A stretch of DNA of 64,000 nucleotides from Nemopilema nomurai (lineage: Eukaryota; Cnidaria; Scyphozoa; Rhizostomeae; Rhizostomatidae). Location: positions 992,001-1,056,000 of the forward strand of contig ML133499.1 in assembly GCA_003864495.1 (NCBI GenBank), read 5' to 3'. Below the pieces are notes generated by a model, which searched no databases, had not been told where the DNA came from, and worked only from the letters and a program-made list of their open reading frames with translations. Below, in pieces: positions 1 through 64,000 of the stretch; the first letter of the stretch is position 1, and every line of letters starts with the position of its first letter. Made by a program: the position numbers and the translations under genes.

Positions 1-222
1 CGATACTCCTCAGAGTATGCAAGCATCGGGAAATGGCCAAAAGCTTCTAAAATAAATGGCTAGTTGAGGATCGAAGTGATTACCTTTAAGGAAACAGACT
101 ATCCAATAATACCCAATTTTACATTCCTCTGAGAACCCCTTGAATTGCAAGAAAAAGCATGCATACAAAACTTCTGGATATTTTCCGACGTTTGCATACT
201 CTGAGGAGTGCCGGACGAAATA
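1..222. repeat. Foldback (MITE-like) element, left part of window
   Basis: Two inverted arms of about 38 bases face each other. The left arm (about 3-39) carries ACTCCTCAGAGTATGCAAGC. The right arm (about 184-222) carries its inverted counterpart GCATACTCTGAGGAGTG followed by CCGGACGAAA. Related arms recur at 417-458 and 59594-59640, so this is a dispersed repeat. No transposase is visible. The left boundary may lie outside the window. Confidence 0.55.
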
Positions 223-344
223 TACAGTTTGTCCGTATTTCAATGGAAAATCCCATCCTTTATAGACAGAAAGAGTTCGTCTTTTCCTTTGTGCTCTTCT
301 AAAGTTAGGTGTTGAGTAACGCTAATTAGTCAATTATAACCAAT

Positions 345-460
345 CACGCGCTCTTCTTAACACCCTCTAGTGTTTTTGGTCCGCAACTGGCTATTTATTT
401 GGTCAGCTTTTGGTTATTTTCCGACGTTTGCATACTTTGAGGAGTGTCGGACGAAAAAAG
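345..460. repeat. Second arm of the same dispersed foldback family
   Basis: Positions 417-458 repeat the inverted arm seen at 184-222 with few changes (GCATACTTTGAGGAGTGTCG). The bases just before it (GTCCGCAACTGGCTATTTAT) correspond to the reverse complement of the sub-terminal part of the copy at 59594. It is probably a truncated or solo end. No coding capacity is seen. Confidence 0.45.
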
Positions 461-612
461 TACTTTTAAGTATGCAAAGACTAGTTTCGCTTTTTCTTGC
501 CATTGTGAAATCAGCTCATTTTCTGATCAGGTTCAGCTTTTCTTTTAACACGAAGCCTTAATATTTGTTTATTGGGTTGTCTCTTTTCTTATTCCTATTT
601 CTTTTCCCTAAG

Positions 613-645
613 GCAACGGTATTCTCAGCACAGACCGAATTGCAG
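613..645 (+). CDS. Possible 33-nt exon of the centrobin-like gene
   Basis: A strong pyrimidine-rich tract ending in CCCTAAG precedes 33 open bases (11 codons, ending Glu-Leu-Gln), followed by the donor GTAATG. Both ends are phase 0, matching the next exon at 1561. The exon is very short and the match to any protein is weak, so this is a candidate only. A shorter alternative using the acceptor TTCTCAG at about 628 would not keep phase. Confidence 0.35.
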
Positions 646-1560
646 GTAATGTGCGAATCTTATTCTCTTGTAATGATACCAAAAATTATTTAAAGGTTTA
701 TCTATCATTCAGAGCAAAGATTTTTTGTGGAGACATTTCATCTCCTACTTGATAGCATTTCATTGGCACCAGTATTTCAAGCCACTCTGCTATTATCTGA
801 TGTTTGTGGTGTAATCTGCCAATTTTTGAAATCCACCAAGTTTTTCTCAAATGCTGATTGCTTCTTCAAATTAACTTACTTGGCATTGTGCTTGCTTGAA
901 TGACAAAAAGTTGTTTAGATGTCATAAGAAAGCTCGCACAACCAATTAAAGACTGCATAAAACTCTATCTCGATACCGCAAAGCTAGAAGAAAACATCTA
1001 TAGATGTTTACAGACTCTAATGTTGTATCCCTAATTAATAAGGAGTTAGCGTAATTCATTCAATTGATACTTTATATCAGGGGCGGCGGGCAGTGTTTTT
1101 ACTGTAATAACACATTTTCCCCAGCAAATATTTCAAATTAGTTTGCTGCGCCTCGTGAGTATCAGCAGCGGGGGAACTGCTTTCTTCTGCAAACGCAAAG
1201 AATGTCGTAGCAATTATCCGTTCTCTATTATTCTGGAGACGGTTATAATTAGCTGCTAATCCTTGACCACACGAAATCTATTATGCTTTTCCATGGTATT
1301 TCAAATAGCTCGAGAGCACCTCGCTACGTCATTACTTTCTGCTTATACCTAAAGTTTATACTTTCTATAAGTTACAGAGACAATTTATCAAAGCTCTGTT
1401 TCAAACACTGACCTGATTCGCCCATGCACTAGATTTGGCCTTCTGATGCTTTGACGTGCTACTTGTGTATAGTGCTAACGTGTTCTGTATTATTTGCGTT
1501 AATCCTTTTTCGTTTCGTTTAACGCCCCAATCGTTATCGATGATTGTATTTTTATCACAG
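646..1560. other. Non-coding, presumed intron
   Basis: No open frame, repeat array or recognisable element. AT-rich sequence between the possible 33-nt exon and the exon at 1561. Confidence 0.5.
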
Positions 1561-1641
1561 TCTTCAACAGCAAAAGCATCATCCTTAGAGAACGACGTCA
1601 AAGATTTGCAATTGGATCTTGAGGATGCGATGAGAGAAAAG
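1561..1641 (+). CDS. CNTROB: Centrobin-like gene, coiled-coil exon
   Basis: The acceptor TTTATCACAG precedes 81 open bases (27 codons, phase 0 to 0), followed by the donor GTATGT. The product has a heptad pattern rich in Leu, Glu, Asp and Lys (for example LENDVKDLQLDLEDAMREK). Its last residues run into the first residues of the exon at 52965 in the register I recall for vertebrate centrobin. This is the reason for joining the two across the large gap. Confidence 0.7.
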
Positions 1642-2700
1642 GTATGTTGGTCATTTACTATCCTAAACCATATTAGTGGAAAGACACAGAATACTTCTGT
1701 TTGCAACTAGTGTGTGAAAATGACCAGAGTTGAAACGAGATAGCCAGGTGGCTCACAAGCTTTCATAGCGAGGCCGTGAAGCATTCCAGAGCGAGGCAGA
1801 CACAAAAGCGTTATGGTGTATTCTGCAAGGTAGGTGCATTTAATGAAGCAATATTGTAAAGAGCTTAGAATGCTGCTCTTTTCTTGAGTGAGGCTTATCG
1901 TTCATACCTTCGTTCATACCTCAAAGATGTTTATTTCTGATACAGCGCAGTAATCAAAAGCTGATGTGCATTGATTTGAGCTTCGTTGTACTTAAACTGG
2001 TGTCAGACACCATAATGCATACGATGGATCCCCATGTTTTCGAATACGTTTGTAGATACCTGTCAAGCATGTTGACGATTTGTGAACGTGGTCCTTGTTT
2101 TGCATATAAATCCCGTGATAATGTCGGCTACACAATTAGGTTGTATTCTTCAGTATCACCTCAAGATCTTTGGGGTGCTATTATGCGGCCATTGGGTAGC
2201 GGCTAGCTAATTGACATGATAGCCTCTAACCTTGCCAAAATCCCCCATACAGTAGTGTGCATGGTTATTGGTGACGTCATAACAAAAAAACCAGATTTTA
2301 GCCAGTTGTAAGAAATATGATATTCTCAGCGTGTAGTGAGCCAGCGTTCAAACCAGATTATACTGATCTTACTTGTTGGCGATATATATATTTCCCCTTT
2401 AATTTAAACTGCAGAAGTCTAATACAAAAATTTTAACAAAGTGCGGGAAAAGATTTTGAAGTAGGATATGGGGGAAATAACCGACCCGTGGTGAGTCTTG
2501 AACACATGAACCTGACTTTGTACAGTTGGCTATTTTCCCGCATTCTCTCCTTCATCTCCTTCTGAAATCCTGTTGCTTATGAACGTAAATTTACTTGGAT
2601 ACGTAAATATGACTATAGTTTACACCAAGGTTATTTTGCTTGCTAAGATGGAAATGAGATTGGGCTGCTGTCATTAAAAAGAAGAGATTTCTCTAGCTTA
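1642..2700. other. Non-coding start of the proposed 51-kb intron
   Basis: Only short chance open frames and no repeat structure. Nothing recognised. Confidence 0.5.
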
Positions 2701-5100
2701 GTATGGGTGTGTCTTATTTCAAAACTTTGCTTGGAATGGGTGTGTCTTATTTCAAAACTTTGCTTGGGATGGGTGTGTGTCTCGTTTTCAACTTTTGCTT
2801 GGAATGGGTGTGTGTCTCGATTTCAAATTTTGCTTAGTATGGGTGTGTCTTATTTCAAAACTTTGCTTGGGATGGGTGTGTGTCTCGTTTTCAACTTTTG
2901 CTTGGAATGGGTGTGTCTCGATTTCAAATTTTGCTTAGTATGGGTGTGTCTTATTTCAAAACTTTGCTTGGGATGGGTGTGTGTCTTGTTTTCAAATTTT
3001 GCTTAGTATGGGTGTGTCTTATTTCAAAACTTTGCTTAGTATGGGTGTGTCTTATTTCAAAACTTTGCTTGGAATGGGTGTGTGTCTCGTTTTCAACTTT
3101 TGCTTGGAATGGGTGTGTGTCTCGATTTCAAATTTTGCTTAGTATGGGTGTGTCTTATTTCAAAACTTTGCTTGGGATGGGTGTGTGTCTCGTTTTCAAA
3201 TTTTGCTTGGAATGGGTGTGTCTTATTTCAAAACTTTGCTTGGGATGGGTGTGTGTCTCGTTTTCAACTTTTGCTTAGTATGGGTGTGTCTTATTTCAAA
3301 ACTTTGCTTGGGATGGGTGTGTGTCTCGTTTTCAACTTTTGCTTGGAATGGGTGTGTCTTATTTCAAAACTTTGCTTGGAATGGGTGTGTCTTATTTCAA
3401 AACTTTGCTTGGGATGGGTGTGTGTCTCGTTTTCAACTTTTGCTTGGAATGGGTGTGTCTTATTTCAAAACTTTGCTTGGGATGGGTGTGTGTCTCGTTT
3501 TCAACTTTTGCTTGGAATGGGTGTGTCTTATTTCAAAACTTTGCTTGGAATGGGTGTGTCTTATTTCAAAACTTTGCTTGGGATGGGTGTGTGTCTCGTT
3601 TTCAAATTTTGCTTGGAATGGGTGTGTCTTATTTCAAAACTTTGCTTGGGATGGGTGTGTGTCTCGTTTTCAAATTTTGCTTGGAATGGGTGTGTCTTAT
3701 TTCAAAACTTTGCTTGGGATGGGTGTGTGTCTCGTTTTCAACTTTTGCTTGGAATGGGTGTGTCTTATTTCAAAACTTTGCTTGGAATGGGTGTGTCTTA
3801 TTTCAAAACTTTGCTTGGGATGGGTGTGTGTCTCGTTTTCAACTTTTGCTTGGAATGGGTGTGTGTCTCGTTTTCAACTTTTGCTTGGAATGGGTGTGTC
3901 TTATTTCAAAACTTTGCTTGGAATGGGTGTGTCTTATTTCAAAACTTTGCTTGGGATGGGTGTGTGTCTCGTTTTCAAATTTTGCTTGGAATGGGTGTGT
4001 CTTATTTCAAAACTTTGCTTGGGATGGGTGTGTGTCTCGTTTTCAACTTTTGCTTGGAATGGGTGTGTCTTATTTCAAAACTTTGCTTGGGATGGGTGTG
4101 TGTCTCGTTTTCAACTTTTGCTTGGAATGGGTGTGTCTTATTTCAAAACTTTGCTTGGGATGGGTGTGTGTCTCGTTTTCAAATTTTGCTTGGAATGGGT
4201 GTGTCTTATTTCAAAACTTTGCTTGGGATGGGTGTGTGTCTCGTTTTCAAATTTTGCTTGGAATGGGTGTGTCTTATTTCAAAACTTTGCTTGGGATGGG
4301 TGTGTGTCTCGTTTTCAACTTTTGCTTGGAATGGGTGTGTCTTATTTCAAAACTTTGCTTGGGATGGGTGTGTGTCTCGTTTTCAACTTTTGCTTGGAAT
4401 GGGTGTGTCTTATTTCAAAACTTTGCTTGGGATGGGTGTGTGTCTCGTTTTCAACTTTCGCTTTGGATGGGTGTGTCTTATTTCAAAACTTTGCTTGGGA
4501 TGGGTGTGTGTCTCGTTTTCAACTTTCGCTTGGAATGGGTGTGTCTTATTTCAAAACTTTGCTTGGGATGGGTGTGTGTCTCGTTTTCAACTTTCGCTTT
4601 GGATGGGTGTGTCTTATTTCAAAACTTTGCTTGGAATGGGTGTGTCTTATTTCAAAACTTTGCTTGGGATGGGTGTGTGTCTCGTTTTCAACTTTTGCTT
4701 GGAATGGGTGTGTCTTATTTCAAAACTTTGCTTGGGATGGGTGTGTGTCTCGTTTTCAAATTTTGCTTAGTATGGGTGTGTCTTATTTCAAAACTTTGCT
4801 TGGAATGGGTGTGTCTCGTTTTCAACTTTTGCTTGGAATGGGTGTGTGTCTCGATTTCAAATTTTGCTTAGTATGGGTGTGTCTTATTTCAAAACTTTGC
4901 TTAGTATGGGTGTGTCTTATTTCAAAACTTTGCTTGGAATGGGTGTGTCTCGTTTTAAAATTTTGCTTGGAATGGGTGTGTGTCTCGTTTTCAACTTTTG
5001 CTTGGAATGGGTGTGTCTTATTTCAAAACTTTGCTTGGAATGGGTGTGTCTTATTTCAAAACTTTGCTTGGGATGGGTGTGTGTCTCGTTTTCAATTTGT
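2701..5100. repeat. 2.4-kb dimeric minisatellite (33 + 35 bp)
   Basis: About 70 units of two alternating types. One is about 33 bp, containing GGGTGTGTCTTATTTC and AAAACTTTGCTTGG. The other is about 35 bp, containing GTGTGTGTCTCGTTTTC and AACTTTTGCTTGG. They mostly form a 68-bp dimer, with local runs of one type and a few GCTTAGT or TTTCGCTT variants. Because 68 is not a multiple of three and the unit has no stop codon in these frames, long overlapping open frames (up to 647 codons) appear in all + frames. Their repetitive Cys/Trp/Phe-rich products show they are not genes. Confidence 0.97.
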
Positions 5101-5109
5101 TGCAGATAG

Positions 5110-5858
5110 AGTTTTCAGGGTGTTTTAAGTCACTTAAGTAAGAGGCGGATCTTATTAATAGACATAAATTTTTCGATAACGTGAATCGAGTTATTTGACT
5201 AGTTCGCTAGCATTGGCTCAGAGCTCTAACACTAACTATACTGTAGTTCCCACTGGTGTTTATATTGTCAGAGTGACTTTATGAATGACAGGCGTCATCA
5301 GCATGATTGACAACTAGTACTAACAGTCTAGTCATCATAAGACCCTCTAATGCTTTGTTAAGTAACGTCTCAACTAGCTTTCAAATCAAGTGGCGATCGC
5401 ATCCATCTCTTTAACAATCTATCCTTAGTTATTTGCAAGGCCTTGGACTTTGCTGTTCCGTTTGTTTTCTGGTTAATTCAAATAGTAATTAGTACCCTCT
5501 GTGAAATTCCCAGCAGTATTGGCAACAGACTATGCTGTTGATACTATTGACCATTACGTCATCTCTGTTCTCTTCACTCCTTGCCGGGAACTACGTGTCG
5601 CATTATAATTGCGTTTTTGACCGAAAACAGGCATCCTCCTTAAACCGACCTGTCTTGCTGTTGTGTCATTGGTCAACAGTTATTTGGTGTCCATCCCTGT
5701 AGGCTTCCTTTCCATGGCTTGAACTGTTAAGGCCTTGCCAATTTCTTCTTTGTTCCACCCTCGCTGTTATTGAGGTTTGACGACTGACGCCTTTCATATG
5801 ATAGGCAATGCTCTACCATCCTTTCTTATTCAATACTTTGCTTGACATCGTGTCTCTG
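5110..5858. other. Unique non-coding sequence
   Basis: Nothing recognised: no long open frame, repeat or RNA gene between the two tandem arrays. Confidence 0.5.
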
Positions 5859-5859
5859 C

Positions 5860-6245
5860 TTCCACGTCTTTGATTTTCCTCTTTTCATCTTCGTCCTCTC
5901 TATCTCCGTTCTCTTCTTCGTTGTCCCCTTTGTCGTCGTCCCCTTCGTCGTCGTCCTCATCTTCGTCGTCCTCTCTATCTCCGTTCTCTTCTTCGCTGTT
6001 CCCTTCGTCGTCGTACCCTTCTTCGTCGTCCTCGTCTTCGTCGTCCTCTCTATCTCCGTTCTCTTCTTTGTTGTTCCCTTGGTCGTCGTTCCCTTCTTCG
6101 TTGTCCTCTTCTTCGTCGTCCTCTCTATCTCCGTTCTCTTCTTCGTTGTCCTCTTGATCGTCATCCTCTTCTTCATCCTCCTCTTGTACGTTCTCATATG
6201 TGTCCCCTTCTTAGTTATCCCCTTTGTCGTCGTCCTCTTCGCCAT
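5860..6245. repeat. Pyrimidine-rich degenerate tandem repeat
   Basis: Runs of TTCGTCGTC and CTCTTCTTCGTTGTC alternate with a recurring anchor, CTCTCTATCTCCGTTCTCTT, roughly every 65-90 bases (four anchors). The reverse strand reads as Thr/Lys/Arg-rich and the forward strand as Ser-rich or Val/Leu-rich frames. All are products of base bias rather than genes. Confidence 0.9.
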
Positions 6246-6626
6246 CGAATCTGACTCTGTTAAGTTTTTCCCGCTCTATCTAGCGCTCTTTGCACGCTGT
6301 TCATTGTACAAATCGTGTGACCTACGTTACTTTGTCACCATAATAATTATGCCACACGTCTTCTGTGTCTTGCAATATTTGCATTCGATATGCGTCTTCC
6401 GTTACCAACGTACTCAAGGCTCACCATTGAAGCATTGTATCAAAATTCAGTCATCGATATGCTGGCATACTTTCTGGCAGAGCTACCGAGGCGGTATTCA
6501 TATGGTTTGCAACGCTGGCAATTTTGGACAGAAAAAAGCCATTCGATGCTATCTAAATAAGACTTATTGTGCAATTGTACACTAAGAACGTGAATAATTT
6601 TCTTTACCTCAAGCTGTACATGTGTT
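6246..6626. other. Unique non-coding, downstream of a GPCR gene
   Basis: Presumably the 3' flank of the minus-strand receptor at 6627-7520. No other structure seen. Confidence 0.45.
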
Positions 6627-7520
6627 TTAGTTGGCATCACGTTTGCAAGCCCATATTTCCACCATTTTGCGTCGGATTACAGGGTTGAAAATGCATGATA
6701 TAATTGGGTCAATCAGCGAGTTTGCCATTGCCATGGCGATTTCCCAACACAAAGCATAGTCCAACGCGTCACCCGCAACTCCAAAACCTTTAAGAACTTT
6801 TGTTGTGCAAATCGGTAAATAACAAGCGGCAAAGGCCACGATTATGAAACAACCGACAAAAAGTGTTTGGTTGTCGTTTCTGCTCGTTCCTTGTTGCCCA
6901 AACCGCATTGCTTCTGCATTCACCTGCCGACGAACGCGCCATGCTTTCAGGAATATTTTCATGTAGCAAAACACGATAAAGGACGACAAAATTAGGCCAA
7001 TGCACACGTTGATGGCATTAAAAAGATTGCTTTTTGCCGCGAAGTAAAACCCGATTGCAAGAGCAATGGAGAGCAGCCATGTTGTTGCTATGGTAACACC
7101 GACGAATCGCGTGCTCAGTCGGGCAATGTGAACGTACGGGGAAAGGATGTAGAGGTATCTTTCAACTGCAATGGCCGTTATGGTGAAGAAGGACTCTAGG
7201 CCTATAAAGTATTGCGCCATCATGGTAACTCTTGCGTAGGAGCATGGGTTTGTCAGTTGAGCTATGCTTACGAACCCTGCGAAGTGCGTTGGCATGGAGA
7301 CCATTCCTGTGATGACGTCAGTGAAGGCGAGGTTTAGTATCAGGGTCTGGTGTGGCTCCCTCTGACCACTGGACTTGAAGATAGCAATGATGAGTAGAAT
7401 GTTCGCTGTGATGGTGGGAATCGCCATTATGAGGCTGAAGATTGCGCATGCGTAGCAGCTTGTTATGTATGATGGCGTGTTCTTGAGAAGTGCGCCGAAC
7501 TTGGAGCATGATAATTCCAT
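6627..7520 (-). CDS. Class A (rhodopsin-type) orphan GPCR 1
   Basis: A complete single-exon frame of 297 codons from ATG at 7520. Seven hydrophobic segments follow a short N-terminus of about 20 residues. Class A landmarks are Asn40 in TM1, the NLAFTD motif with Asp68 in TM2, Cys93 before TM3, Glu120-Arg-Tyr in place of DRY at the TM3 end, CYLP (233-236) in place of CWxP in TM6, and NSLIDPIISC at 267-276 in place of NPxxY. Here the usual Asn of NP is Asp. There is no Cys in the second extracellular loop. The C-tail is short and basic. It should act at the plasma membrane through G proteins; the ligand is unknown. Such short receptors often score as melanocortin- or adenosine-receptor-like, but that is only a fold-level match. 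Seven relatives follow in this window. Confidence 0.93.
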   Translation of the reverse strand: MELSCSKFGALLKNTPSYITSCYACAIFSLIMAIPTITANILLIIAIFKSSGQREPHQTLILNLAFTDVITGMVSMPTHFAGFVSIAQLTNPCSYARVTMMAQYFIGLESFFTITAIAVERYLYILSPYVHIARLSTRFVGVTIATTWLLSIALAIGFYFAAKSNLFNAINVCIGLILSSFIVFCYMKIFLKAWRVRRQVNAEAMRFGQQGTSRNDNQTLFVGCFIIVAFAACYLPICTTKVLKGFGVAGDALDYALCWEIAMAMANSLIDPIISCIFNPVIRRKMVEIWACKRDAN

Positions 7521-9480
7521 TCTTCAAATTTTCTGTTCTGATGCTTGGGAAAAGAGGTATCTTGCCACGTCAAAAGATGTCCTCAGAGAGCTAGTTTTCG
7601 TCGGGAACGGTGTTTTATAAATGCTTCAGAATGAATTTAATAAGAATTGTCAACTGTTTGCTTTAAATACACACATTTCTACATTTAAGTATTGCATTGG
7701 AAATGAAGCGGCTGAAATGGATTCGGTCTGTTTTTCATAGTGCAAACGTAAATGTTGTTGATGGGATTTAATTTTTATTGTTTGATTTTATCCTTGAGTA
7801 AAATGTTTACATATTATAATTATTATAGAGTAATTAAAGTCTTTAAGGTTAGATAGTAACATGTGTTTCAGTGAAACGAAGTGATCATAACTTGATTGAC
7901 AGCTCTGTAAATAGGAGTCGAGTTTTGATCAATTTTTTGTTTTGTTCTTGCGTAAGTGAAAACTCCATTAACTGTTTAGATTGTTAAATGATTGGTTGAT
8001 TGATGATTGGCTGATTATTGATTCGAGCGTGATTGAAAGTTGATATTTGCTATTTCAGATAAGAATTGGGATTCTTATTCGAGCAATCACTAGGTACACT
8101 AGGTCTTAATGTGACCTCAGTGTTTATAATGGTCTATAGGAGTATGCATTCTGGTAAGACAGAACTGGCAATCCTTCATTGGCTAAAGCTATCTTTTGAA
8201 TGCTTTGCCACAATGTCCTTAGCTTTGATCTTCTAGGAAAGAATGAAGCAGTTCATGTTTAGAAAGAACGACCAATGAAGCATATTGTGCTGTCATATGT
8301 CAAGTAATTATCTGCTTAATATCCCGCTCTTTTATGCTGCAAGTTGACAGTCTTATGTCAAGCGAGGGAAAAGGTCATTAAGGTTATAAGGTCACATGAT
8401 GAGGTCATCAAAAGAATCGATTAAACTGGTTTAACGTGTCTAGTATTTTGTACAGATTGAAAGACACGCTGTAACCAAGTCTTCAATATAGGATACTGCT
8501 TAACGCATCACGTGTTCCATTCACCACGTTAAATCACATGCGATCGATCTAATCTAGGATGCAAATAATGAAGCGATATGTGGGAGATTTCACTTTGGGG
8601 AGAATGGTTTACTACGCTTGCGTCGACAGTTACGTATAAAGCTCAGCTCAGCTGATAGCTTATGTGTGCGCCCGGCTTAATCGGTCTCGCAAGGGAAGCG
8701 CTTTTCATTCTATTACGACATCAAAGTATGTCAAAATTTTGCTCTTGGGTAGGGCTCCAAATAACATGCATCAGCACAGATTTTTGGAATACTTCTGGTG
8801 ATTATACATAAGGCCTACGAACTCATGTATCAAGGCTCTTGACATTCCCACCTCAACCTTCGCTCGGTTCTACAAACTTAGGCATCACAGTACTGCTCAT
8901 TCTTTGTTGCTTTCAAATCCAGATTTCAGTGACTCAATCACAGAAAAGGTGCCTTTTACAAGTGATCGGAAGATTTTCATAGACTTCCTTGTTGCTAACC
9001 ATTTTACATTTTGCTTGTAATATTGCAAAACCTTTTGCATCCAATTATTACCCAAGGTTTTTACTAGTTTCTAGTCGGACGTGGATTTTGAAATAATTGG
9101 CTTTATTACCAAAATATTTGAGCTCTGATGTTCTGAGGCTATTTTTGATTACTTTCTTTGTTGACAAAATCTCAGGGATTATTTTTAATTGAGAAAGTAA
9201 TGAGCCATCTTTAATTAGCAGCATGTCGACTTCAAAGTCAGGGGAACACAGGATATATTGTATTTGCAATACATAATCTGGAGTTTTAACAACAGCAGGT
9301 GAATCTTCATTGTTAATTCGACGCAATAAACTGCACTCTTTACTATATCGGCCAACCAAATAACCTGCATCTTGTGCACATAACAGTACTTTTTTCGTTT
9401 AATGTTTGAAATAAATAATATTACACCAAACGTTGTTTCTGGATTTATCAAGGATAGTGAGGATATGGCGAATGTATTGT
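7521..9480. other. Unique AT-rich non-coding sequence
   Basis: Upstream flank of GPCR 1. Only small chance open frames, and no repeat family or RNA gene recognised. Confidence 0.45.
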
Positions 9481-10815
9481 GAGATTTCATGCTTGCTAAA
9501 ATTTCCAGCGAGAAAAGTAGTTTTATTGAGCAATCAAAACTCGAATTTTGACGCAAGTTTCGTGAGACTTCATGCTTGCTACAATTTCCAGCGAGAAAAG
9601 TAGTTTTATTGAGCAATCAAAACTCGAATTTTGACGCAAGTTTCGTGAGATTTCATGCTTGCTAAAATTTCCAGCGAGAAAAGTAGTTTTATTAAGCAAT
9701 CAAAACTCGAATTTTGACGCAAGTTTCGTGAGACTTCATGCTTGCTAAAATTTCCAGCGAGAAAAGTAGTTTTATTGAGCAATCAAAACTCGAATTTTGA
9801 CGCAAGTTTCGTGAGATTTCATGCTTGCTAAAATTTCCAGCGAGAAAAGTAGTTTTATTGAGCAATCAAAACTCGAATTTTGACGCAAGTTTCGTGAGAC
9901 TTCATGGTTGCTAAAATTTCCAGCGAGAAAAGTAGTTTTGTTGAGCAATCAAAACTCGAATTTTGACGCAAGTTTCGTGAGATTTCATGCTTGCTAAAAT
10001 TTCCAGCGAGAAAAGTAGTTTTATTAAGCAATCAAAACTCGAATTTTGACGCAAGTTTCGTGAGACTTCATGGTTGCTAAAATTTCCAGCGAGAAAAGTA
10101 GTTTTATTGAGCAATCAAAACTCGAATTTTGACGCAAGTTTCGTGAGATTTCATGCTTGCTAAAATTTCCAGCGAGAAAAGTAGTTTTATTAAGCAATCA
10201 AAACTCGAATTTTGACGCAAGTTTCGTGAGACTTCATGCTTGCTAAAATTTCCAGCGAGAAAAGTAGTTTTATTGAGCAATCAAAACTCGAATTTTGACG
10301 CAAGTTTCGTGAGATTTCATGCTTGCTAAAATTTCCAGCGAGAAAAGTAGTTTTATTGAGCAATCAAAACTCGAATTTTGACGCAAGTTTCGTGAGACTT
10401 CATGGTTGCTAAAATTTCCAGCGAGAAAAGTAGTTTTATTGAGCAATCAAAACTCGAATTTTGACGCAAGTTTCGTGAGATTTCATGGTTGCTAAAATTT
10501 CCAGCGAGAAAAGTAGTTTTATTGAGCAATCAAAACTCGAATTTTGACGCAAGTTTCGTGAGACTTCATGGTTGCTAAAATTTCCAGCGAGAAAAGTAGT
10601 TTTATTGAGCAATCAAAACTCGAATTTTGACGCAAGTTTCGTGAGATTTCATTGTTGCTAAAATTTCCAGCGAGAAAAGTAGTTTTATTGAGCAATCAAA
10701 ACTCGAATTTTGACGGAAGTTTCGTGAGATTTCATGGTTGCTAAAATTTCCAGCGAGAAAATTAGTTTTATTGTGCAATCAAAACTCGAATTTTGACGCA
10801 CGTTTTGCGAGATAG
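9481..10815. repeat. 83-bp satellite, 16 copies, with 166-bp higher-order pattern
   Basis: Sixteen tandem copies of an 83-base unit (starts at 9481, 9564, 9647, 9730 and so on) containing AAAATTTCCAGCGAGAAAAG and CAATCAAAACTCGAATTTTG. Alternate copies begin GAGATTT and GAGACTT for nearly the whole array, which gives a 166-bp higher-order repeat. CATGCTTGC/CATGGTTGC and ATTGAGC/ATTAAGC variants are also distributed along it. The last copies are more diverged. Confidence 0.97.
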
Positions 10816-11920
10816 TCTCTAATGGTGTTTTTCGATTTATTTTGATCAATCGATCGTCGCTCTAACGCAGTTTCAAAAACTATCCAGGTTATTATTTCTT
10901 GTCCTTGGGTTGAATAGCTATTTATGGGATACCAAATCAAAGCTGTCATATTCAAGGTATGAGAAGGGTGAGAAATGTGGACCTAAAGGATGCCGCATAA
11001 TAATGTGCAACATAATCATCGACATATCTTGATTTGGTCACAAATATTCTTGTACCACAGGTAAAACAATTTATAAATGATGCTCAATTCAACATTTTAA
11101 GGAATCAGTTGGATGTTAACTTAACAGCAAATTGTTATCTAAGTGCTTATGAAGTCTGGTGTGCCAACATAATGGTCCCGCTGTTTCTCGCAATTGTTTT
11201 GAAGATTTCTTTTTGCTAAGAGCCACGTTTTCTTTTTGCTGTTTGTTCCAAAGCGCTTGATGCTTTGTGGAGCTATAGATGATGTTGGTACATAAAGTGA
11301 GGACGGTCTGAGTTGTCATTTTACGTATCACGCTTAATGGAATCACCAAGTGTCTTGGAATTACCAGCTTATCATTGTCATGTTCTATGTGGCATAAGCT
11401 TGTGTCAAAAGTTAATGTAGATCCTATAGAATGCGTTTTCCAGTATAACTCTGTTGATTCATAGACAAATCAAAAGGATAAATGGAGTGAAATCATTTTT
11501 TACCTTATATGTTGATGACTTCGTTTGAATGATGTTCACAAAGGCTTTATTGGGGATAGTAAATGAACGAAAAGTTGCCAAGCAATGGTTATTGGGATGC
11601 ACGACAGCTACTGTCCATTAGCCTCAGGCCATGTTTAGTTTTGATGACGTCATTGTCTTATCTCTCCATTGTTCACCACTGTGATTTCGTCATAGATGAA
11701 CTTGCTACTAAACTTTTAGTTGCCAGAAGCAATGACGCAGGCTGCAATGTTTTATTTCTGTTGTTTCGCACAGTTCTGTTTTTACAAAGAGGTTAATTGC
11801 TCGATGACATTATTCTTACGTATTCTGAACTATGCTATTTTGTGTTAGTACCATTCCAGCGATTACATTGTACAGTCATTGGTGAGATACTCCGTTTCTC
11901 TTTAGATTGAGCCGAAATAG
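10816..11920. other. Unique non-coding sequence
   Basis: Short chance frames only. Nothing recognised between the 83-bp satellite and the hAT element. Confidence 0.45.
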
Positions 11921-11928
11921 ACACCCGC

Positions 11929-13152
11929 CAGGGGCGGCTGGGAGAGTTTTCGAACTGCTATTAGAGAAAGTCACGAGGGTCAAAGGTGTGGCCATCACAA
12001 CAAAAAATGGACACACCCTTTTTGTGGATATGCCTCTACGGCAAGTCTTTTCAGTTACGACTGTAGGCTTTGGTTTCAACGGCCTTCGGCTTGCAGACAA
12101 AGACCATCAGCTTGTAGTAAAAAGCCCTCTGCCCGTAGCCGTAGCTTCGCTGTTTGTTGCTATTAACGGCCCTCTTTTAATAGCAAAATCATATCGGCAA
12201 GCAAAGAACGTTGAAAACTTGCATTTTAAGGACATAAATTTCAGATAATTACACATTGTGAATTCAATAAACCAAAGCATCAAATAATTCTACTCGACCT
12301 AAGTGCAAAATTAACTTTACGATAAATCTAGAGTGAAAGCTCGAGAATAAAACAAAAACTAAATATAAAACTAAAATTAACTAAAATATAGAATATTCTA
12401 AAATTTTACTTTAGAAAGATCTCCCATCACCAAACACGGCCAGCAAAAATAGGTATCTTTCTCTTCGTCTCCACATATCCAAGAGAAAGCCTCATAAACA
12501 GCATCTGATGAACGGTTTTTAGATCGTTTTTTAAACGAAGTCGCTGTTGGTGTGTTTATTTTCATTGCGAAGAAAGAATTGTTAATATGTCGTTTACACC
12601 CCCAACGTACACTAGAAATGGCAACGCGATTCATTTTAAATGCAATATGCCACAAGAATTGAAGAACGAACGGAGGAATCTTGCTATTAGAAGTTGCCCG
12701 GCTAATAGCAAGACCGCATTTGTTGGGTCTTTCACAACAGCATGATTGGCCGATTTACGTCACACAAGGAGGCATAAACAAAGGCGGTTGAGAAAATTGC
12801 TATTAGGATCTGTCAAACTAATAGCAATATTTTAGGGCTGGGGCAGTAGTATTCGCTAGCGGCCGTCAAATGAATGCGTCACAATAAGCGTCACAATAAG
12901 CGTCACGATTAGCGTCTTTTTCTTGAAAGGAACAATTCAATTTGAAGGTTACCGGCTTCCGCTCACTTCACCATGGCCATATCTGAGCAAAATTGCATGA
13001 AAATTGTTCGCTTTTTAAATAAACTGATTTCGCCGAGGGTTTTGCAGTGCTAGTTTCGTTTTCGAAATATATTACGAGTGGATTATGCAGGCTTTCACAG
13101 AAAAAAACTGCTATTAGACTAATAACACTAATAGCGCTACCAGCCGCCCCTG
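11929..13152. mobile_element. Non-autonomous hAT-type DNA transposon (1224 bp)
   Basis: The ends are inverted repeats, CAGGGGCGGCTGG at 11929 and its complement CCAGCCGCCCCTG ending at 13152. They are flanked by an 8-bp target duplication with one mismatch: ACACCCGC at 11921-11928 and ACACCTGC at 13153-13160. A CAGGGG-type end with an 8-bp duplication is typical of hAT elements. The motif GCTATTAG and its inverse recur near both ends and inside, as sub-terminal hAT binding sites often do. Only a fragment of transposase remains (12398-12655). Confidence 0.88.
12398..12655 (-). pseudogene. hAT transposase N-terminal fragment (TTF-type zinc finger)
   Basis: An 85-codon frame inside the hAT element contains the segment FSWICGDEEKDTYFCWPCLV. 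It resembles the Trp...Phe-Cys-x-x-Cys core of TTF-type zinc fingers found at the start of many hAT transposases and their domesticated relatives. The RNase H-like catalytic domain is absent, so this is a remnant of the parent transposase carried by a deletion derivative. Confidence 0.6.
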
Positions 13153-13160
13153 ACACCTGC

Positions 13161-14043
13161 GCATTGTCCTTTCAAGAAGGCCCTAACCCTGGCCACGTTA
13201 ACGTATGCTTTTGCCCCCATTCAAGACATATATAGAAGCCCCAAATCAAGAGAAGGTCAGATCAGCTATTAAAAAAGAGTTGTCTTTTTGATGATCACGT
13301 AAGTACCAGATGATTTCATAGGTCCTTTCAGAGGAAGCCGCCGACAGGTTATTTCATAAACACACCCACTGTCAACAGAGTCAAGTAGAATTACCGATTG
13401 GTATAATTCCGTTAAATAAAATGACTCCGTTAGATGCACTGAGATTTAATTATTATCGTTCGGCCTAACGTACATTGAGTTATTGAAATTTTCTGAGTTT
13501 ACGGGCAATTGCCTAGAATATACATGTACATGTGGCTAGCTTTTTCTGCCTACTTGTAACCACACGAAAGTCTTTGTGCAAGTGAAAGTTTTCTGCTTTT
13601 CACGAATGTATTCTACAATCTCTGCCAAAAGTCTTGGTGCACTTGCTCTAATTAACGCTTCGCGCAAGGTGCCAAATCCCCTTGCTCCGCAAACATTGTT
13701 GTGTAGTGCAAAAGTGAATAATCCTAAAAGCAAAGGTGAATACTTCTCATATATGTATGGTGTTCCCCCAACGATGCAACAAGGGGACAGAGGGGTTGCT
13801 CTTGAGTGTCTCGTCTCCTTGAGTTGCAGTTTCTGTTGCCTCTAGTTCTTTTTCCATATGAGTCCAACTTTGTTCATGAATCCGCCATCCCGCTATGCCG
13901 ATATTATTGTTGGCCTTTGCTTCTTCAAGGCAGTAGTCTTCTGGCCTAGGGAAACATATCACGGAGCTTTTAATCCAGCCTCTAGACTACGACAAATTCT
14001 CTATGGACAACTTCGTAGTCAGTCAACAACACAATCAAGAATT
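13161..14043. other. Unique non-coding sequence
   Basis: 3' flank of the minus-strand GPCR 2. No repeats or RNA genes recognised. Confidence 0.45.
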
Positions 14044-14937
14044 CTAGTTATGTCTCTTCCGAGTCCACATCTCCACGATCTTGCGTCTTATTGTTGGGTT
14101 AAACTTGCAAGATATGACAGGGTTGGCGAGAGAGCTCATGAGTGCTAGCGTCCTTGCCCAGCACACCATGTGGGTGAAGGTCGCAGTAATAACCTGAGAC
14201 ACTGTTGCAATGCTTCTTCCAAGTATGAGTGAAAAGCAAGCAAAAAACGAAACCATAATTAGACCGCCAACAAGCACGAGGCTTTTATCCTTCTGTGCCA
14301 CTCTTTCCTGCCCGAGTCGCTCCGCCTCTGCCCTATCTTCTTGGCGAATCGTCCGCACGCGTAGCAGTATTTTAGTGTAACAGAATATGTTTATTAGAAA
14401 TGCGGCGAGCAAAAGAGAGGCTGTCGCTCCAGCAATAAGATTTATCCCAACGTAGAAGCTAATAACCACAATTAAAGTTGTTGGCAACCACACGAGTAGG
14501 GTGACAATGACTAATAAATTGGGCGTCATTCTTCTCCTGTATTCTAAGGGCCTAAATACTTTGACGTATCTCTCCAGTGCAATGGCGGTTGTTGTTAATA
14601 GTGAAACATACCAAATGCTTACCCCTATTCCGAAGGTGATATCAATAAGCATGCAAGGGAGGTTGATAAAGCCAGCCGAATAGATGAATTGCACAAAGTT
14701 ACTTGGCATAAGAAAGAGGCCAGTAACAAAGTCGGTTACTGCAAGGTTAAGTACCAACAAGAGGTGAGGTTCTGTCCACTCTTTGGATCTGAGTATCGCG
14801 AATATAAGGGAACTGTTCAGCAGTATCGTAAGTGGTGCAACAATGATATTGAGTATGGCACAAGTGTTGAAGCTGATAATTTGTGACAAAGTGATATTTC
14901 CACGTGTAGGTTCAAAGCGGTTACATAAAAATTCCAT
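14044..14937 (-). CDS. Class A orphan GPCR 2
   Basis: A complete single-exon frame of 297 codons from ATG at 14937. The short N-terminus carries a glycosylation sequon (Asn-Ile-Thr). TM2 has LNLAVTD, a Cys precedes TM3 (LPCM), TM3 ends ALERY, and TM7 reads SSLANPVISCKFNP. The TM6 proline motif is lost (ACFSL in place of CWxP), unlike most neighbours. Intracellular loop 3 carries the family's basic segment (TIRQEDRAEAERLGQ) and KDKSLVLVGGL. The tail is short and basic. It lies head to head with GPCR 3, with 679 bases between the two ATGs, room for a shared regulatory region. Ligand unknown. Confidence 0.92.
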   Translation of the reverse strand: MEFLCNRFEPTRGNITLSQIISFNTCAILNIIVAPLTILLNSSLIFAILRSKEWTEPHLLLVLNLAVTDFVTGLFLMPSNFVQFIYSAGFINLPCMLIDITFGIGVSIWYVSLLTTTAIALERYVKVFRPLEYRRRMTPNLLVIVTLLVWLPTTLIVVISFYVGINLIAGATASLLLAAFLINIFCYTKILLRVRTIRQEDRAEAERLGQERVAQKDKSLVLVGGLIMVSFFACFSLILGRSIATVSQVITATFTHMVCWARTLALMSSLANPVISCKFNPTIRRKIVEMWTRKRHN

Positions 14938-15616
14938 GACGTTTCTTGTTGATCAACAGCTTCTGAGCTCTTTCCAAAGCACACCCTTCGCCAAAGTCTG
15001 TCCAAGTCAAATACAAATAGTGACTCATGTATTTGCTTCATTTATCACAACAACATCCGTTCGATGGCATCTGTTTTCTGTTCATCTCATAACTCGCATA
15101 TAACACAGAACATGACAATTACACAACCTGTATTCCTACTTTCGTAAGGGAGACAGAAGTGTGCTTTGCTTTGCTAAGTTTTTGTTATGAAAACATTGTA
15201 ATTGTAACATCACTCCAAATGTGAGCTTTGAACACATCGTTTTGTGCCAGCTTCAACAGGATAGAATGCGTTAAGCTGTCTTCTTGATTATTTGCTCATT
15301 TTTTGATTAGTGAAATTCACGTGTTTAATGTCTATTGCAGATTCCCTTTGTAACAGTTAATTGACCGAAATTACTCTTTGAAGATCTTGTAAATGGGCTT
15401 TCGAATTAATATGAGAAAGCCATCCTTTTGATGTCCTGTTGACATACTGGCTGTTTTCGCTTCTAACTGCCCATAGAGGTGCACAAGGATAGGCATCATC
15501 TGCCTATTAGATTGATTCTGGTGACGGCCTTTTTGCAGCTGCAACTGTTTAGCACTTTTGTATCCGCTGAGTATTCCAACCGCAGATCAACTGAATAATA
15601 GAAGCAAGTGACAGCC
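14938..15616. other. Intergenic region between divergent GPCR 2 and GPCR 3
   Basis: 679 bases separate the two divergent start codons, so it should hold both promoters. I cannot point to a convincing TATA box or initiator, and only chance open frames are present. Confidence 0.4.
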
Positions 15617-16519
15617 ATGGGGTTGATGTTCTTTTGCGTTGACTTTCACAGCGAATTGGGAAACGTTACGTCACAAATCGCAAGCAATAACGTCTGTGCT
15701 GCGTTCAGCGTTGCGTTATCCGTGCCTACAGTTCTAGTGAATGCTGTACTCATTACTGCAATCCTTGGAACAGAAAAACGCAAAGAGCCTTGTCAGATGT
15801 TGATTCTTAACATTGCTTGTGTGGATCTTCTGACTGGAATCTACTCCATGCCGACTCTTTTCGTTCAGTATATTTACATCATTTGGTTGAAGGAGCCTTG
15901 CACTTTTTCAAGTATCCTTATGGCTTTGAGATTTCTCTTCGGGACAGCTACGATTTTGGCAATTTTGGTGATTGCTGTGGAGAGATATATCTTCGTTTTC
16001 AGTCCTTTCTGGCACAGATCCAGATTAACTACACGATCAATGGCCGTTTTGATAGTTTCATTATGGCTGATATCCTTGGCTTCCGTCTTGTTTGCTGCCT
16101 CAGTTGCAAATCGCAAGCTTGTGTTTCTTATGAATTTGCTTCATGTTCTTCCAATTTCAGCTTCAATTGCTTTTTGCTACGCAAAGATAATCATTCGTGC
16201 GTTGAAGATTCGTCGTCAAGTCAAGGCTGAGTTTGAACGATACGGTCACGATAGGGCGATTCGAGGAAACAATAATGTTTTTACAATGGGCATTGCAATA
16301 GTTTTATCCTTCCTTATTTTTTATGCACCTTTGTTTGTGAGATTTACTTTTGAAATTTTTGAAGTTAGAAACAGCATCACTGTCTCTTTGCAATGCTGGG
16401 GATGGCTTTGTGTTTGTATGAATTCTTTAATGAACCCACTGATATCTTGCAAGTTCGACCCATTAATAAGACGAAAGGTTTTTAAAATACTGACGTGTCG
16501 GTGTTTTCGCCATTCTTAA
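15617..16519 (+). CDS. Class A orphan GPCR 3
   Basis: A single-exon frame of 300 codons. I choose the ATG at 15617 (context GCCATGG) rather than the in-frame GTG at 15608. Landmarks are an N-terminal sequon (NVTS), LNIACVD in TM2, PC before TM3, AVERY at the TM3 end, FYAP in TM6 (Cys replaced by Phe), and NSLMNPLISCKFDP in TM7. Intracellular loop 3 keeps KIRRQVKAEFERYGH, but the KDK segment of the other members is replaced by an Asn run. The tail is Cys-rich (TCRCFRHS) and could be palmitoylated. Plasma-membrane receptor, ligand unknown. Confidence 0.93.
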   Translation: MGLMFFCVDFHSELGNVTSQIASNNVCAAFSVALSVPTVLVNAVLITAILGTEKRKEPCQMLILNIACVDLLTGIYSMPTLFVQYIYIIWLKEPCTFSSILMALRFLFGTATILAILVIAVERYIFVFSPFWHRSRLTTRSMAVLIVSLWLISLASVLFAASVANRKLVFLMNLLHVLPISASIAFCYAKIIIRALKIRRQVKAEFERYGHDRAIRGNNNVFTMGIAIVLSFLIFYAPLFVRFTFEIFEVRNSITVSLQCWGWLCVCMNSLMNPLISCKFDPLIRRKVFKILTCRCFRHS

Positions 16520-17335
16520 TGAGCACCCCTTGGTACTTCTTTTTAGAGCTGTAAAAGTATTGGAACCCTTAACCCTGGATACCAGACTCACTATATGTAA
16601 AAATTGAGAGTCTCATTTTATTTTATATACAGTGAGTAGGAGTATTTTATTTTATTTTATATCCATGGTAGGAGTCCGGGGAATAAATTCCCAGAAATCT
16701 TCTTGGATTTGTAGAAAATTGTCAGCAAAATATGATAAAATACAACTGTTCTATGTTCTTGACTAATTTTCTTGCATAATCTATTTTTACCAAAAATGAA
16801 ACTGAAAATGAAAATGAAAGGTCCAACAACAGCACAGTTACGATATTTTGTTTGAAATTTTCTCCAGACCCAATAGATTAGCAGCCCATTCAAAAAGTAT
16901 GTACATACTACTACTAAAAGTTACTACTTCTTGTGCGAAGTACTTTCACCCAACAGAAAGTTCAGTACTGATTCATAGGCTCTCAGTAAGAAAACGTTAT
17001 TGCAGCTCTGCTTCTTTTATAATTTAATTAAAGGAAAACGTTATTTGAAATCTTAACTATAACGTTTTTGACCGCTCTGTTGTGGTTCGAGCAATTCTCT
17101 GTAGTAATCTAAGTTCAAGTTGATTGTCAATTGATCTTTATAAGCGATATAAGTCGTTTTGTTGCTAATTTTCTATGCGCGTGTCGAGGGACTATTTTTT
17201 CGCTTCTGACTGCATCCATCTTGGATATGACCATAACTAATTGATAAAGAATAATCTTTTTTTTGCTTGCTATGATACACCAAAAGTGCCATTTAAGTTG
17301 GTTTCTTGTGAATTTGTGTTGATTTGTATACTACA
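16520..17335. other. Non-coding, with a small inverted repeat at 16587-16636
   Basis: CTCACTATATGTAAAA at 16587-16602 is nearly complementary to TTTTATATACAGTGAG at 16621-16636. It may be a short MITE or a hairpin just after GPCR 3. The rest is AT-rich and featureless. Confidence 0.4.
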
Positions 17336-17645
17336 ACTGGCATCTTTTAGCGCCGGCACCTTCGTCTGCCATCCTTTCGCCCGACAGGAACTACGGGACT
17401 GAGCCATTGAGAGCCCGCCCGCCTATCACCCTTCTGATCGCCAGCCAATCGCACTCCTGATCGCCAGCCAATCACCCTCCACCAATCGCCCGCCCGCCAA
17501 TCACCCTCCATCAATCGCCCGCCCGCCAATCACCCTCCACCAATCGCCCGCCCGCCAATCGCCCGCCCGCCAATCGCCCGCCCCGCAATCACCCTACCGC
17601 CCGTCCGCCAATCACCCTACCGCCTACCAATCACCCAACACTCGT
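17336..17645. repeat. GC-rich tandem repeat of CGCCCGCCCGCCAATCACC type
   Basis: From about 17440, units built from CCAATCACCCTCCACCAATC and CGCCCGCCCGCCAATC repeat with variable length (about 15-30 bp). This gives a sharp local GC peak in otherwise AT-rich DNA. Just beyond it, at 17725-17766, three copies of a 15-mer (ACGCCAACGTGG) occur. Confidence 0.75.
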
Positions 17646-18263
17646 TCTCTCTTTCATCAAAGCTGTTGGCAGTAGCATTTTCTGGTCAGATATTGCACAG
17701 CAGCCTCTCTATTCATGGACGCCATTAACTAGGCCAACGTGGACGCCAACGTGGACGCCAACGTGGTCATTGAATGTTTACTCTTATTAATTGCAATGTA
17801 GCCAAGCAATTAACAACGTGGCATGTCGCATTCAACTGTCATTTACTCAACTTTGCTTTTGTATCACCGATGCTAGTTTTCGTTGCTTCGACCTTGTTTA
17901 CATCATCTTTGCTCTCTTCATCTGTCCATTCAATTAGGCTCTTTGTTATCCATTGCATTTCGACAATCGATATCTCTGCTCTAACTGGATTCCGTACATC
18001 CAGGAATACTATGCGACTGGTGTCAAGAAAACGCTCTTTATCTTACAATAAATAGATTAATTGCAGGTGCATCTCAATGCATATGTGCATGTAAGCGCCT
18101 GAGAAGGAGTGCCGAATTTCAATGCGAACATTGCAGGTGTCTCGATTCGATAGCAACATAGATGGCACTTTGGATTGTTTTGTAGTCTTTTGACGTGGGT
18201 GAACGGAGGGTGGAATTGCACTTTAGGAGACTGGGATACCTCTTCAGAATATCACGTCTATGA
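17646..18263. other. Upstream region of GPCR 4
   Basis: Holds the short 15-mer direct repeat near 17725-17766; otherwise no structure recognised. It presumably contains the promoter of the receptor at 18264. Confidence 0.4.
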
Positions 18264-19166
18264 ATGAACATGTTGCTAGTTTGCGATGATCTTGGCTTAG
18301 TCATATCCAACGCATCTTCTTACATCGCAAGCACGTATGCCTGTGCCGTATCGAACATCGCATTCGCATTGCCTACCATTGTGTTGAATGCCGTTACCAT
18401 CTTTGCTATCCTTCAGTCAAAGGAGCGGAAAGAGCCGTACCAAATCTTGATACTGAATCTGGCCTTCACAGACGTGTTAACTGGTGCGTTCTCAATGCCA
18501 AGTCAATTCGCCGAGTTCTTATACATTGCGAATTTGAAGTATCCTTGCTCGTTCGCCGATATTACCATGATCATGCGATACTTTCTCGGCATCGTCTCCT
18601 TCTTTACCATCACAGCAATTGCAGTTGAGAGATATGTTTTTGTCTTTAAACCGTATCTTCACACCGCGCGATTGACAGCTGTCGTGTTATGGACCATCGC
18701 TGTGTTAATTTGGATGTTCTCCATCGGATTAGTTTTGGGATTTTTTTTCTCTGGATATAACATGACATTCTATTCCATAAACGCTTCCCTTGGCCTATTT
18801 TCTATAGCTTTGATGCTGTTTTGCTACACGAGGCTGCTTCTTCGAGTTCGAAGCATCCGTCGGCAGATCGAGGCAGAAGCTGAACGGTTTGGTCATCATC
18901 GAATGAGCGATAAGGACAAGAATCTCCTGTTTATCGGTGGCCTAATAATCATCTCTTTCTTCGTCTGCTACACCCCATTCTTCGCAAGAATGTTTTTCGA
19001 GATATTTAAAGCCACAACTCACGTGCATGATTACAGCCTCTGCTGGGAATGGCTTTTTGCCTTGTTGAACTCGCTTGTTAACCCTATAATTTCTTGTACA
19101 TTCAATCCTTTAGTCAAAGGCAAAGTTATCAAAATATTGACTTGCGGATATGGTTGCAGGCACTAA
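18264..19166 (+). CDS. Class A orphan GPCR 4
   Basis: A complete single-exon frame of 300 codons from ATG at 18264 (a second in-frame ATG lies 6 bases on). It is a good representative of the family: N-terminal Cys7, sequon Asn16, NLAFTD with Asp70, Cys95 before TM3, Glu122-Arg-Tyr, a basic loop-3 motif RSIRRQIEAEAERFG at about 196-210, KDKNLLFIGGLIIISFF leading into TM6 with CYTP at 235-238, CWEW before TM7, and NSLVNPIISC with Asn273-Pro. The second extracellular loop has no Cys, so the Cys95 partner of ordinary class A receptors is missing. The C-tail ends TCGYGCRH. Ligand unknown. Confidence 0.95.
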   Translation: MNMLLVCDDLGLVISNASSYIASTYACAVSNIAFALPTIVLNAVTIFAILQSKERKEPYQILILNLAFTDVLTGAFSMPSQFAEFLYIANLKYPCSFADITMIMRYFLGIVSFFTITAIAVERYVFVFKPYLHTARLTAVVLWTIAVLIWMFSIGLVLGFFFSGYNMTFYSINASLGLFSIALMLFCYTRLLLRVRSIRRQIEAEAERFGHHRMSDKDKNLLFIGGLIIISFFVCYTPFFARMFFEIFKATTHVHDYSLCWEWLFALLNSLVNPIISCTFNPLVKGKVIKILTCGYGCRH

Positions 19167-20455
19167 ATGTAACAATTGAGAGCTGTTGCCTCTCCAACAC
19201 GTATGGTGACTCATTGTAGGACTTCGAAATAGATATGTACTCTGATTGATTCCTGTAGTGGCTTTTTGTATTTCTAAAAAGTATATAGATATATAGAAGT
19301 ATATGAATAAATATGATAAAAGGCCTATAGAGGGAAGATTCTATCAATCATAGAGAAAAAATATATATTTATACGTCTCTCCTGAAGAATGATGTCGTCA
19401 CCAAACAGTCTTAGAATTATTCCTTTTCTTCTACTTCTTCTCTCAATAATAATATATTTTTATATATATTCATGTATATTATATATATAAAATATTTACG
19501 TATTCATATTCATATGTTTATTTATACCGCACAATTTTTTCACGGACTTCTCAGATGAAAAACTTACGATTTGTTGTCTTGGAACATTTTCAACTAACTA
19601 GACAATAAGGACAGAGATCCACTTCTAGTCGATATTTCCACTTCCATCTTCTTTAACATGTTAGTAAGACATAAGGTGCAGGTGCTTTTTAAATCGGTGA
19701 CGTTCAAGCGGCAAAAGAACAGAAACCGCCTATTTGCTATCCCGGCGGTGCTTGCGTCATCAAGCGTTGGGCACCATGACAACGTGTTGTCGATTTCAAC
19801 GCTCTACAACAAACACGCATCATGCCAGCACGCTAGATCTCTTGCACGCTACACGCAAACTTGATGGATGCGGCGTGAAAAGAACAGACCTTTCTTAGTC
19901 AAATCGATTCTTTTATCATGGTGAAATGATTGTTCACAAGTAATATCGTTACAGTGCCTTGCAATAGTGTTATTAGTTTTACAGGAAATATCTGTGAAAT
20001 TTCATCAATATTTTACGCATCAAGTGCGAATGCCTATGATTTGGTTGCGAATGTGTATGGCTAAAATCTTATTGTCTATGAAAATCTCATCTGCAAATGG
20101 ATTCAGTATGCATTTTTCTGTGAAGAAATCATCAACTGGTTTAACTGCAGGTACAAACACCCGCCAAATTATCATCAATGCACTAAAACTGAGCAAAAAG
20201 TGCCATTAGAACGTCATAGCTGATACTCTTTGTGCTGACACGAGTTGGCTGTATCCCGACGGTCACTGATTGGTTTAAAGCTAAGCCAATCAGAGACACG
20301 CGCTTGTACGAAACTGCTTTCAACTCGAATATGCCATTGTGTAGGAGCATGTCGATAAAGAAAAGCCACTATTCCACTCGCGTATTAATCTTCCCAAATC
20401 AGTACATTTTATTATTTCTCTTTTTGACTAACCAAAAGTGTTTAAAGGCAACAAT
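19167..20455. other. Non-coding, includes AT microsatellite-like stretch
   Basis: 19260-19530 is strongly AT-rich, with repeated ATATAT stretches. The remainder has only small chance frames. Confidence 0.45.
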
Positions 20456-20775
20456 CTAGGTTGCGTTTACATGGGAGCGGTTATGCAAGGAACTGTGCCC
20501 AATTAGGTACGAATAGGCCTTACGTTTACACGGGAACTGCTGGAACCGTTCCAAACAGAACCGCTAGCCATACCCAAACCGGTCCACCTAGAAAATAGGC
20601 ACCGGATAGAGCCGTACTGAAATGGTATCGTGTGAACACCCAGAACGGTTTTCGCAATGTACGCATAGAAATGAAGCAAGAGGAAATTCGACTGGAAGCA
20701 ATTCGCCATGCGTGAATTGATAAACAGTTCTGCACAGAACGGTTTCAAAGTCCTCGTGTAAACGTAGCCTTAGTT
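20456..20775. mobile_element. MITE-like element with GYTRCGTTTACA ends
   Basis: The left end at 20457 (TAGGTTGCGTTTACATGGGA) is imperfectly inverted relative to the right end at 20751-20773 (TCCTCGTGTAAACGTAGCC). A third copy of the motif lies inside at about 20519 (TTACGTTTACACGGGAAC), followed by AACCGTTCC. Length is about 320 bases and it is non-coding. No clear target duplication was found, so the superfamily is left open. Confidence 0.55.
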
Positions 20776-21484
20776 TAGAACAGTACAAATGTGTTAGTGC
20801 ATTGCATCATCCTCTCTATTTATAGCGTACCTAGCTCAAAATCTATTTCTTAGTAACTATTAGATCTGTAAATGGTTTGAAATTATCTGACAATTAAGTT
20901 CGACAAATCCAAGACAAATGATAAACAGCAATTGCTTTGAAACTCTCTAAATAATAGCCTTCACGGCTTGCAGTTGAAGAAATTGGACTGGACATGTGAT
21001 CATTTCCAGCACCTGTGTCTCTCAAATATGTTTTTCAGATTTCCGTTTTCGTGTGCAAAGTTAAGCTTGTTTATTTTCCATAACCTGAGTTTTAAACTGT
21101 AGTTCTTTATTAGTTGAAAATTCATGTTTAATTTATTAAACTTTTGATTAGGAATGAGTCAAATTCTTTTGAGCAAGAATGAAATTGGTTCTGATTCAAT
21201 TTGTCCACAGATTTGTTGAAAAGTACCCTTGGTGTTTAAACTGTTTAAATGTGTTTAACTTCCAATTGTTATAAGCCTTTTGCTGTGCAGGCACTGATTA
21301 ATATAAGCACTGGTTAAGATTGGTTCTGTTATTTGACGTTGCAGCTTATAGAAGACAAGTGCTTTGAATTTATATCTTCTTCTGGCCTAAGCAAAAGCTG
21401 ATCAAGGTACTGTTTTGTGCAGGATTTATCATCTTCGAGGAGTAATTGCCGGATCTAAATTGTGTGTGAGTGCAATATTCGAAG
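20776..21484. other. Upstream region of GPCR 5
   Basis: AT-rich with no recognised elements. It presumably carries the promoter of the receptor at 21485. Confidence 0.4.
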
Positions 21485-22384
21485 ATGGCGTTGAATTGTA
21501 TTGAATTTGGCCTAGTAGTCAGAAACGTTACATCCTACTTGCATAACTGCTACGCATGTGCCATCTTTCAAATTATTTTGGTGGCTCCTACAACCCTATT
21601 AAACATGGCCTTGATTATGGCGATCATTAAATCGAGCGAGTGGAGGGTGCCTTGTCAGATGCTGATTTTTCATTTGGCTCTGGCTGACCTTGCCACTGCA
21701 TTGATATCATTGCCAAGCCGTTCCGTCGAGTTCTTGTATTTAGCAAATCGGAAAGACCCATGTTTCCTTGCCAATATTACGCTACCTCTTGGCTACCTCA
21801 TAAGCTCAGTGTCTTTTTGTAACGTGATCGCCTTGGCCATGGAGAGATACATGGCCGTATTCTATCCTTACGTGCACAATATCCGGCTGACTAGACGCAC
21901 AATGGCACTTGTTCTATCGTGTATTTGGCTTTGGCCTACTGCCTGTGTAGTTGCATTTCTATTCCTTGACAGCTCAGCCTTCTTTAACGGCCTGTGTTTG
22001 ATCGCTGGTCTTTTGGCTTTCATTGTCATTTTCTACTGCTATACAAAAATACTCCTCCTCACTCGTAGCATTCGCCGGCAAATCCACGTGGAAGCAGCCC
22101 GCTTTGGGCATGGACGAATATCGGAGAAGGACAAGGATCTTTTGTTTGTTGGGGGCTTGATAATCATATCTTTCGCACTCTGCTACTTGCCAATAATCAT
22201 GAGATGCCTTGTAAAGCTATTTGATGTTAACATTGAAGGATTTGAGTACAGCCTCTGCTGGGAGTGGGCCCTTGGAATGGCCAGATCGCTGGTCAATCCT
22301 GTTATTTCTTGCAGATTTAATCCTGCTATAAAACGCAGAATTAAAAAGTTTTTCTCGTGCAGACAGAACAACGAGCAAATATGA
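21485..22384 (+). CDS. Class A orphan GPCR 5
   Basis: A single-exon frame of 299 codons. The ATG at 21485 (AAGATGG context) is preferred to the in-frame GTG at 21470. Features are Cys5 and the sequon RNVTSY in a short N-terminus, LALAD in TM2, DPC before TM3 (Cys at about 93), AMERY at the TM3 end, RSIRRQIHVEAARFGHGR in loop 3, KDKDLLFVGGLIIISFALC into TM6 with CYLP, CWEW before TM7, and RSLVNPVISCRFNP. The tail is short and basic. Closest in pattern to GPCRs 1 and 4. Ligand unknown. Confidence 0.94.
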   Translation: MALNCIEFGLVVRNVTSYLHNCYACAIFQIILVAPTTLLNMALIMAIIKSSEWRVPCQMLIFHLALADLATALISLPSRSVEFLYLANRKDPCFLANITLPLGYLISSVSFCNVIALAMERYMAVFYPYVHNIRLTRRTMALVLSCIWLWPTACVVAFLFLDSSAFFNGLCLIAGLLAFIVIFYCYTKILLLTRSIRRQIHVEAARFGHGRISEKDKDLLFVGGLIIISFALCYLPIIMRCLVKLFDVNIEGFEYSLCWEWALGMARSLVNPVISCRFNPAIKRRIKKFFSCRQNNEQI

Positions 22385-22880
22385 AAGTCTATCACATCCA
22401 CTCAAGCAGCGTTTTCCTAAATAGATACAAGATGTACTGTTTGCCTCCATTTGAATCGAACCTCGGTTTCATTGTAGCTGAAAAAGTTTCAAGTAGATCT
22501 AGCAAGGCTGAAACTTTTATCTTTTGCTCGACAAAGCAGTTGCGTTTGCTTAGACAGTTGTTGGTGTAGATTTTTCGAGTGTTTGGATACATCGACGCAT
22601 GAACTACAACTTGCATGAAGTCTGGCTGACTGACAGGTCATCCGCTGGCTTTGAGAAGCATTCTCCCACTGATGAAGAAGTTTATGAAGATATGTGAAGA
22701 TTGCACAGTTCCTCAGTGCAAGGAAAAGCCGCCTCTACACGTCAAGATGATGTCATTTCACTTGTTCAGTTCTTTTAGGTGATGATTAAAGCACACGGCA
22801 AGCTATTAGGATCAACTTCAGTTCTAGCAATTATTTTAGGGCCTTTTTGGTTTGGCTGTTTGTGATCCAGAATCTACTTG
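22385..22880. other. Non-coding 3' flank of GPCR 5
   Basis: Nothing recognised before the minisatellite begins. Confidence 0.4.
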
Positions 22881-22889
22881 GCCGCCTGG

Positions 22890-24205
22890 GATTCATTGTA
22901 GTCCGTTTAGGATTCACCAGAAACTCGTCAAGGATTCACCAGAAACTCTTCAAGGATTCACCAGAAACCCGTTTGTGATTCACCAGAAACTCGTCAAGGG
23001 TTCACCAGAACCCGTTTGTGATTCACCAGAAACCCGTTTATGATTCACCAGAAACTCTTCATGGATTCACCGAAAAAGGTATATGATTCACCAGAATCTC
23101 GTTGAGGATTCACCAGACATCCATGAAGGATTCGCCAAAGGTCTATGAGTGATTCATCAGTAGTCCGTTAATGATTCACCAGAAACCCGTTTGTGATTCA
23201 CCAGAAACTCTTCAAGGATTCACCAGAAACCCGTTTGTGATTCACCAGAAACCCGTTTATGATTCACCAGAAACTCTTCATGGATTCACCAAAAACGGTA
23301 TATGATTCACCAGAATCTCGTTGAGGATTCACCAGACATCCGTGAAGGATTCACCAAAGGTCTATGAATGATTCATCAGTAGTCCAGTTAATGATTCACC
23401 AGAACCCGTTTGTGATTCACCAGAAACTCGTCAAGGGTTCACCAGAACCCGTTTGTGATTCACCAGAAACCCGTTTATGATTCACCAGAAACTCTTCATG
23501 GATTCACCAAAAACGGTATATGATTCACCAGAATCTCGTTGAGGATTCACCAGACATCCATGAAGGATTCGCCAAAGGTCTATGAGTGATTCATCAGTAG
23601 TCCGTTAATGATTCACCAGAAACCCGTTTGTGATTCACCAGAAACCCGTTTATGATTCACCAGAAACTCTTCATGGATTCACCAAAAACGGTATATGATT
23701 CACCAGAATCTCGTTGAGGATTCACCAGACATCCGTGAAGGATTCACCAAAGGTCTATGAATGATTCATCAGTAGTCCAGTTAATGATTCACCAGAACCC
23801 GTTTGTGATTCACCAGAAACTCGTCAAGGGTTCACCAGAACCCGTTTGTGATTCACCAGAAACCCGTTTATGATTCACCAGAAACTCTTCATGGATTCAC
23901 CAAAAACGGTATATGATTCACCAGAATCTCGTTGAGGATTCACCAGACATCCGTGAAGGATTCACCAAAGGTCTATGAATGATTCATCAGTAGTCCAGTT
24001 AATGATTCACCAGAAACCCGTTTGTGATTCACCGAAAAACTCGTCAAGGATTCACCAGAAACCCGTTTGTGATTCACCAGGAACCCGTTTATGATTCACC
24101 AGGAACTCTTCAAGGATTCATCAGAAACCCGTTTGTGATTCACCAGAAACCCGTTTATGATTCACCAGAAACTCGTTGAGGATTCATCAGAAACCTGTGA
24201 ATGAT
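22890..24205. repeat. GATTCACCAGAAAC minisatellite with 218-bp higher-order unit
   Basis: The basic unit of about 22 bp is built on GATTCACCAGAAACCCGTTT or GATTCACCAGAAACTCGTCA. Variant units (GATTCATCAGTAGTCC, GATTCACCAAAAACGG, GATTCACCAGACATCC) recur in fixed order. The GATTCATCAGTAGTCC unit is found at about 23151, 23370, 23588, 23763 and 23981, giving a higher-order period of about 218 (once 175, two basic units fewer). Confidence 0.95.
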
Positions 24206-24519
24206 ACATCAATTTTTGCCAGTTCTTTATTGCATAATGTAAATAACTATTCTCAACTTGCTTCAAGTTTCAAGCCTGATGTGAACTTTATTTACATGAG
24301 ATGAATTTTCCCATGAAAGGAAGCTTCGCCGAGATTTGAATGTTTAATTTTGGCTGGTAGAATTTCTAGCGAAAGCTCCATGTTGTTATTAAAAATTATT
24401 TTAATCTTAAATATCAGTTGAAAGGACGTGCGATTCAATAGCCAGAAATACTAGATGAAATGCTTTTTAATGTCACAAAATGCTTCTTTTGCATTGGAAA
24501 ATGCGTTTGAATTTTTGTA

Positions 24520-26660
24520 TAGGTAAGGATGTTTGAGTGTTTATATAGGTAGGGGTGTTTGAGTGTTTATATAGTTAAGGGTGTTTGAGTGTTTATATAG
24601 TTAAAGGTTGTTTGAGTGTTTGTATAGTCAGGAATGTTTGAGTGTTTGTATAGTTAAGGAGGTTGTTTGATTGTTTATATAGTTAACGGTTTTGAGTGTT
24701 TGTATAGCTAAGGGTGTTTGAGTGTTTGTATAGTTAAAGGGTGTTTGATTGTTGATATAGTTAAAGGGTGTTTGAGTGTTTGTATAGTTAAAGGGTGTTT
24801 GATTGTTGATATAGTTAAAGGGCGTTTGAGTGTTTGTATAGTTAAAGGGTGTTTGATTGTTGATATAGTTAAAGGGCGTTTGAGTGTTTGTATAGTTAAA
24901 GGGTGTTTGAGTGTTTATATAGTTAAAGGGTGTTTGATTGTTGATATAGTTAAAGGGTGTTTGAGTGTTTATATAGTTAAAGCGTGTTTGAGTGTTGATA
25001 TAGTTAAAGGGCGTTTGAGTGTTTGTATAGTTAAAGGGTGTTTGAGTGTTTATATAGTTAAAGGGTGTTTGATTGTTGATATAGTTAAAGGGTGTTTGAG
25101 TGTTTGTATAGTTAAAGGGTGTTTGATTGTTGATATAGTTAAAGGGCGTTTGAGTGTTTGTATAGTTAAAGGGTGTTTGAGTGTTTATATAGTTAAAGGG
25201 TGTTTGATTGTTGATATAGTTAAAGGGTGTTTGAGTGTTTATATAGTTAAAGCGTGTTTGAGTGTTTATATAGTTAAAGGTTGTTTGAGTGTTTGTATAG
25301 TCAGGAATGTTTGAGTGTTTGTATAGTTAAGGAGGTTGTTTGATTGTTTATATAGTTAACGGTTTTGAGTGTTTGTATAGCTAAGGGTGTTTGAGTGTTT
25401 ATATAATTAAAGGGTGTTTGATTGTTGATATAGTTAAAGGGTGTTTGAGTGTTTGTATAGTTAAAGGGTGTTTGATTGTTGATATAGTTAAAGGGCGTTT
25501 GAGTGTTTGTATAGTTAAAGGGTGTTTGAGTGTTTATATAGTTAAAGGGTGTTTGATTGTTGATATAGTTAAAGGGTGTTTGAGTGTTTGTATAGTTAAA
25601 GGGTGTTTGATTGTTGATATAGTTAAAGGGCGTTTGAGTGTTTGTATAGTTAAAGGGTGTTTGAGTGTTTATATAGTTAAAGGGTGTTTGAGTGTTTATA
25701 TAGTTAAAGGGTGTTTGAGTGTTTATATAGTTAAAGCGTGTTTGAGTGTTTATATAGTTAAAGGTTGTTTGAGTGTTTGTATAGTCAGGAATGTTTGAGT
25801 GTTTGTATAGTTAAGGAGGTTGTTTGATTGTTTATATAGTTAACGGTTTTGAGTGTTTGTATAGCTAAGGGTGTTTGAGTGTTTATATAATTAAAGGGTG
25901 TTTGATTGTTTATATAGTTAAAGGTTGTTTGAGTGTTTGTATAGTCAGGAATGTTTGAGTGTTTGTATAGTTAAGGAGGTTGTTTGATTGTTTATATAGT
26001 TAACGGTTTTGAGTGTTTGTATAGCTAAGGGTGTTTGAGTGTTTATATAATTAAAGGGTGTTTGATTGTTGATATAGTTAAAGGGTGTTTGAGTGTTTGT
26101 ATAGTTAAAGGGTGTTTGATTGTTGATATAGTTAAAGGGCGTTTGAGTGTTTGTATAGTTAAAGGGTGTTTGAGTGTTTATATAGTTAAAGGGTGTTTGA
26201 TTGTTGATATAGTTAAAGGGTGTTTGAGTGTTTGTATAGTTAAAGGGTGTTTGATTGTTGATATAGTTAAAGGGCGTTTGAGTGTTTGTATAGTTAAAGG
26301 GTGTTTGAGTGTTTATATAGTTAAAGGGCGTTTGAGTGTTTGTATAGTTAACGGTTTTTGAGTGTTTATATAGTTAACGGTTTTTGAGTGTTTATATAGT
26401 TAAAGGGTGTTTGAGTGTTTATATAGCTAAGGGTGTTTTGGTGTTTGTATAGGTAAGGGTGTTGTTTGCTAGTTTAGTCAAGGGTGTTTGATTGTTGATG
26501 CAGTTAAGGGTTTTTTAAGTGTTTGTATAGCTAATAGTGTTTTCGTGTTTGCGTAGGAAGGTATTTTTGAGTGTTTCTGTCTTTGTATAGATAACGGTGT
26601 TCAAGTGTTTGTATATGGTGTTTATGTATGGTGTTTGTATTGGGGTTTGGGTATTCTTCT
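24520..26660. repeat. 27-bp minisatellite (GTGTTTGAGTGTTTGTATAG), 2.1 kb
   Basis: Roughly 78 copies of a 27-bp unit containing TGTTTGAGTGTTTGTATAG or TGTTTGATTGTTGATATAG plus TTAAAGG. A block of variant units (with AGTCAGGAATG and TTAAGGAGG) recurs at about 24627, 25290, 25775 and 25945, showing segmental duplication within the array. Since 27 is nine codons, open frames of up to 198 codons appear; they are not genes. Confidence 0.96.
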
Positions 26661-28894
26661 TCTTCGCATTTATCCGCCAATTCGTGGCAAAAAGCTCACT
26701 TCAAACGAACAAGTTTATCTCGTGTTTACTAGGCATAACACAACTGTTGTCAGTGCCTAATGCCACGCAGCCTCTTGTGCTGCCAGCTAATCGCATTTAA
26801 CATGACACGAAGAAAAACAACTTACAATTACCCTTAAAACTGCTGGCGACGATGCAACTAACAGCAATACGGACAGAAGTTCGCGAGTCCTGAACTGTTT
26901 TATTTAGATTGAATCTTCAGATTTATCTTTAGATTCGGCTTTCGGTGCATCATAATTACTTTTTACCGTGAGAAGTAATTGTTTTTCCACCAGTTTGTGC
27001 AAATCATCAAATCCCGGAAAGCGTCTTTTAGGACTTTATCGTGCTAGTAGATGGAAATGAACTACAAAACAGATGTTCCTAGTCTCAAATCATCGCATCC
27101 ATCTGTTGTAAGAATTGTCATTGTGAGCCGTGACTGATCCGAAAAGAAAAGAATGTTATGAAAACACCCATAGGTAGAGGCTAGAATGTCTCACCTAAAA
27201 CTCGAATTTCGCTGTATATTAAATAAGCAAGTTGCATTCAAAATAAGGATTGTCTTCTTATACTCTTTCGGCGGTCGTTTGGTTTTGAAAAATTGACAAA
27301 TGTCTAAACTGATGATTCTATTTGTTGCTATGTCTTGGCTTGAGTATATGTATATAATTGAATAATGCATAATACATAAATATATACCTGCTTATCGTAG
27401 CCATAGCCGTATGTTTATAGAGAATACAGTACTGTTTTGAATAGAATTCAAATCCATTCTGCTAATGTGGTAGGATTCCAAAATATTTGTGGTTCGGGCG
27501 ATGCAAGTCAGCTTTAATTAAAAAACTTTCTTTGGATTCTTTGTGCTGCAAGCCAGTTTTGAATGTATCATAGTTATTGAATATATAGAAGGCCTAAAAT
27601 TGTCGCAGCTAGAATGAAAAGAGGTCAATTGGTCGTAGAACTGACATAAGAACGTTGGATCATGGAAGAACCTAAAGTAGTCAATTTAGTGACTTGGGAT
27701 CCACAATACTGTAAAAAGATTTTTTAAGGCTCCATCCCCCTTTCCAATAGATAGTCCTTCATAAGACCCGTTGCTGCTAATACAACTTATCTATCACTAA
27801 TACCCCTAATTCATCGGGGGTAGCTGAAAAATCTTTATGAGATCTTCATGGAAGCTACGGAGCTTGAAATTCATAATTGGCACAGCTCATTAGAGAAAAA
27901 ACACCAAGCGGAATGTAGAATTTATGCATATGGAACAAAAGTATAATTGGTTGAGCAAATGAAATAATGCTTTTTAAGTCATATAGTAATAAGGAATCCT
28001 GCCTGTTTAAAATGTTACATAGAGAATAAGCCATTTTAGCTCGACTTTTGGATATGAAAGTCTTGAAGATTCATATTCTTGTCCTGATCCTTCTTTATGA
28101 AATCTTTAGAGATCCTACAAAACTTTTGCTTTGATTATTTTCTTAAATAGATTCAGTAGCAAGTTAGTAGATATAAATGAAACTGTTTAAAATTTATATT
28201 GTTTAATAGATCGAATCAATGGGAGTAGAAGCCTTTAAAGAATGAATACCGTAAAGTCTTGGCGAAATAGTTTTGGAATGGCTTCATCCACCATAAATTG
28301 CATCCTTGTTTCATTTTATTTTATTTCTTAGTGCGTATCAATGGCTGGTACAAAATGATCTGATGAAGCATAATCAAACTTAATTTTTTTTATGAAGTAT
28401 AATATCCATTATTGTTGCACTGACTTTCTCAGTTCGTGACTTGTGCTTCTAGAAAGTGGTTGTTAATTTCCTTGAAACGAAATGAGGCCACCCTTCCCAC
28501 CAACTATAACAAGTGTTTCCGTTTCTGTATAACTGCATTGGTTCTTTGCTATACATAACACCTTTTGCAAGAATTAATGCTCTATTTCTCTCTTTGTATC
28601 AAATAAAGTGCCATTTCTATGTTATTCTCATTCAAGGATGATCTTACATAATCTTTGCTTGTTTGGCAATTCATTTTACCACTTACCATACCCAGATGTA
28701 TTGCAACTGCATGCATAACACGGGGAAGCGAATCTAAATATTTAATGTCTTTCATTTGTGTATGCATACCAGGTGCTTTTTCTCCGCACGAACTTCTTTA
28801 TACGACAGAATGCTTTCATTAGCTGGAGATCTAGTTTAGAGTTAGATGCAACTCTGCAATCATAGTACAACTTTGAGTAGAAAGGACCACTGCT
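26661..28894. other. AT-rich non-coding sequence upstream of GPCR 6
   Basis: 2.2 kb with only chance frames. No repeat family, RNA gene or transposon end recognised. Confidence 0.45.
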
Positions 28895-29842
28895 ATGGAA
28901 ATCCACTGCAGCTTTTACGGGCTTGTGATCAGAAACGAGACGTCTTTCAAGGGGAACATGCAGGCCTGTGCCATTTCCAACTTGGCTCTGACAATCCCAA
29001 CCTTCCTGGTAAATATGACATTAATCGTGGCTATTCTTACGTCCAATGAGCGCAAAAAGCCGTGCCAGAAAATGCTTCTCAATTTAGCCTTCGCCGACTC
29101 TTTAACCGGTCTTACGAGCATGCCGTTCCATTTTGTAGAGTTCCGCCTGATCGCCGCCCTAAAAGACCCTTGCAATTTCTCCATCTTCGCCATACCACTC
29201 GGGTATGCAGTCGGTATAGCTTCGTTTCTCACCATCACAATCATAGCCATGGAACGGTACATGAAGATCTTCTACCCGTACTTTTATTATGCACGATTCA
29301 ACTCGTCCGCTATTGCAATCTACCTGTCCCTGATATGGGTCATATCTTCAGTCTGTGTCATCCCTACAGCAGTTACCCGAAACGCCCGTCACCTCAATGT
29401 TATTGTCTTGTTCATCGCTGCATTCGGAACATCGATAAACATCTTTTGCTATATGCGAATACTGTTCCTTGCACGAAGGACTCGTAGACAGATACACGCC
29501 GAGGAGACCCGATTTGGCGTGTCAGCTGCACTCAAGAAGGACCGTGACCTGATTTTTATCGGTGGATTGATCATCGCTTCTCTTTCCGTGTGCTACGCTC
29601 CTATTATTGTGAGCAACTTGATGCGTCTATTGGATGTTCGTTGTAAGGCTTGGGACTATGCCTTGTGCTGGGAATGGACGTTTGCAATGGGGAATTCACT
29701 CATCAATCCGCTGATATCCTGCGTCTTCAACCCGGTTATAAGGACGAAAGCAAAGGCCATGTGGTCAAGGAGAACTAACCGCAATCCTTCCCACTTCGAC
29801 AGAAGCGTGAACACTCTTCATGTTGTCTCATTTAGAAAGTAA
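28895..29842 (+). CDS. Class A orphan GPCR 6
   Basis: A complete single-exon frame of 315 codons from ATG at 28895. Features are N-terminal Cys5, sequon Asn14 (RNETS), NLAFAD with Asp68, Cys93, AMERY (Glu120-Arg-Tyr), loop 3 RRTRRQIHAEETRFG, CYAP at about 233-236, CWEW, and NSLINPLISC with Asn271-Pro. The C-tail is longer than in the others (about 35 residues after TM7), with Ser and Thr residues that could be kinase sites. Loop 2 has no Cys. By pattern it is closest to GPCR 7: both have a Gly-Thr-Ser turn in TM5 (AAFGTSINIFCY, AVIGTSANVYCY). Ligand unknown. Confidence 0.95.
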   Translation: MEIHCSFYGLVIRNETSFKGNMQACAISNLALTIPTFLVNMTLIVAILTSNERKKPCQKMLLNLAFADSLTGLTSMPFHFVEFRLIAALKDPCNFSIFAIPLGYAVGIASFLTITIIAMERYMKIFYPYFYYARFNSSAIAIYLSLIWVISSVCVIPTAVTRNARHLNVIVLFIAAFGTSINIFCYMRILFLARRTRRQIHAEETRFGVSAALKKDRDLIFIGGLIIASLSVCYAPIIVSNLMRLLDVRCKAWDYALCWEWTFAMGNSLINPLISCVFNPVIRTKAKAMWSRRTNRNPSHFDRSVNTLHVVSFRK

Positions 29843-30680
29843 GCATTGTCCCCAAAAATGGTGACAACCATATTCCATCTTGTCCATTTTACATGGTGCT
29901 GACGTCAAAAAGATAACATCAACCAAGGCAAATCCAATCCAAAGACTTAGAGTATGTTTGGGCGTCTGTCTGATTTTAAGTCTGAAAAGGTGTAAACTTC
30001 GTTTCAGGTGCCTTAGGTTGTTGTGTTTTTGTAATCACAATCCCCAGTTCATTGTTCATTGAGTATGTTTGGATGTCTGTCTGATTTTAAGTCTCAAAAG
30101 GTGTATAGTAAATTGCCTGTAACGACTGAGTCAAGTGATCCTTTCTAATTTATACTCAATTTTCAGTAGAGGGAGATCTCACTCATCATTATGAAATTAG
30201 CCATGGGCATTTATTGACCTGCCAGTTTTTTGTTGCATTTGATTTACTAATCAAAACTTCAATTTAGGGTTTTGTGTCATGTTGACAAGACGCGTCTGCA
30301 TTTTCCCGGAAAGCGATGCATTCCAAGTAGCTATTTCATGAGTGAATCTTTGCTTAAAGTCGGGGATTTTTGCTAGCTTACCATATTTTGGTTATAATAG
30401 GCGCTTTACTCAAGAATATTTAGATTCGGAGATAGGATTGTGTTCAATTTCAAAGAGTTTAGTTATTGATAACTTCAGCTTTTTTCTTGTATAGACTCTT
30501 TTTTAAAAGTTAAAGATTTATAGCTTGACGTGTTTATGTTTTATTATTGTTCTCTTTTTAAATAGAAAAACCTCATAAGGAGCAATTGTCTTTAATGATT
30601 ATTGGGCATAAACTTACTCCCTTTCTGAACGACTCACTTCCTGAGTTCCTTGCGCAATTTTTCATTCAGTTACGCTTTTA
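29843..30680. other. Non-coding with a 46-bp direct duplication
   Basis: A segment starting GAGTATGTTTGGGCGTCTGT at 29949 recurs at 30061 (period about 112), with TGATTTTAAGTCT and AAAAGGTGTA shared. Otherwise nothing recognised. Confidence 0.5.
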
Positions 30681-30689
30681 CTCAAGCAC

Positions 30690-31705
30690 TCACCCACTCG
30701 TGAGCTCATTCATTCACTCACTCATTCATCCACTCACTCATTCATCATTCACTAACACACTTACCCACTCACTCACTAACTAACCCACCCTCTTACTAAC
30801 TCATTCACTCGTTCAGTCATTCTCTCGTCAGTTCACTCACAACTTACTCACTAACGATTCACATCACTCTCTTACTCACTCTGTTCCTCACACATTCACT
30901 TTCTCCCACACTCTCATCCACTCGCTCACTCACTCCCTCACCCACTCACTCACTCCCTCACTCACTCACTCCCTCACCCACCCACTCGCTCACTCCCTCA
31001 CTCACTCCCTCACCCACTCACTCCTCACTCACTCACTCTCACTCCACCCACCCACTCGCTCACTCCCTCACTCACTCCCTCACCCACTCACTCACTCACT
31101 CCCTCACCCACTCACTCCCTCACTCACTCACTCCCTCACTCCCTCACCCACCCACTCTCTCACTCACTCCCTCACCCACTCACTCCCTCACTCACTCCCT
31201 CACTCACTCCCTCACCCACCCACTCGCTCACTCCCTCACTCACTCCCTCACCCACTCACTCCCTCACTCACTCACTCCCTCACTCACTCACTCACTCACT
31301 CCCTCACTCACCTACTCACTCACTCACTCACTCCCTCACTCACTCACTCACTCCCTCACCCACCCACTCGCTCACTCCCTCACTCACTCACTCCCTCACC
31401 CACTCACTCACTCACTCACTCCCTCATTCACTCACTCCCTCACTCACTCACTCACTCCCTCGTTCACTCACTCACTCACTCCCTCACTCACTCACTCCCT
31501 CATTCACTCACTCCCTCACTCACTCACTCACTCCCTCGTCCACTCACTCACTTACTCACTCACTCACTCACTCACTCCCTCATTCACTCACTCCCTCACT
31601 CACTCACTCACTCCCTCGTTCACTCACTCACTCCCTCACTCACTCACTCACTCCCTCATTCACTCACTCCCTCACTCACTCACTCACTCCTTCACTCACT
31701 AACAA
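30690..31705. repeat. 1-kb (ACTC)n microsatellite-like array
   Basis: Almost pure CACT/CCCT tetranucleotide DNA with a compound pattern (CACTCACTCCCTCACCCACT and CACTCGCTCACTCCCTCACT). The edges at 30690-30900 are more degenerate. Strong strand asymmetry: the + strand has almost no G. Confidence 0.96.
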
Positions 31706-32535
31706 ATTGTACTGAATCATCATTTCTAAGCTAGAAATCTCTCAAACATAGATGCAGGTGTATGCTCACTTTTACAGACACAACTCATTTGATTTACTTC
31801 GTTTCTCTATCTTGCCGATCAAATGAGACAAGTGGCAAATCAAACTACAGATTAACCATTCCCAATACTTTGGTCCTGCAGGGTGAAGTCATTTCTCACT
31901 TAAGGCCCCTTAATGGCATTTTGCATTCTCGTTCAATTATTTGTTATGTTGGTCAAACACGTGATTGTCCAGCTGTTCAATTGTAGCCATCGGTCGATTT
32001 GCTGCCTTACTTGCCACCAATTTTAGGGAAGCGGCTTTTTCACTTGTGTCAACTTGTTGAATGTAGCATTTTAAAGTAAAACGCTGTTTGCGTCGCGATT
32101 AAAACCATCCCAATTCGATTCAAACTGCAACTTTGCTTTGGTCTTGATATCAGATCTCTTTTCAAACAATGAGACAAGCCAGGTAATTATCTTTATTACA
32201 TCAATTTAATCCCATGCACGATTTTCAAATCGATCTTCTTCAACTTGTAGCTTCGTTTGCAGTTGAATGTCCTAGCCTCGTCTGCCTGGCCTTGTGCTCA
32301 AGGACGTCTGGCATTTTGGCTGCATGGTTAGCAGCCTATAGTTCCAGCACTTGAAGTATTTTTACACCCACGTTGGTGTTTTCCTCTTCCACAAATATTA
32401 GCGTTCATGCATTAAATTTCTTTGCTCCAGTTTCTTCCGCTTTTCGCAAAGTGTTTGTCCAACATTCTTTTAGGGGTAGAGGGCGAGCTACGAGCAAGAT
32501 GATGAATAATAAGATCTTGCTGACCACACCTTCGG
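31706..32535. other. Unique non-coding sequence
   Basis: Nothing recognised. Confidence 0.4.
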
Positions 32536-32539
32536 AAAA

Positions 32540-32960
32540 CAAATAACGAAACCCATTTATCGCCTCGTATTATTTCCTCATTTTAAAGCCTCATTTTATC
32601 GCACCATTTATCGCGCTTTATCGCCTAAATCTATCGCTTCATTTCATCCACTCATTTTATCGATATATTTTATTCCCTCATTTTAAAGCCTTATTTTATC
32701 GCGCCATTTTATTACTTCATTTGTCGCACTTTATCGCGTAAATCCACCGCTTCATTTCAGCTACTCATTTATCGCCATATTTATTTCCTCACTTTAAAGC
32801 CTCATTTTATCGCCTTGTTTATCTTCTCGTCTTATTGCCCCTTTTATCATTAATCCACTGCTTTGTTTTATCGCAACAATTTATCTTCTTATTTTGCTTC
32901 CTTTTCTTAATGCCACAGTTTAGTGTCCCATTCGATCGTCTAATTTAAGCAACTCAATTA
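32540..32960. repeat. Degenerate TTATCGCC-type tandem repeat, left part
   Basis: Degenerate units of about 10-25 bp, such as CATTTTATCGCACCATTTAT and TTTAAAGCCTCATTTTATCG, follow each other. Similar words resume at 34482-34545 (TTATCGCCTCCATTCATCAC), after the LINE fragment. The LINE therefore seems to have inserted into this array. Confidence 0.7.
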
Positions 32961-32999
32961 ATGGCCACGATTAACTGTCTCGTTTTATAGCCCTAACAT

Positions 33000-34250
33000 A
33001 TCATAACATATCAACCAATGATTTACTTATAGCTAAACTTGCAGCCTATAAATTTGGGCCAACAAGTTTTGCACTGATTTCCAATTATCTATCATAAAGG
33101 AAACAAACGTCAAAGTAGGCTCACAATTTAGTGAATGGCAGGTGTCTGGAGTTCCACAGGGCTCAGCTCTCGGTCCGCTTTCGTTCAATATATTGTCAAT
33201 GATTTCATCTTCGCCATGAAGTCAATCTACAATGCCTGCCAAAATTGTTGGAACACTAACGGCAATTTTTCGACTCGCGTTCATTCATCCCCCTCTCCCC
33301 CCACCCCTCCCTCTACGAACAATGTTGTCCTGCTGCTAAACAAAGCGTCATTTTTGCGCTAAACATGTTTCCAAGATTAACTGGATGCTATACTTTGTTA
33401 CCAACATTGTTTTAGGGGGAGGAGGGGGATTAACAGCTTTTAGTGTGTCAAAGAACTGTAAAATGCAAAAAACAGAGAGGACACTGAGGTGTTCCAAGGA
33501 CAAGGCATTGCATGTCTGCAACTTTGCGGCCGATAATGCAATATATGTATGTGACAAAGATGTTGAATCAGTGACGGTGAAACTGGAGGATGGTGTGGGA
33601 CTGGTTTAAAAATAACAGAATGGTGGCTAATCCACATAAATTTCAAGTATCATTTCTAGGCTTGAAACAGAAATAAGAATTCCTCTTGGAAATTGGAAAT
33701 AGAACGGTGAAAGTGACTAGTTCGGTTTAGCTACTTTGGATGGCTGTTAAAGATGAATTGAAATTTGGGAAACATTTGAGAACACTATGTCAAAAAGTAT
33801 GCAAAAAAGTAAGTGCGTTATTAAGGGGTGCATGGACGAAAAGAAAGGGAAAATCCTGTGTCATACCTTTACAATGTCAAATTTCAATTATTGTCCACTT
33901 ATCTGGATGTTTTGCGATAAAAATCAAAACAAATAAATAAATAGAGTTCACAAAAGTGCTTTGAAGAACTTTTGCAAATAATTGATAGTGATAGGATCCG
34001 TGTAAAAAACCTACAAAATTTGCTGATAGAAATATTTAAGTGCCTGTCATATGTAAATCCATCATTTATATGGAATCTTTTTCAGCGTAAGGACCTAACT
34101 TATAATCTAAGATCAGGTTCACTACTAAAACTGTCAAAATCCAAAACCACAGCCTACGTCATTAGTTCGTTGGCTTTCAGGAGCAGCATCCTCTGGAAAA
34201 GCCTGCCTATCACTATAAAATAATTACCATCTGTTAATAAATTCAAAATA
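33000..34250 (+). pseudogene. Decayed non-LTR retrotransposon (CR1/Rex-like) 3' end
   Basis: Broken frames on the + strand keep reverse-transcriptase landmarks. GVPQGSALGPLSFN is at 33148-33190. NFAADNAIYV at about 33520-33549 corresponds to the FADD catalytic box, with one Asp changed to Ala. WFKNNRMVANPHKFQ follows at about 33600-33645. The C-terminal region at 33972-34223 (VNPSFIWNLF, YNLRSGSLL, AFRSSILWKSLP) matches the usual tail of such proteins. Several frameshifts and stops, and the altered catalytic box, mean it is dead. A foreign insert of about 200 bp separates the GVPQGS and FADD boxes (see 33285-33440). Confidence 0.8.
33285..33440. repeat. Small inverted-repeat insert within the LINE
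   Basis: CATCCCCCTCTCCCCCCACC with AACAATGTTG on the left faces CCAACATTGTTTTAGGGGG and AGGAGGGGGA on the right, an imperfect inverted repeat enclosing about 75 bases. It lies where the reverse-transcriptase sequence is interrupted, so it is probably a later MITE-like insertion. Confidence 0.45.
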
Positions 34251-34481
34251 TTGAAAAAAGAATGGAAGGGTGAAAACTGTAAATGTATAATTTGTTGGTA
34301 GAACAACATCAGTGGAAACCCATTTCGATGTTTTATTTATGTAAATATTTAATTTTGTATAAGTAGTATTTTGTAAATTATTCCTTTTGTAGATAGTTGA
34401 TTTAAATTAGCTTTATGTAGCTATTATAAATACCAAGTGTAAATAATTCAATAATTATACTAATAGTAATTATTCTTGTTA

Positions 34482-34545
34482 TCGCCTCCATTCATCACCG
34501 CGTCTCGTCAACTCATTCTATCACCACATCTTATCACCTTAATGA
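34482..34545. repeat. TTATCGCC-type tandem repeat, right part
   Basis: A short continuation of the degenerate array seen at 32540-32960, beyond the LINE fragment. Confidence 0.5.
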
Positions 34546-35635
34546 TTCTGCTGCAAAGGGTAAACAGTTTTTTGTTTGCTATCTAGTCTATTTTTCCGTG
34601 CTCCCTAACACTTTCGATTACTAATCATTTAAATCACAAAACCATTAAAGTTATTTTTTTGAAAGCCAAGTCAAACATGGTGAAACCCTACACTGCAAAC
34701 AGCCTTACTTATTTTTCGGTAATTGCAAAAAAATTCCAAAAAAAATTCAAAATTTCTTTTCTCTGAAAATTTGTTGAGCGTTCTATTGGCAATCCGTCTA
34801 AATTTCCCTGAATTCCCGTCTTCACAGCTTGTAGAACATCTTCAACGCTTAAGCAAAAGTCAAGCAACGCCCAAAGAGATTCGAGAAACATTTTTTCGGA
34901 ATGGAATCTAGGCCTATTTTGCCACCCATGAACGGGGCAATTTGGTGAAACATTTGCAATTATTAAGCATCGCTAAGTGAAGATTTAGTTTCCTGAATTG
35001 AGGCTCCTCATCAGTAACATACCTGTCGTATCTACTTGGTACGTAGTGACGTAGTGTTTATCTTCTGTGCCAATATTAGTCTGGATATAAAGGTAATATG
35101 GAATTTCACTAACTCTTTTCTTTCTACACGTGTTTTAATGATGTGACGCTCTACCACAAGATTGATAAATAAAGACTGGTATTTTGATTGAAGTTTTGAG
35201 ATTGGTATTTGAAGAAGAATTAAGAATGTATAAACATTAAAAGTTTTGGCCTGCTGCATTTCATGTCTGATCAATTGTTAAACCTGAAATAGATGCTAGG
35301 AAGTGATTTTTTGAGATTTTGTTTTAATATCACAAAGAAGAATTTATACAGATCTGCTTTGTAGAAAACATTGGCCAAGCTCTAATCAGTTAGAGGATAG
35401 GAGAATTTTATTTAGCATGTGTGCATGATGATTTCATTGTTGCAAAGAATATGTTCCAGAAGATAGATACATTCAGTAAAGTCTGGCTAGATAAAGGTTC
35501 AAGTGAAACCGTATGAACAATATATCATGCTTTTTTGCCAATTGCTGGACATGGATGTCCCTCCACGTTTCTTATGTGTCCCCCTATCTCCGTCTTAATT
35601 ACTCCTCTCCCTCTCGGATCCCACTCTGATTCTGG
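34546..35635. other. Unique AT-rich non-coding sequence
   Basis: Nothing recognised. Confidence 0.4.
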
Positions 35636-35639
35636 GATG

Positions 35640-36180
35640 TCCGTCTTTCTAGATCTTCCTCTCTTTCTAGATCTCCCTCTCTTTCTAGATCTTCCTCTCC
35701 TTTTAGATCTTCCTTATTTTTTAGACCTCCCTCCCTTTGTTTTTAGATCTCCCACTCTTTCTAGATCTTCCTCTCTATCTAGATCTCCCTCTCTTTCTAG
35801 ATCTTCCTCTCTTTCTAGATCTTCCTCTCCTTCTAGATCTCCCTCTCTTTCTAGATCTTCCTCTCCTTTTAGATCTTCCTTATTTTTTAGACCTCCCTCC
35901 CTCTGTTTTTAGATCTCCCACTCTTTCTAGATCTTCCTCTCTTTCTAGATCTCCCTCTCTTTCTAGATCTTCCTCTCCTTTTAGATCTTCCTTATTTTTT
36001 AGATCCTCCTCTCTTTTTAGATCTTCCTCTCTTTTTAGACCTCCCTCCCTCTGTTTTTAGATCTCCCACTCTTTTTAGATCTTCCTCTCTTGTTTAGATC
36101 TTCCTCTTTTTTTAGATCTTCCTCTTTTTTTAGATCTTCCTTTCTTTTTAGATCTTACTCTCTTTTTAGATCTTCCACTT
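35640..36180. repeat. 18-bp minisatellite (TTTCTAGATCTTCCTCTC)
   Basis: About 28 copies of an 18-bp unit such as CTTTCTAGATCTTCCTCT, each with an AGATCT (BglII) site. A longer variant block (CCTTATTTTTTAGACCTCCC) repeats at about 35711, 35879 and 35990. Open frames of Leu/Asp- and Ser/Arg-rich type result from the 6-codon period and are not genes. Confidence 0.95.
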
Positions 36181-36791
36181 GCATCTGTAGTCAATCAGTT
36201 GCTCTGTACAATTAAAACTTGTCCAACTGTGTGCATTTTAAATTCGCTTTGCAATATTCTCCACAATTCCAAAAGCACTCGGCGTACATATCAGGGGTCG
36301 TGAGCTCGAGTCTTGCTCGGGCGGTTTCTCTCCGCAGTCTCTATGATAATTCCATAATTGTATAAGATCACTCTTCAAACAATGTACATTGGTAGTCAAT
36401 ATTTGCGTCTCTTGCAATTGAACTGAGTTCAAGCAACGCCCACTGTCGCTTCCTGTGCGGGTTTTGAGCTTGCGTGCTTGCCTTTTATGCTAATTTGTCA
36501 TTGGTATGCAGCATAAAACGACACAAGTAGCATACTCTTTAGCTTGTTCGTAATGTTGCAAGTAGATAAACAGCTCTTTTGTTTTGCCCCTTGTTGCTTC
36601 ACACAACCTGTTAATAGTGTATTGGTCGTCATGGGAAATTGAACAAGCAAGGCCATTGCTGATTGCGTTTTTTGCAAACAGTAGCATATTCATAAGGAAG
36701 CATTTCTTGAACGCCAGTCTTTTACACGTCTGATTACGGCTTTGTTTGCGAGAGACGAATTAAAGATAGCTTTGCTGCTACGAATAACAGG
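36181..36791. other. Upstream region of GPCR 7
   Basis: No repeats or RNA genes recognised. It presumably contains the promoter. Confidence 0.4.
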
Positions 36792-37727
36792 ATGGTGCCA
36801 ACTTGTAGCCAATGGGGTATCGAGGCATGGAACATATCCACCTTTATGACCAGCAATCGCGTTTGTGCCATTTTCAATGCCAGTTTAGCGCTGCCAACGA
36901 TACTGCTGAACTTCCTTGTCATGGCTGCGATCCTTACATCGAACTTGAAAGCTGAGCCGTGCTACCAGCTGCTGTTGAACCTCGCCTCCACTGACTTACT
37001 TGCCGGTTTATTTTTGATGCCTAATAACGTTATCATGTTCGAGCGGATTGCGGAGGGCAGAGACCCCTGCGAATTCGCCATCTACACTATCCCCTTTGGA
37101 TTTCTCCTTGCGTTCGCGTCATTTTTCGCAATAACGATGATTGCCGTGGAGAGATACATTTGCGTTTTTCATCCGTATTTTCAGAGATCAAGCATCAATG
37201 CGAAAACAATCAAAATCGCTGTCTTGTGTTCGTGGGTTGTGTCGGCTTGTTTTGTGACACCCTTGTTCATCCCAGGCTCCTCTCCTGCGCTAGAACTATT
37301 GTCTCTATTTGTCGCAGTTATTGGCACATCTGCAAATGTATACTGCTATCTTAAAATACTTCTGCAAGCGAGGGCAGTTCGTCTTCAAATAGTCCAAGAC
37401 GCAGCGCGGTTCTCTCAACGACGAATCGCCTCGAAGGACAAGAATCTTCTGTTTGTGGGTGGTATGATTGTAGTCTCCCTGTCCATTTGCTACAGTCTTG
37501 TCGTAGCCAACAACTTGTTGGATGTCTTGGGAATAGACGACCGGACACTACGCTATTTTAAATGTTGGGAGTGGACCCTTGTGGCCGGTAATTCGCTTAT
37601 AAACCCGGTAATATCTTGTGTATTCAATCCACCGCTGAGACGAGTGATTGTCAAATTGATAAAATGCAGGTCGCAAAATAGGATCGCCTTAGAAATGATT
37701 AACAGTAGAGACCAAACAATAACATGA
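36792..37727 (+). CDS. Class A orphan GPCR 7
   Basis: A complete single-exon frame of 311 codons from ATG at 36792. Features are N-terminal Cys5, sequon Asn14 (WNIST), NLASTD with Asp68, Cys93, AVERY (Glu120-Arg-Tyr), loop 3 RAVRLQIVQDAARFSQRR, KDKNLLFVGGMIVVSLS, CYSL in TM6 (the proline of CWxP is lost), CWEW, and NSLINPVISC with Asn271-Pro. The tail of about 35 residues resembles that of GPCR 6 in length. Loop 2 has no Cys. Ligand unknown; GPCR 6 is its likely sister gene. Confidence 0.94.
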   Translation: MVPTCSQWGIEAWNISTFMTSNRVCAIFNASLALPTILLNFLVMAAILTSNLKAEPCYQLLLNLASTDLLAGLFLMPNNVIMFERIAEGRDPCEFAIYTIPFGFLLAFASFFAITMIAVERYICVFHPYFQRSSINAKTIKIAVLCSWVVSACFVTPLFIPGSSPALELLSLFVAVIGTSANVYCYLKILLQARAVRLQIVQDAARFSQRRIASKDKNLLFVGGMIVVSLSICYSLVVANNLLDVLGIDDRTLRYFKCWEWTLVAGNSLINPVISCVFNPPLRRVIVKLIKCRSQNRIALEMINSRDQTIT

Positions 37728-39485
37728 ACAAGGAAAGGTTCCAAAACAAAATTTATTGTGAGGTTTTAAGCGTCCATTATCGTCTAGCTCGTGAAAAATT
37801 TACTTCCAGCAATCTCTTGAAACGCCATCCTGAGCTTTCTTAAATTGGAAATTTCATCTGATATCAATAATTTTGATATTTTTTGTAACTTTTCTCAATT
37901 TGAAAGTTTCAGCTCATTTCAGAAATGTCAGCTATCGATAGTTTTTGATACTATCTCTTTGGCGAAGCTAATATCAAATAGTTCTCTTTCCGTACTTGAT
38001 GAAATGTGCTTCTAGGCGCTTCTTGCTGTTCTAGCTCCTTGGGTGAGCAAAGTTTTATTGACGCAATGATTGCAATTGTTACAAAATCTGACTGTATATA
38101 ATACACTTACACCAGGTACTATTGGTGAAATATGTATGGATAACAGTATTGTTTCGAAGCAGCTTATCGTTGCTGGAAGTTAGCAAATAGAGGACGCTAT
38201 GCGATTGGTAGAAGCTGACGCTTAGCGATGTCAGAGACTCCTATCTTGTGTCAATAATTTCATTTCTCGATACTTTTCAGCTTTGTGGAATGTTTGTTTG
38301 AAATTTGGTCGCTTACTGAAAGGTTTTTAAACAAATATTGATCATAGTTCTGATAGCGTCATGCATTCGTCGTTAGAATGGGATGGACTGTACAATGTAA
38401 TAAAAAGTTCTGTAGTATTGAAATAAAAGCATCTTCTGGTAATAATGGACATTAAGATGTTCGTCAGTGTATCATGATTCTACAGTTCCCAAGCTGGAAT
38501 AAATACTCTTTATATTTTCATTTGTTGAAATCTTTAATTGTAATGTTTAAAGTCGTTGGCTATACGTAGCCAATCTTTCAAATTCTTTACACTATCTGCC
38601 TACTCATTATGTTTAAGGTTTGCATTATCATAATCAAGACTTGATCATCTTGGTGGAATATTTTTTATATTAATATGAATCATTAATCATGCTCATCTGT
38701 TTCATATCAGTTTTGTCAACACATTAAATCATAATACAAATGAATTATGAATTATTTATTTTTGATTAATTGATTATGAAAATTTGATAGTGTTGTGTTT
38801 GGCGAGGCCTGTAAAGCCATGAAAATATTCGAAATCATGGTGAATCATCCTTGCAGTACTTATTTATAAATTCTTTTAGTGATTTTTAATCTGGTTGTTG
38901 CTATTAGTTTTATTATATTGTCATTTATTATATCTTTCCAATAAGCAAAAAAAATTTTGAACATAAAAATCAATAAATGAAAGCAAAGTTTTGCTCTTTT
39001 AAATTTTGTAATTCTGAATGCCATTTTGCGGTAAACGGCTATCAATCACCATTTATTGAATACCTTAAAAATCTTAAAAGTGAATATCTTTTAGCTTGGA
39101 AAACTTTACCATAGGAATGATGTCAAAACGTAATGCTGTATTACTAGTAATGACAATATTTCTTGTTCGGACGCTCCCAAAATGCAAAAAACATTCTTGA
39201 GGATATTTCTATACCAACTTTATTTTCATGTGTTTATGTAGAGTGAAAAAGATGATACCTTAGTTTCTTTGTTTTTTGAAAAGATAACATTTGGATAATA
39301 GCATACCTGCTTATTGTGGTAAATTAAGACACTGCGAAAACAGGCAACATTAATTTTGTTTCTATGCATTATTGTTGTCATGGTGACTTTGCTTTTTAGT
39401 GTTTTATCTTTCAAGATATATTGGTGTGATAATTTTGCAGAAATTTTTTAGAAATGATGGACTTTTGTTTTTATTTTTTCAACGA
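37728..39485. other. AT-rich non-coding sequence
   Basis: 1.75 kb with only chance frames. No repeats or RNA genes recognised. Confidence 0.45.
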
Positions 39486-39489
39486 ATGG

Positions 39490-40375
39490 CTTTGACAACA
39501 TTTATCCAACAAATAGACTCTTGAATGCCATAAGTTTTCTTTTGCCTAATTTTATTCAACAAACAGTCATTTGACAAAATTTCCATAACTTTTAGTCTTG
39601 TGACATGACTTATATAACTGATAGCTTTAGACTATGTTTATTCAACAAAAAGATTTTTGACTCAACTAATACGATAATTAGTCTTTTGACTTGCCTTATT
39701 GAACAAATATTCTTTGGATCACTTTTTCTAACAAATATTATTTTAAGTCAATTTTTTTAACGATAAATCTTTTGACTTCATCCAACAATTAGGCTTTTGA
39801 CTCAATTTACCCAACAGATAGTCTTTTGACTTACCTTACTTAGCAAACAGCACTTTGACTAAATTTATCCAATAAATAGTCTTTTAAGTCGACTTTTTAA
39901 CTTCATTAATACAATAACTAGTCTTTTGACCCAATAAATTCAGCAAAGAGTCTTTAAAGTCGACTTATTTAACGATAAATCTTTTGACGTCATCTAACAA
40001 TTAGTTTTTTGACTCAATTAATCCAGCAAAAAGTCTTTAATATCAACTTACTTTACGAAGAGTCTTGTAACTGAACTAGTACCACAACTAGTTTTTTAAT
40101 CAATTAATCCAGGAAATAGTCTTTAAAGTCGACTTATCTTACGAAGAGTCTTTTAACCTAATTAGTACCACAAATAGTCTGTTTAATCAATTAATCGAGC
40201 AAACAGTCTTTAATACCGACTTCCTTTACGAAGAGTCTTTTAACCTAATTAGTACCACAGCTAGTCTTTTGACCCAATTGATCCAGCAAATGGTTTTTAA
40301 AGTCGACTTATCTTACGAAGAGACTTTTAACTCAACTTATCAAGCCGATTGGCTTTTAAGTCGACTTATTTACTT
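39490..40375. repeat. Degenerate tandem repeat (AGTCTTTTGAC / CCAACAAATAG)
   Basis: Words such as AGTCTTTTGACTCAATTTA, ATCCAACAAATAGTC, GTCGACTTATCTTACGAAGAG and TTAGTACCACAACTAG recur at roughly 30-60 base intervals with heavy divergence. The array is older than the others in this window. Its right end lies against the 3' end of GPCR 8. Confidence 0.75.
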
Positions 40376-40391
40376 ATTTTTAGCTGACTTA

Positions 40392-41309
40392 TCACGCCAC
40401 AACTGTGGTTATCGATTGTCTTTTGTCTCGTCTCCAAAACCTCTTAACCGAAGTTCTTACACTTGTCAAGCGGTAAAACTTAAAAATCGGATTGATTAAA
40501 GAAGTCAAAGTTGCCAAGGTCCATGCCCAGTATGTTAAATACCCTATCAGTCGCTTATTGTTACGATTCGTTACGGCACTCAAGCTAGCCACGACTATTA
40601 TCGGGCAAAAGCAAACAACTGTCGAAACCAGGAGAAGTGCGGCACATATTACGCTGCTTTTGTCTCCAGTTGCGATACTGTTGCGCTGGCTGTTTGGCGT
40701 AACCCCTCGAATTTGTCTTTTGTGCCTCTGTATCAATCGGTATATATTCCCATAGCAAAAGCAATAGATCGCTAAAACAATTGCGCTCAGGAAGATTACG
40801 AACACGTCGAACGTTACCATATCAGCGTTCAGCGTTACGCGTAGCGTCGGGTATAGCGGTGTAGCCCATATGGCTAACAGCACTGTGTAGATCAGTGCCT
40901 TGCATTGCATTCTCTGGTGCTTGAATGGATGGCAGAATAAGAAGTAGCTGTCAATAGCAAGAACGGCTAGAGTTGTTACTGAGACAGCTCCGACTGTGAG
41001 GGACACGGGGGTAGTAAACTTAGTTATAAAGCAGGGGTCCTTTGCCAGGTAAATCATTAGAAACTGGGTGGCTGCCATTGGACTCGCGAAGCAACCCATT
41101 AGCAGATCCGCCATTACTAAGTTTGCGAGCAACGAACCTGTTGTTGTTGTTGTCGTCTTTTTAAAGTCAGATGTGACAACGATGAAGAGGTTGAGACAAA
41201 TTGTCGGTGGGGTTTTCACAATGTTTATTATTATGCAGGCAAGAATGTTTGCGTCCATTGATGCTGTTTTTTCGTAGAAGAGACCAAAGTGATCACATGA
41301 GATGTTCAT
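40392..41309 (-). CDS. Divergent class A GPCR 8 (lacks the DRY/ERY arginine)
   Basis: A single-exon frame of 305 codons from ATG at 41309; a longer reading from a CTG at 41330 is not needed. It keeps the family outline: N-terminal sequon and Cys (MNISCDHFGL), LANLVMAD in TM2, DPC before TM3, CFCP in TM6, YWAWT before TM7 and SLINPIF. Three changes set it apart. The TM3 end reads AIDSYFLFCHP, so Arg3.50 is Ser. TM7 reads NPIFKFYRL rather than NPxISC. Intracellular loop 1 has six Thr in a row. Either it signals unusually, perhaps constitutively or as a non-signalling partner, or it is an early pseudogene, but the frame is fully open. Ligand unknown. Confidence 0.85.
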   Translation of the reverse strand: MNISCDHFGLFYEKTASMDANILACIIINIVKTPPTICLNLFIVVTSDFKKTTTTTTGSLLANLVMADLLMGCFASPMAATQFLMIYLAKDPCFITKFTTPVSLTVGAVSVTTLAVLAIDSYFLFCHPFKHQRMQCKALIYTVLLAIWATPLYPTLRVTLNADMVTFDVFVIFLSAIVLAIYCFCYGNIYRLIQRHKRQIRGVTPNSQRNSIATGDKSSVICAALLLVSTVVCFCPIIVVASLSAVTNRNNKRLIGYLTYWAWTLATLTSLINPIFKFYRLTSVRTSVKRFWRRDKRQSITTVVA

Positions 41310-42625
41310 TTTGTGTTCTTTATACAGCAACTGACAGGTCTATAGTTGCCAAGTATCTCAGTTTTCCGGCTTTTGGCAAGAAATCACTCGAATCTCTTCA
41401 ATCAATTATCTCCTATTCGTGCATAGCAATAGTCCTGAACTCAAATACTTCTGCTGTGAACAATATGTCTGCTAGCAAAAGCCTTTTTTCCTGTAGCAAC
41501 CACATGCAAGGGTGGCACAATCGTTAAATCCAAATGTCGATCATAGTCCAAACATTCTAGGATTTTGCAGATCGTCAGAGGTAACTACCATGTTTCTTGC
41601 GGTTAATCATTCCAAGCTTCCACCTGCAATTCAAAGATGATTTACCAGTATTCAAATTAAGCAGACATTGCACGAGTCAGACCTGTTTCCCTATGACATT
41701 GCTCTGTTATATCCGAGGAAGTTGTCCGCTGTTATATCCAAGGAAGTTGATCTCTTATGCTTCCTGCTTTCTCGATGTCCTGCTTTCTCGATGTCCTGCT
41801 TTCTTGTTTCGCTTTTGAATAACCTAGAGCTACAGCATCAACAACAACCCCGTTGCTCCATTAACTGAAGAGTATTTGCTTTCAATAATGCATAATCTCT
41901 GTTTGCTCATCAACCATGTTATCAACAGAGTTTTATCCTTAAGCATATCTATTTGTGATTCAGTCGTCTTGTGTTTTGCAGCAAATTAGGATCACTCGTT
42001 CAATCCAGACATTGAAAATGATCAATGATTACCATAAGTCGCCTTGCTTGCTATCCTTGTTTAATCCGAAGATTGTAGTCGTTTCTCTAATCAATTTTGC
42101 CCATACAATTTGTTGCTTGTCATCAAATAGCAATCCGTCTATTTGAACATCTGTAGAAACAGTTTTGCGCTATTTTTCTATCGATGGCTTCCCATCAATT
42201 GATTAAACACGGAAAGGGTTATCGATGTTTTTTCATTTGTTGACGAAAGAGCAAATGCAGGCATTTCTAACAGTAGTGTAGCACGACATTCTTAACGGCC
42301 TATCCTCGTTTAACCATGCTTTGTTACAAGAGCGGAGTTGGCTGGTGGGACAAATAAGTTGTGAAATGCACACCAGCGACTAATAAACAAGCCAAAATGT
42401 AGATGACGTCAAGCCAAACCTCCAGTGAGAAAAGTAAATGTATTGGGAAAAAAGTCGCACGAAATCCGTCGTTAACACTCGCAGTGAGCCTTCACTTGGA
42501 TTTCTCGCAAAATATTTATCTGGAAAAAAGTTGAAACGAATGTCAATTTTTTTATTTTCGCTGAGTCCTGACTCATGCCTCCAAACGTTACATTCCAACG
42601 TCGTGAGGTCACTAAAATTTGGGGA
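41310..42625. other. Unique non-coding sequence left of the mobile dimer
   Basis: Only chance frames. No repeats, RNA genes or transposon ends recognised. Confidence 0.45.
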
Positions 42626-42626
42626 T

Positions 42627-42628
42627 TA

Positions 42629-42696
<68 letters not shown>

Positions 42697-42704
42697 CGGT
42701 GATG

Positions 42705-42770
<66 letters not shown>
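42627..42770. repeat. (GAT)n microsatellite, left flank and integration target
   Basis: About 48 trinucleotides of GAT with two GGT/CGGT interruptions. It ends abruptly at ...GATGATGATG followed by ACCATTTCCCG, the left end of the element. The GAT tract resumes at 52714 at the far right end of the dimer, so the two parts were presumably one microsatellite before insertion. Confidence 0.95.
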
Positions 42771-42771
<1 letters not shown>

Positions 42772-42830
42772 CCATTTCCCGAAACTCGCGTTCCTTCGTA
42801 CCGGTTTTACCCTCGGGGTTCCTCCTCTCC

Positions 42831-42860
42831 TATAAATGCCAATCGCAAATCCTGTCAGTT
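42831..42860 (+). promoter_or_regulatory. Core promoter of rep, copy 1
   Basis: TATAAA at 42831-42836 is followed 26 bases later by an initiator-like TCAGTT (A at 42857). The rep ATG follows at 42882, giving a 5' leader of about 25 bases. The same arrangement occurs in copy 2 at 48189. Confidence 0.6.
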
Positions 42861-42881
42861 TGTTGGGGGAGTAAGAGTACG

Positions 42882-43885
42882 ATGACGATGGCAGTAAGAG
42901 CAAGAGGAGCGAAGGCGAAGTGCTGGACATTCACATATACGTGCTGTCCTGAAAATGCGAAGGAGCTGCTTGAGCAACGGCGCGTAGACTTCGCCTACTT
43001 GATTGCGTCCAAAGACACCAGCGACGCAGTTTACAGGAACATGCTGCGTGGCTATGCCATTTTCAGCTGCCAGAAAAGAAAGCACCAGGTGGAGGAGATA
43101 TTAGGCATCGAAGGGAGGCCAGAGAGACTGGAGGTGGCAATAGCCAAGGGCTCGTCCAGGCACCACATGGCTCAGGTCAAGTGCGGGGAGTCCTATTTTG
43201 AAATCGGCGAAAACTCCCTGAAAAGGAAGGACAAAAGCCAATTGGAGGTAATGCGCGACAGGAGGATGCAGGACGCAACGGAAGAGGCAATGGTGGAGGA
43301 ATTTGGGGAATCCTGGCTCCACAGTCAATCGACCGTCGATCGGAGCATCGAGAGACAGAGGACGGAGGTGGCAAAACAGCAGATGCTGGAACGCTTCCAG
43401 AATGCAATCTGCGACAGTGGCAGGAAACTGTCCTCCGGTTGGTTAGAACACAGGGGCCAAGAAGAATAACGTTCGTGGTGGACGAAGAGGGCAATACAGG
43501 GAAGACATTTCTTGCCAAGTACATAATGGCCACGAAAAACGCCTTGTACTTGACGTCGACGTCTTTGCGAGACATTGCCTATGCTTGGCAGGGCGAACAA
43601 TACGTTGTTTTCGATGTGAGTAGAGAAAAGTCAACCAAATTAAATTACTCCACTCTAGAAACAATAAAAAACGGAGTCGTATTCAGCACTAAATACAAGT
43701 CAACTACCAAAGTTTTCCCCATCCCAATTATAATCTGCATGATGAACTGTAAGCCCTATGCCAAAATGATGTCAAATGACAGGTACCACATCGTAGCTCT
43801 AAATAAATCGCAGGACCCACTCGATACCACAATCTCATTAACCATAGAGGACTTTAGATACGCCCAAGAGCCCGAAGACAAATGA
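42882..43885 (+). pseudogene. CRESS-type Rep (HUH-like + SF3 helicase), copy 1, one frameshift
   Basis: The start is chosen at ATG 42882, just after the TATA/initiator pair; the frame reading back into the GAT repeat as poly-Met is spurious. Near the N-terminus, CWTFTYTCCPEN resembles RCR motif I, and MLRGYAIF sits where motif II (His-x-Gln-Gly-Tyr) is expected but lacks the His. The C-terminal part has an SF3 Walker A (EEGNTGKTFLAKY), Walker B (YVVFDVSR), a motif C Asn (CMMNCKP) and an SNDRY arginine-finger region. A missing C at about 43405, relative to copy 2, shifts the frame. The first part therefore ends at 43469, and the helicase part (readable from 43439) is in another frame. Length would fit a Rep of about 334 codons. 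The break lies in a short C run and could be an assembly error. Confidence 0.85.
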
Positions 43886-43954
43886 ATACTTTGCGAAAAA
43901 GTTGTCGTCATTGTTGTTCTTCCTTGATAGGGTTTCGAGTGGGCGAGAAATGCT

Positions 43955-44953
43955 TTGCACTCACTTCAGATATGGGTCTCCGAGCCTCGCATTCGTCCAA
44001 GTGGGCCTCCAATCTCGTTGTGAAGTACACGACGATCAACGTACTTAGTTAAAGATGTGTGCCTGGGCTGGGCTTCTGATCACAAACTTTGCACTCACTT
44101 CAGATATGGGTCTCCGAGCCTCGCATTCGTCCAAGTGGGCCTCCAATCTCGTTGTGAAGTACACGACGATCAACGTACTTAGTTAAAGATGTGTGCCTGG
44201 GCTGGGCTTCTGATCACAAACTTTGCACTCACTTCAGATATGGGTCTCCGAGCCTCGCATTCGTCCAAGTGGGCCTCCAATCTCGTTGTGAAGTACACGA
44301 CAGATCAACGTACTTAGTTATAGATGTGTGCCTGGGCTGGGCTTCTGATCACAAACTTTGCACTCACTCAGATATGGGTCTCCGAGCCTCGCATTCGTCC
44401 AAGTGGGCCTCCAATCTCGTTGTGAAGTACACGACGATCAACGTACTTAGTTAAAGATGTGTGCCTGGGCTGGGCTTCTGATCACAAACTTTGCACTCAC
44501 TTCAGATATGGGTCTCCGAGCCTCGCATTCGTCCAAGTGGGCCTCCAATCTCGTTGTGAAGTACACGACAGATCAACGTACTTAGTTATAGATGTGTGCC
44601 TGGGCTGGGCTTCTGATCACAAACTTTGCACTCACCTCAGATATGGGTCTCCGAGCCTCGCATTCGTCCAAGTGGGCCTCCAATCTCGTTGTGAAGTACA
44701 CGACAGATCAACGTACTTAGTTTAGATGTGTGCCTGGGCTGGGCTTCTGATCACAAACTTTGCACTCACTTCAGATATGGGTCTCCGAGCCTCGCATTCG
44801 TCCAAGTGGGCCTCCAATCTCGTTGTGAAGTACACGACAGATCAACGTACTTAGTTATAGATGTGTGCCTGGGCTGGGCTTCTGATCACAAACTTTGCAC
44901 TCACTTCAGATATGGGTCTCCGAGCCTCGCATTCGTCCAAGTGGGCCTCCAAG
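43955..44953. repeat. Repeat block A in copy 1 (about 7.5 x 134 bp)
   Basis: Units start at 43955, 44089, 44223, 44358, 44491 and on to about 44895, each with GATATGGGTCTCCGAGCCTC and GTGTGCCTGGGCTGGGCTTC. Unit length varies between 133 and 135, mostly through ACGACGATC versus ACGACAGATC. It lies just after the rep stop, between the converging 3' ends. Open frames across it are broken in this copy. Confidence 0.95.
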
Positions 44954-44959
44954 CCCGCC

Positions 44960-45650
44960 ACCATTGAAGGAAGTATAGCAAATTCATACGAGAACGAGAG
45001 CCCAGGTACTCGAACGAAAGTTTTAGAGAGAAGCCCAGCCCAACAGTTTTCAATGCTTTTCTATAGGCTATACAGTACACGAAACCGAGATTAGAAGCCC
45101 AGCAAATCCATACGAGGACGAGAGCCCAGATACTCGAACGAAAGTTTTAGAGAGAAGCCCAGCCCAACAGTTTTCAATGCTTTTCTATAGGCTATACAGT
45201 ACACGAAACCGAGATTAGAAGCCCAGCAAATCCATACGAGGACGAGAGCCCAGATACTCGAACGAAAGTTTTAGAGAGAAGCCCAGCCCAACAGTTTTCA
45301 ATGCTTTTCTATAGGCTATACAGTACACGAAACCGAGATTAGAAGCCCAGCAAATCCATACGAGGACGAGAGCCCAGATACTCGAACGAAAGTTTTAGAG
45401 AGAAGCCCAGCCCAACAGTTTTCAATGCTTTTCTATAGGCTATACAGTACACGAAACCGAGATTAGAAGCCCAGCAAATCCATACGAGGACGAGAGCCCA
45501 GATACTCGAACGAAAGTTTTAGAGAGAAGCCCAGCCCAACAGTTTGCAATGCTTTTCTATAGGCTATACAGTACACGAAACCGAGATTAGAAGCCCAGCA
45601 AATCCATACGAGGACGAGAGCCCAGATACGCGAACGAAAGTTTTATAGAA
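44960..45650. repeat. Repeat block B in copy 1 (about 5.5 x 124 bp)
   Basis: The 124-base unit (starts at about 44971, 45095, 45219, 45343, 45467 and 45591) contains CATACGAGGACGAGAGCCCA, AAAGTTTTAGAGAGAAGCCC and CTATAGGCTATACAGTACAC. It follows block A directly, before the 3' end of the recombinase gene. Units are almost identical, so the array is young or homogenised. Confidence 0.95.
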
Positions 45651-45732
45651 TGGCCTAGTCCCAACAAATTGTGAGATTGAAGAAGAAAACACATGTAAAT
45701 CAAATACGAATTGTGTATTAGATATCTATGTA

Positions 45733-47520
45733 TTACATATTAATCTGGGAAAGAGCTTCCCCACATACTTTTTCATATACGCAACGAAAGTGATTACTTC
45801 GACAGCGTCTTAACAAAGAGTTACGAGCTCTACCCTCTGCGAAGCACAAGCTCTGGTCAGAAATGATTTTCCCCCATTTGCCATAACCATGTTTGTTTAT
45901 TCCCTTTATCAAATTCAAGTCTTCCGTCTCGGTGAATGGTGTTGTGCGCTTTTGTTTGCAAAGTTGACTGTTACTCGCTAGAGATCCATCGCCCGTTGAT
46001 GTCAGCTGGCAGTGACTGTCTGTCTTCTCTAAAGGCTCGGTTCTGCTCTGTGTTGTAATGCAAATGTCCGCCTCCGATTCACTGACTTCCACGCCCGTGG
46101 AAGCGCTACTGACAAGTTTTTTCAAAGAGCTGTCTAGCTGTTCTCCAGATTCTCCCCTCAGCTTCTTGATGCAGTGATTCCCCTTTTCGGCAACGTCTCG
46201 CGAACGCTTTTTGCGATAATGAATCCTTGCAACATTTGAAGTGTGTTTTTGATCTTGCGATATCAGCTCTTGTTCTTCAAGGGATAGAGCATCAGAACTC
46301 TCAGTTTCGATTATTTGTCGGTAACGTGTTGGGTGCACATGCTTGCCAATAGCTTCATAGACGAGCAAGCACATTGCTTGACTCAGCTTCGTAAACTGGG
46401 TGCCATTGCGCGTCAGTAGCAGATATTCGCATTTTGGATGAAACTTCGGCCTGACGTGTCTCGCATAGTCGTCCAAAACATGCATGCAGACGTCATCTAT
46501 GACCATGGAATCAAAGCCATACTTGTCAGCTGTTTTGAATTTCTTCTGGTCGACATATCCGCCATTTTTCGATGCACTGCGTAGCATGCGAATTGTCAGG
46601 AACTGGTATGTCATAGGGCGACAACCCTTGACGCGTAAGAAGAGAAACGTCGTTATAAATCTCGTTGAAAAAGTCAGATCGGACGGCGAGACTTCTGCCG
46701 AACACTCCCGGCATCTGGCCACTATTTTCTGGTATCGTCCCATGTGAAACGGTATGACCTTTTGCAAGTCTTGCAGTGATGCCCAGTGTCCCTTTCTCTC
46801 CAACGTATCAACATCCAACTCTTCGGTCCACTGCACACGCATCTTACGAGCAATGCACTTTCTTGCGCGCTTCAGGAACACCTCTGCAACACTGAAGTTT
46901 GATAAGATAGAAGCGGACACTCCTTGAAACTTTCGGTACTCCATTGTTTCCAACAAAGCGTTGATGTAGCTAACACTTCCAGCGTGTCCAATAGATTTTT
47001 CATCCTCCAAATGTTGTAAAAAAGCTGACAAGCATGCCATTGAAGCCAAGTAGTAGTCAATTTTAGCCCCCTCTATCCCTTCCAGCATACTGTGATCGTC
47101 CTGAGAGTACTGAATGAACTTGAGGGCACGAGAGCAAATCTGATTCGCGTGTGCTTTTGTGCGACCACCACCAGTAGAGCTGCACATCCATTTGGCAAAC
47201 GTCTCACTGAAAATGACCTCGTCGGGAATGATATTCGAACTACTAATAACATCGTTCGATTCGTCGATCTTCTTGTCACACGTGTTTTGCGGCGCAGCAC
47301 CATCATCAATGACATCCTTCGGGTATTCGTCAAAATAAAAGAACCAAGGATGCGAATTCGTAACGTGCTTTCTGCAACCTCTTTGACTACGGAAGCCTTC
47401 ATGTTCGCAGTCACGTATAGGGCACTGGAATATTCCGTGCACGGTAGCCACTAACATCAGCCTTTTCTTCATCTTTGCCGCTCCAGGGACGCCTTTCCAT
47501 CGCAATACCATCGAAGACAT
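45733..47520 (-). CDS. Tyrosine recombinase with zinc finger and TRF-like Myb domain, copy 1
   Basis: An intact 595-codon frame from ATG at 47520. A C2H2-like finger (Cys33, Cys38, His52, His57) is followed by a helical core-binding region (about 105-235). A tyrosine-recombinase catalytic domain follows: Arg301 (GCRPMTY), a Lys in QKKFKT (327-330), His396-Pro-Thr-Arg399, His426, and Tyr435 in ARIHYRK, nine residues after His426 as in phage integrases. After a Ser-rich linker, residues 526-575 form a Myb/SANT domain of TRF type (HGYGKWGKI). The enzyme should cut and rejoin DNA through a 3'-phosphotyrosine, so it probably integrates and excises the element. It converges on rep. Closest known class: Crypton-type YR transposases, though I do not recall one paired with Rep. 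Unlike rep, both copies are intact. Confidence 0.85.
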   Translation of the reverse strand: MSSMVLRWKGVPGAAKMKKRLMLVATVHGIFQCPIRDCEHEGFRSQRGCRKHVTNSHPWFFYFDEYPKDVIDDGAAPQNTCDKKIDESNDVISSSNIIPDEVIFSETFAKWMCSSTGGGRTKAHANQICSRALKFIQYSQDDHSMLEGIEGAKIDYYLASMACLSAFLQHLEDEKSIGHAGSVSYINALLETMEYRKFQGVSASILSNFSVAEVFLKRARKCIARKMRVQWTEELDVDTLERKGHWASLQDLQKVIPFHMGRYQKIVARCRECSAEVSPSDLTFSTRFITTFLFLRVKGCRPMTYQFLTIRMLRSASKNGGYVDQKKFKTADKYGFDSMVIDDVCMHVLDDYARHVRPKFHPKCEYLLLTRNGTQFTKLSQAMCLLVYEAIGKHVHPTRYRQIIETESSDALSLEEQELISQDQKHTSNVARIHYRKKRSRDVAEKGNHCIKKLRGESGEQLDSSLKKLVSSASTGVEVSESEADICITTQSRTEPLEKTDSHCQLTSTGDGSLASNSQLCKQKRTTPFTETEDLNLIKGINKHGYGKWGKIISDQSLCFAEGRARNSLLRRCRSNHFRCVYEKVCGEALSQINM

Positions 47521-47557
47521 CTTCCCAGTTTGTTGTCAAGCTTAGAACTTGCAGCGC

Positions 47558-47565
47558 TATAAATA
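47558..47565 (-). promoter_or_regulatory. TATA box of recombinase gene, copy 1
   Basis: On the minus strand the box reads TATTTATA, about 38-45 bases upstream of the ATG at 47520. The spacing resembles that of the rep promoter on the other side of the junction region. Confidence 0.55.
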
Positions 47566-47692
47566 GGCCAAAACTTCTCCGGGGACATAGGAACTCCGTG
47601 TTGCTTTTTCGCGTGGAAGCGTGATTAAGTAATACAAATGAGAAAGAAAATCGGCCCAAAGGTACTTAGCGCACGCAGAACGAAGGAACCTG

Positions 47693-47732
47693 GGAACGTG
47701 GGAACGTGGGAACGTGGGAACGTGGGAACGTA
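47693..47732. repeat. Five 8-bp iterons (GGAACGTG), copy 1
   Basis: GGAACGTG is repeated five times head to tail (last copy GGAACGTA), between the recombinase promoter and the right end of the unit. In a circularised unit this lies in the region between the two divergent promoters, where CRESS viruses carry Rep-binding iterons. The binding protein (Rep or the Myb domain) is inference. Confidence 0.7.
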
Positions 47733-48123
47733 TATTCAGATTCATATTGGAATGTATAGGAAAAGCGAGCGAACGGAGGCCCGCAGTTCCCAAAACGGCT
47801 CGTAAGCAGCATATGCTTATGATGAGATGCTCGCAACAAAAAGGCACAAAGGAACAAAGGGACAGTTCCCTTGGTCCAGAGGACCTTTCTTGGTACCGTT
47901 GTTCCTTTTAAAAGGACCTATGGAACATTGGCCTAATGCCAGCAATTTCTTACGTGTCCATTTTGGGCACCCTTAAGGGCATCTCTACCGGGGAGAAACA
48001 TCATATGGTTGCATTGGCATGGGGGACACCCGAGAATAACAAAGTGAGGCACAAAACATTCAGCACTTTTGAACAAACGAAAACACAAAGCTTCAATGAA
48101 TTGTCTCCAAATTTGGTAAATAC

Positions 48124-48129
48124 TGATGA
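48124..48129. other. Recombination core (attachment-like site) TGATGA at unit junction
   Basis: At the junction the right-end flank AATAC and the left-end flank CCATTT are separated only by TGATGA. The left end of copy 1 (GATGATGA then CCATTT) and the right end of copy 2 (AATAC then TGATGATG) share the same hexamer. This is the pattern expected for strand exchange between a circular attP-like site and a GAT-repeat attB-like site. Confidence 0.65.
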
Positions 48130-48188
48130 CCATTTCCCGAAACTCGCGTTCCTTCGTACCGGTTTTACCCTCGGGGTTCCTCCTCTCC

Positions 48189-48218
48189 TATAAATGCCAA
48201 TCGCAAATCCTGTCAGTT
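48189..48218 (+). promoter_or_regulatory. Core promoter of rep, copy 2
   Basis: TATAAA at 48189-48194 and TCAGTT (A at 48215), 51 and 25 bases before the ATG at 48240, the same as in copy 1. Confidence 0.6.
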
Positions 48219-48239
48219 TGTTGGGGGAGTAAGAGTACG

Positions 48240-49243
48240 ATGACGATGGCAGTAAGAGCAAGAGGAGCGAAGGCGAAGTGCTGGACATTCACATATACGT
48301 GCTGTCCTGAAAATGCGAAGGAGCTGCTTGAGCAACGGCGCGTAGACTTCGCCTACTTGATTGCGTCCAAAGTCACCAGCGACGCAGTTTACAGGAACAT
48401 GCTGCGTGGCTATGCCATTTTCAGCTGCCAGAAAAGAAAGCACCAGGTGGAGGAGATATTAGGCATCGAAGGGAGGCCAGAGAGACTGGAGGTGGCAATA
48501 GCCAAGGCTCGTCCAGGCACCACATGGCTCAGGTCAAGTGCGGGGAGTCCTATTTTGAAATCGGCGAAAACTCCCTGAAAAGGAAGGACAAAAGCCAATT
48601 GGAGGTAATGCGTGACAGGAGGATGCAGGACGCAACGGAAGAGGCAATGGTGGAGGAATTTGGGGAATCCTGGCTCCACAGTCAATCGACCGTCGATCGG
48701 AGCATCGAGAGACAGAGGACGGAGGTGGCAAAACAGCAGATGCTGGAACGCTTCCAGAATGCCAATCTGCGACAGTGGCAGGAAACTGTCCTCCGGTTGG
48801 TTAGAACACAGGGGCCAAGAAGAATAACGTTCGTGGTGGACGAAGAGGGCAATACAGGGAAGACATTTCTTGCCAAGTACATAATGGCCACGAAAAACGC
48901 CTTGTACTTGACGTCGACGTCTTTGCGAGACATTGCCTATGCTTGGCAGGGCGAACAATACGTTGTTTTCGATGTGAGTAGAGAAAAGTCAACCAAATTA
49001 AATTACTCCACTCTAGAAACAATAAAAAACGGAGTCGTATTCAGCACTAAATACAAGTCAACTACCAAAGTTTTCCCCATCCCAATTATAATCTGCATGA
49101 TGAACTGTAAGCCCTATGCCAAAATGATGTCAAATGACAGGTACCACATCGTAGCTCTAAATAAATCGCAGGACCCACTCGATACCACAATCTCATTAAC
49201 CATAGAGGACTTTAGATACGCCCAAGAGCCCGAAGACAAATGA
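48240..49243 (+). pseudogene. CRESS-type Rep, copy 2, one frameshift (different from copy 1)
   Basis: Same domains as copy 1. A run of two G at 48506-48507, where copy 1 has three at 43148-43150, shifts the frame between the HUH-like and helicase parts. The first frame ends at 48578. The second, open from 48524 to 49243, holds the linker and the whole SF3 helicase: Walker A EEGNTGKT, Walker B VVFDVSR, motif C MMNCKP, and SNDRY. In the motif III region the catalytic Tyr expected in YxxK is not apparent (AQVKCGESYFEIG). Each copy has a single, different one-base lesion, both in short homopolymers. This could be independent decay or sequencing error. Confidence 0.85.
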
Positions 49244-49312
49244 ATACTTTGCGAAAAAGTTGTCGTCATTGTTGTTCTTCCTTGATAGGGTTTCGAGTGG
49301 GCGAGAAATGCT

Positions 49313-49912
49313 TTGCACTCACTTCAGATATGGATCTCCGAGCCTCGCATTCGTCCAAGTGGGCCTCCAATCTCGTTGTGAAGTACACGACAGATCAACG
49401 TACTTAGTTATGGATGTGTGCCTGGGCTGGGCTTCTGATCACAAACTTTGCACTCACTTCAGATATGGGTCTCCGAGCCTCGCATTCGTCCAAGTGGGCC
49501 TCCAATCTCGTTGTGAAGTACACGACAGATCAACGTACTTAGTTATAGATGTGTGCCTGGGCTGGGCTTCTGATCACAAACTTTGCACTCACCTCAGATA
49601 TGGGTCTCCGAGCCTCGCATTCGTCCAAGTGGGCCTCCAATCTCGTTGTGAAGTACACGACAGATCAACGTACTTAGTTATAGATGTGTGCCTGGGCTGG
49701 GCTTCTGATCACAAACTTTGCACTCACTTCAGATATGGGTCTCCGAGCCTCGCATTCGTCCAAGTGGGCCTCCAATCTCGTTGTGAAGTACACGACAGAT
49801 CAACGTACTTAGTTATAGATGTGTGCCTGGGCTGGGCTTCTGATCACAAACTTTGCACTCACCTCAGATATGGGTCTCCGAGCCTCGCATTCGTCCAAGT
49901 GGGCCTCCAAGC
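49313..49912. repeat. Repeat block A in copy 2 (about 4.5 x 135 bp)
   Basis: Starts at 49313, 49448, 49583, 49718 and 49853, all 135 bp. The multiple of three keeps a frame open from 49260 through block A into block B to 50174 (304 codons). Confidence 0.93.
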
Positions 49913-49919
49913 CCGCACC

Positions 49920-50230
49920 ATTGAAGGAAGTATAGCAAATTCATACGAGGACGAGAGCCCAGGTACTCGAACGAAAGTTTTAGAGAGAAGCCCAGCCCAA
50001 CAGTTTTCAATGCTTTCTATAGGCTATACAGTACACGAAACCGAGATTAGAAGCCCAGCAAATCCATACGAGGACGAGAGCCCAGATACTCGAACGAAAG
50101 TTTTAGAGAGAAGCCCAGCCCAACAGTTTTCAATGCTTTTCTATAGGCTATACAGTACACGAAACCGAGATTAGAAGCCCAGCAAATCCATACGAGGACG
50201 AGAGCCCAGATACGCGAACGAAAGTTTTAT
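49920..50230. repeat. Repeat block B in copy 2 (about 2.5 x 124 bp)
   Basis: Same 124-bp unit as in copy 1, with fewer copies. The first unit has one base fewer in the CTTTCTATAG run. Confidence 0.93.
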
Positions 50231-50319
50231 AGAATGGCCTAGTCCAACAAATTGTGAGATTGAAGAAGAAAACACATGTAAATCAAATACGAAGACATTG
50301 TGTATTAGATATCTATGTA

Positions 50320-52107
50320 TTACATATTAATCTGGGAAAGAGCTTCCCCACATACTTTTTCATATACGCAACGAAAGTGATTACTTCGACAGCGTCTTAA
50401 CAAAGAGTTACGAGCTCTACCCTCTGCGAAGCACAAGCTCTGGTCAGAAATGATTTTCCCCCATTTGCCATAACCATGTTTGTTTATTCCCTTTATCAAA
50501 TTCAAGTCTTCCGTCTCGGTGAATGGTGTTGTGCGCTTTTGTTTGCAAAGTTGACTGTTACTCGCTAGAGATCCATCGCCCGTTGATGTCAGCTGGCAGT
50601 GACTGTCTGTCTTCTCTAAAGGCTCGGTTCTGCTCTGTGTTGTAATGCAAATGTCCGCCTCCGATTCACTGACTTCCACGCCCGTGGAAGCGCTACTGAC
50701 AAGTTTTTTCAAAGAGCTGTCTAGCTGTTCTCCAGATTCTCCCCTCAGCTTCTTGATGCAGTGATTCCCCTTTTCGGCAACGTCTCGCGAACGCTTTTTG
50801 CGATAATGAATCCTTGCAACATTTGAAGTGTGTTTTTGATCTTGCGATATCAGCTCTTGTTCTTCAAGGGATAGAGCATCAGAACTCTCAGTTTCGATTA
50901 TTTGTCGGTAACGTGTTGGGTGCACATGCTTGCCAATAGCTTCATAGACGAGCAAGCACATTGCTTGACTCAGCTTCGTAAACTGGGTGCCATTGCGCGT
51001 CAGTAGCAGATATTCGCATTTTGGATGAAACTTCGGCCTGACGTGTCTCGCATAGTCGTCCAAAACATGCATGCAGACGTCATCTATGACCATGGAATCA
51101 AAGCCATACTTGTCAGCTGTTTTGAATTTCTTCTGGTCGACATATCCGCCATTTTTCGATGCACTGCGTAGCATGCGAATTGTCAGGAACTGGTATGTCA
51201 TAGGGCGACAACCCTTGACGCGTAAGAAGAGAAACGTCGTTATAAATCTCGTTGAAAAAGTCAGATCGGACGGCGAGACTTCTGCCGAACACTCCCGGCA
51301 TCTGGCCACTATTTTCTGGTATCGTCCCATGTGAAACGGTATGACCTTTTGCAAGTCTTGCAGTGATGCCCAGTGTCCCTTTCTCTCCAACGTATCAACA
51401 TCCAACTCTTCGGTCCACTGCACACGCATCTTACGAGCAATGCACTTTCTTGCGCGCTTCAGGAACACCTCTGCAACACTGAAGTTTGATAAGATAGAAG
51501 CGGACACTCCTTGAAACTTTCGGTACTCCATTGTTTCCAACAAAGCGTTGATGTAGCTAACACTTCCAGCGTGTCCAATAGATTTTTCATCCTCCAAATG
51601 TTGTAAAAAAGCTGACAAGCATGCCATTGAAGCCAAGTTGTGGTCAATTTTAGCCCCCTCTATCCCTTCCAGCATACTGTGATCGTCCTGAGAGTACTGA
51701 ATGAACTTGAGGGCACGAGAGCAAATCTGATTCGCGTGTGCTTTTGTGCGACCACCACCAGTAGAGCTGCACATCCATTTGGCAAACGTCTCACTGAAAA
51801 TGACCTCGTCGGGAATGATATTCGAACTACTAATAACATCGTTCGATTCGTCGATCTTCTTGTCACACGTGTTTTGCGGCGCAGCACCATCATCAATGAC
51901 ATCCTTCGGGTATTCGTCAAAATAAAAGAACCAAGGATGCGAATTCGTAACGTGCTTTCTGCAACCTCTTTGACTACGGAAGCCTTCATGTTCGCAGTCA
52001 CGTATAGGGCACTGGAATATTCCGTGCACGGTAGCCACTAACATCAGCCTTTTCTTCATCTTTGCCGCTCCAGGGACGCCTTTCCATCGCAATACCATCG
52101 AAGACAT
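50320..52107 (-). CDS. Tyrosine recombinase with zinc finger and TRF-like Myb domain, copy 2
   Basis: An intact 595-codon frame, identical to copy 1 except residues 156-157 (His-Asn in place of Tyr-Tyr). All features stand: the Cys33/Cys38/His52/His57 finger, catalytic Arg301, His396-x-x-Arg399, His426 and Tyr435, and the Myb domain at 526-575. Preservation of a 1.8-kb frame in both copies argues for recent activity or for selection on this gene. The TATA-like box is at 52145-52152. Confidence 0.85.
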   Translation of the reverse strand: MSSMVLRWKGVPGAAKMKKRLMLVATVHGIFQCPIRDCEHEGFRSQRGCRKHVTNSHPWFFYFDEYPKDVIDDGAAPQNTCDKKIDESNDVISSSNIIPDEVIFSETFAKWMCSSTGGGRTKAHANQICSRALKFIQYSQDDHSMLEGIEGAKIDHNLASMACLSAFLQHLEDEKSIGHAGSVSYINALLETMEYRKFQGVSASILSNFSVAEVFLKRARKCIARKMRVQWTEELDVDTLERKGHWASLQDLQKVIPFHMGRYQKIVARCRECSAEVSPSDLTFSTRFITTFLFLRVKGCRPMTYQFLTIRMLRSASKNGGYVDQKKFKTADKYGFDSMVIDDVCMHVLDDYARHVRPKFHPKCEYLLLTRNGTQFTKLSQAMCLLVYEAIGKHVHPTRYRQIIETESSDALSLEEQELISQDQKHTSNVARIHYRKKRSRDVAEKGNHCIKKLRGESGEQLDSSLKKLVSSASTGVEVSESEADICITTQSRTEPLEKTDSHCQLTSTGDGSLASNSQLCKQKRTTPFTETEDLNLIKGINKHGYGKWGKIISDQSLCFAEGRARNSLLRRCRSNHFRCVYEKVCGEALSQINM

Positions 52108-52144
52108 CTTCCCAGTTTGTTGTCAAGCTTAGAACTTGCAGCGC

Positions 52145-52152
52145 TATAAATA
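52145..52152 (-). promoter_or_regulatory. TATA box of recombinase gene, copy 2
   Basis: TATTTATA on the minus strand, in the same position relative to the ATG (52107) as in copy 1. Confidence 0.55.
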
Positions 52153-52279
52153 GGCCAAAACTTCTCCGGGGACATAGGAACTCCGTGTTGCTTTTTCGCG
52201 TGGAAGCGTGATTAAGTAATACAAATGAGAAAGAAAATCGGCCCAAAGGTACTTAGCGCACGCAGAACGAAGGAACCTG

Positions 52280-52319
52280 GGAACGTGGGAACGTGGGAAC
52301 GTGGGAACGTGGGAACGTA
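52280..52319. repeat. Five 8-bp iterons (GGAACGTG), copy 2
   Basis: Same five-copy array as at 47693-47732, at the equivalent position. The same 14-bp palindrome follows at 52493-52506. Confidence 0.7.
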
Positions 52320-52713
52320 TATTCAGATTCATGTTGGAATGTATAGGAAAAGCGAGCGAACGGAGGCCCGCAGTTCCCAAAACGGCTCGTAAGCAGCATA
52401 TGCTTATGTTGATGAGATGCTCGCAACAAAAAGGCACAAAGGAACAAAGGGACAGTTCCCTTGGTCCAGAGGACCTTTCTTGGTACCGTTGTTCCTTTTA
52501 AAAGGACCTATGGAACATTGGCCTAATGCCAGCAATTTCTTACGTGTCCATTTTGGGCACCCTTAAGGGCATCTCTACCGGGGAGAAACATCATATGGTT
52601 GCATTGGCATGGGGGACACCCGAGAATAACAAAGTGAGGCACAAAACATTCAGCACTTTTGAACAAACGAAAACACAAAGCTTCAATGAATTGTCTCCAA
52701 ATTTGGTAAATAC

Positions 52714-52755
<42 letters not shown>

Positions 52756-52757
52756 GA
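52714..52757. repeat. (GAT)n microsatellite, right flank
   Basis: About 14 GAT trinucleotides directly after the AATAC right end of copy 2, then unique sequence (AGATAGAAGGAGCGC). It is the other half of the microsatellite at 42627-42770. Confidence 0.93.
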
Positions 52758-52964
52758 TAGAAGGAGCGCAATGGTGATAATCCAGGCCTCTTGACTAGTA
52801 TTTTATTTTAATTACTTTTAAATAAATCTTTTTCAATGCCATAATGCAAAGACTACGAATATAATCAAAGTTTTTTCACTGTTTTTATTTCACTCGATAA
52901 GCTTTCTGAAGCTGGCAACTATTTCATGGGTTAATCAGCATTTAATCTAGAAAATTTCTTTTAG

Positions 52965-53060
52965 GAAAGCCTCAAGATCGAGGTCACTCTGCTTGAAACA
53001 AAAATCGATGCCATCAAATCGAAACGAGAGTCCGAACAAAGAGCTGTATTGGAAGAAGAG
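52965..53060 (+). CDS. CNTROB: Centrobin-like gene, coiled-coil exon
   Basis: The acceptor TTTCTTTTAG precedes 96 bases (32 codons, phase 0 to 0), then the donor GTTTGT. The product begins ESLKIEVTLLETKIDA and continues the heptads of the exon at 1561-1641. Confidence 0.75.
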
Positions 53061-53672
53061 GTTTGTTGAGTCCCTTTAAATGTTCCTTTGTCTCATGTTC
53101 TTTTGTCCTTTTTAGCGAACTCTGTAGAACAAAGTGGCAATGTCTTAAAAAATCCTTAGTTCTGTCCCGCAATTTGGCTTAACTGTTATTGCGCAAGTCT
53201 GATTATCACCAAAATATCATCTATGCTTTTTTCCAAATGTATAGATATGTCAAATGAAAAATATCATATTCATATACAGAATATCATCTATGATTTTTAT
53301 ATTTGAAAGTTAATGCTGAAATACATAAGCTTGAAAAAGCTTTTTCAAATAAACTTGTTTTAAAATCCCCATAATTTACATTATTCTTTGCCTTGACAGC
53401 ATTTTTCAGCAAAAGATAATAGAAAATATTTAAATATCAGTTGAGTGGGTCAAAATCTTAGAAAATGATTATTTATCAAAAGCTCTTGTTTAGCAGTTTG
53501 GAAGCCCCGACATCTTGAATTCTATGAATCAACAGTGTATATATACTCCAACTGTACATAGTGGTTGTAATACCATCAAACGTATTCCCTAAAGTCAACA
53601 CATTTTCTTATTCTAACAGTTTCCTGTATTCATTGATCTTACTTTTATTGTCTCTTTTATGTGTTCTTCAAG

Positions 53673-53717
53673 TATGAGTCTAAAGCCCTAGATGTTTTAG
53701 ATAAACACACTCCAAAG
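53673..53717 (+). CDS. CNTROB: Centrobin-like gene, 45-nt exon
   Basis: A pyrimidine tract ending TTCTTCAAG precedes 15 codons (YESKALDVLDKHTPK), then a GTTTAA donor. Phase 0 to 0. Confidence 0.6.
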
Positions 53718-54285
53718 GTTTAACTTCGGTCATTAACTTTTGCATTTATCGCCTCCCTTGATCTCGCAAAAAAAACATGTTGTTCTCGCATGAAATACTG
53801 AATATTGAAAAAGCACCCTGCAGGATGACGTAGGCTTCACATGAAGCAAAAAAGATGAATTTCGACCGCCACTTTACATTGCAAAACAGAACTTGCTTTA
53901 ATGGAGCGCTGTTCTCCATATCAAAGAAACTAATTAATCTCATTTGGACGTTTGGTCCACTCTTGCCTGAGAGCCGAGAATGAATATTAATGTTAGTTTT
54001 TCTCTTTTCGCCACACAAAAAAGCTCCCGAAATGCTTTCATTTCTCTTCCGCCCAAATGGAGGAGCCGTCTTTCAATAGTTTTCGCCTATGGCCCATAAT
54101 ATATCAAATGTTTTCGTGGTTTGCCCTAGACTCAATTTCAGGATAGGAAGTGATATGTGATAGTCCCAGAAAGTCTTTAGGTGTGAGTTCTTTAGGGACT
54201 TTGGTTGTGCCCATAATCAAGGATGCTAGTTTCTTGAGATGTTTAACTTTAAGCGTAATGATGGTCATGATTCTCATGATACTCC
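53718..54285. other. Intron sequence, nothing recognised
   Basis: Unique sequence before the 66-bp minisatellite. Confidence 0.45.
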
Positions 54286-54289
54286 CATC

Positions 54290-55238
54290 TGTTCACTTAA
54301 TACTGGATTCTATTCGTACCGGGTTCCTTACCCAATCTGATATGATACTTTCTCCCGTTCACTTGATACCGGATCCTATTCGTACCGGGTTTCTTACCCA
54401 ATTCAACATGATACCTTCTCCCGTTCACATGATACCGGATTCTATTCGTACCGGGTTCCTTACCCAATTCAACATGATACCTTCTCCCGTTCACATGATA
54501 CCGGATTCTATTCGTACCGGGTTCCTTACCCAATTCAACATGATACCTTCTCCCGTTCACTTGATACCGGATCCTATTCGTACCAGATTTCTTACCCAAT
54601 TCAACATATTACTTTCTCCCGTACACATAATACCGGATTCTATTGGTACCGGGTTCCTTACCCAAATTGATATGTTACTTTCTCCCGTTCACACCATACC
54701 TGATTTTATTCGTACCGGATTTCTTACCCAATTCAACATGATACCTTCTCCCGTTCACATGATACCGGATTCTATTCGTCCGGGTTCCTTACCCAATTCA
54801 ACATGATACCTTCTCCCGTTTTCGTACCGGGTTCCTTACCCAATGCAACATATTACTTTCTCCCGTTCAGATGATAGCGGATTCTATTCGTACCGGATTC
54901 CTTACCCAATTTGATATGTTACTTTCTCCCGTTCAGATGATACCGGATTCTATTCGTCCGGGCTCCTTACCCAATTCAACATGATACCTTCTCCCGTTTT
55001 CGTACCGGGTTCCTTACCCAATGCAACATATTACTTTCTCCCGTTCACATGATACCGGATTCTATTCGTACCGGGTTCCTTACCCAATTTGATATGTTAC
55101 TTTCTCCCGTTCACATGATACCGGATTCTATTCGTACCGGGTTCCTTACCCAATTCAACATATTACTTTCTCCCGTTCACATGATACCGGATTCTATTCG
55201 TACCGGGTTCCTTACCCAATTCAACATGATACAAAGCA
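54290..55238. repeat. 66-bp minisatellite in a centrobin-like intron
   Basis: About 14 units containing TCTCCCGTTCACATGATACC, GGATTCTATTCGTACCGGGT and TCCTTACCCAATTCAACATG. Several units are truncated (CTCCCGTTTTCGTACCGGG at about 54815 and 54990). At 22 codons per unit it yields open frames on both strands that are not genes. Confidence 0.95.
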
Positions 55239-55463
55239 TTATCTGCCTTTGATATTATTGGCGTTTATGTACATGCCACTCCGTAACAAAAAAACTCTCA
55301 AACCCAGATATCATAAGAGTAGAATTACCAGCATGAGGCATTTGCAATTGTAGCTCTAAGTGATAGAGAAAATATAATTAAAAGTAAATACTTGAAGCGA
55401 AATGCACCGCATTGTATGCCAACACCATAAATTTGTAATGACTTGTTTTTTGAATTTCCTCAG

Positions 55464-55541
55464 TTTAACAAGAAAATAAATATTATTCAAGAAGAAATCC
55501 AGAAGACAGAGTCTCAATTGAAAAGGACGCACAAGGAACAG
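55464..55541 (+). CDS. CNTROB: Centrobin-like gene, coiled-coil exon
   Basis: Acceptor TTTCCTCAG, 78 bases (26 codons, phase 0 to 0), donor GTTCGC. Ends with QLKRTHKEQ, a segment that fits vertebrate centrobin in register with the next exon. Confidence 0.75.
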
Positions 55542-56224
55542 GTTCGCTCTTTCACAGCTCGTATGATTTATTTGCTCCTGTCGGACACGTCATTTGAGAC
55601 TCGGCGTGCTCTACTGCAACGAAACAGAATAGGGAGATGCAGAAAAAAGACACTGGCTTTTGTTGTTGTTATGTTGTTTTGTACGCAGGCGCAGAACTTG
55701 AAAACGAGGTTAGCCAGGTCCATTTCTCTTAGCTCCCATTGTGGTCTCAGTGCAAAGACGAGGTTAGCCTTGTTAGGCTTGGGTAGCATTTCTGCATCCT
55801 TAGAACTGCTTTTCATAATGGTTATCTCGTACGCAAGAAGAAGAAGAAGAAGGTATAAATAGCTTGATAACAACAGCAACAATGTCATAAGACCCAAAAC
55901 CTAGCATCATCCAACGATTGGGTCCATTTGCTATGGGAATGTCAAGAGACATCTTTATCTTGCCTCTTTCTAGTGCACTGTCTCTCAGTACTAGTCCCAA
56001 AAAATATGTTGATTGTCTTCCACATTTGGGTTTTTGGACAGACTCCCTTTGGTTACAATCGCAATTTGAAGCGAGGCTGGTGGGAGATTTGATTAATGTC
56101 AGTGCTCTACACACATTCCTTCCACGTGATCGAATTCAGGAAACCACGTGTTGGTAGGTGTATTTGCAGTGGTAACGTACAGCTTGTATCTCCAAGATAA
56201 GGTCAACATTTCTTTTCTTTTTAG
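55542..56224. other. Intron sequence
   Basis: Only chance frames. A Ser/Leu-rich frame on the minus strand comes from an AAGAAGAAG stretch near 55840. Confidence 0.45.
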
Positions 56225-56287
56225 ATTCTTGAATTGAATCAACACCATAAGGATGATCTTGAGTTGCAGCTGAGAAGATTTCACGAG
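56225..56287 (+). CDS. CNTROB: Centrobin-like gene, coiled-coil exon
   Basis: Acceptor TTTCTTTTTAG, 63 bases (21 codons, phase 0 to 0), donor GTATTT. Product ILELNQHHKDDLELQLRRF and on. Confidence 0.75.
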
Positions 56288-56786
56288 GTATTTGTTGGCA
56301 TTGCTTCTAAGAAATGCCAGTTGAGGCATGTTGGCAACTTCAGGCTGCTTGAAAAGTCTGAACCACTCAACACCTTTCTGTTTGTTTTCAATGTTTGTTG
56401 TGAATGTGAATTCATTGTAATCTGATTTCGAAATCATTTCTTCTTTTTGCATTGAATTCTAAACACTATGGAGTCACGAATTATATTTTAGTATCAAATG
56501 AATCGATACCCTTTTTCATATTGCTACAATAAGTCTTCAATCGAAATTTTCTTATGTAAGCTGATTATAATTATGAACTGTTTGCTTGATTACAAATAGA
56601 AGTTTAATGTTTGATGGATTAATATCATTTTCGCTTATTACTATACTATAAAAATGTCTTTATATTTAAGTTAATATTGATGCTTTATTAATTGTTATAT
56701 TGAAATTCTATCATCGCCTCGGCTGCACACAATATTTTCCATTTTTCTACTCCATTCATGCATATTGAATTTCCCCTTTTATTTAG

Positions 56787-56842
56787 GAGATCAACAAAAG
56801 AGAAAATCAAACAGAGATGTTAAAAAGGGATTTCGAGACGAG
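56787..56842 (+). CDS. CNTROB: Centrobin-like gene, coiled-coil exon
   Basis: Acceptor TTTATTTAG, 56 bases, donor GTTTGT. Phase 0 to 2, so the last codon is completed by the exon at 57321. Confidence 0.72.
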
Positions 56843-57320
56843 GTTTGTAATTTTTTCACAACTTTCTATCTTCAAGAGTCAGTGAGAGGCGCTCGCACTT
56901 ATTTTTTGTCGTTTCGTGTAAACTCAACAGCAAGATCAATTTTGGCAGGTTTTATAATGGCTACTGGACACGAAATTCTTCCTATACAAAGGTCACTTAT
57001 TGTAGCAAAATATTTGAAAGCTTAATTTTTTAACGTCATTTTTGGAGGCAGTGTTTATATTCTGTGAAGGCTATTCCTGCATTCGTAAATGAACATCTAT
57101 GACGCATCATCCTAGAACACGATATCAAGTGGAAAGTTTCTTTATACACCACTCTATACATACCTGGTATGTTTCGACTAGGCACTCATTTCCAGCATTC
57201 GCAGCTCAGTAAACAGGGAGCCATCCAAGAGCGGATTGCTAGCGTGGTATTGAAAGTATGGATCGTTTATATCCCTATTTTCTCTCAAATTTGATGTTAT
57301 GGCTCTTGTGTTTTTTGTAG

Positions 57321-57386
57321 GCTTTCTGAAGCTGAAGAAGAAATGCAAGAGCTGCGAGAATCAAAGACGAAACTGGAGGCCCAAAG
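57321..57386 (+). CDS. CNTROB: Centrobin-like gene, coiled-coil exon
   Basis: Acceptor TTTTTTGTAG, 66 bases, donor GTCAGC. Phase 2 to 2. Product LSEAEEEMQELRESKTKLEA. Confidence 0.75.
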
Positions 57387-57900
57387 GTCAGCTTTTGGCT
57401 TGATCAGTACGAAGGATTTCCTATTGACAAAAATAAATGTTTGCACTTCCATCTAGTGTTAGACATTTGTTTTTCTCTAACCTTATTTACTATTAAAGTT
57501 TGTCAGTACTTTAAATTGGTAGAAGCACTTGTGCTCTCTTCACGTCTACATTCTAATCTGAAGTTGCCATGCCCATTTCTCCTTATTTAAAAAACCGAGT
57601 AGCTTGTCCTTTCGAAAGTGGTTGACCAGCTTTAAGAATTTCGTACCCTATCCTTCCCTTGGTTCGTAATTTTGAGTTCACTGTAAAGAGCCGCAAAGAA
57701 CAGTGACATTTTGAAAGATGATTACATGTCTTCCAATTTTAAGTTTACTATCTAAACAGAGGTTGATTACAAGCAACTTATAACAAACAAATGCTAACTA
57801 GAATTTTAAGCAATTATCTGGTAAGTCTTCCTTTGCTTCTTTAATCTGAAAACTGTTCTGTGTTTACGTGCATTCTGGGTTTTACTCATTGGATTTCCAG

Positions 57901-58006
57901 GAAAGAACTAACCCGCCGCTTACAGTCGCTTATGCAGCAGCATATTCAGGAAGCAGTCTCGCTTATCAATGTGGACGGGGGTACACAAACGCCTTTCTCC
58001 CAACAG
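57901..58006 (+). CDS. CNTROB: Centrobin-like gene, end of coiled coil
   Basis: Acceptor GGATTTCCAG, 106 bases, phase 2 to 0, donor GTATGA. It contains KELTRRLQSLMQQHIQEA, the best single match to the conserved end of the centrobin coil in my memory. Low-complexity sequence follows. Confidence 0.78.
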
Positions 58007-58585
58007 GTATGAGGATTCAAAGACACTATTAAGTTTAAAACATTTGCTCCAAAGTGCAGAATAAAATATCAAGTTACGATGTTAAGTGAATGTGTTCGCT
58101 TGTTAACTGTAAAAATTGGATGCCTTTCTTAAGGGTATCCAATTTCCAGTTTCAATTTTTTCGAGTAAGCATTCATGTGTACTGTGATTTTATAGTTGCG
58201 ATACCCGTAGTAAGTATCCTATGCAAGTTACATTTGGTTGCTGGTGCGCAAAACATCGAGCGAAATAGCTGGATTGATTACTGTTAGTGATTATGTTTAA
58301 TGGCTTTAGTTAATGATTAGAATCAGTGATTAGGACTGACGATGGTAATTATTGATTATGATTTGCGATTATGATTAGTGATTGTAGTTAGCGATCATGG
58401 TCATTAATTTTAATTGCTGATTTTGTTTGGTGATTACGATAAGTGATTTTGATTGCTGATTATTCTCGTTGATTAAGACTTGTGCTGAACTCTAACTAAA
58501 TTTATTTGTATGATGATTTCGAACTTAGCAGCCTATCATCGCGAACTCCAACACTGCACTTTACAGATACAATTGTATCTTTCAG

Positions 58586-59137
58586 CCCACAGGATCTATT
58601 GGCCAGTATGTATTCAAGGACAACATGATAATGCATCCTTTTAACATGGGAAAAATCTCTGGTACAAGCCCCCTGTCTTCCACTGTGACTGAACCAACGG
58701 AAGAAGTGACGCTTAGAGGCAGTACCAGTGGCATTCAGTCTAGAGCATACCACCCTTCTATGGAACCAAGCAGACTGCACGGGGGGAACTCTACAACGGC
58801 GAGAGGTATGCAAGACCAAGAAAGCCTGGCAGCACTGTTCGAATCAGGGGGTAACAGTAAACTAGATCGCTGGCTCGGAGCATCGAGTATAGGCCTCGAA
58901 CAAAGAGACTTGGTTGACAGTTTCTCGTTACGCGAACAGCAATTCCAATCTGGTCTGCAGAGTCTCAGCGACAAGTTGCGACTCACTCGAAACGGTTTCG
59001 ACGGGAACGAGGAAGCCCTGGAGCAGAAGCCTGAACTGCATGATGGGAACCAGCGTCATGGGAAGAAGGAAAAAGAAACAGAGGAATTGGACAACTGGCA
59101 TCAAATTCAACAACTTCTCAATGATAGATTAGACGAG
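58586..59137 (+). CDS. CNTROB: Centrobin-like gene, large 184-codon exon
   Basis: Acceptor TATCTTTCAG, 552 bases, phase 0 to 0, donor GTAAGC. Mostly polar, Ser/Gly-rich and probably disordered, with a short coil near the end (WHQIQQLLNDRLDE). No known domain recognised. Confidence 0.75.
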
Positions 59138-59939
59138 GTAAGCTATTTGATGACCTCTTTCGTGCAGCCTGTCTGTATTGGAAAATCTGGGACTGTGAAA
59201 AGATAGGACTCTAACCCAAGTAATCTTTTCTCTCTCTTAAATTTCGTAAAGGTGTTAAAAGTGTTAATATTGGCTATGTTTGGTTATTACTTGCAACAAC
59301 AGTATTTTCAAATGTGAAGATTCTTGCACACAATTTGGCTGATCGCCTTATTTATTTGATCGATTGATTTAAGGGGTGACATTTACTTTACGGCCTTTTA
59401 CCTTCACATCAATTGTTTGTAGCACTGAAGCATGATTTCCATCATTAATATTTGCATCAGCGGATTTGATTTTCAATCACAATGATTGATCGACCAGTTG
59501 ATCTTCAATAGCAATCATTTCTTATAAAATATTGTTTTTAATATCAATTGAAGCTAATATAATACAACAATAATTGTAATTAAATTACCTTTTCGTCCGA
59601 CACTCCTCAAAGTATGCAAACATCGGAAAATGACCAAAAGTTGATACAATTAATAGCCAGTCGTGGATCGAAAATAATAGAGAGTTATGAGAAAGTCACT
59701 TGCTCTTTTTATCACCCTCTAGTGCTTTCGAGTTTTGTACCACAAGGCACTTGTTCAAATTTAATAGTAAGCGGAAATCATATTAGTAAAGGTAATTATG
59801 CACAATCAAATACACGATCGAAGTGATGGAATCCATGTAGCTTGTCGTGCCTTTTTGAGTAAGGCATTTCACACTCAACTGGGTGTCTTCATGCTGCGAA
59901 CTGCACTCTCGTGAACTGAAGATATTCATCCTTCGATAG
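59138..59939. other. Intron with a copy of the foldback family at 59594-59760
   Basis: 59594 carries TTCGTCCGACACTCCTCAAA and GTATGCAAACATCGG, inverted relative to the arms at 184-222 and 417-458. Further shared words follow (AATAGCCAGT; CACCCTCTAGTG at 59721). Confidence 0.55.
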
Positions 59940-60007
59940 GTAGCTCCAGAAGAGGAGTCACGTGCTCAAACAGAATCCAGAACACGTGGGCATCCTACTG
60001 ATCAGCA
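59940..60007 (+). CDS. CNTROB: Centrobin-like gene, exon
   Basis: Acceptor CTTCGATAG, 68 bases (phase 0 to 2), donor GTAAGT. Product VAPEEESRAQTESRTRGH. Its phase is the one required by the next exon, which supports the call. Confidence 0.6.
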
Positions 60008-60807
60008 GTAAGTGTAGTTCGAAATGCATCCCGTGGTTTCATCTGAGGGAAATATATGAAGCACTCACTTCAGACACACTTCAATGTACATAGCACACAC
60101 TTCAGACACTTTAGCTGTTACAAGTCCCCCTTTTTCGTACAAGTGCACTGAGCTTTTAAGGGGCAGCAATTGGGTTAAAGGTCTTTCCATATGCTTACCC
60201 TCCCCGCTTTGCATTTGCCCCTTAAAAAGAAAATGAAAGTGGCTCAAGTTTTTTTTTGCATCAGCAGAGCTATCAATTGCTATTCGGTGGCCCCCTAGAG
60301 CGATGTTTTGTGATTCGCTATGTTAGGCTCTCTGCATATGGATCTGCAATCGTCCCCCTTTTTGGTAATGCCCTATATTTGTTCCTTATAGTTCTTTAAT
60401 ACTTGATGTTGATGCGGGAATCCTAGAAGTGAAAGATCACGATGTATAAAAAGAAATAAAGCAGCTACTAACTGATTTTCTTACTGAATAAACGTTTCAT
60501 GTGCTGCCTACATCGAATGAGCTTACAAAAATCCCGCCGGTTTTTCTGTCTGGGTCACGGTACCACGAGGCCAATTTCTTTCTGCCTTTTGCCTATATAG
60601 CATATTGTAACTAGGTACCCATTTTCATGAACTATTAGCCTTGCCTTGGACTTGCGTTCAGGTCGCAGAAAAAGTAACCAAACCAGTTATCCGGGCCTTC
60701 TTCAGTATTTCTTAAAAAATGTCACTTTTCGCCAATCCATATATGATATCATGCCAAATCACGCTCTTCATTTCGGTTGTCGTTTCAATCAATTCTCTCT
60801 ATTCTAG
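60008..60807. other. Intron with a small hairpin
   Basis: CTTTTAAGGGGCAGC near 60152 and GCCCCTTAAAAAG near 60218 form an inverted repeat. No other feature recognised. Confidence 0.4.
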
Positions 60808-60898
60808 CACTGGTACCCCTACTATCAATACATCGTCGAATGAAGAACTTGATACCGAAGAGTCGCGCCAGACGAAGCTGACGTCATTGATAAAAAAG
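60808..60898 (+). CDS. CNTROB: Centrobin-like gene, exon
   Basis: Acceptor CTATTCTAG, 91 bases, phase 2 to 0, donor GTATGG. Product polar: TINTSSNEELDTEESRQTK. Confidence 0.7.
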
Positions 60899-61124
60899 GT
60901 ATGGTAAAACAGAACACTGCAATTTAGTCGAATCAAAAATTATGCCTGGCATTCCACATTTCAAGTTTCCATTTACCCTTTCATATCTTCATCTCCCTAG
61001 CGTCTACCTTTCGTGGATGTCACTTTGAATAGAATGTTTTCTTGTTTACGATTTGACTTTTTGTAGATTAGGGTATTTGTTAAGTTTGATATAATATTGT
61101 TTGCTTTTATTCGAATATGAACAG

Positions 61125-61224
61125 TTGCTGAACAAATCGCCTGGCAACCCAACAGATGATGATGATGATGATTATTATGAGGAGAGGTCAGAGATACCTC
61201 CCCATCGCAGTGAAATTCAAATGG
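61125..61224 (+). CDS. CNTROB: Centrobin-like gene, exon with poly-Asp
   Basis: Acceptor ATGAACAG (weak pyrimidine tract), 100 bases, phase 0 to 1, donor GTACGC. A short in-frame GAT run encodes six Asp followed by Tyr-Tyr-Glu-Glu. Confidence 0.65.
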
Positions 61225-61613
61225 GTACGCTCTAATTGCTTCTAGAAGATGAAACTTTTGAATATTTGCATGCCTGTGTTCTCCTGCCTTCAAAACGAAC
61301 ACACAGCTTTCACGCGGCTGAAATTTGGGTTTCTCAATTTTTTCTTTTTCCTTTCAAGTGATCTCTGGCTGTTTCATCTTCCTCTTACCTCTTTGCAAAT
61401 TCCATACCAATTTCTAAGAAAAAAGCTCATAGAATAGAAAAGAGGTCTGAAAATCTTTAGCGCGAGTTGACAGTACTCTGAAGGAATAACTCTCTGCGTG
61501 ATGCATTTGTGATGCGCAGGAAAACCGCGGGAAGAGACGGAACTGCATAAGCCTTGTGCCGTGCTACATATCTTTCATTGTTACTTTCAAGACTGTTACA
61601 ACATCGTTGGCAG

Positions 61614-61804
61614 TTGACAATAAAGGTACTTCTAGGAAGACGTCGGATTGTTTTTCTAAGAAATCATTCTCTTCTCCAGCGCGACAGGTCGAAAGAAACA
61701 TACATGCAATGCGACTGGCCAATCAGCAGCAAGAGATGCAACTAAAGTCACTTCCGGTCGGCTCTGACTCAGTCTCTAAAGACCTAGCAAAGGCCGTTCT
61801 GAAG
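61614..61804 (+). CDS. CNTROB: Centrobin-like gene, exon
   Basis: 191 bases, phase 1 to 0. The acceptor CGTTGGCAG is chosen because it is the only one nearby that completes the phase-1 codon left by the previous exon. Donor GTAGGC. Basic and Ser-rich, then a helix around MRLANQQQEMQLKS. Confidence 0.68.
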
Positions 61805-62051
61805 GTAGGCCACTTTATGGTGACTTACAATCTAACATTGTTTTGCAATGAAAACTTTGAGACTCCAATCAGCAGACTTGCATAGATGATTCTTGTGGAT
61901 GCATATTTAATCTAGTAGATACATTGCTACTTTCGAGGTAAAGATTAAATTAACAGTTTAAAGTACATATAGATAAAATTTCATCGGGCATCCATCATGG
62001 CAGCTTAATATTAATAATCTACATTTTAGTTGTTGTTGCTGTTTTTTGCAG

Positions 62052-62156
62052 ACGCCAACTCAAGCTCCAAGAACAAACTCTTTGGGTTTTGCTTTCAAGA
62101 AATCTGTTTTGAAGGAGAAGCCACTCAAGCCATCGCCCGCTTCAGGCATGAATACG
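62052..62156 (+). CDS. CNTROB: Centrobin-like gene, exon
   Basis: Acceptor TTTTTTGCAG, 105 bases (35 codons, phase 0 to 0), donor GTACGT. Pro/Lys/Ser-rich. Confidence 0.72.
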
Positions 62157-62650
62157 GTACGTGCCAAAGTCTACCCATTTTTCCTATAGATAGTTAATAG
62201 ACCAATGAATCAATAGACAATAGACAGACAATTTATTGTCCTGAACGTAATTCTACGTCAGAGAAAGAGACGTTTTCAAGTTCCATTGTTTTTAACTGAA
62301 GCTATATAATTGTTGCAAAGATGAACGTCTTTTGTTTTATCATTTTATCATTAACCCTAGAAAGCAGGATTTCAATTTGATCTCTTTTGCGTTTTGTATT
62401 TTTCTCCCTTTATAGTTGCTTCTTCAAGGTAGCTGTGTTATGACTTTGTTCTCTCGTATCCGTAGCTTGAAGATGACTGATTATTTTCCATTGTTTCCAT
62501 TATCAGCGTTTTATCCTTTATTGAACTTGAAGTTCATAAAAAATTCTAAAATATCTATTCTAGTTTGTAAAACTTGTCATTTTAGAGAATTTTTTGTCAT
62601 TTGTCATTTTGTTGGTTACTCTTAACTAAATTTTCATTTTATCCAATCAG

Positions 62651-62695
62651 TGCGTATTTTCAAGCCCTGGAACTGAATTTAGGCTACCTAATGCT
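62651..62695 (+). CDS. CNTROB: Centrobin-like gene, 45-nt exon
   Basis: Acceptor ATCCAATCAG, 15 codons (CVFSSPGTEFRLPNA), donor GTAAGA. Phase 0 to 0. Confidence 0.6.
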
Positions 62696-62786
62696 GTAAG
62701 ATGCGAGACATTAATACATTGCTATTATTGGGCTAGTCATCTTGACAAAATGCTTCGATGAATGCAGGAGTTTTTGCTTTTCTTAG

Positions 62787-62953
62787 GCCTCTTCAAAGCG
62801 CAGAAATCAAGACGAGACTGCCGAAGCATCTTCCCAACACCCACGTGAACAGCAACATTGGCAAGGTTTCTTGAATGCCCTTGGGCTTGAGAAAGAAATG
62901 CCGAAGGAGGACCTGCGAGAAATCATCCAGCTGTTTTCTGCATTTCAAATGAG
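62787..62953 (+). CDS. CNTROB: Centrobin-like gene, exon
   Basis: Acceptor TTTTCTTAG, 167 bases, phase 0 to 2, donor GTGACA. A helical segment, HWQGFLNALGLEKEMPKEDL, lies in the region where vertebrate centrobin also has a late helical stretch (weak). Confidence 0.7.
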
Positions 62954-63806
62954 GTGACACTGTTTATTCTATTTCACATTAAAATTATCTTAGCAAGATA
63001 TAACAAGCGCAGGCCTCTTCTGCAAAAGAAAACTAGGACAGAATAACTGTATTTGGGAAGCCTGCGTGGAAGGAATATATTACTCCTATTCATCAACTGT
63101 TGCTACTGGAAAAGAATCATTGGCTTTTTCCGATCATTAGAAGTCGCAATATTGATCAAACATGAATAGATCCATTGATAGTCACGATATTTTTTCTGCT
63201 TTTTCTCTCTTGTTTTGGCCTTGCTTGTAATAAAAACTTCTCAAATTTCAAAGCATCTTTTGTCGTATTCTTTAAACCGTATAATAGTAACCATCATTTG
63301 CTTCAATCGAAAGATGGTATTTTTAATTGCAGATGCTTTGACATATTCAGCAGTTATTTTTTTGTACCGCCTGCCCTCGCTGCTGACCTGCAACAATACT
63401 TTCTTTCACAAGCACGTCTTATTTCCAATCAATTTTCTAATAATCTCACCCTAACTACTTCCCCTCCGTCCCTTTTTCCGCCATATCAAGTAACAATCTT
63501 TTCTATTTCATTATGGCCAATTCAATTTCAATTTCATTATGGATCATTTCTATTTCACATTGCAGTACGATAGCTTTCTGTTAAAAGGCCTCTTCTCCTT
63601 GCACTTTCATTCCAGGAAAAGGTCTAAGTGTCATGGCTCTAAAGCCCCTCACATCTACTCATGATGTAACGCAGCACTAACGATGTTTTCTGTGGCTTAA
63701 TCCTTTTGCAAGATAACTTTTAAGTAAGGGCTATGGAACGCTACGCTTACATAAAGCATTTGTATATGCTGGTGGTTTTTACACACACTTACTCCCTCTT
63801 TCGCAG
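62954..63806. other. Intron sequence
   Basis: No features recognised. Open frames here are chance. Confidence 0.45.
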
Positions 63807-64000
63807 TCAATCACAAAGGAAACAAGCTGGCAAGTCTGCAACAGAGATCCCGGATGTCGCTAGGCCTTCAAAGAGCTCCTTAGCAAAACAGCGACCAAAG
63901 TCCAACTCCCAGTGGCATCAAAAGGAGAGATCACATGTCGATGAGATTTTCTCCCGTCTTCAAAGATCTACGGGCAGTCAGAAGGAGCAAATGGCGAGAA
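63807..64000 (+). CDS. CNTROB: Centrobin-like gene, exon running off the window
   Basis: Acceptor CTCTTTCGCAG, phase 2, open to the last base. Basic, Ser/Lys/Gln-rich product with WHQKERSHVDEIFSRLQRS. The 3' end of the gene lies outside. Confidence 0.7.

Follow-up and report, generated by a model that had tools for sequence, protein, structure and literature searches.

DNA transposons that move by means of a tyrosine recombinase (YR) are thought to do so conservatively, and the way in which they gain copies is open. The Helitrons and Replitrons are eukaryotic HUH transposons that depend upon active HUH chemistry. In papillomavirus E1 and polyomavirus large T antigen the HUH-fold domain serves in origin binding. 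In the yeast 2-micron plasmid, circle replication and the FLP tyrosine recombinase are coupled to copy number, with reliance upon host initiators and no routine integration.

The DNA YR elements are defined, in the account given in PMC4157794, as having a YR as their only enzyme domain. Cryptons, as the portion of PMC3212892 devoted to them portrays them, resemble the element described here in their YR-only recombination chemistry and lack of inverted repeats. According to the same portion, fungal Cryptons also share with it short direct end repeats as recombination substrate, and a Crypton circle intermediate has been proposed (PMC3212892). Animal Cryptons, unlike this element, are described there as devoid of a C-terminal domain and of terminal repeats (PMC3212892, Kojima and Jurka 2011). 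A geminivirus-like transposon of Tuber melanosporum similarly combines a Rep-like gene with a transposase inside one repeated element, but in the section describing it the terminal inverted repeats are of 37 bp, the other ORFs are called transposases and a tyrosine recombinase is not mentioned (PMC3198968). Our literature searches found no description of a eukaryotic transposon combining a Rep with a YR.

Extent of the element and its insertion sites

The window, by which we mean the whole 64,000-nucleotide stretch of Nemopilema nomurai DNA that was analysed, contains two tandem units that are copies of a repeated, multi-copy element. Their features, with strand where one applies, are as follows.

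42629..42771: left target, (GAT)n microsatellite (Tandem Repeats Finder)
42772..48123: unit 1, 5352 bp (from junctions and identical ends at other loci)
42888..43885, + strand: Rep gene of unit 1, its N part in one frame and its helicase part in another, with a single-base frame change near 43405 (from ORFs, alignment and motif table)
43953..44952, + strand: ~134-bp tandem array after Rep, unit 1, 7.4 copies; 14-mer TGGGCTGGGCTTCT on + in 7 copies
44977..45649, - strand: 124-bp tandem array after YR, unit 1, 5.4 copies; the same 14-mer on - in 5
45733..47520, - strand: 595-aa YR of unit 1, with C2H2-type finger, core-binding and catalytic domains and C-terminal Myb domain
47692..47731, + strand: five tandem GGGAACGT 8-mers, unit 1, candidate protein-binding repeats
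47820..47935: stretch rich in hairpins close to the right end of unit 1, a candidate for an origin or a regulatory region
48124..48129: TGATGA core, sole spacer between the head-to-tail units
48130..52713: unit 2, 4584 bp (from junctions)
48246..49243, + strand: Rep gene of unit 2, with one single-base frame change near 48506 (from ORFs)
49311..49910, + strand: ~135-bp array after Rep, unit 2, 4.4 copies; 14-mer on + in 4
49934..50233, - strand: 124-bp array after YR, unit 2, 2.4 copies; 14-mer on - in 2
50320..52107, - strand: 595-aa YR of unit 2
52279..52318, + strand: five tandem GGGAACGT 8-mers, unit 2
52714..52755: right target, (TGA)n microsatellite (Tandem Repeats Finder)

The start of the element at 42772 directly abuts the (GAT)n repeat and its end at 52713 directly abuts the (TGA)n repeat. 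When the arrays are excluded, 2 of 995 aligned bases are mismatched between the two units in Rep and 2 of 1788 in YR. In the 213-Mb assembly, TGA forms the end of each of the 12 independent left flanks and TGATGA the start of each of the 13 independent right flanks, and the insertion sites are TGA, nearly always inside TGA-rich repeats. Head-to-tail junctions with a 6-bp spacer are present in three independent cases, the core being TGATGA in the window and at C76 and TGACGA at C70/C61. No terminal inverted repeat of the element was found, and a TGA direct repeat is present at both ends, the combination given above for Cryptons. Inverted arms round the junction core matched at 8/14 positions in a fixed frame, a score equalled by 1.3% of random places; in a free frame the score was 9/14, which about one quarter of 2000 random places reach and which is not significant.

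Judged by sequence, these exact ends and the three head-to-tail junctions fit the footprint expected from YR circle integration, which the first-pass annotation of this DNA had supposed, the sites here being TGA-rich repeats. The TGA at both ends could instead represent a 3-bp target duplication left by DDE-type transposition, with the two genes carried as cargo. However, the head-to-tail copies have a single 6-bp core in common, terminal inverted repeats were not found and no DDE transposase gene was detected in the ORFs scanned, so that very little probability can be given to this explanation.

DNA folding of the stretch 47820..47935 gave z values of -2.58 on the + strand and -2.44 on the - strand. 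No folding signal was seen at either unit end, nor did the 134- and 124-bp repeats give one for hairpins, and the GGGAACGT run had a z of -1.16. The stretches scanned 3' of the two genes contained no poly(A) signal. None of the eight other unit ORFs scanned against Pfam reached a family cut-off, all sub-threshold matches being to the repeat-array ORF. Reverse transcriptase, by which DIRS, Ngaro and PAT elements are recognized, had no match in the ORFs scanned, and no unassigned long ORF lies outside the arrays. The PHROGs and NCBIfam collections gave nothing useful, and no relatives were found in viral contigs searched with the YR, the Rep and the junction or in prokaryote genome contigs searched with the YR. 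The presence of YRs in polinton-like viruses is noted in passages of two reports (PMC11071296, PMC12220804).

The tyrosine recombinase and its linkage to Rep

The YR frame is uninterrupted in both units, and no third whole YR frame occurs among the genome matches. Its active site is complete, comprising R306, K334, H401, R404, H431, and Y440 in P0001 numbering (Arg301, Lys329, His396, Arg399, His426, and Tyr435 in the annotation, which gave the Lys as 327-330 and whose numbering equals P0001 minus 5). In an alignment of 75 family members, taken from the best 120 of 772, five of the six are identical in 75/75 and H401 is retained in 73/75, with Asn in the other two. The predicted fold matches tyrosine recombinases, the Foldseek result being by itself weak (best E 0.0071). 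No Crypton YR is among the listed structure matches, which carries no weight either way, and neither DUF3504 (animal Crypton) nor GCR1_C (fungal Crypton) gave a Pfam match to the YR at E <= 1, a result that leaves room for a distant relation. The element also differs from Cryptons in having a second gene, a Rep of viral ancestry, and in the C2H2 finger and Myb domain on its YR; this distinction is drawn from published descriptions and Pfam profiles.

The union of a CRESS-type Rep and a YR in one mobile unit, which the annotation had put forward, is borne out by the genome. A convergent Rep is located within 2 kb of the YR at 17/26 YR places, representing 13 independent loci. All these counts come from the one 213-Mb assembly, and for tandem loci the convergent partner Rep was used (C133 1035232-1035882 and C76 751086-751820, each at a distance under 2 kb); pairing with the nearest Rep alone, which at these loci belongs to the neighbouring unit, gives 15. 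The two genes are thus not always apart, the annotation having named constant separation, or the lack of a YR fold, as what would speak against its proposal. At the 13 independent loci the Rep gene lies inside the element ends, so that a YR is not the only enzyme domain of this element, and in copies having the left end the Rep start is 118 bp away from it.

Partners are missing at 7/26 YR and 9/26 Rep places. The Rep places without a YR, together with the frequent occurrence of endogenous CRESS Reps in animals that is described in PMC3198968, would be compatible with a chance neighbourhood, in which an endogenous Rep fragment came to lie beside a YR repeat and was later duplicated. However, the 17 linked pairs sit in differing flanks, the distance of Rep from the left end is constant and Rep is under constraint; the linked pairs at 13 independent loci refute this explanation for this genome, and its probability is close to nil.

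The Rep protein and its possible mode of action

The annotation stated that each unit encodes a Rep. Rep genes are indeed present in both, but each window copy has one single-base frame change, the two at different places, so that the Rep frame is broken in both. Of 18 regions taken from other parts of this genome, 7 contain an uninterrupted Rep frame of 334 aa. A TATAAA is found within the 118 bases upstream of the unit 1 Rep, and a further in-frame ATG is present at 42882.

The SF3 helicase motifs which had been reported for this protein are present and its catalytic helicase residues are kept. The CRESS Rep fold, with its HUH-fold domain, was demonstrated for the homologue P0123. The nearest named match is Aretevirus marisnaco (Ouroboviridae). 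The protein shares with the Reps of CRESS DNA viruses (Cressdnaviricota) an HUH-fold domain joined to an SF3 helicase as well as sequence homology, but it has lost the nickase residues of HUH motifs II and III, is carried by a YR transposon and is accompanied by no capsid gene that we could see. In 5/5 aligned family members the His and the Gln of the nickase are missing; both are present in 16/16 other CRESS-type relatives. Motif II His and motif III Lys are absent in 5/5, while motif III Tyr is retained in 3/5, the window's own clade having Gln there, and the fragment P0147 retains motif II Gln; the ancestral loss of the nickase may therefore have been partial. Constraint persists on the degenerate nickase domain (pN/pS 0.21) and is strongest in the helicase. 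From sequence comparisons, the nicking site looks to have been lost and the helicase kept, and the gene is most readily taken to be one that a YR transposon captured from CRESS viruses.

These results bear upon two claims made for the locus. The annotation took a Rep to imply ssDNA or rolling-circle-like replication, and a CRESS-type Rep with an HUH fold that keeps motif III Tyr in 3/5 members would accord with a rolling-circle element whose Rep nicks and replicates ssDNA. With the nickase motifs degenerate throughout the aligned family, and none of the CRESS nonanucleotide origin patterns tried occurring on either strand of unit 1, this is improbable. The annotation also suggested an integrating CRESS-like virus lineage, that is, a provirus that gained a recombinase. 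The ancestry of Rep, and the CRESS sequences adjoining host sequence reported for sea anemone data in a portion of PMC11071296, agree with this idea. However, no capsid-like gene was recognized among the ORFs looked at, eight of them by Pfam cut-offs, the nonanucleotide patterns tried are absent from unit 1, and ends that are exact and transposon-like, with an unvarying TGA target, argue against it; we disfavour it as highly improbable.

Loss of the nickase while domain and helicase remain constrained leads us to propose a nickase-less initiator. Structure matches point to a likeness with papillomavirus E1 and polyomavirus large T antigen, and as in these proteins a nickase-less HUH fold is joined to an SF3 helicase, here under constraint. 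The Rep is not a member of the E1/T-antigen group, since its sequence is closest to CRESS Reps; the likeness is in architecture and proposed working, and the replication is putative. An HUH-fold protein is also found in Helitrons and Replitrons, but in the element the HUH chemistry is degenerate and there is a YR as well.

Alternatively, in the same two-gene transposon, the Rep-derived protein could aid the YR by strand opening or synapsis, or act in regulation, copies being gained via host replication timing. The loss of the nickase and the lack of an identified origin are in keeping with this proposal, and a nuclease-dead DNA-binding helicase could have other roles. Against it, the catalytic residues of the helicase are kept in what is the most constrained part of the protein. 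Further, 772 YR-family proteins were found versus 36 Rep proteins, most wider-family YRs showing <=46% identity, and hence the YR seems to have no general need for Rep. We regard this proposal as unlikely, while giving it serious weight.

Proposed life cycle and its significance

The reading that we prefer, with a probability of roughly 0.6, is that of a two-gene DNA transposon in which the YR excises and integrates a circle, and the nickase-less Rep initiates replication of that circle in the manner of T antigen or E1. The YR would excise the element as a double-stranded circle with the joint AAATAC-TGA-TGA-CCATTT, and would recombine the TGA beside CCATTT with a target TGA. The left junction would then read target-TGA-CCATTT and the right one AAATACTGA-TGA-target. 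While the element is in its excised state, the Rep-derived protein would bind element DNA via its nuclease-dead HUH-fold domain, and its SF3 helicase would unwind the circle for copying by host polymerases, without rolling-circle nicking. Circle replication would explain both the gain of copies and the tandem multimers; conservative recombination by the YR gives neither on its own. Counting against this reading are the broken frames of both window Reps, the restriction of whole YR frames among the genome matches to the window, the YR and Rep places that have no partner, the surviving motif III Tyr and the motif II Gln of P0147, the non-significant inverted arms, the failure to identify an origin and the derivation of all linkage from a single assembly. 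By description, the element can be likened to the 2-micron plasmid with FLP, both having circle replication (proposed here) and a tyrosine recombinase, except that the element integrates.

More tentatively, and at somewhat less than even odds, the element may be a self-replicating, integrating animal episome, in which a CRESS Rep became a T-antigen-like initiator independently of the papilloma- and polyomaviruses, with a dsDNA circle, its own means of copy gain and integration specific for TGA repeats. If this is true, it would constitute a separate class of eukaryotic transposon. Since a helicase-type initiator would be encoded in the element itself, replication at the circle stage is open to direct testing, and due to the TGA at every independent end seen, excision and integration assays would be simple to design. 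It would also provide another natural case of a Rep without nicking whose fold and helicase are under selection, which bears upon the origins of T antigen and E1.

Tandem units in the window and copies across the genome

In the window, the element, a mobile unit pairing a CRESS-type Rep (HUH-fold domain and SF3 helicase) with a tyrosine recombinase (YR), is present as two tandem units separated by TGATGA alone:

42772-48123, unit 1, inside a (GAT)n microsatellite
48130-52713, unit 2, inside the same (GAT)n microsatellite

In each unit Rep is on the + strand and the 595-aa YR is on the - strand, the two genes being convergent, and the DNA between them is comprised of two arrays, a ~134-bp array 3' of Rep and a 124-bp array 3' of YR. 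The two are near-identical: aligned against each other they show 2 mismatches over 995 Rep bases, 2 over 1788 YR bases and 1 over 603 bases of the right part, with none in the 118 bases 5' of Rep; their unequal sizes are mainly due to array copy number. The first-pass annotation held that each unit encodes both a Rep and a 595-residue YR. This is borne out for YR, both frames of which are unbroken, but not for Rep, as each window copy carries one frame change, at different places, and neither Rep is in one frame.

The same 64-kb window contains a receptor gene cluster, into the edge of which the element is inserted, consisting of eight intronless rhodopsin-type receptor frames (7tm_1):

6630-7523
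14047-14952
15602-16516
18264-19163
21470-22381
28877-29839
36711-37724
40395-41339

Together with cnidarian relatives, these frames suggest an anthozoan host. Also outside the element, at 24505-26534 and 30705-31700, are long, strongly strand-skewed arrays built of a 27-bp G-rich unit and of CTCA.

When the assembly (212.9 Mb, 226 contigs, the window being C133:992001-1056000) was searched and matches were grouped by place, at least 26 YR places and at least 26 Rep places were found, these counts being lower bounds. The close-range convergent pairing that the first-pass annotation proposed looking for in other loci recurs in this assembly, with a Rep less than 2 kb away at 17 of 26 YR places.

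YR places by neighbouring Rep (contigs of the assembly)
Convergent Rep < 2 kb (17): C133 twice, C127, C70 (4.49 Mb), C76 (743 kb), C76 (747 kb), C191, C104, C76 (190 kb), C115, C145, C36, C9, C137, C99, C143, C105
Start of next tandem unit instead (2): C70 (1.89 Mb), C61
No Rep within 5 kb (7), diverged or partial: C1, C2, C7, C56, C45, C136, C85

The right flank is identical in C191 and C9, and the flanks of C115 and C99 are nearly alike, shifted by one base; both pairs are probably haplotype or segmental copies, and taking them as duplicates leaves 13 independent linked loci. Nine of the 26 Rep places have no convergent YR; C128 has a whole Rep frame and the rest are fragments or decayed. 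The region fetched from C128 (L032, 11500-21000) shows 19 rows of 134-bp repeat matches beside its whole Rep frame, and no YR match. Four fetched copies are internally deleted (L025, L026, L028, L031). Spread was recent, as 8 places have a 300-bp right end of 100% identity.

Ends, target and tandem joints

Among 16 left and 17 right flanks from 17 loci, including the window, TGA closes all 16 left flanks and TGATGA opens all 17 right flanks. With internal junctions set aside, overlapping views and duplicate loci discounted, and C76 (173 kb) and C86 added, the independent flanks gave 12/12 and 13/13, respectively; end-deleted copies (left, C104, C137 and C105; right, C127) were left unscored. 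TGA occurs 5 to 20 times per 60-mer in outer left flanks and 3 to 20 times in outer right flanks, compared with a window background mean of 1.3; one locus, C76 (747 kb), is set in a minisatellite that has no long runs of TGA. The three independent head-to-tail junctions read TGATGA (C133 and C76) and TGACGA (C70/C61). The simplest reading of these sequences is recombination inside the TGA adjoining CCATTT, at the left end, and the right end then has one further TGA of its own.

Enzyme conservation and candidate cis sites

An uninterrupted 334-aa Rep frame is present in 7 of 18 fetched regions. Its pN/pS is 0.17 over 21 pairs of these frames (HUH 0.21, linker 0.22, helicase 0.14), where the pairs share history and are not 21 independent tests, and the choice of whole frames excludes broken copies. 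By these ratios the HUH domain, whose nickase residues are degenerate, is under constraint, which argues for a DNA-binding role. When the window's YR was compared with the copies in 13 of the 18 regions, dead copies included, the pooled pN/pS was 0.39, based upon the best matched stretch per region (L019, L025, L028, L032 and L034 unused). Two Rep relatives on short contigs, P0125 and P0130 (2175 and 1351 bases), retain the motif III Tyr and lack the motif II His, a sequence pattern representing an intermediate state of nickase loss.

Within the window the 14-mer TGGGCTGGGCTTCT is confined to the arrays, with 11 occurrences on the + strand on the Rep side and 7 on the - strand on the YR side; when the bases of the two repeat units were shuffled 3000 times, no shared word as long arose. 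It may serve as a 3' end signal or as binding repeats. At 43953-45649 and 49311-50233, the two unrelated-looking arrays of each unit have it in common, always in the sense of the preceding gene. Each unit has five tandem copies of GGGAACGT close to its right end, with none elsewhere in the window, and 47820-47935 is hairpin-rich (folding z -2.58 and -2.44). The 14-mer, the GGGAACGT run and the hairpin-rich stretch are candidate sites for Rep or YR.

Precedents and proposed mechanism

According to PMC4157794, DNA YR elements have only a YR domain, and the nearest Rep-plus-transposase precedent found is a truffle element (PMC3198968). No eukaryotic Rep-plus-YR transposon was found in the searchable literature; an earlier account is possible in subscription papers or Repbase reports.

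The analysis establishes the structure, ends, target, tandem joints and enzyme conservation of the element. In the mechanism that we propose, YR would make an element circle, host polymerases would replicate it with the helicase-type Rep, and multimers would form and the element reinsert. Four copies (C70, C76 twice and C191; L018, L019, L020 and L021), occupying three different target sites, have one YR frame break in common, near codon 105, which suggests that broken-YR copies were moved in trans, with an intact copy supplying the YR, or that YR is expressed by frameshifting.
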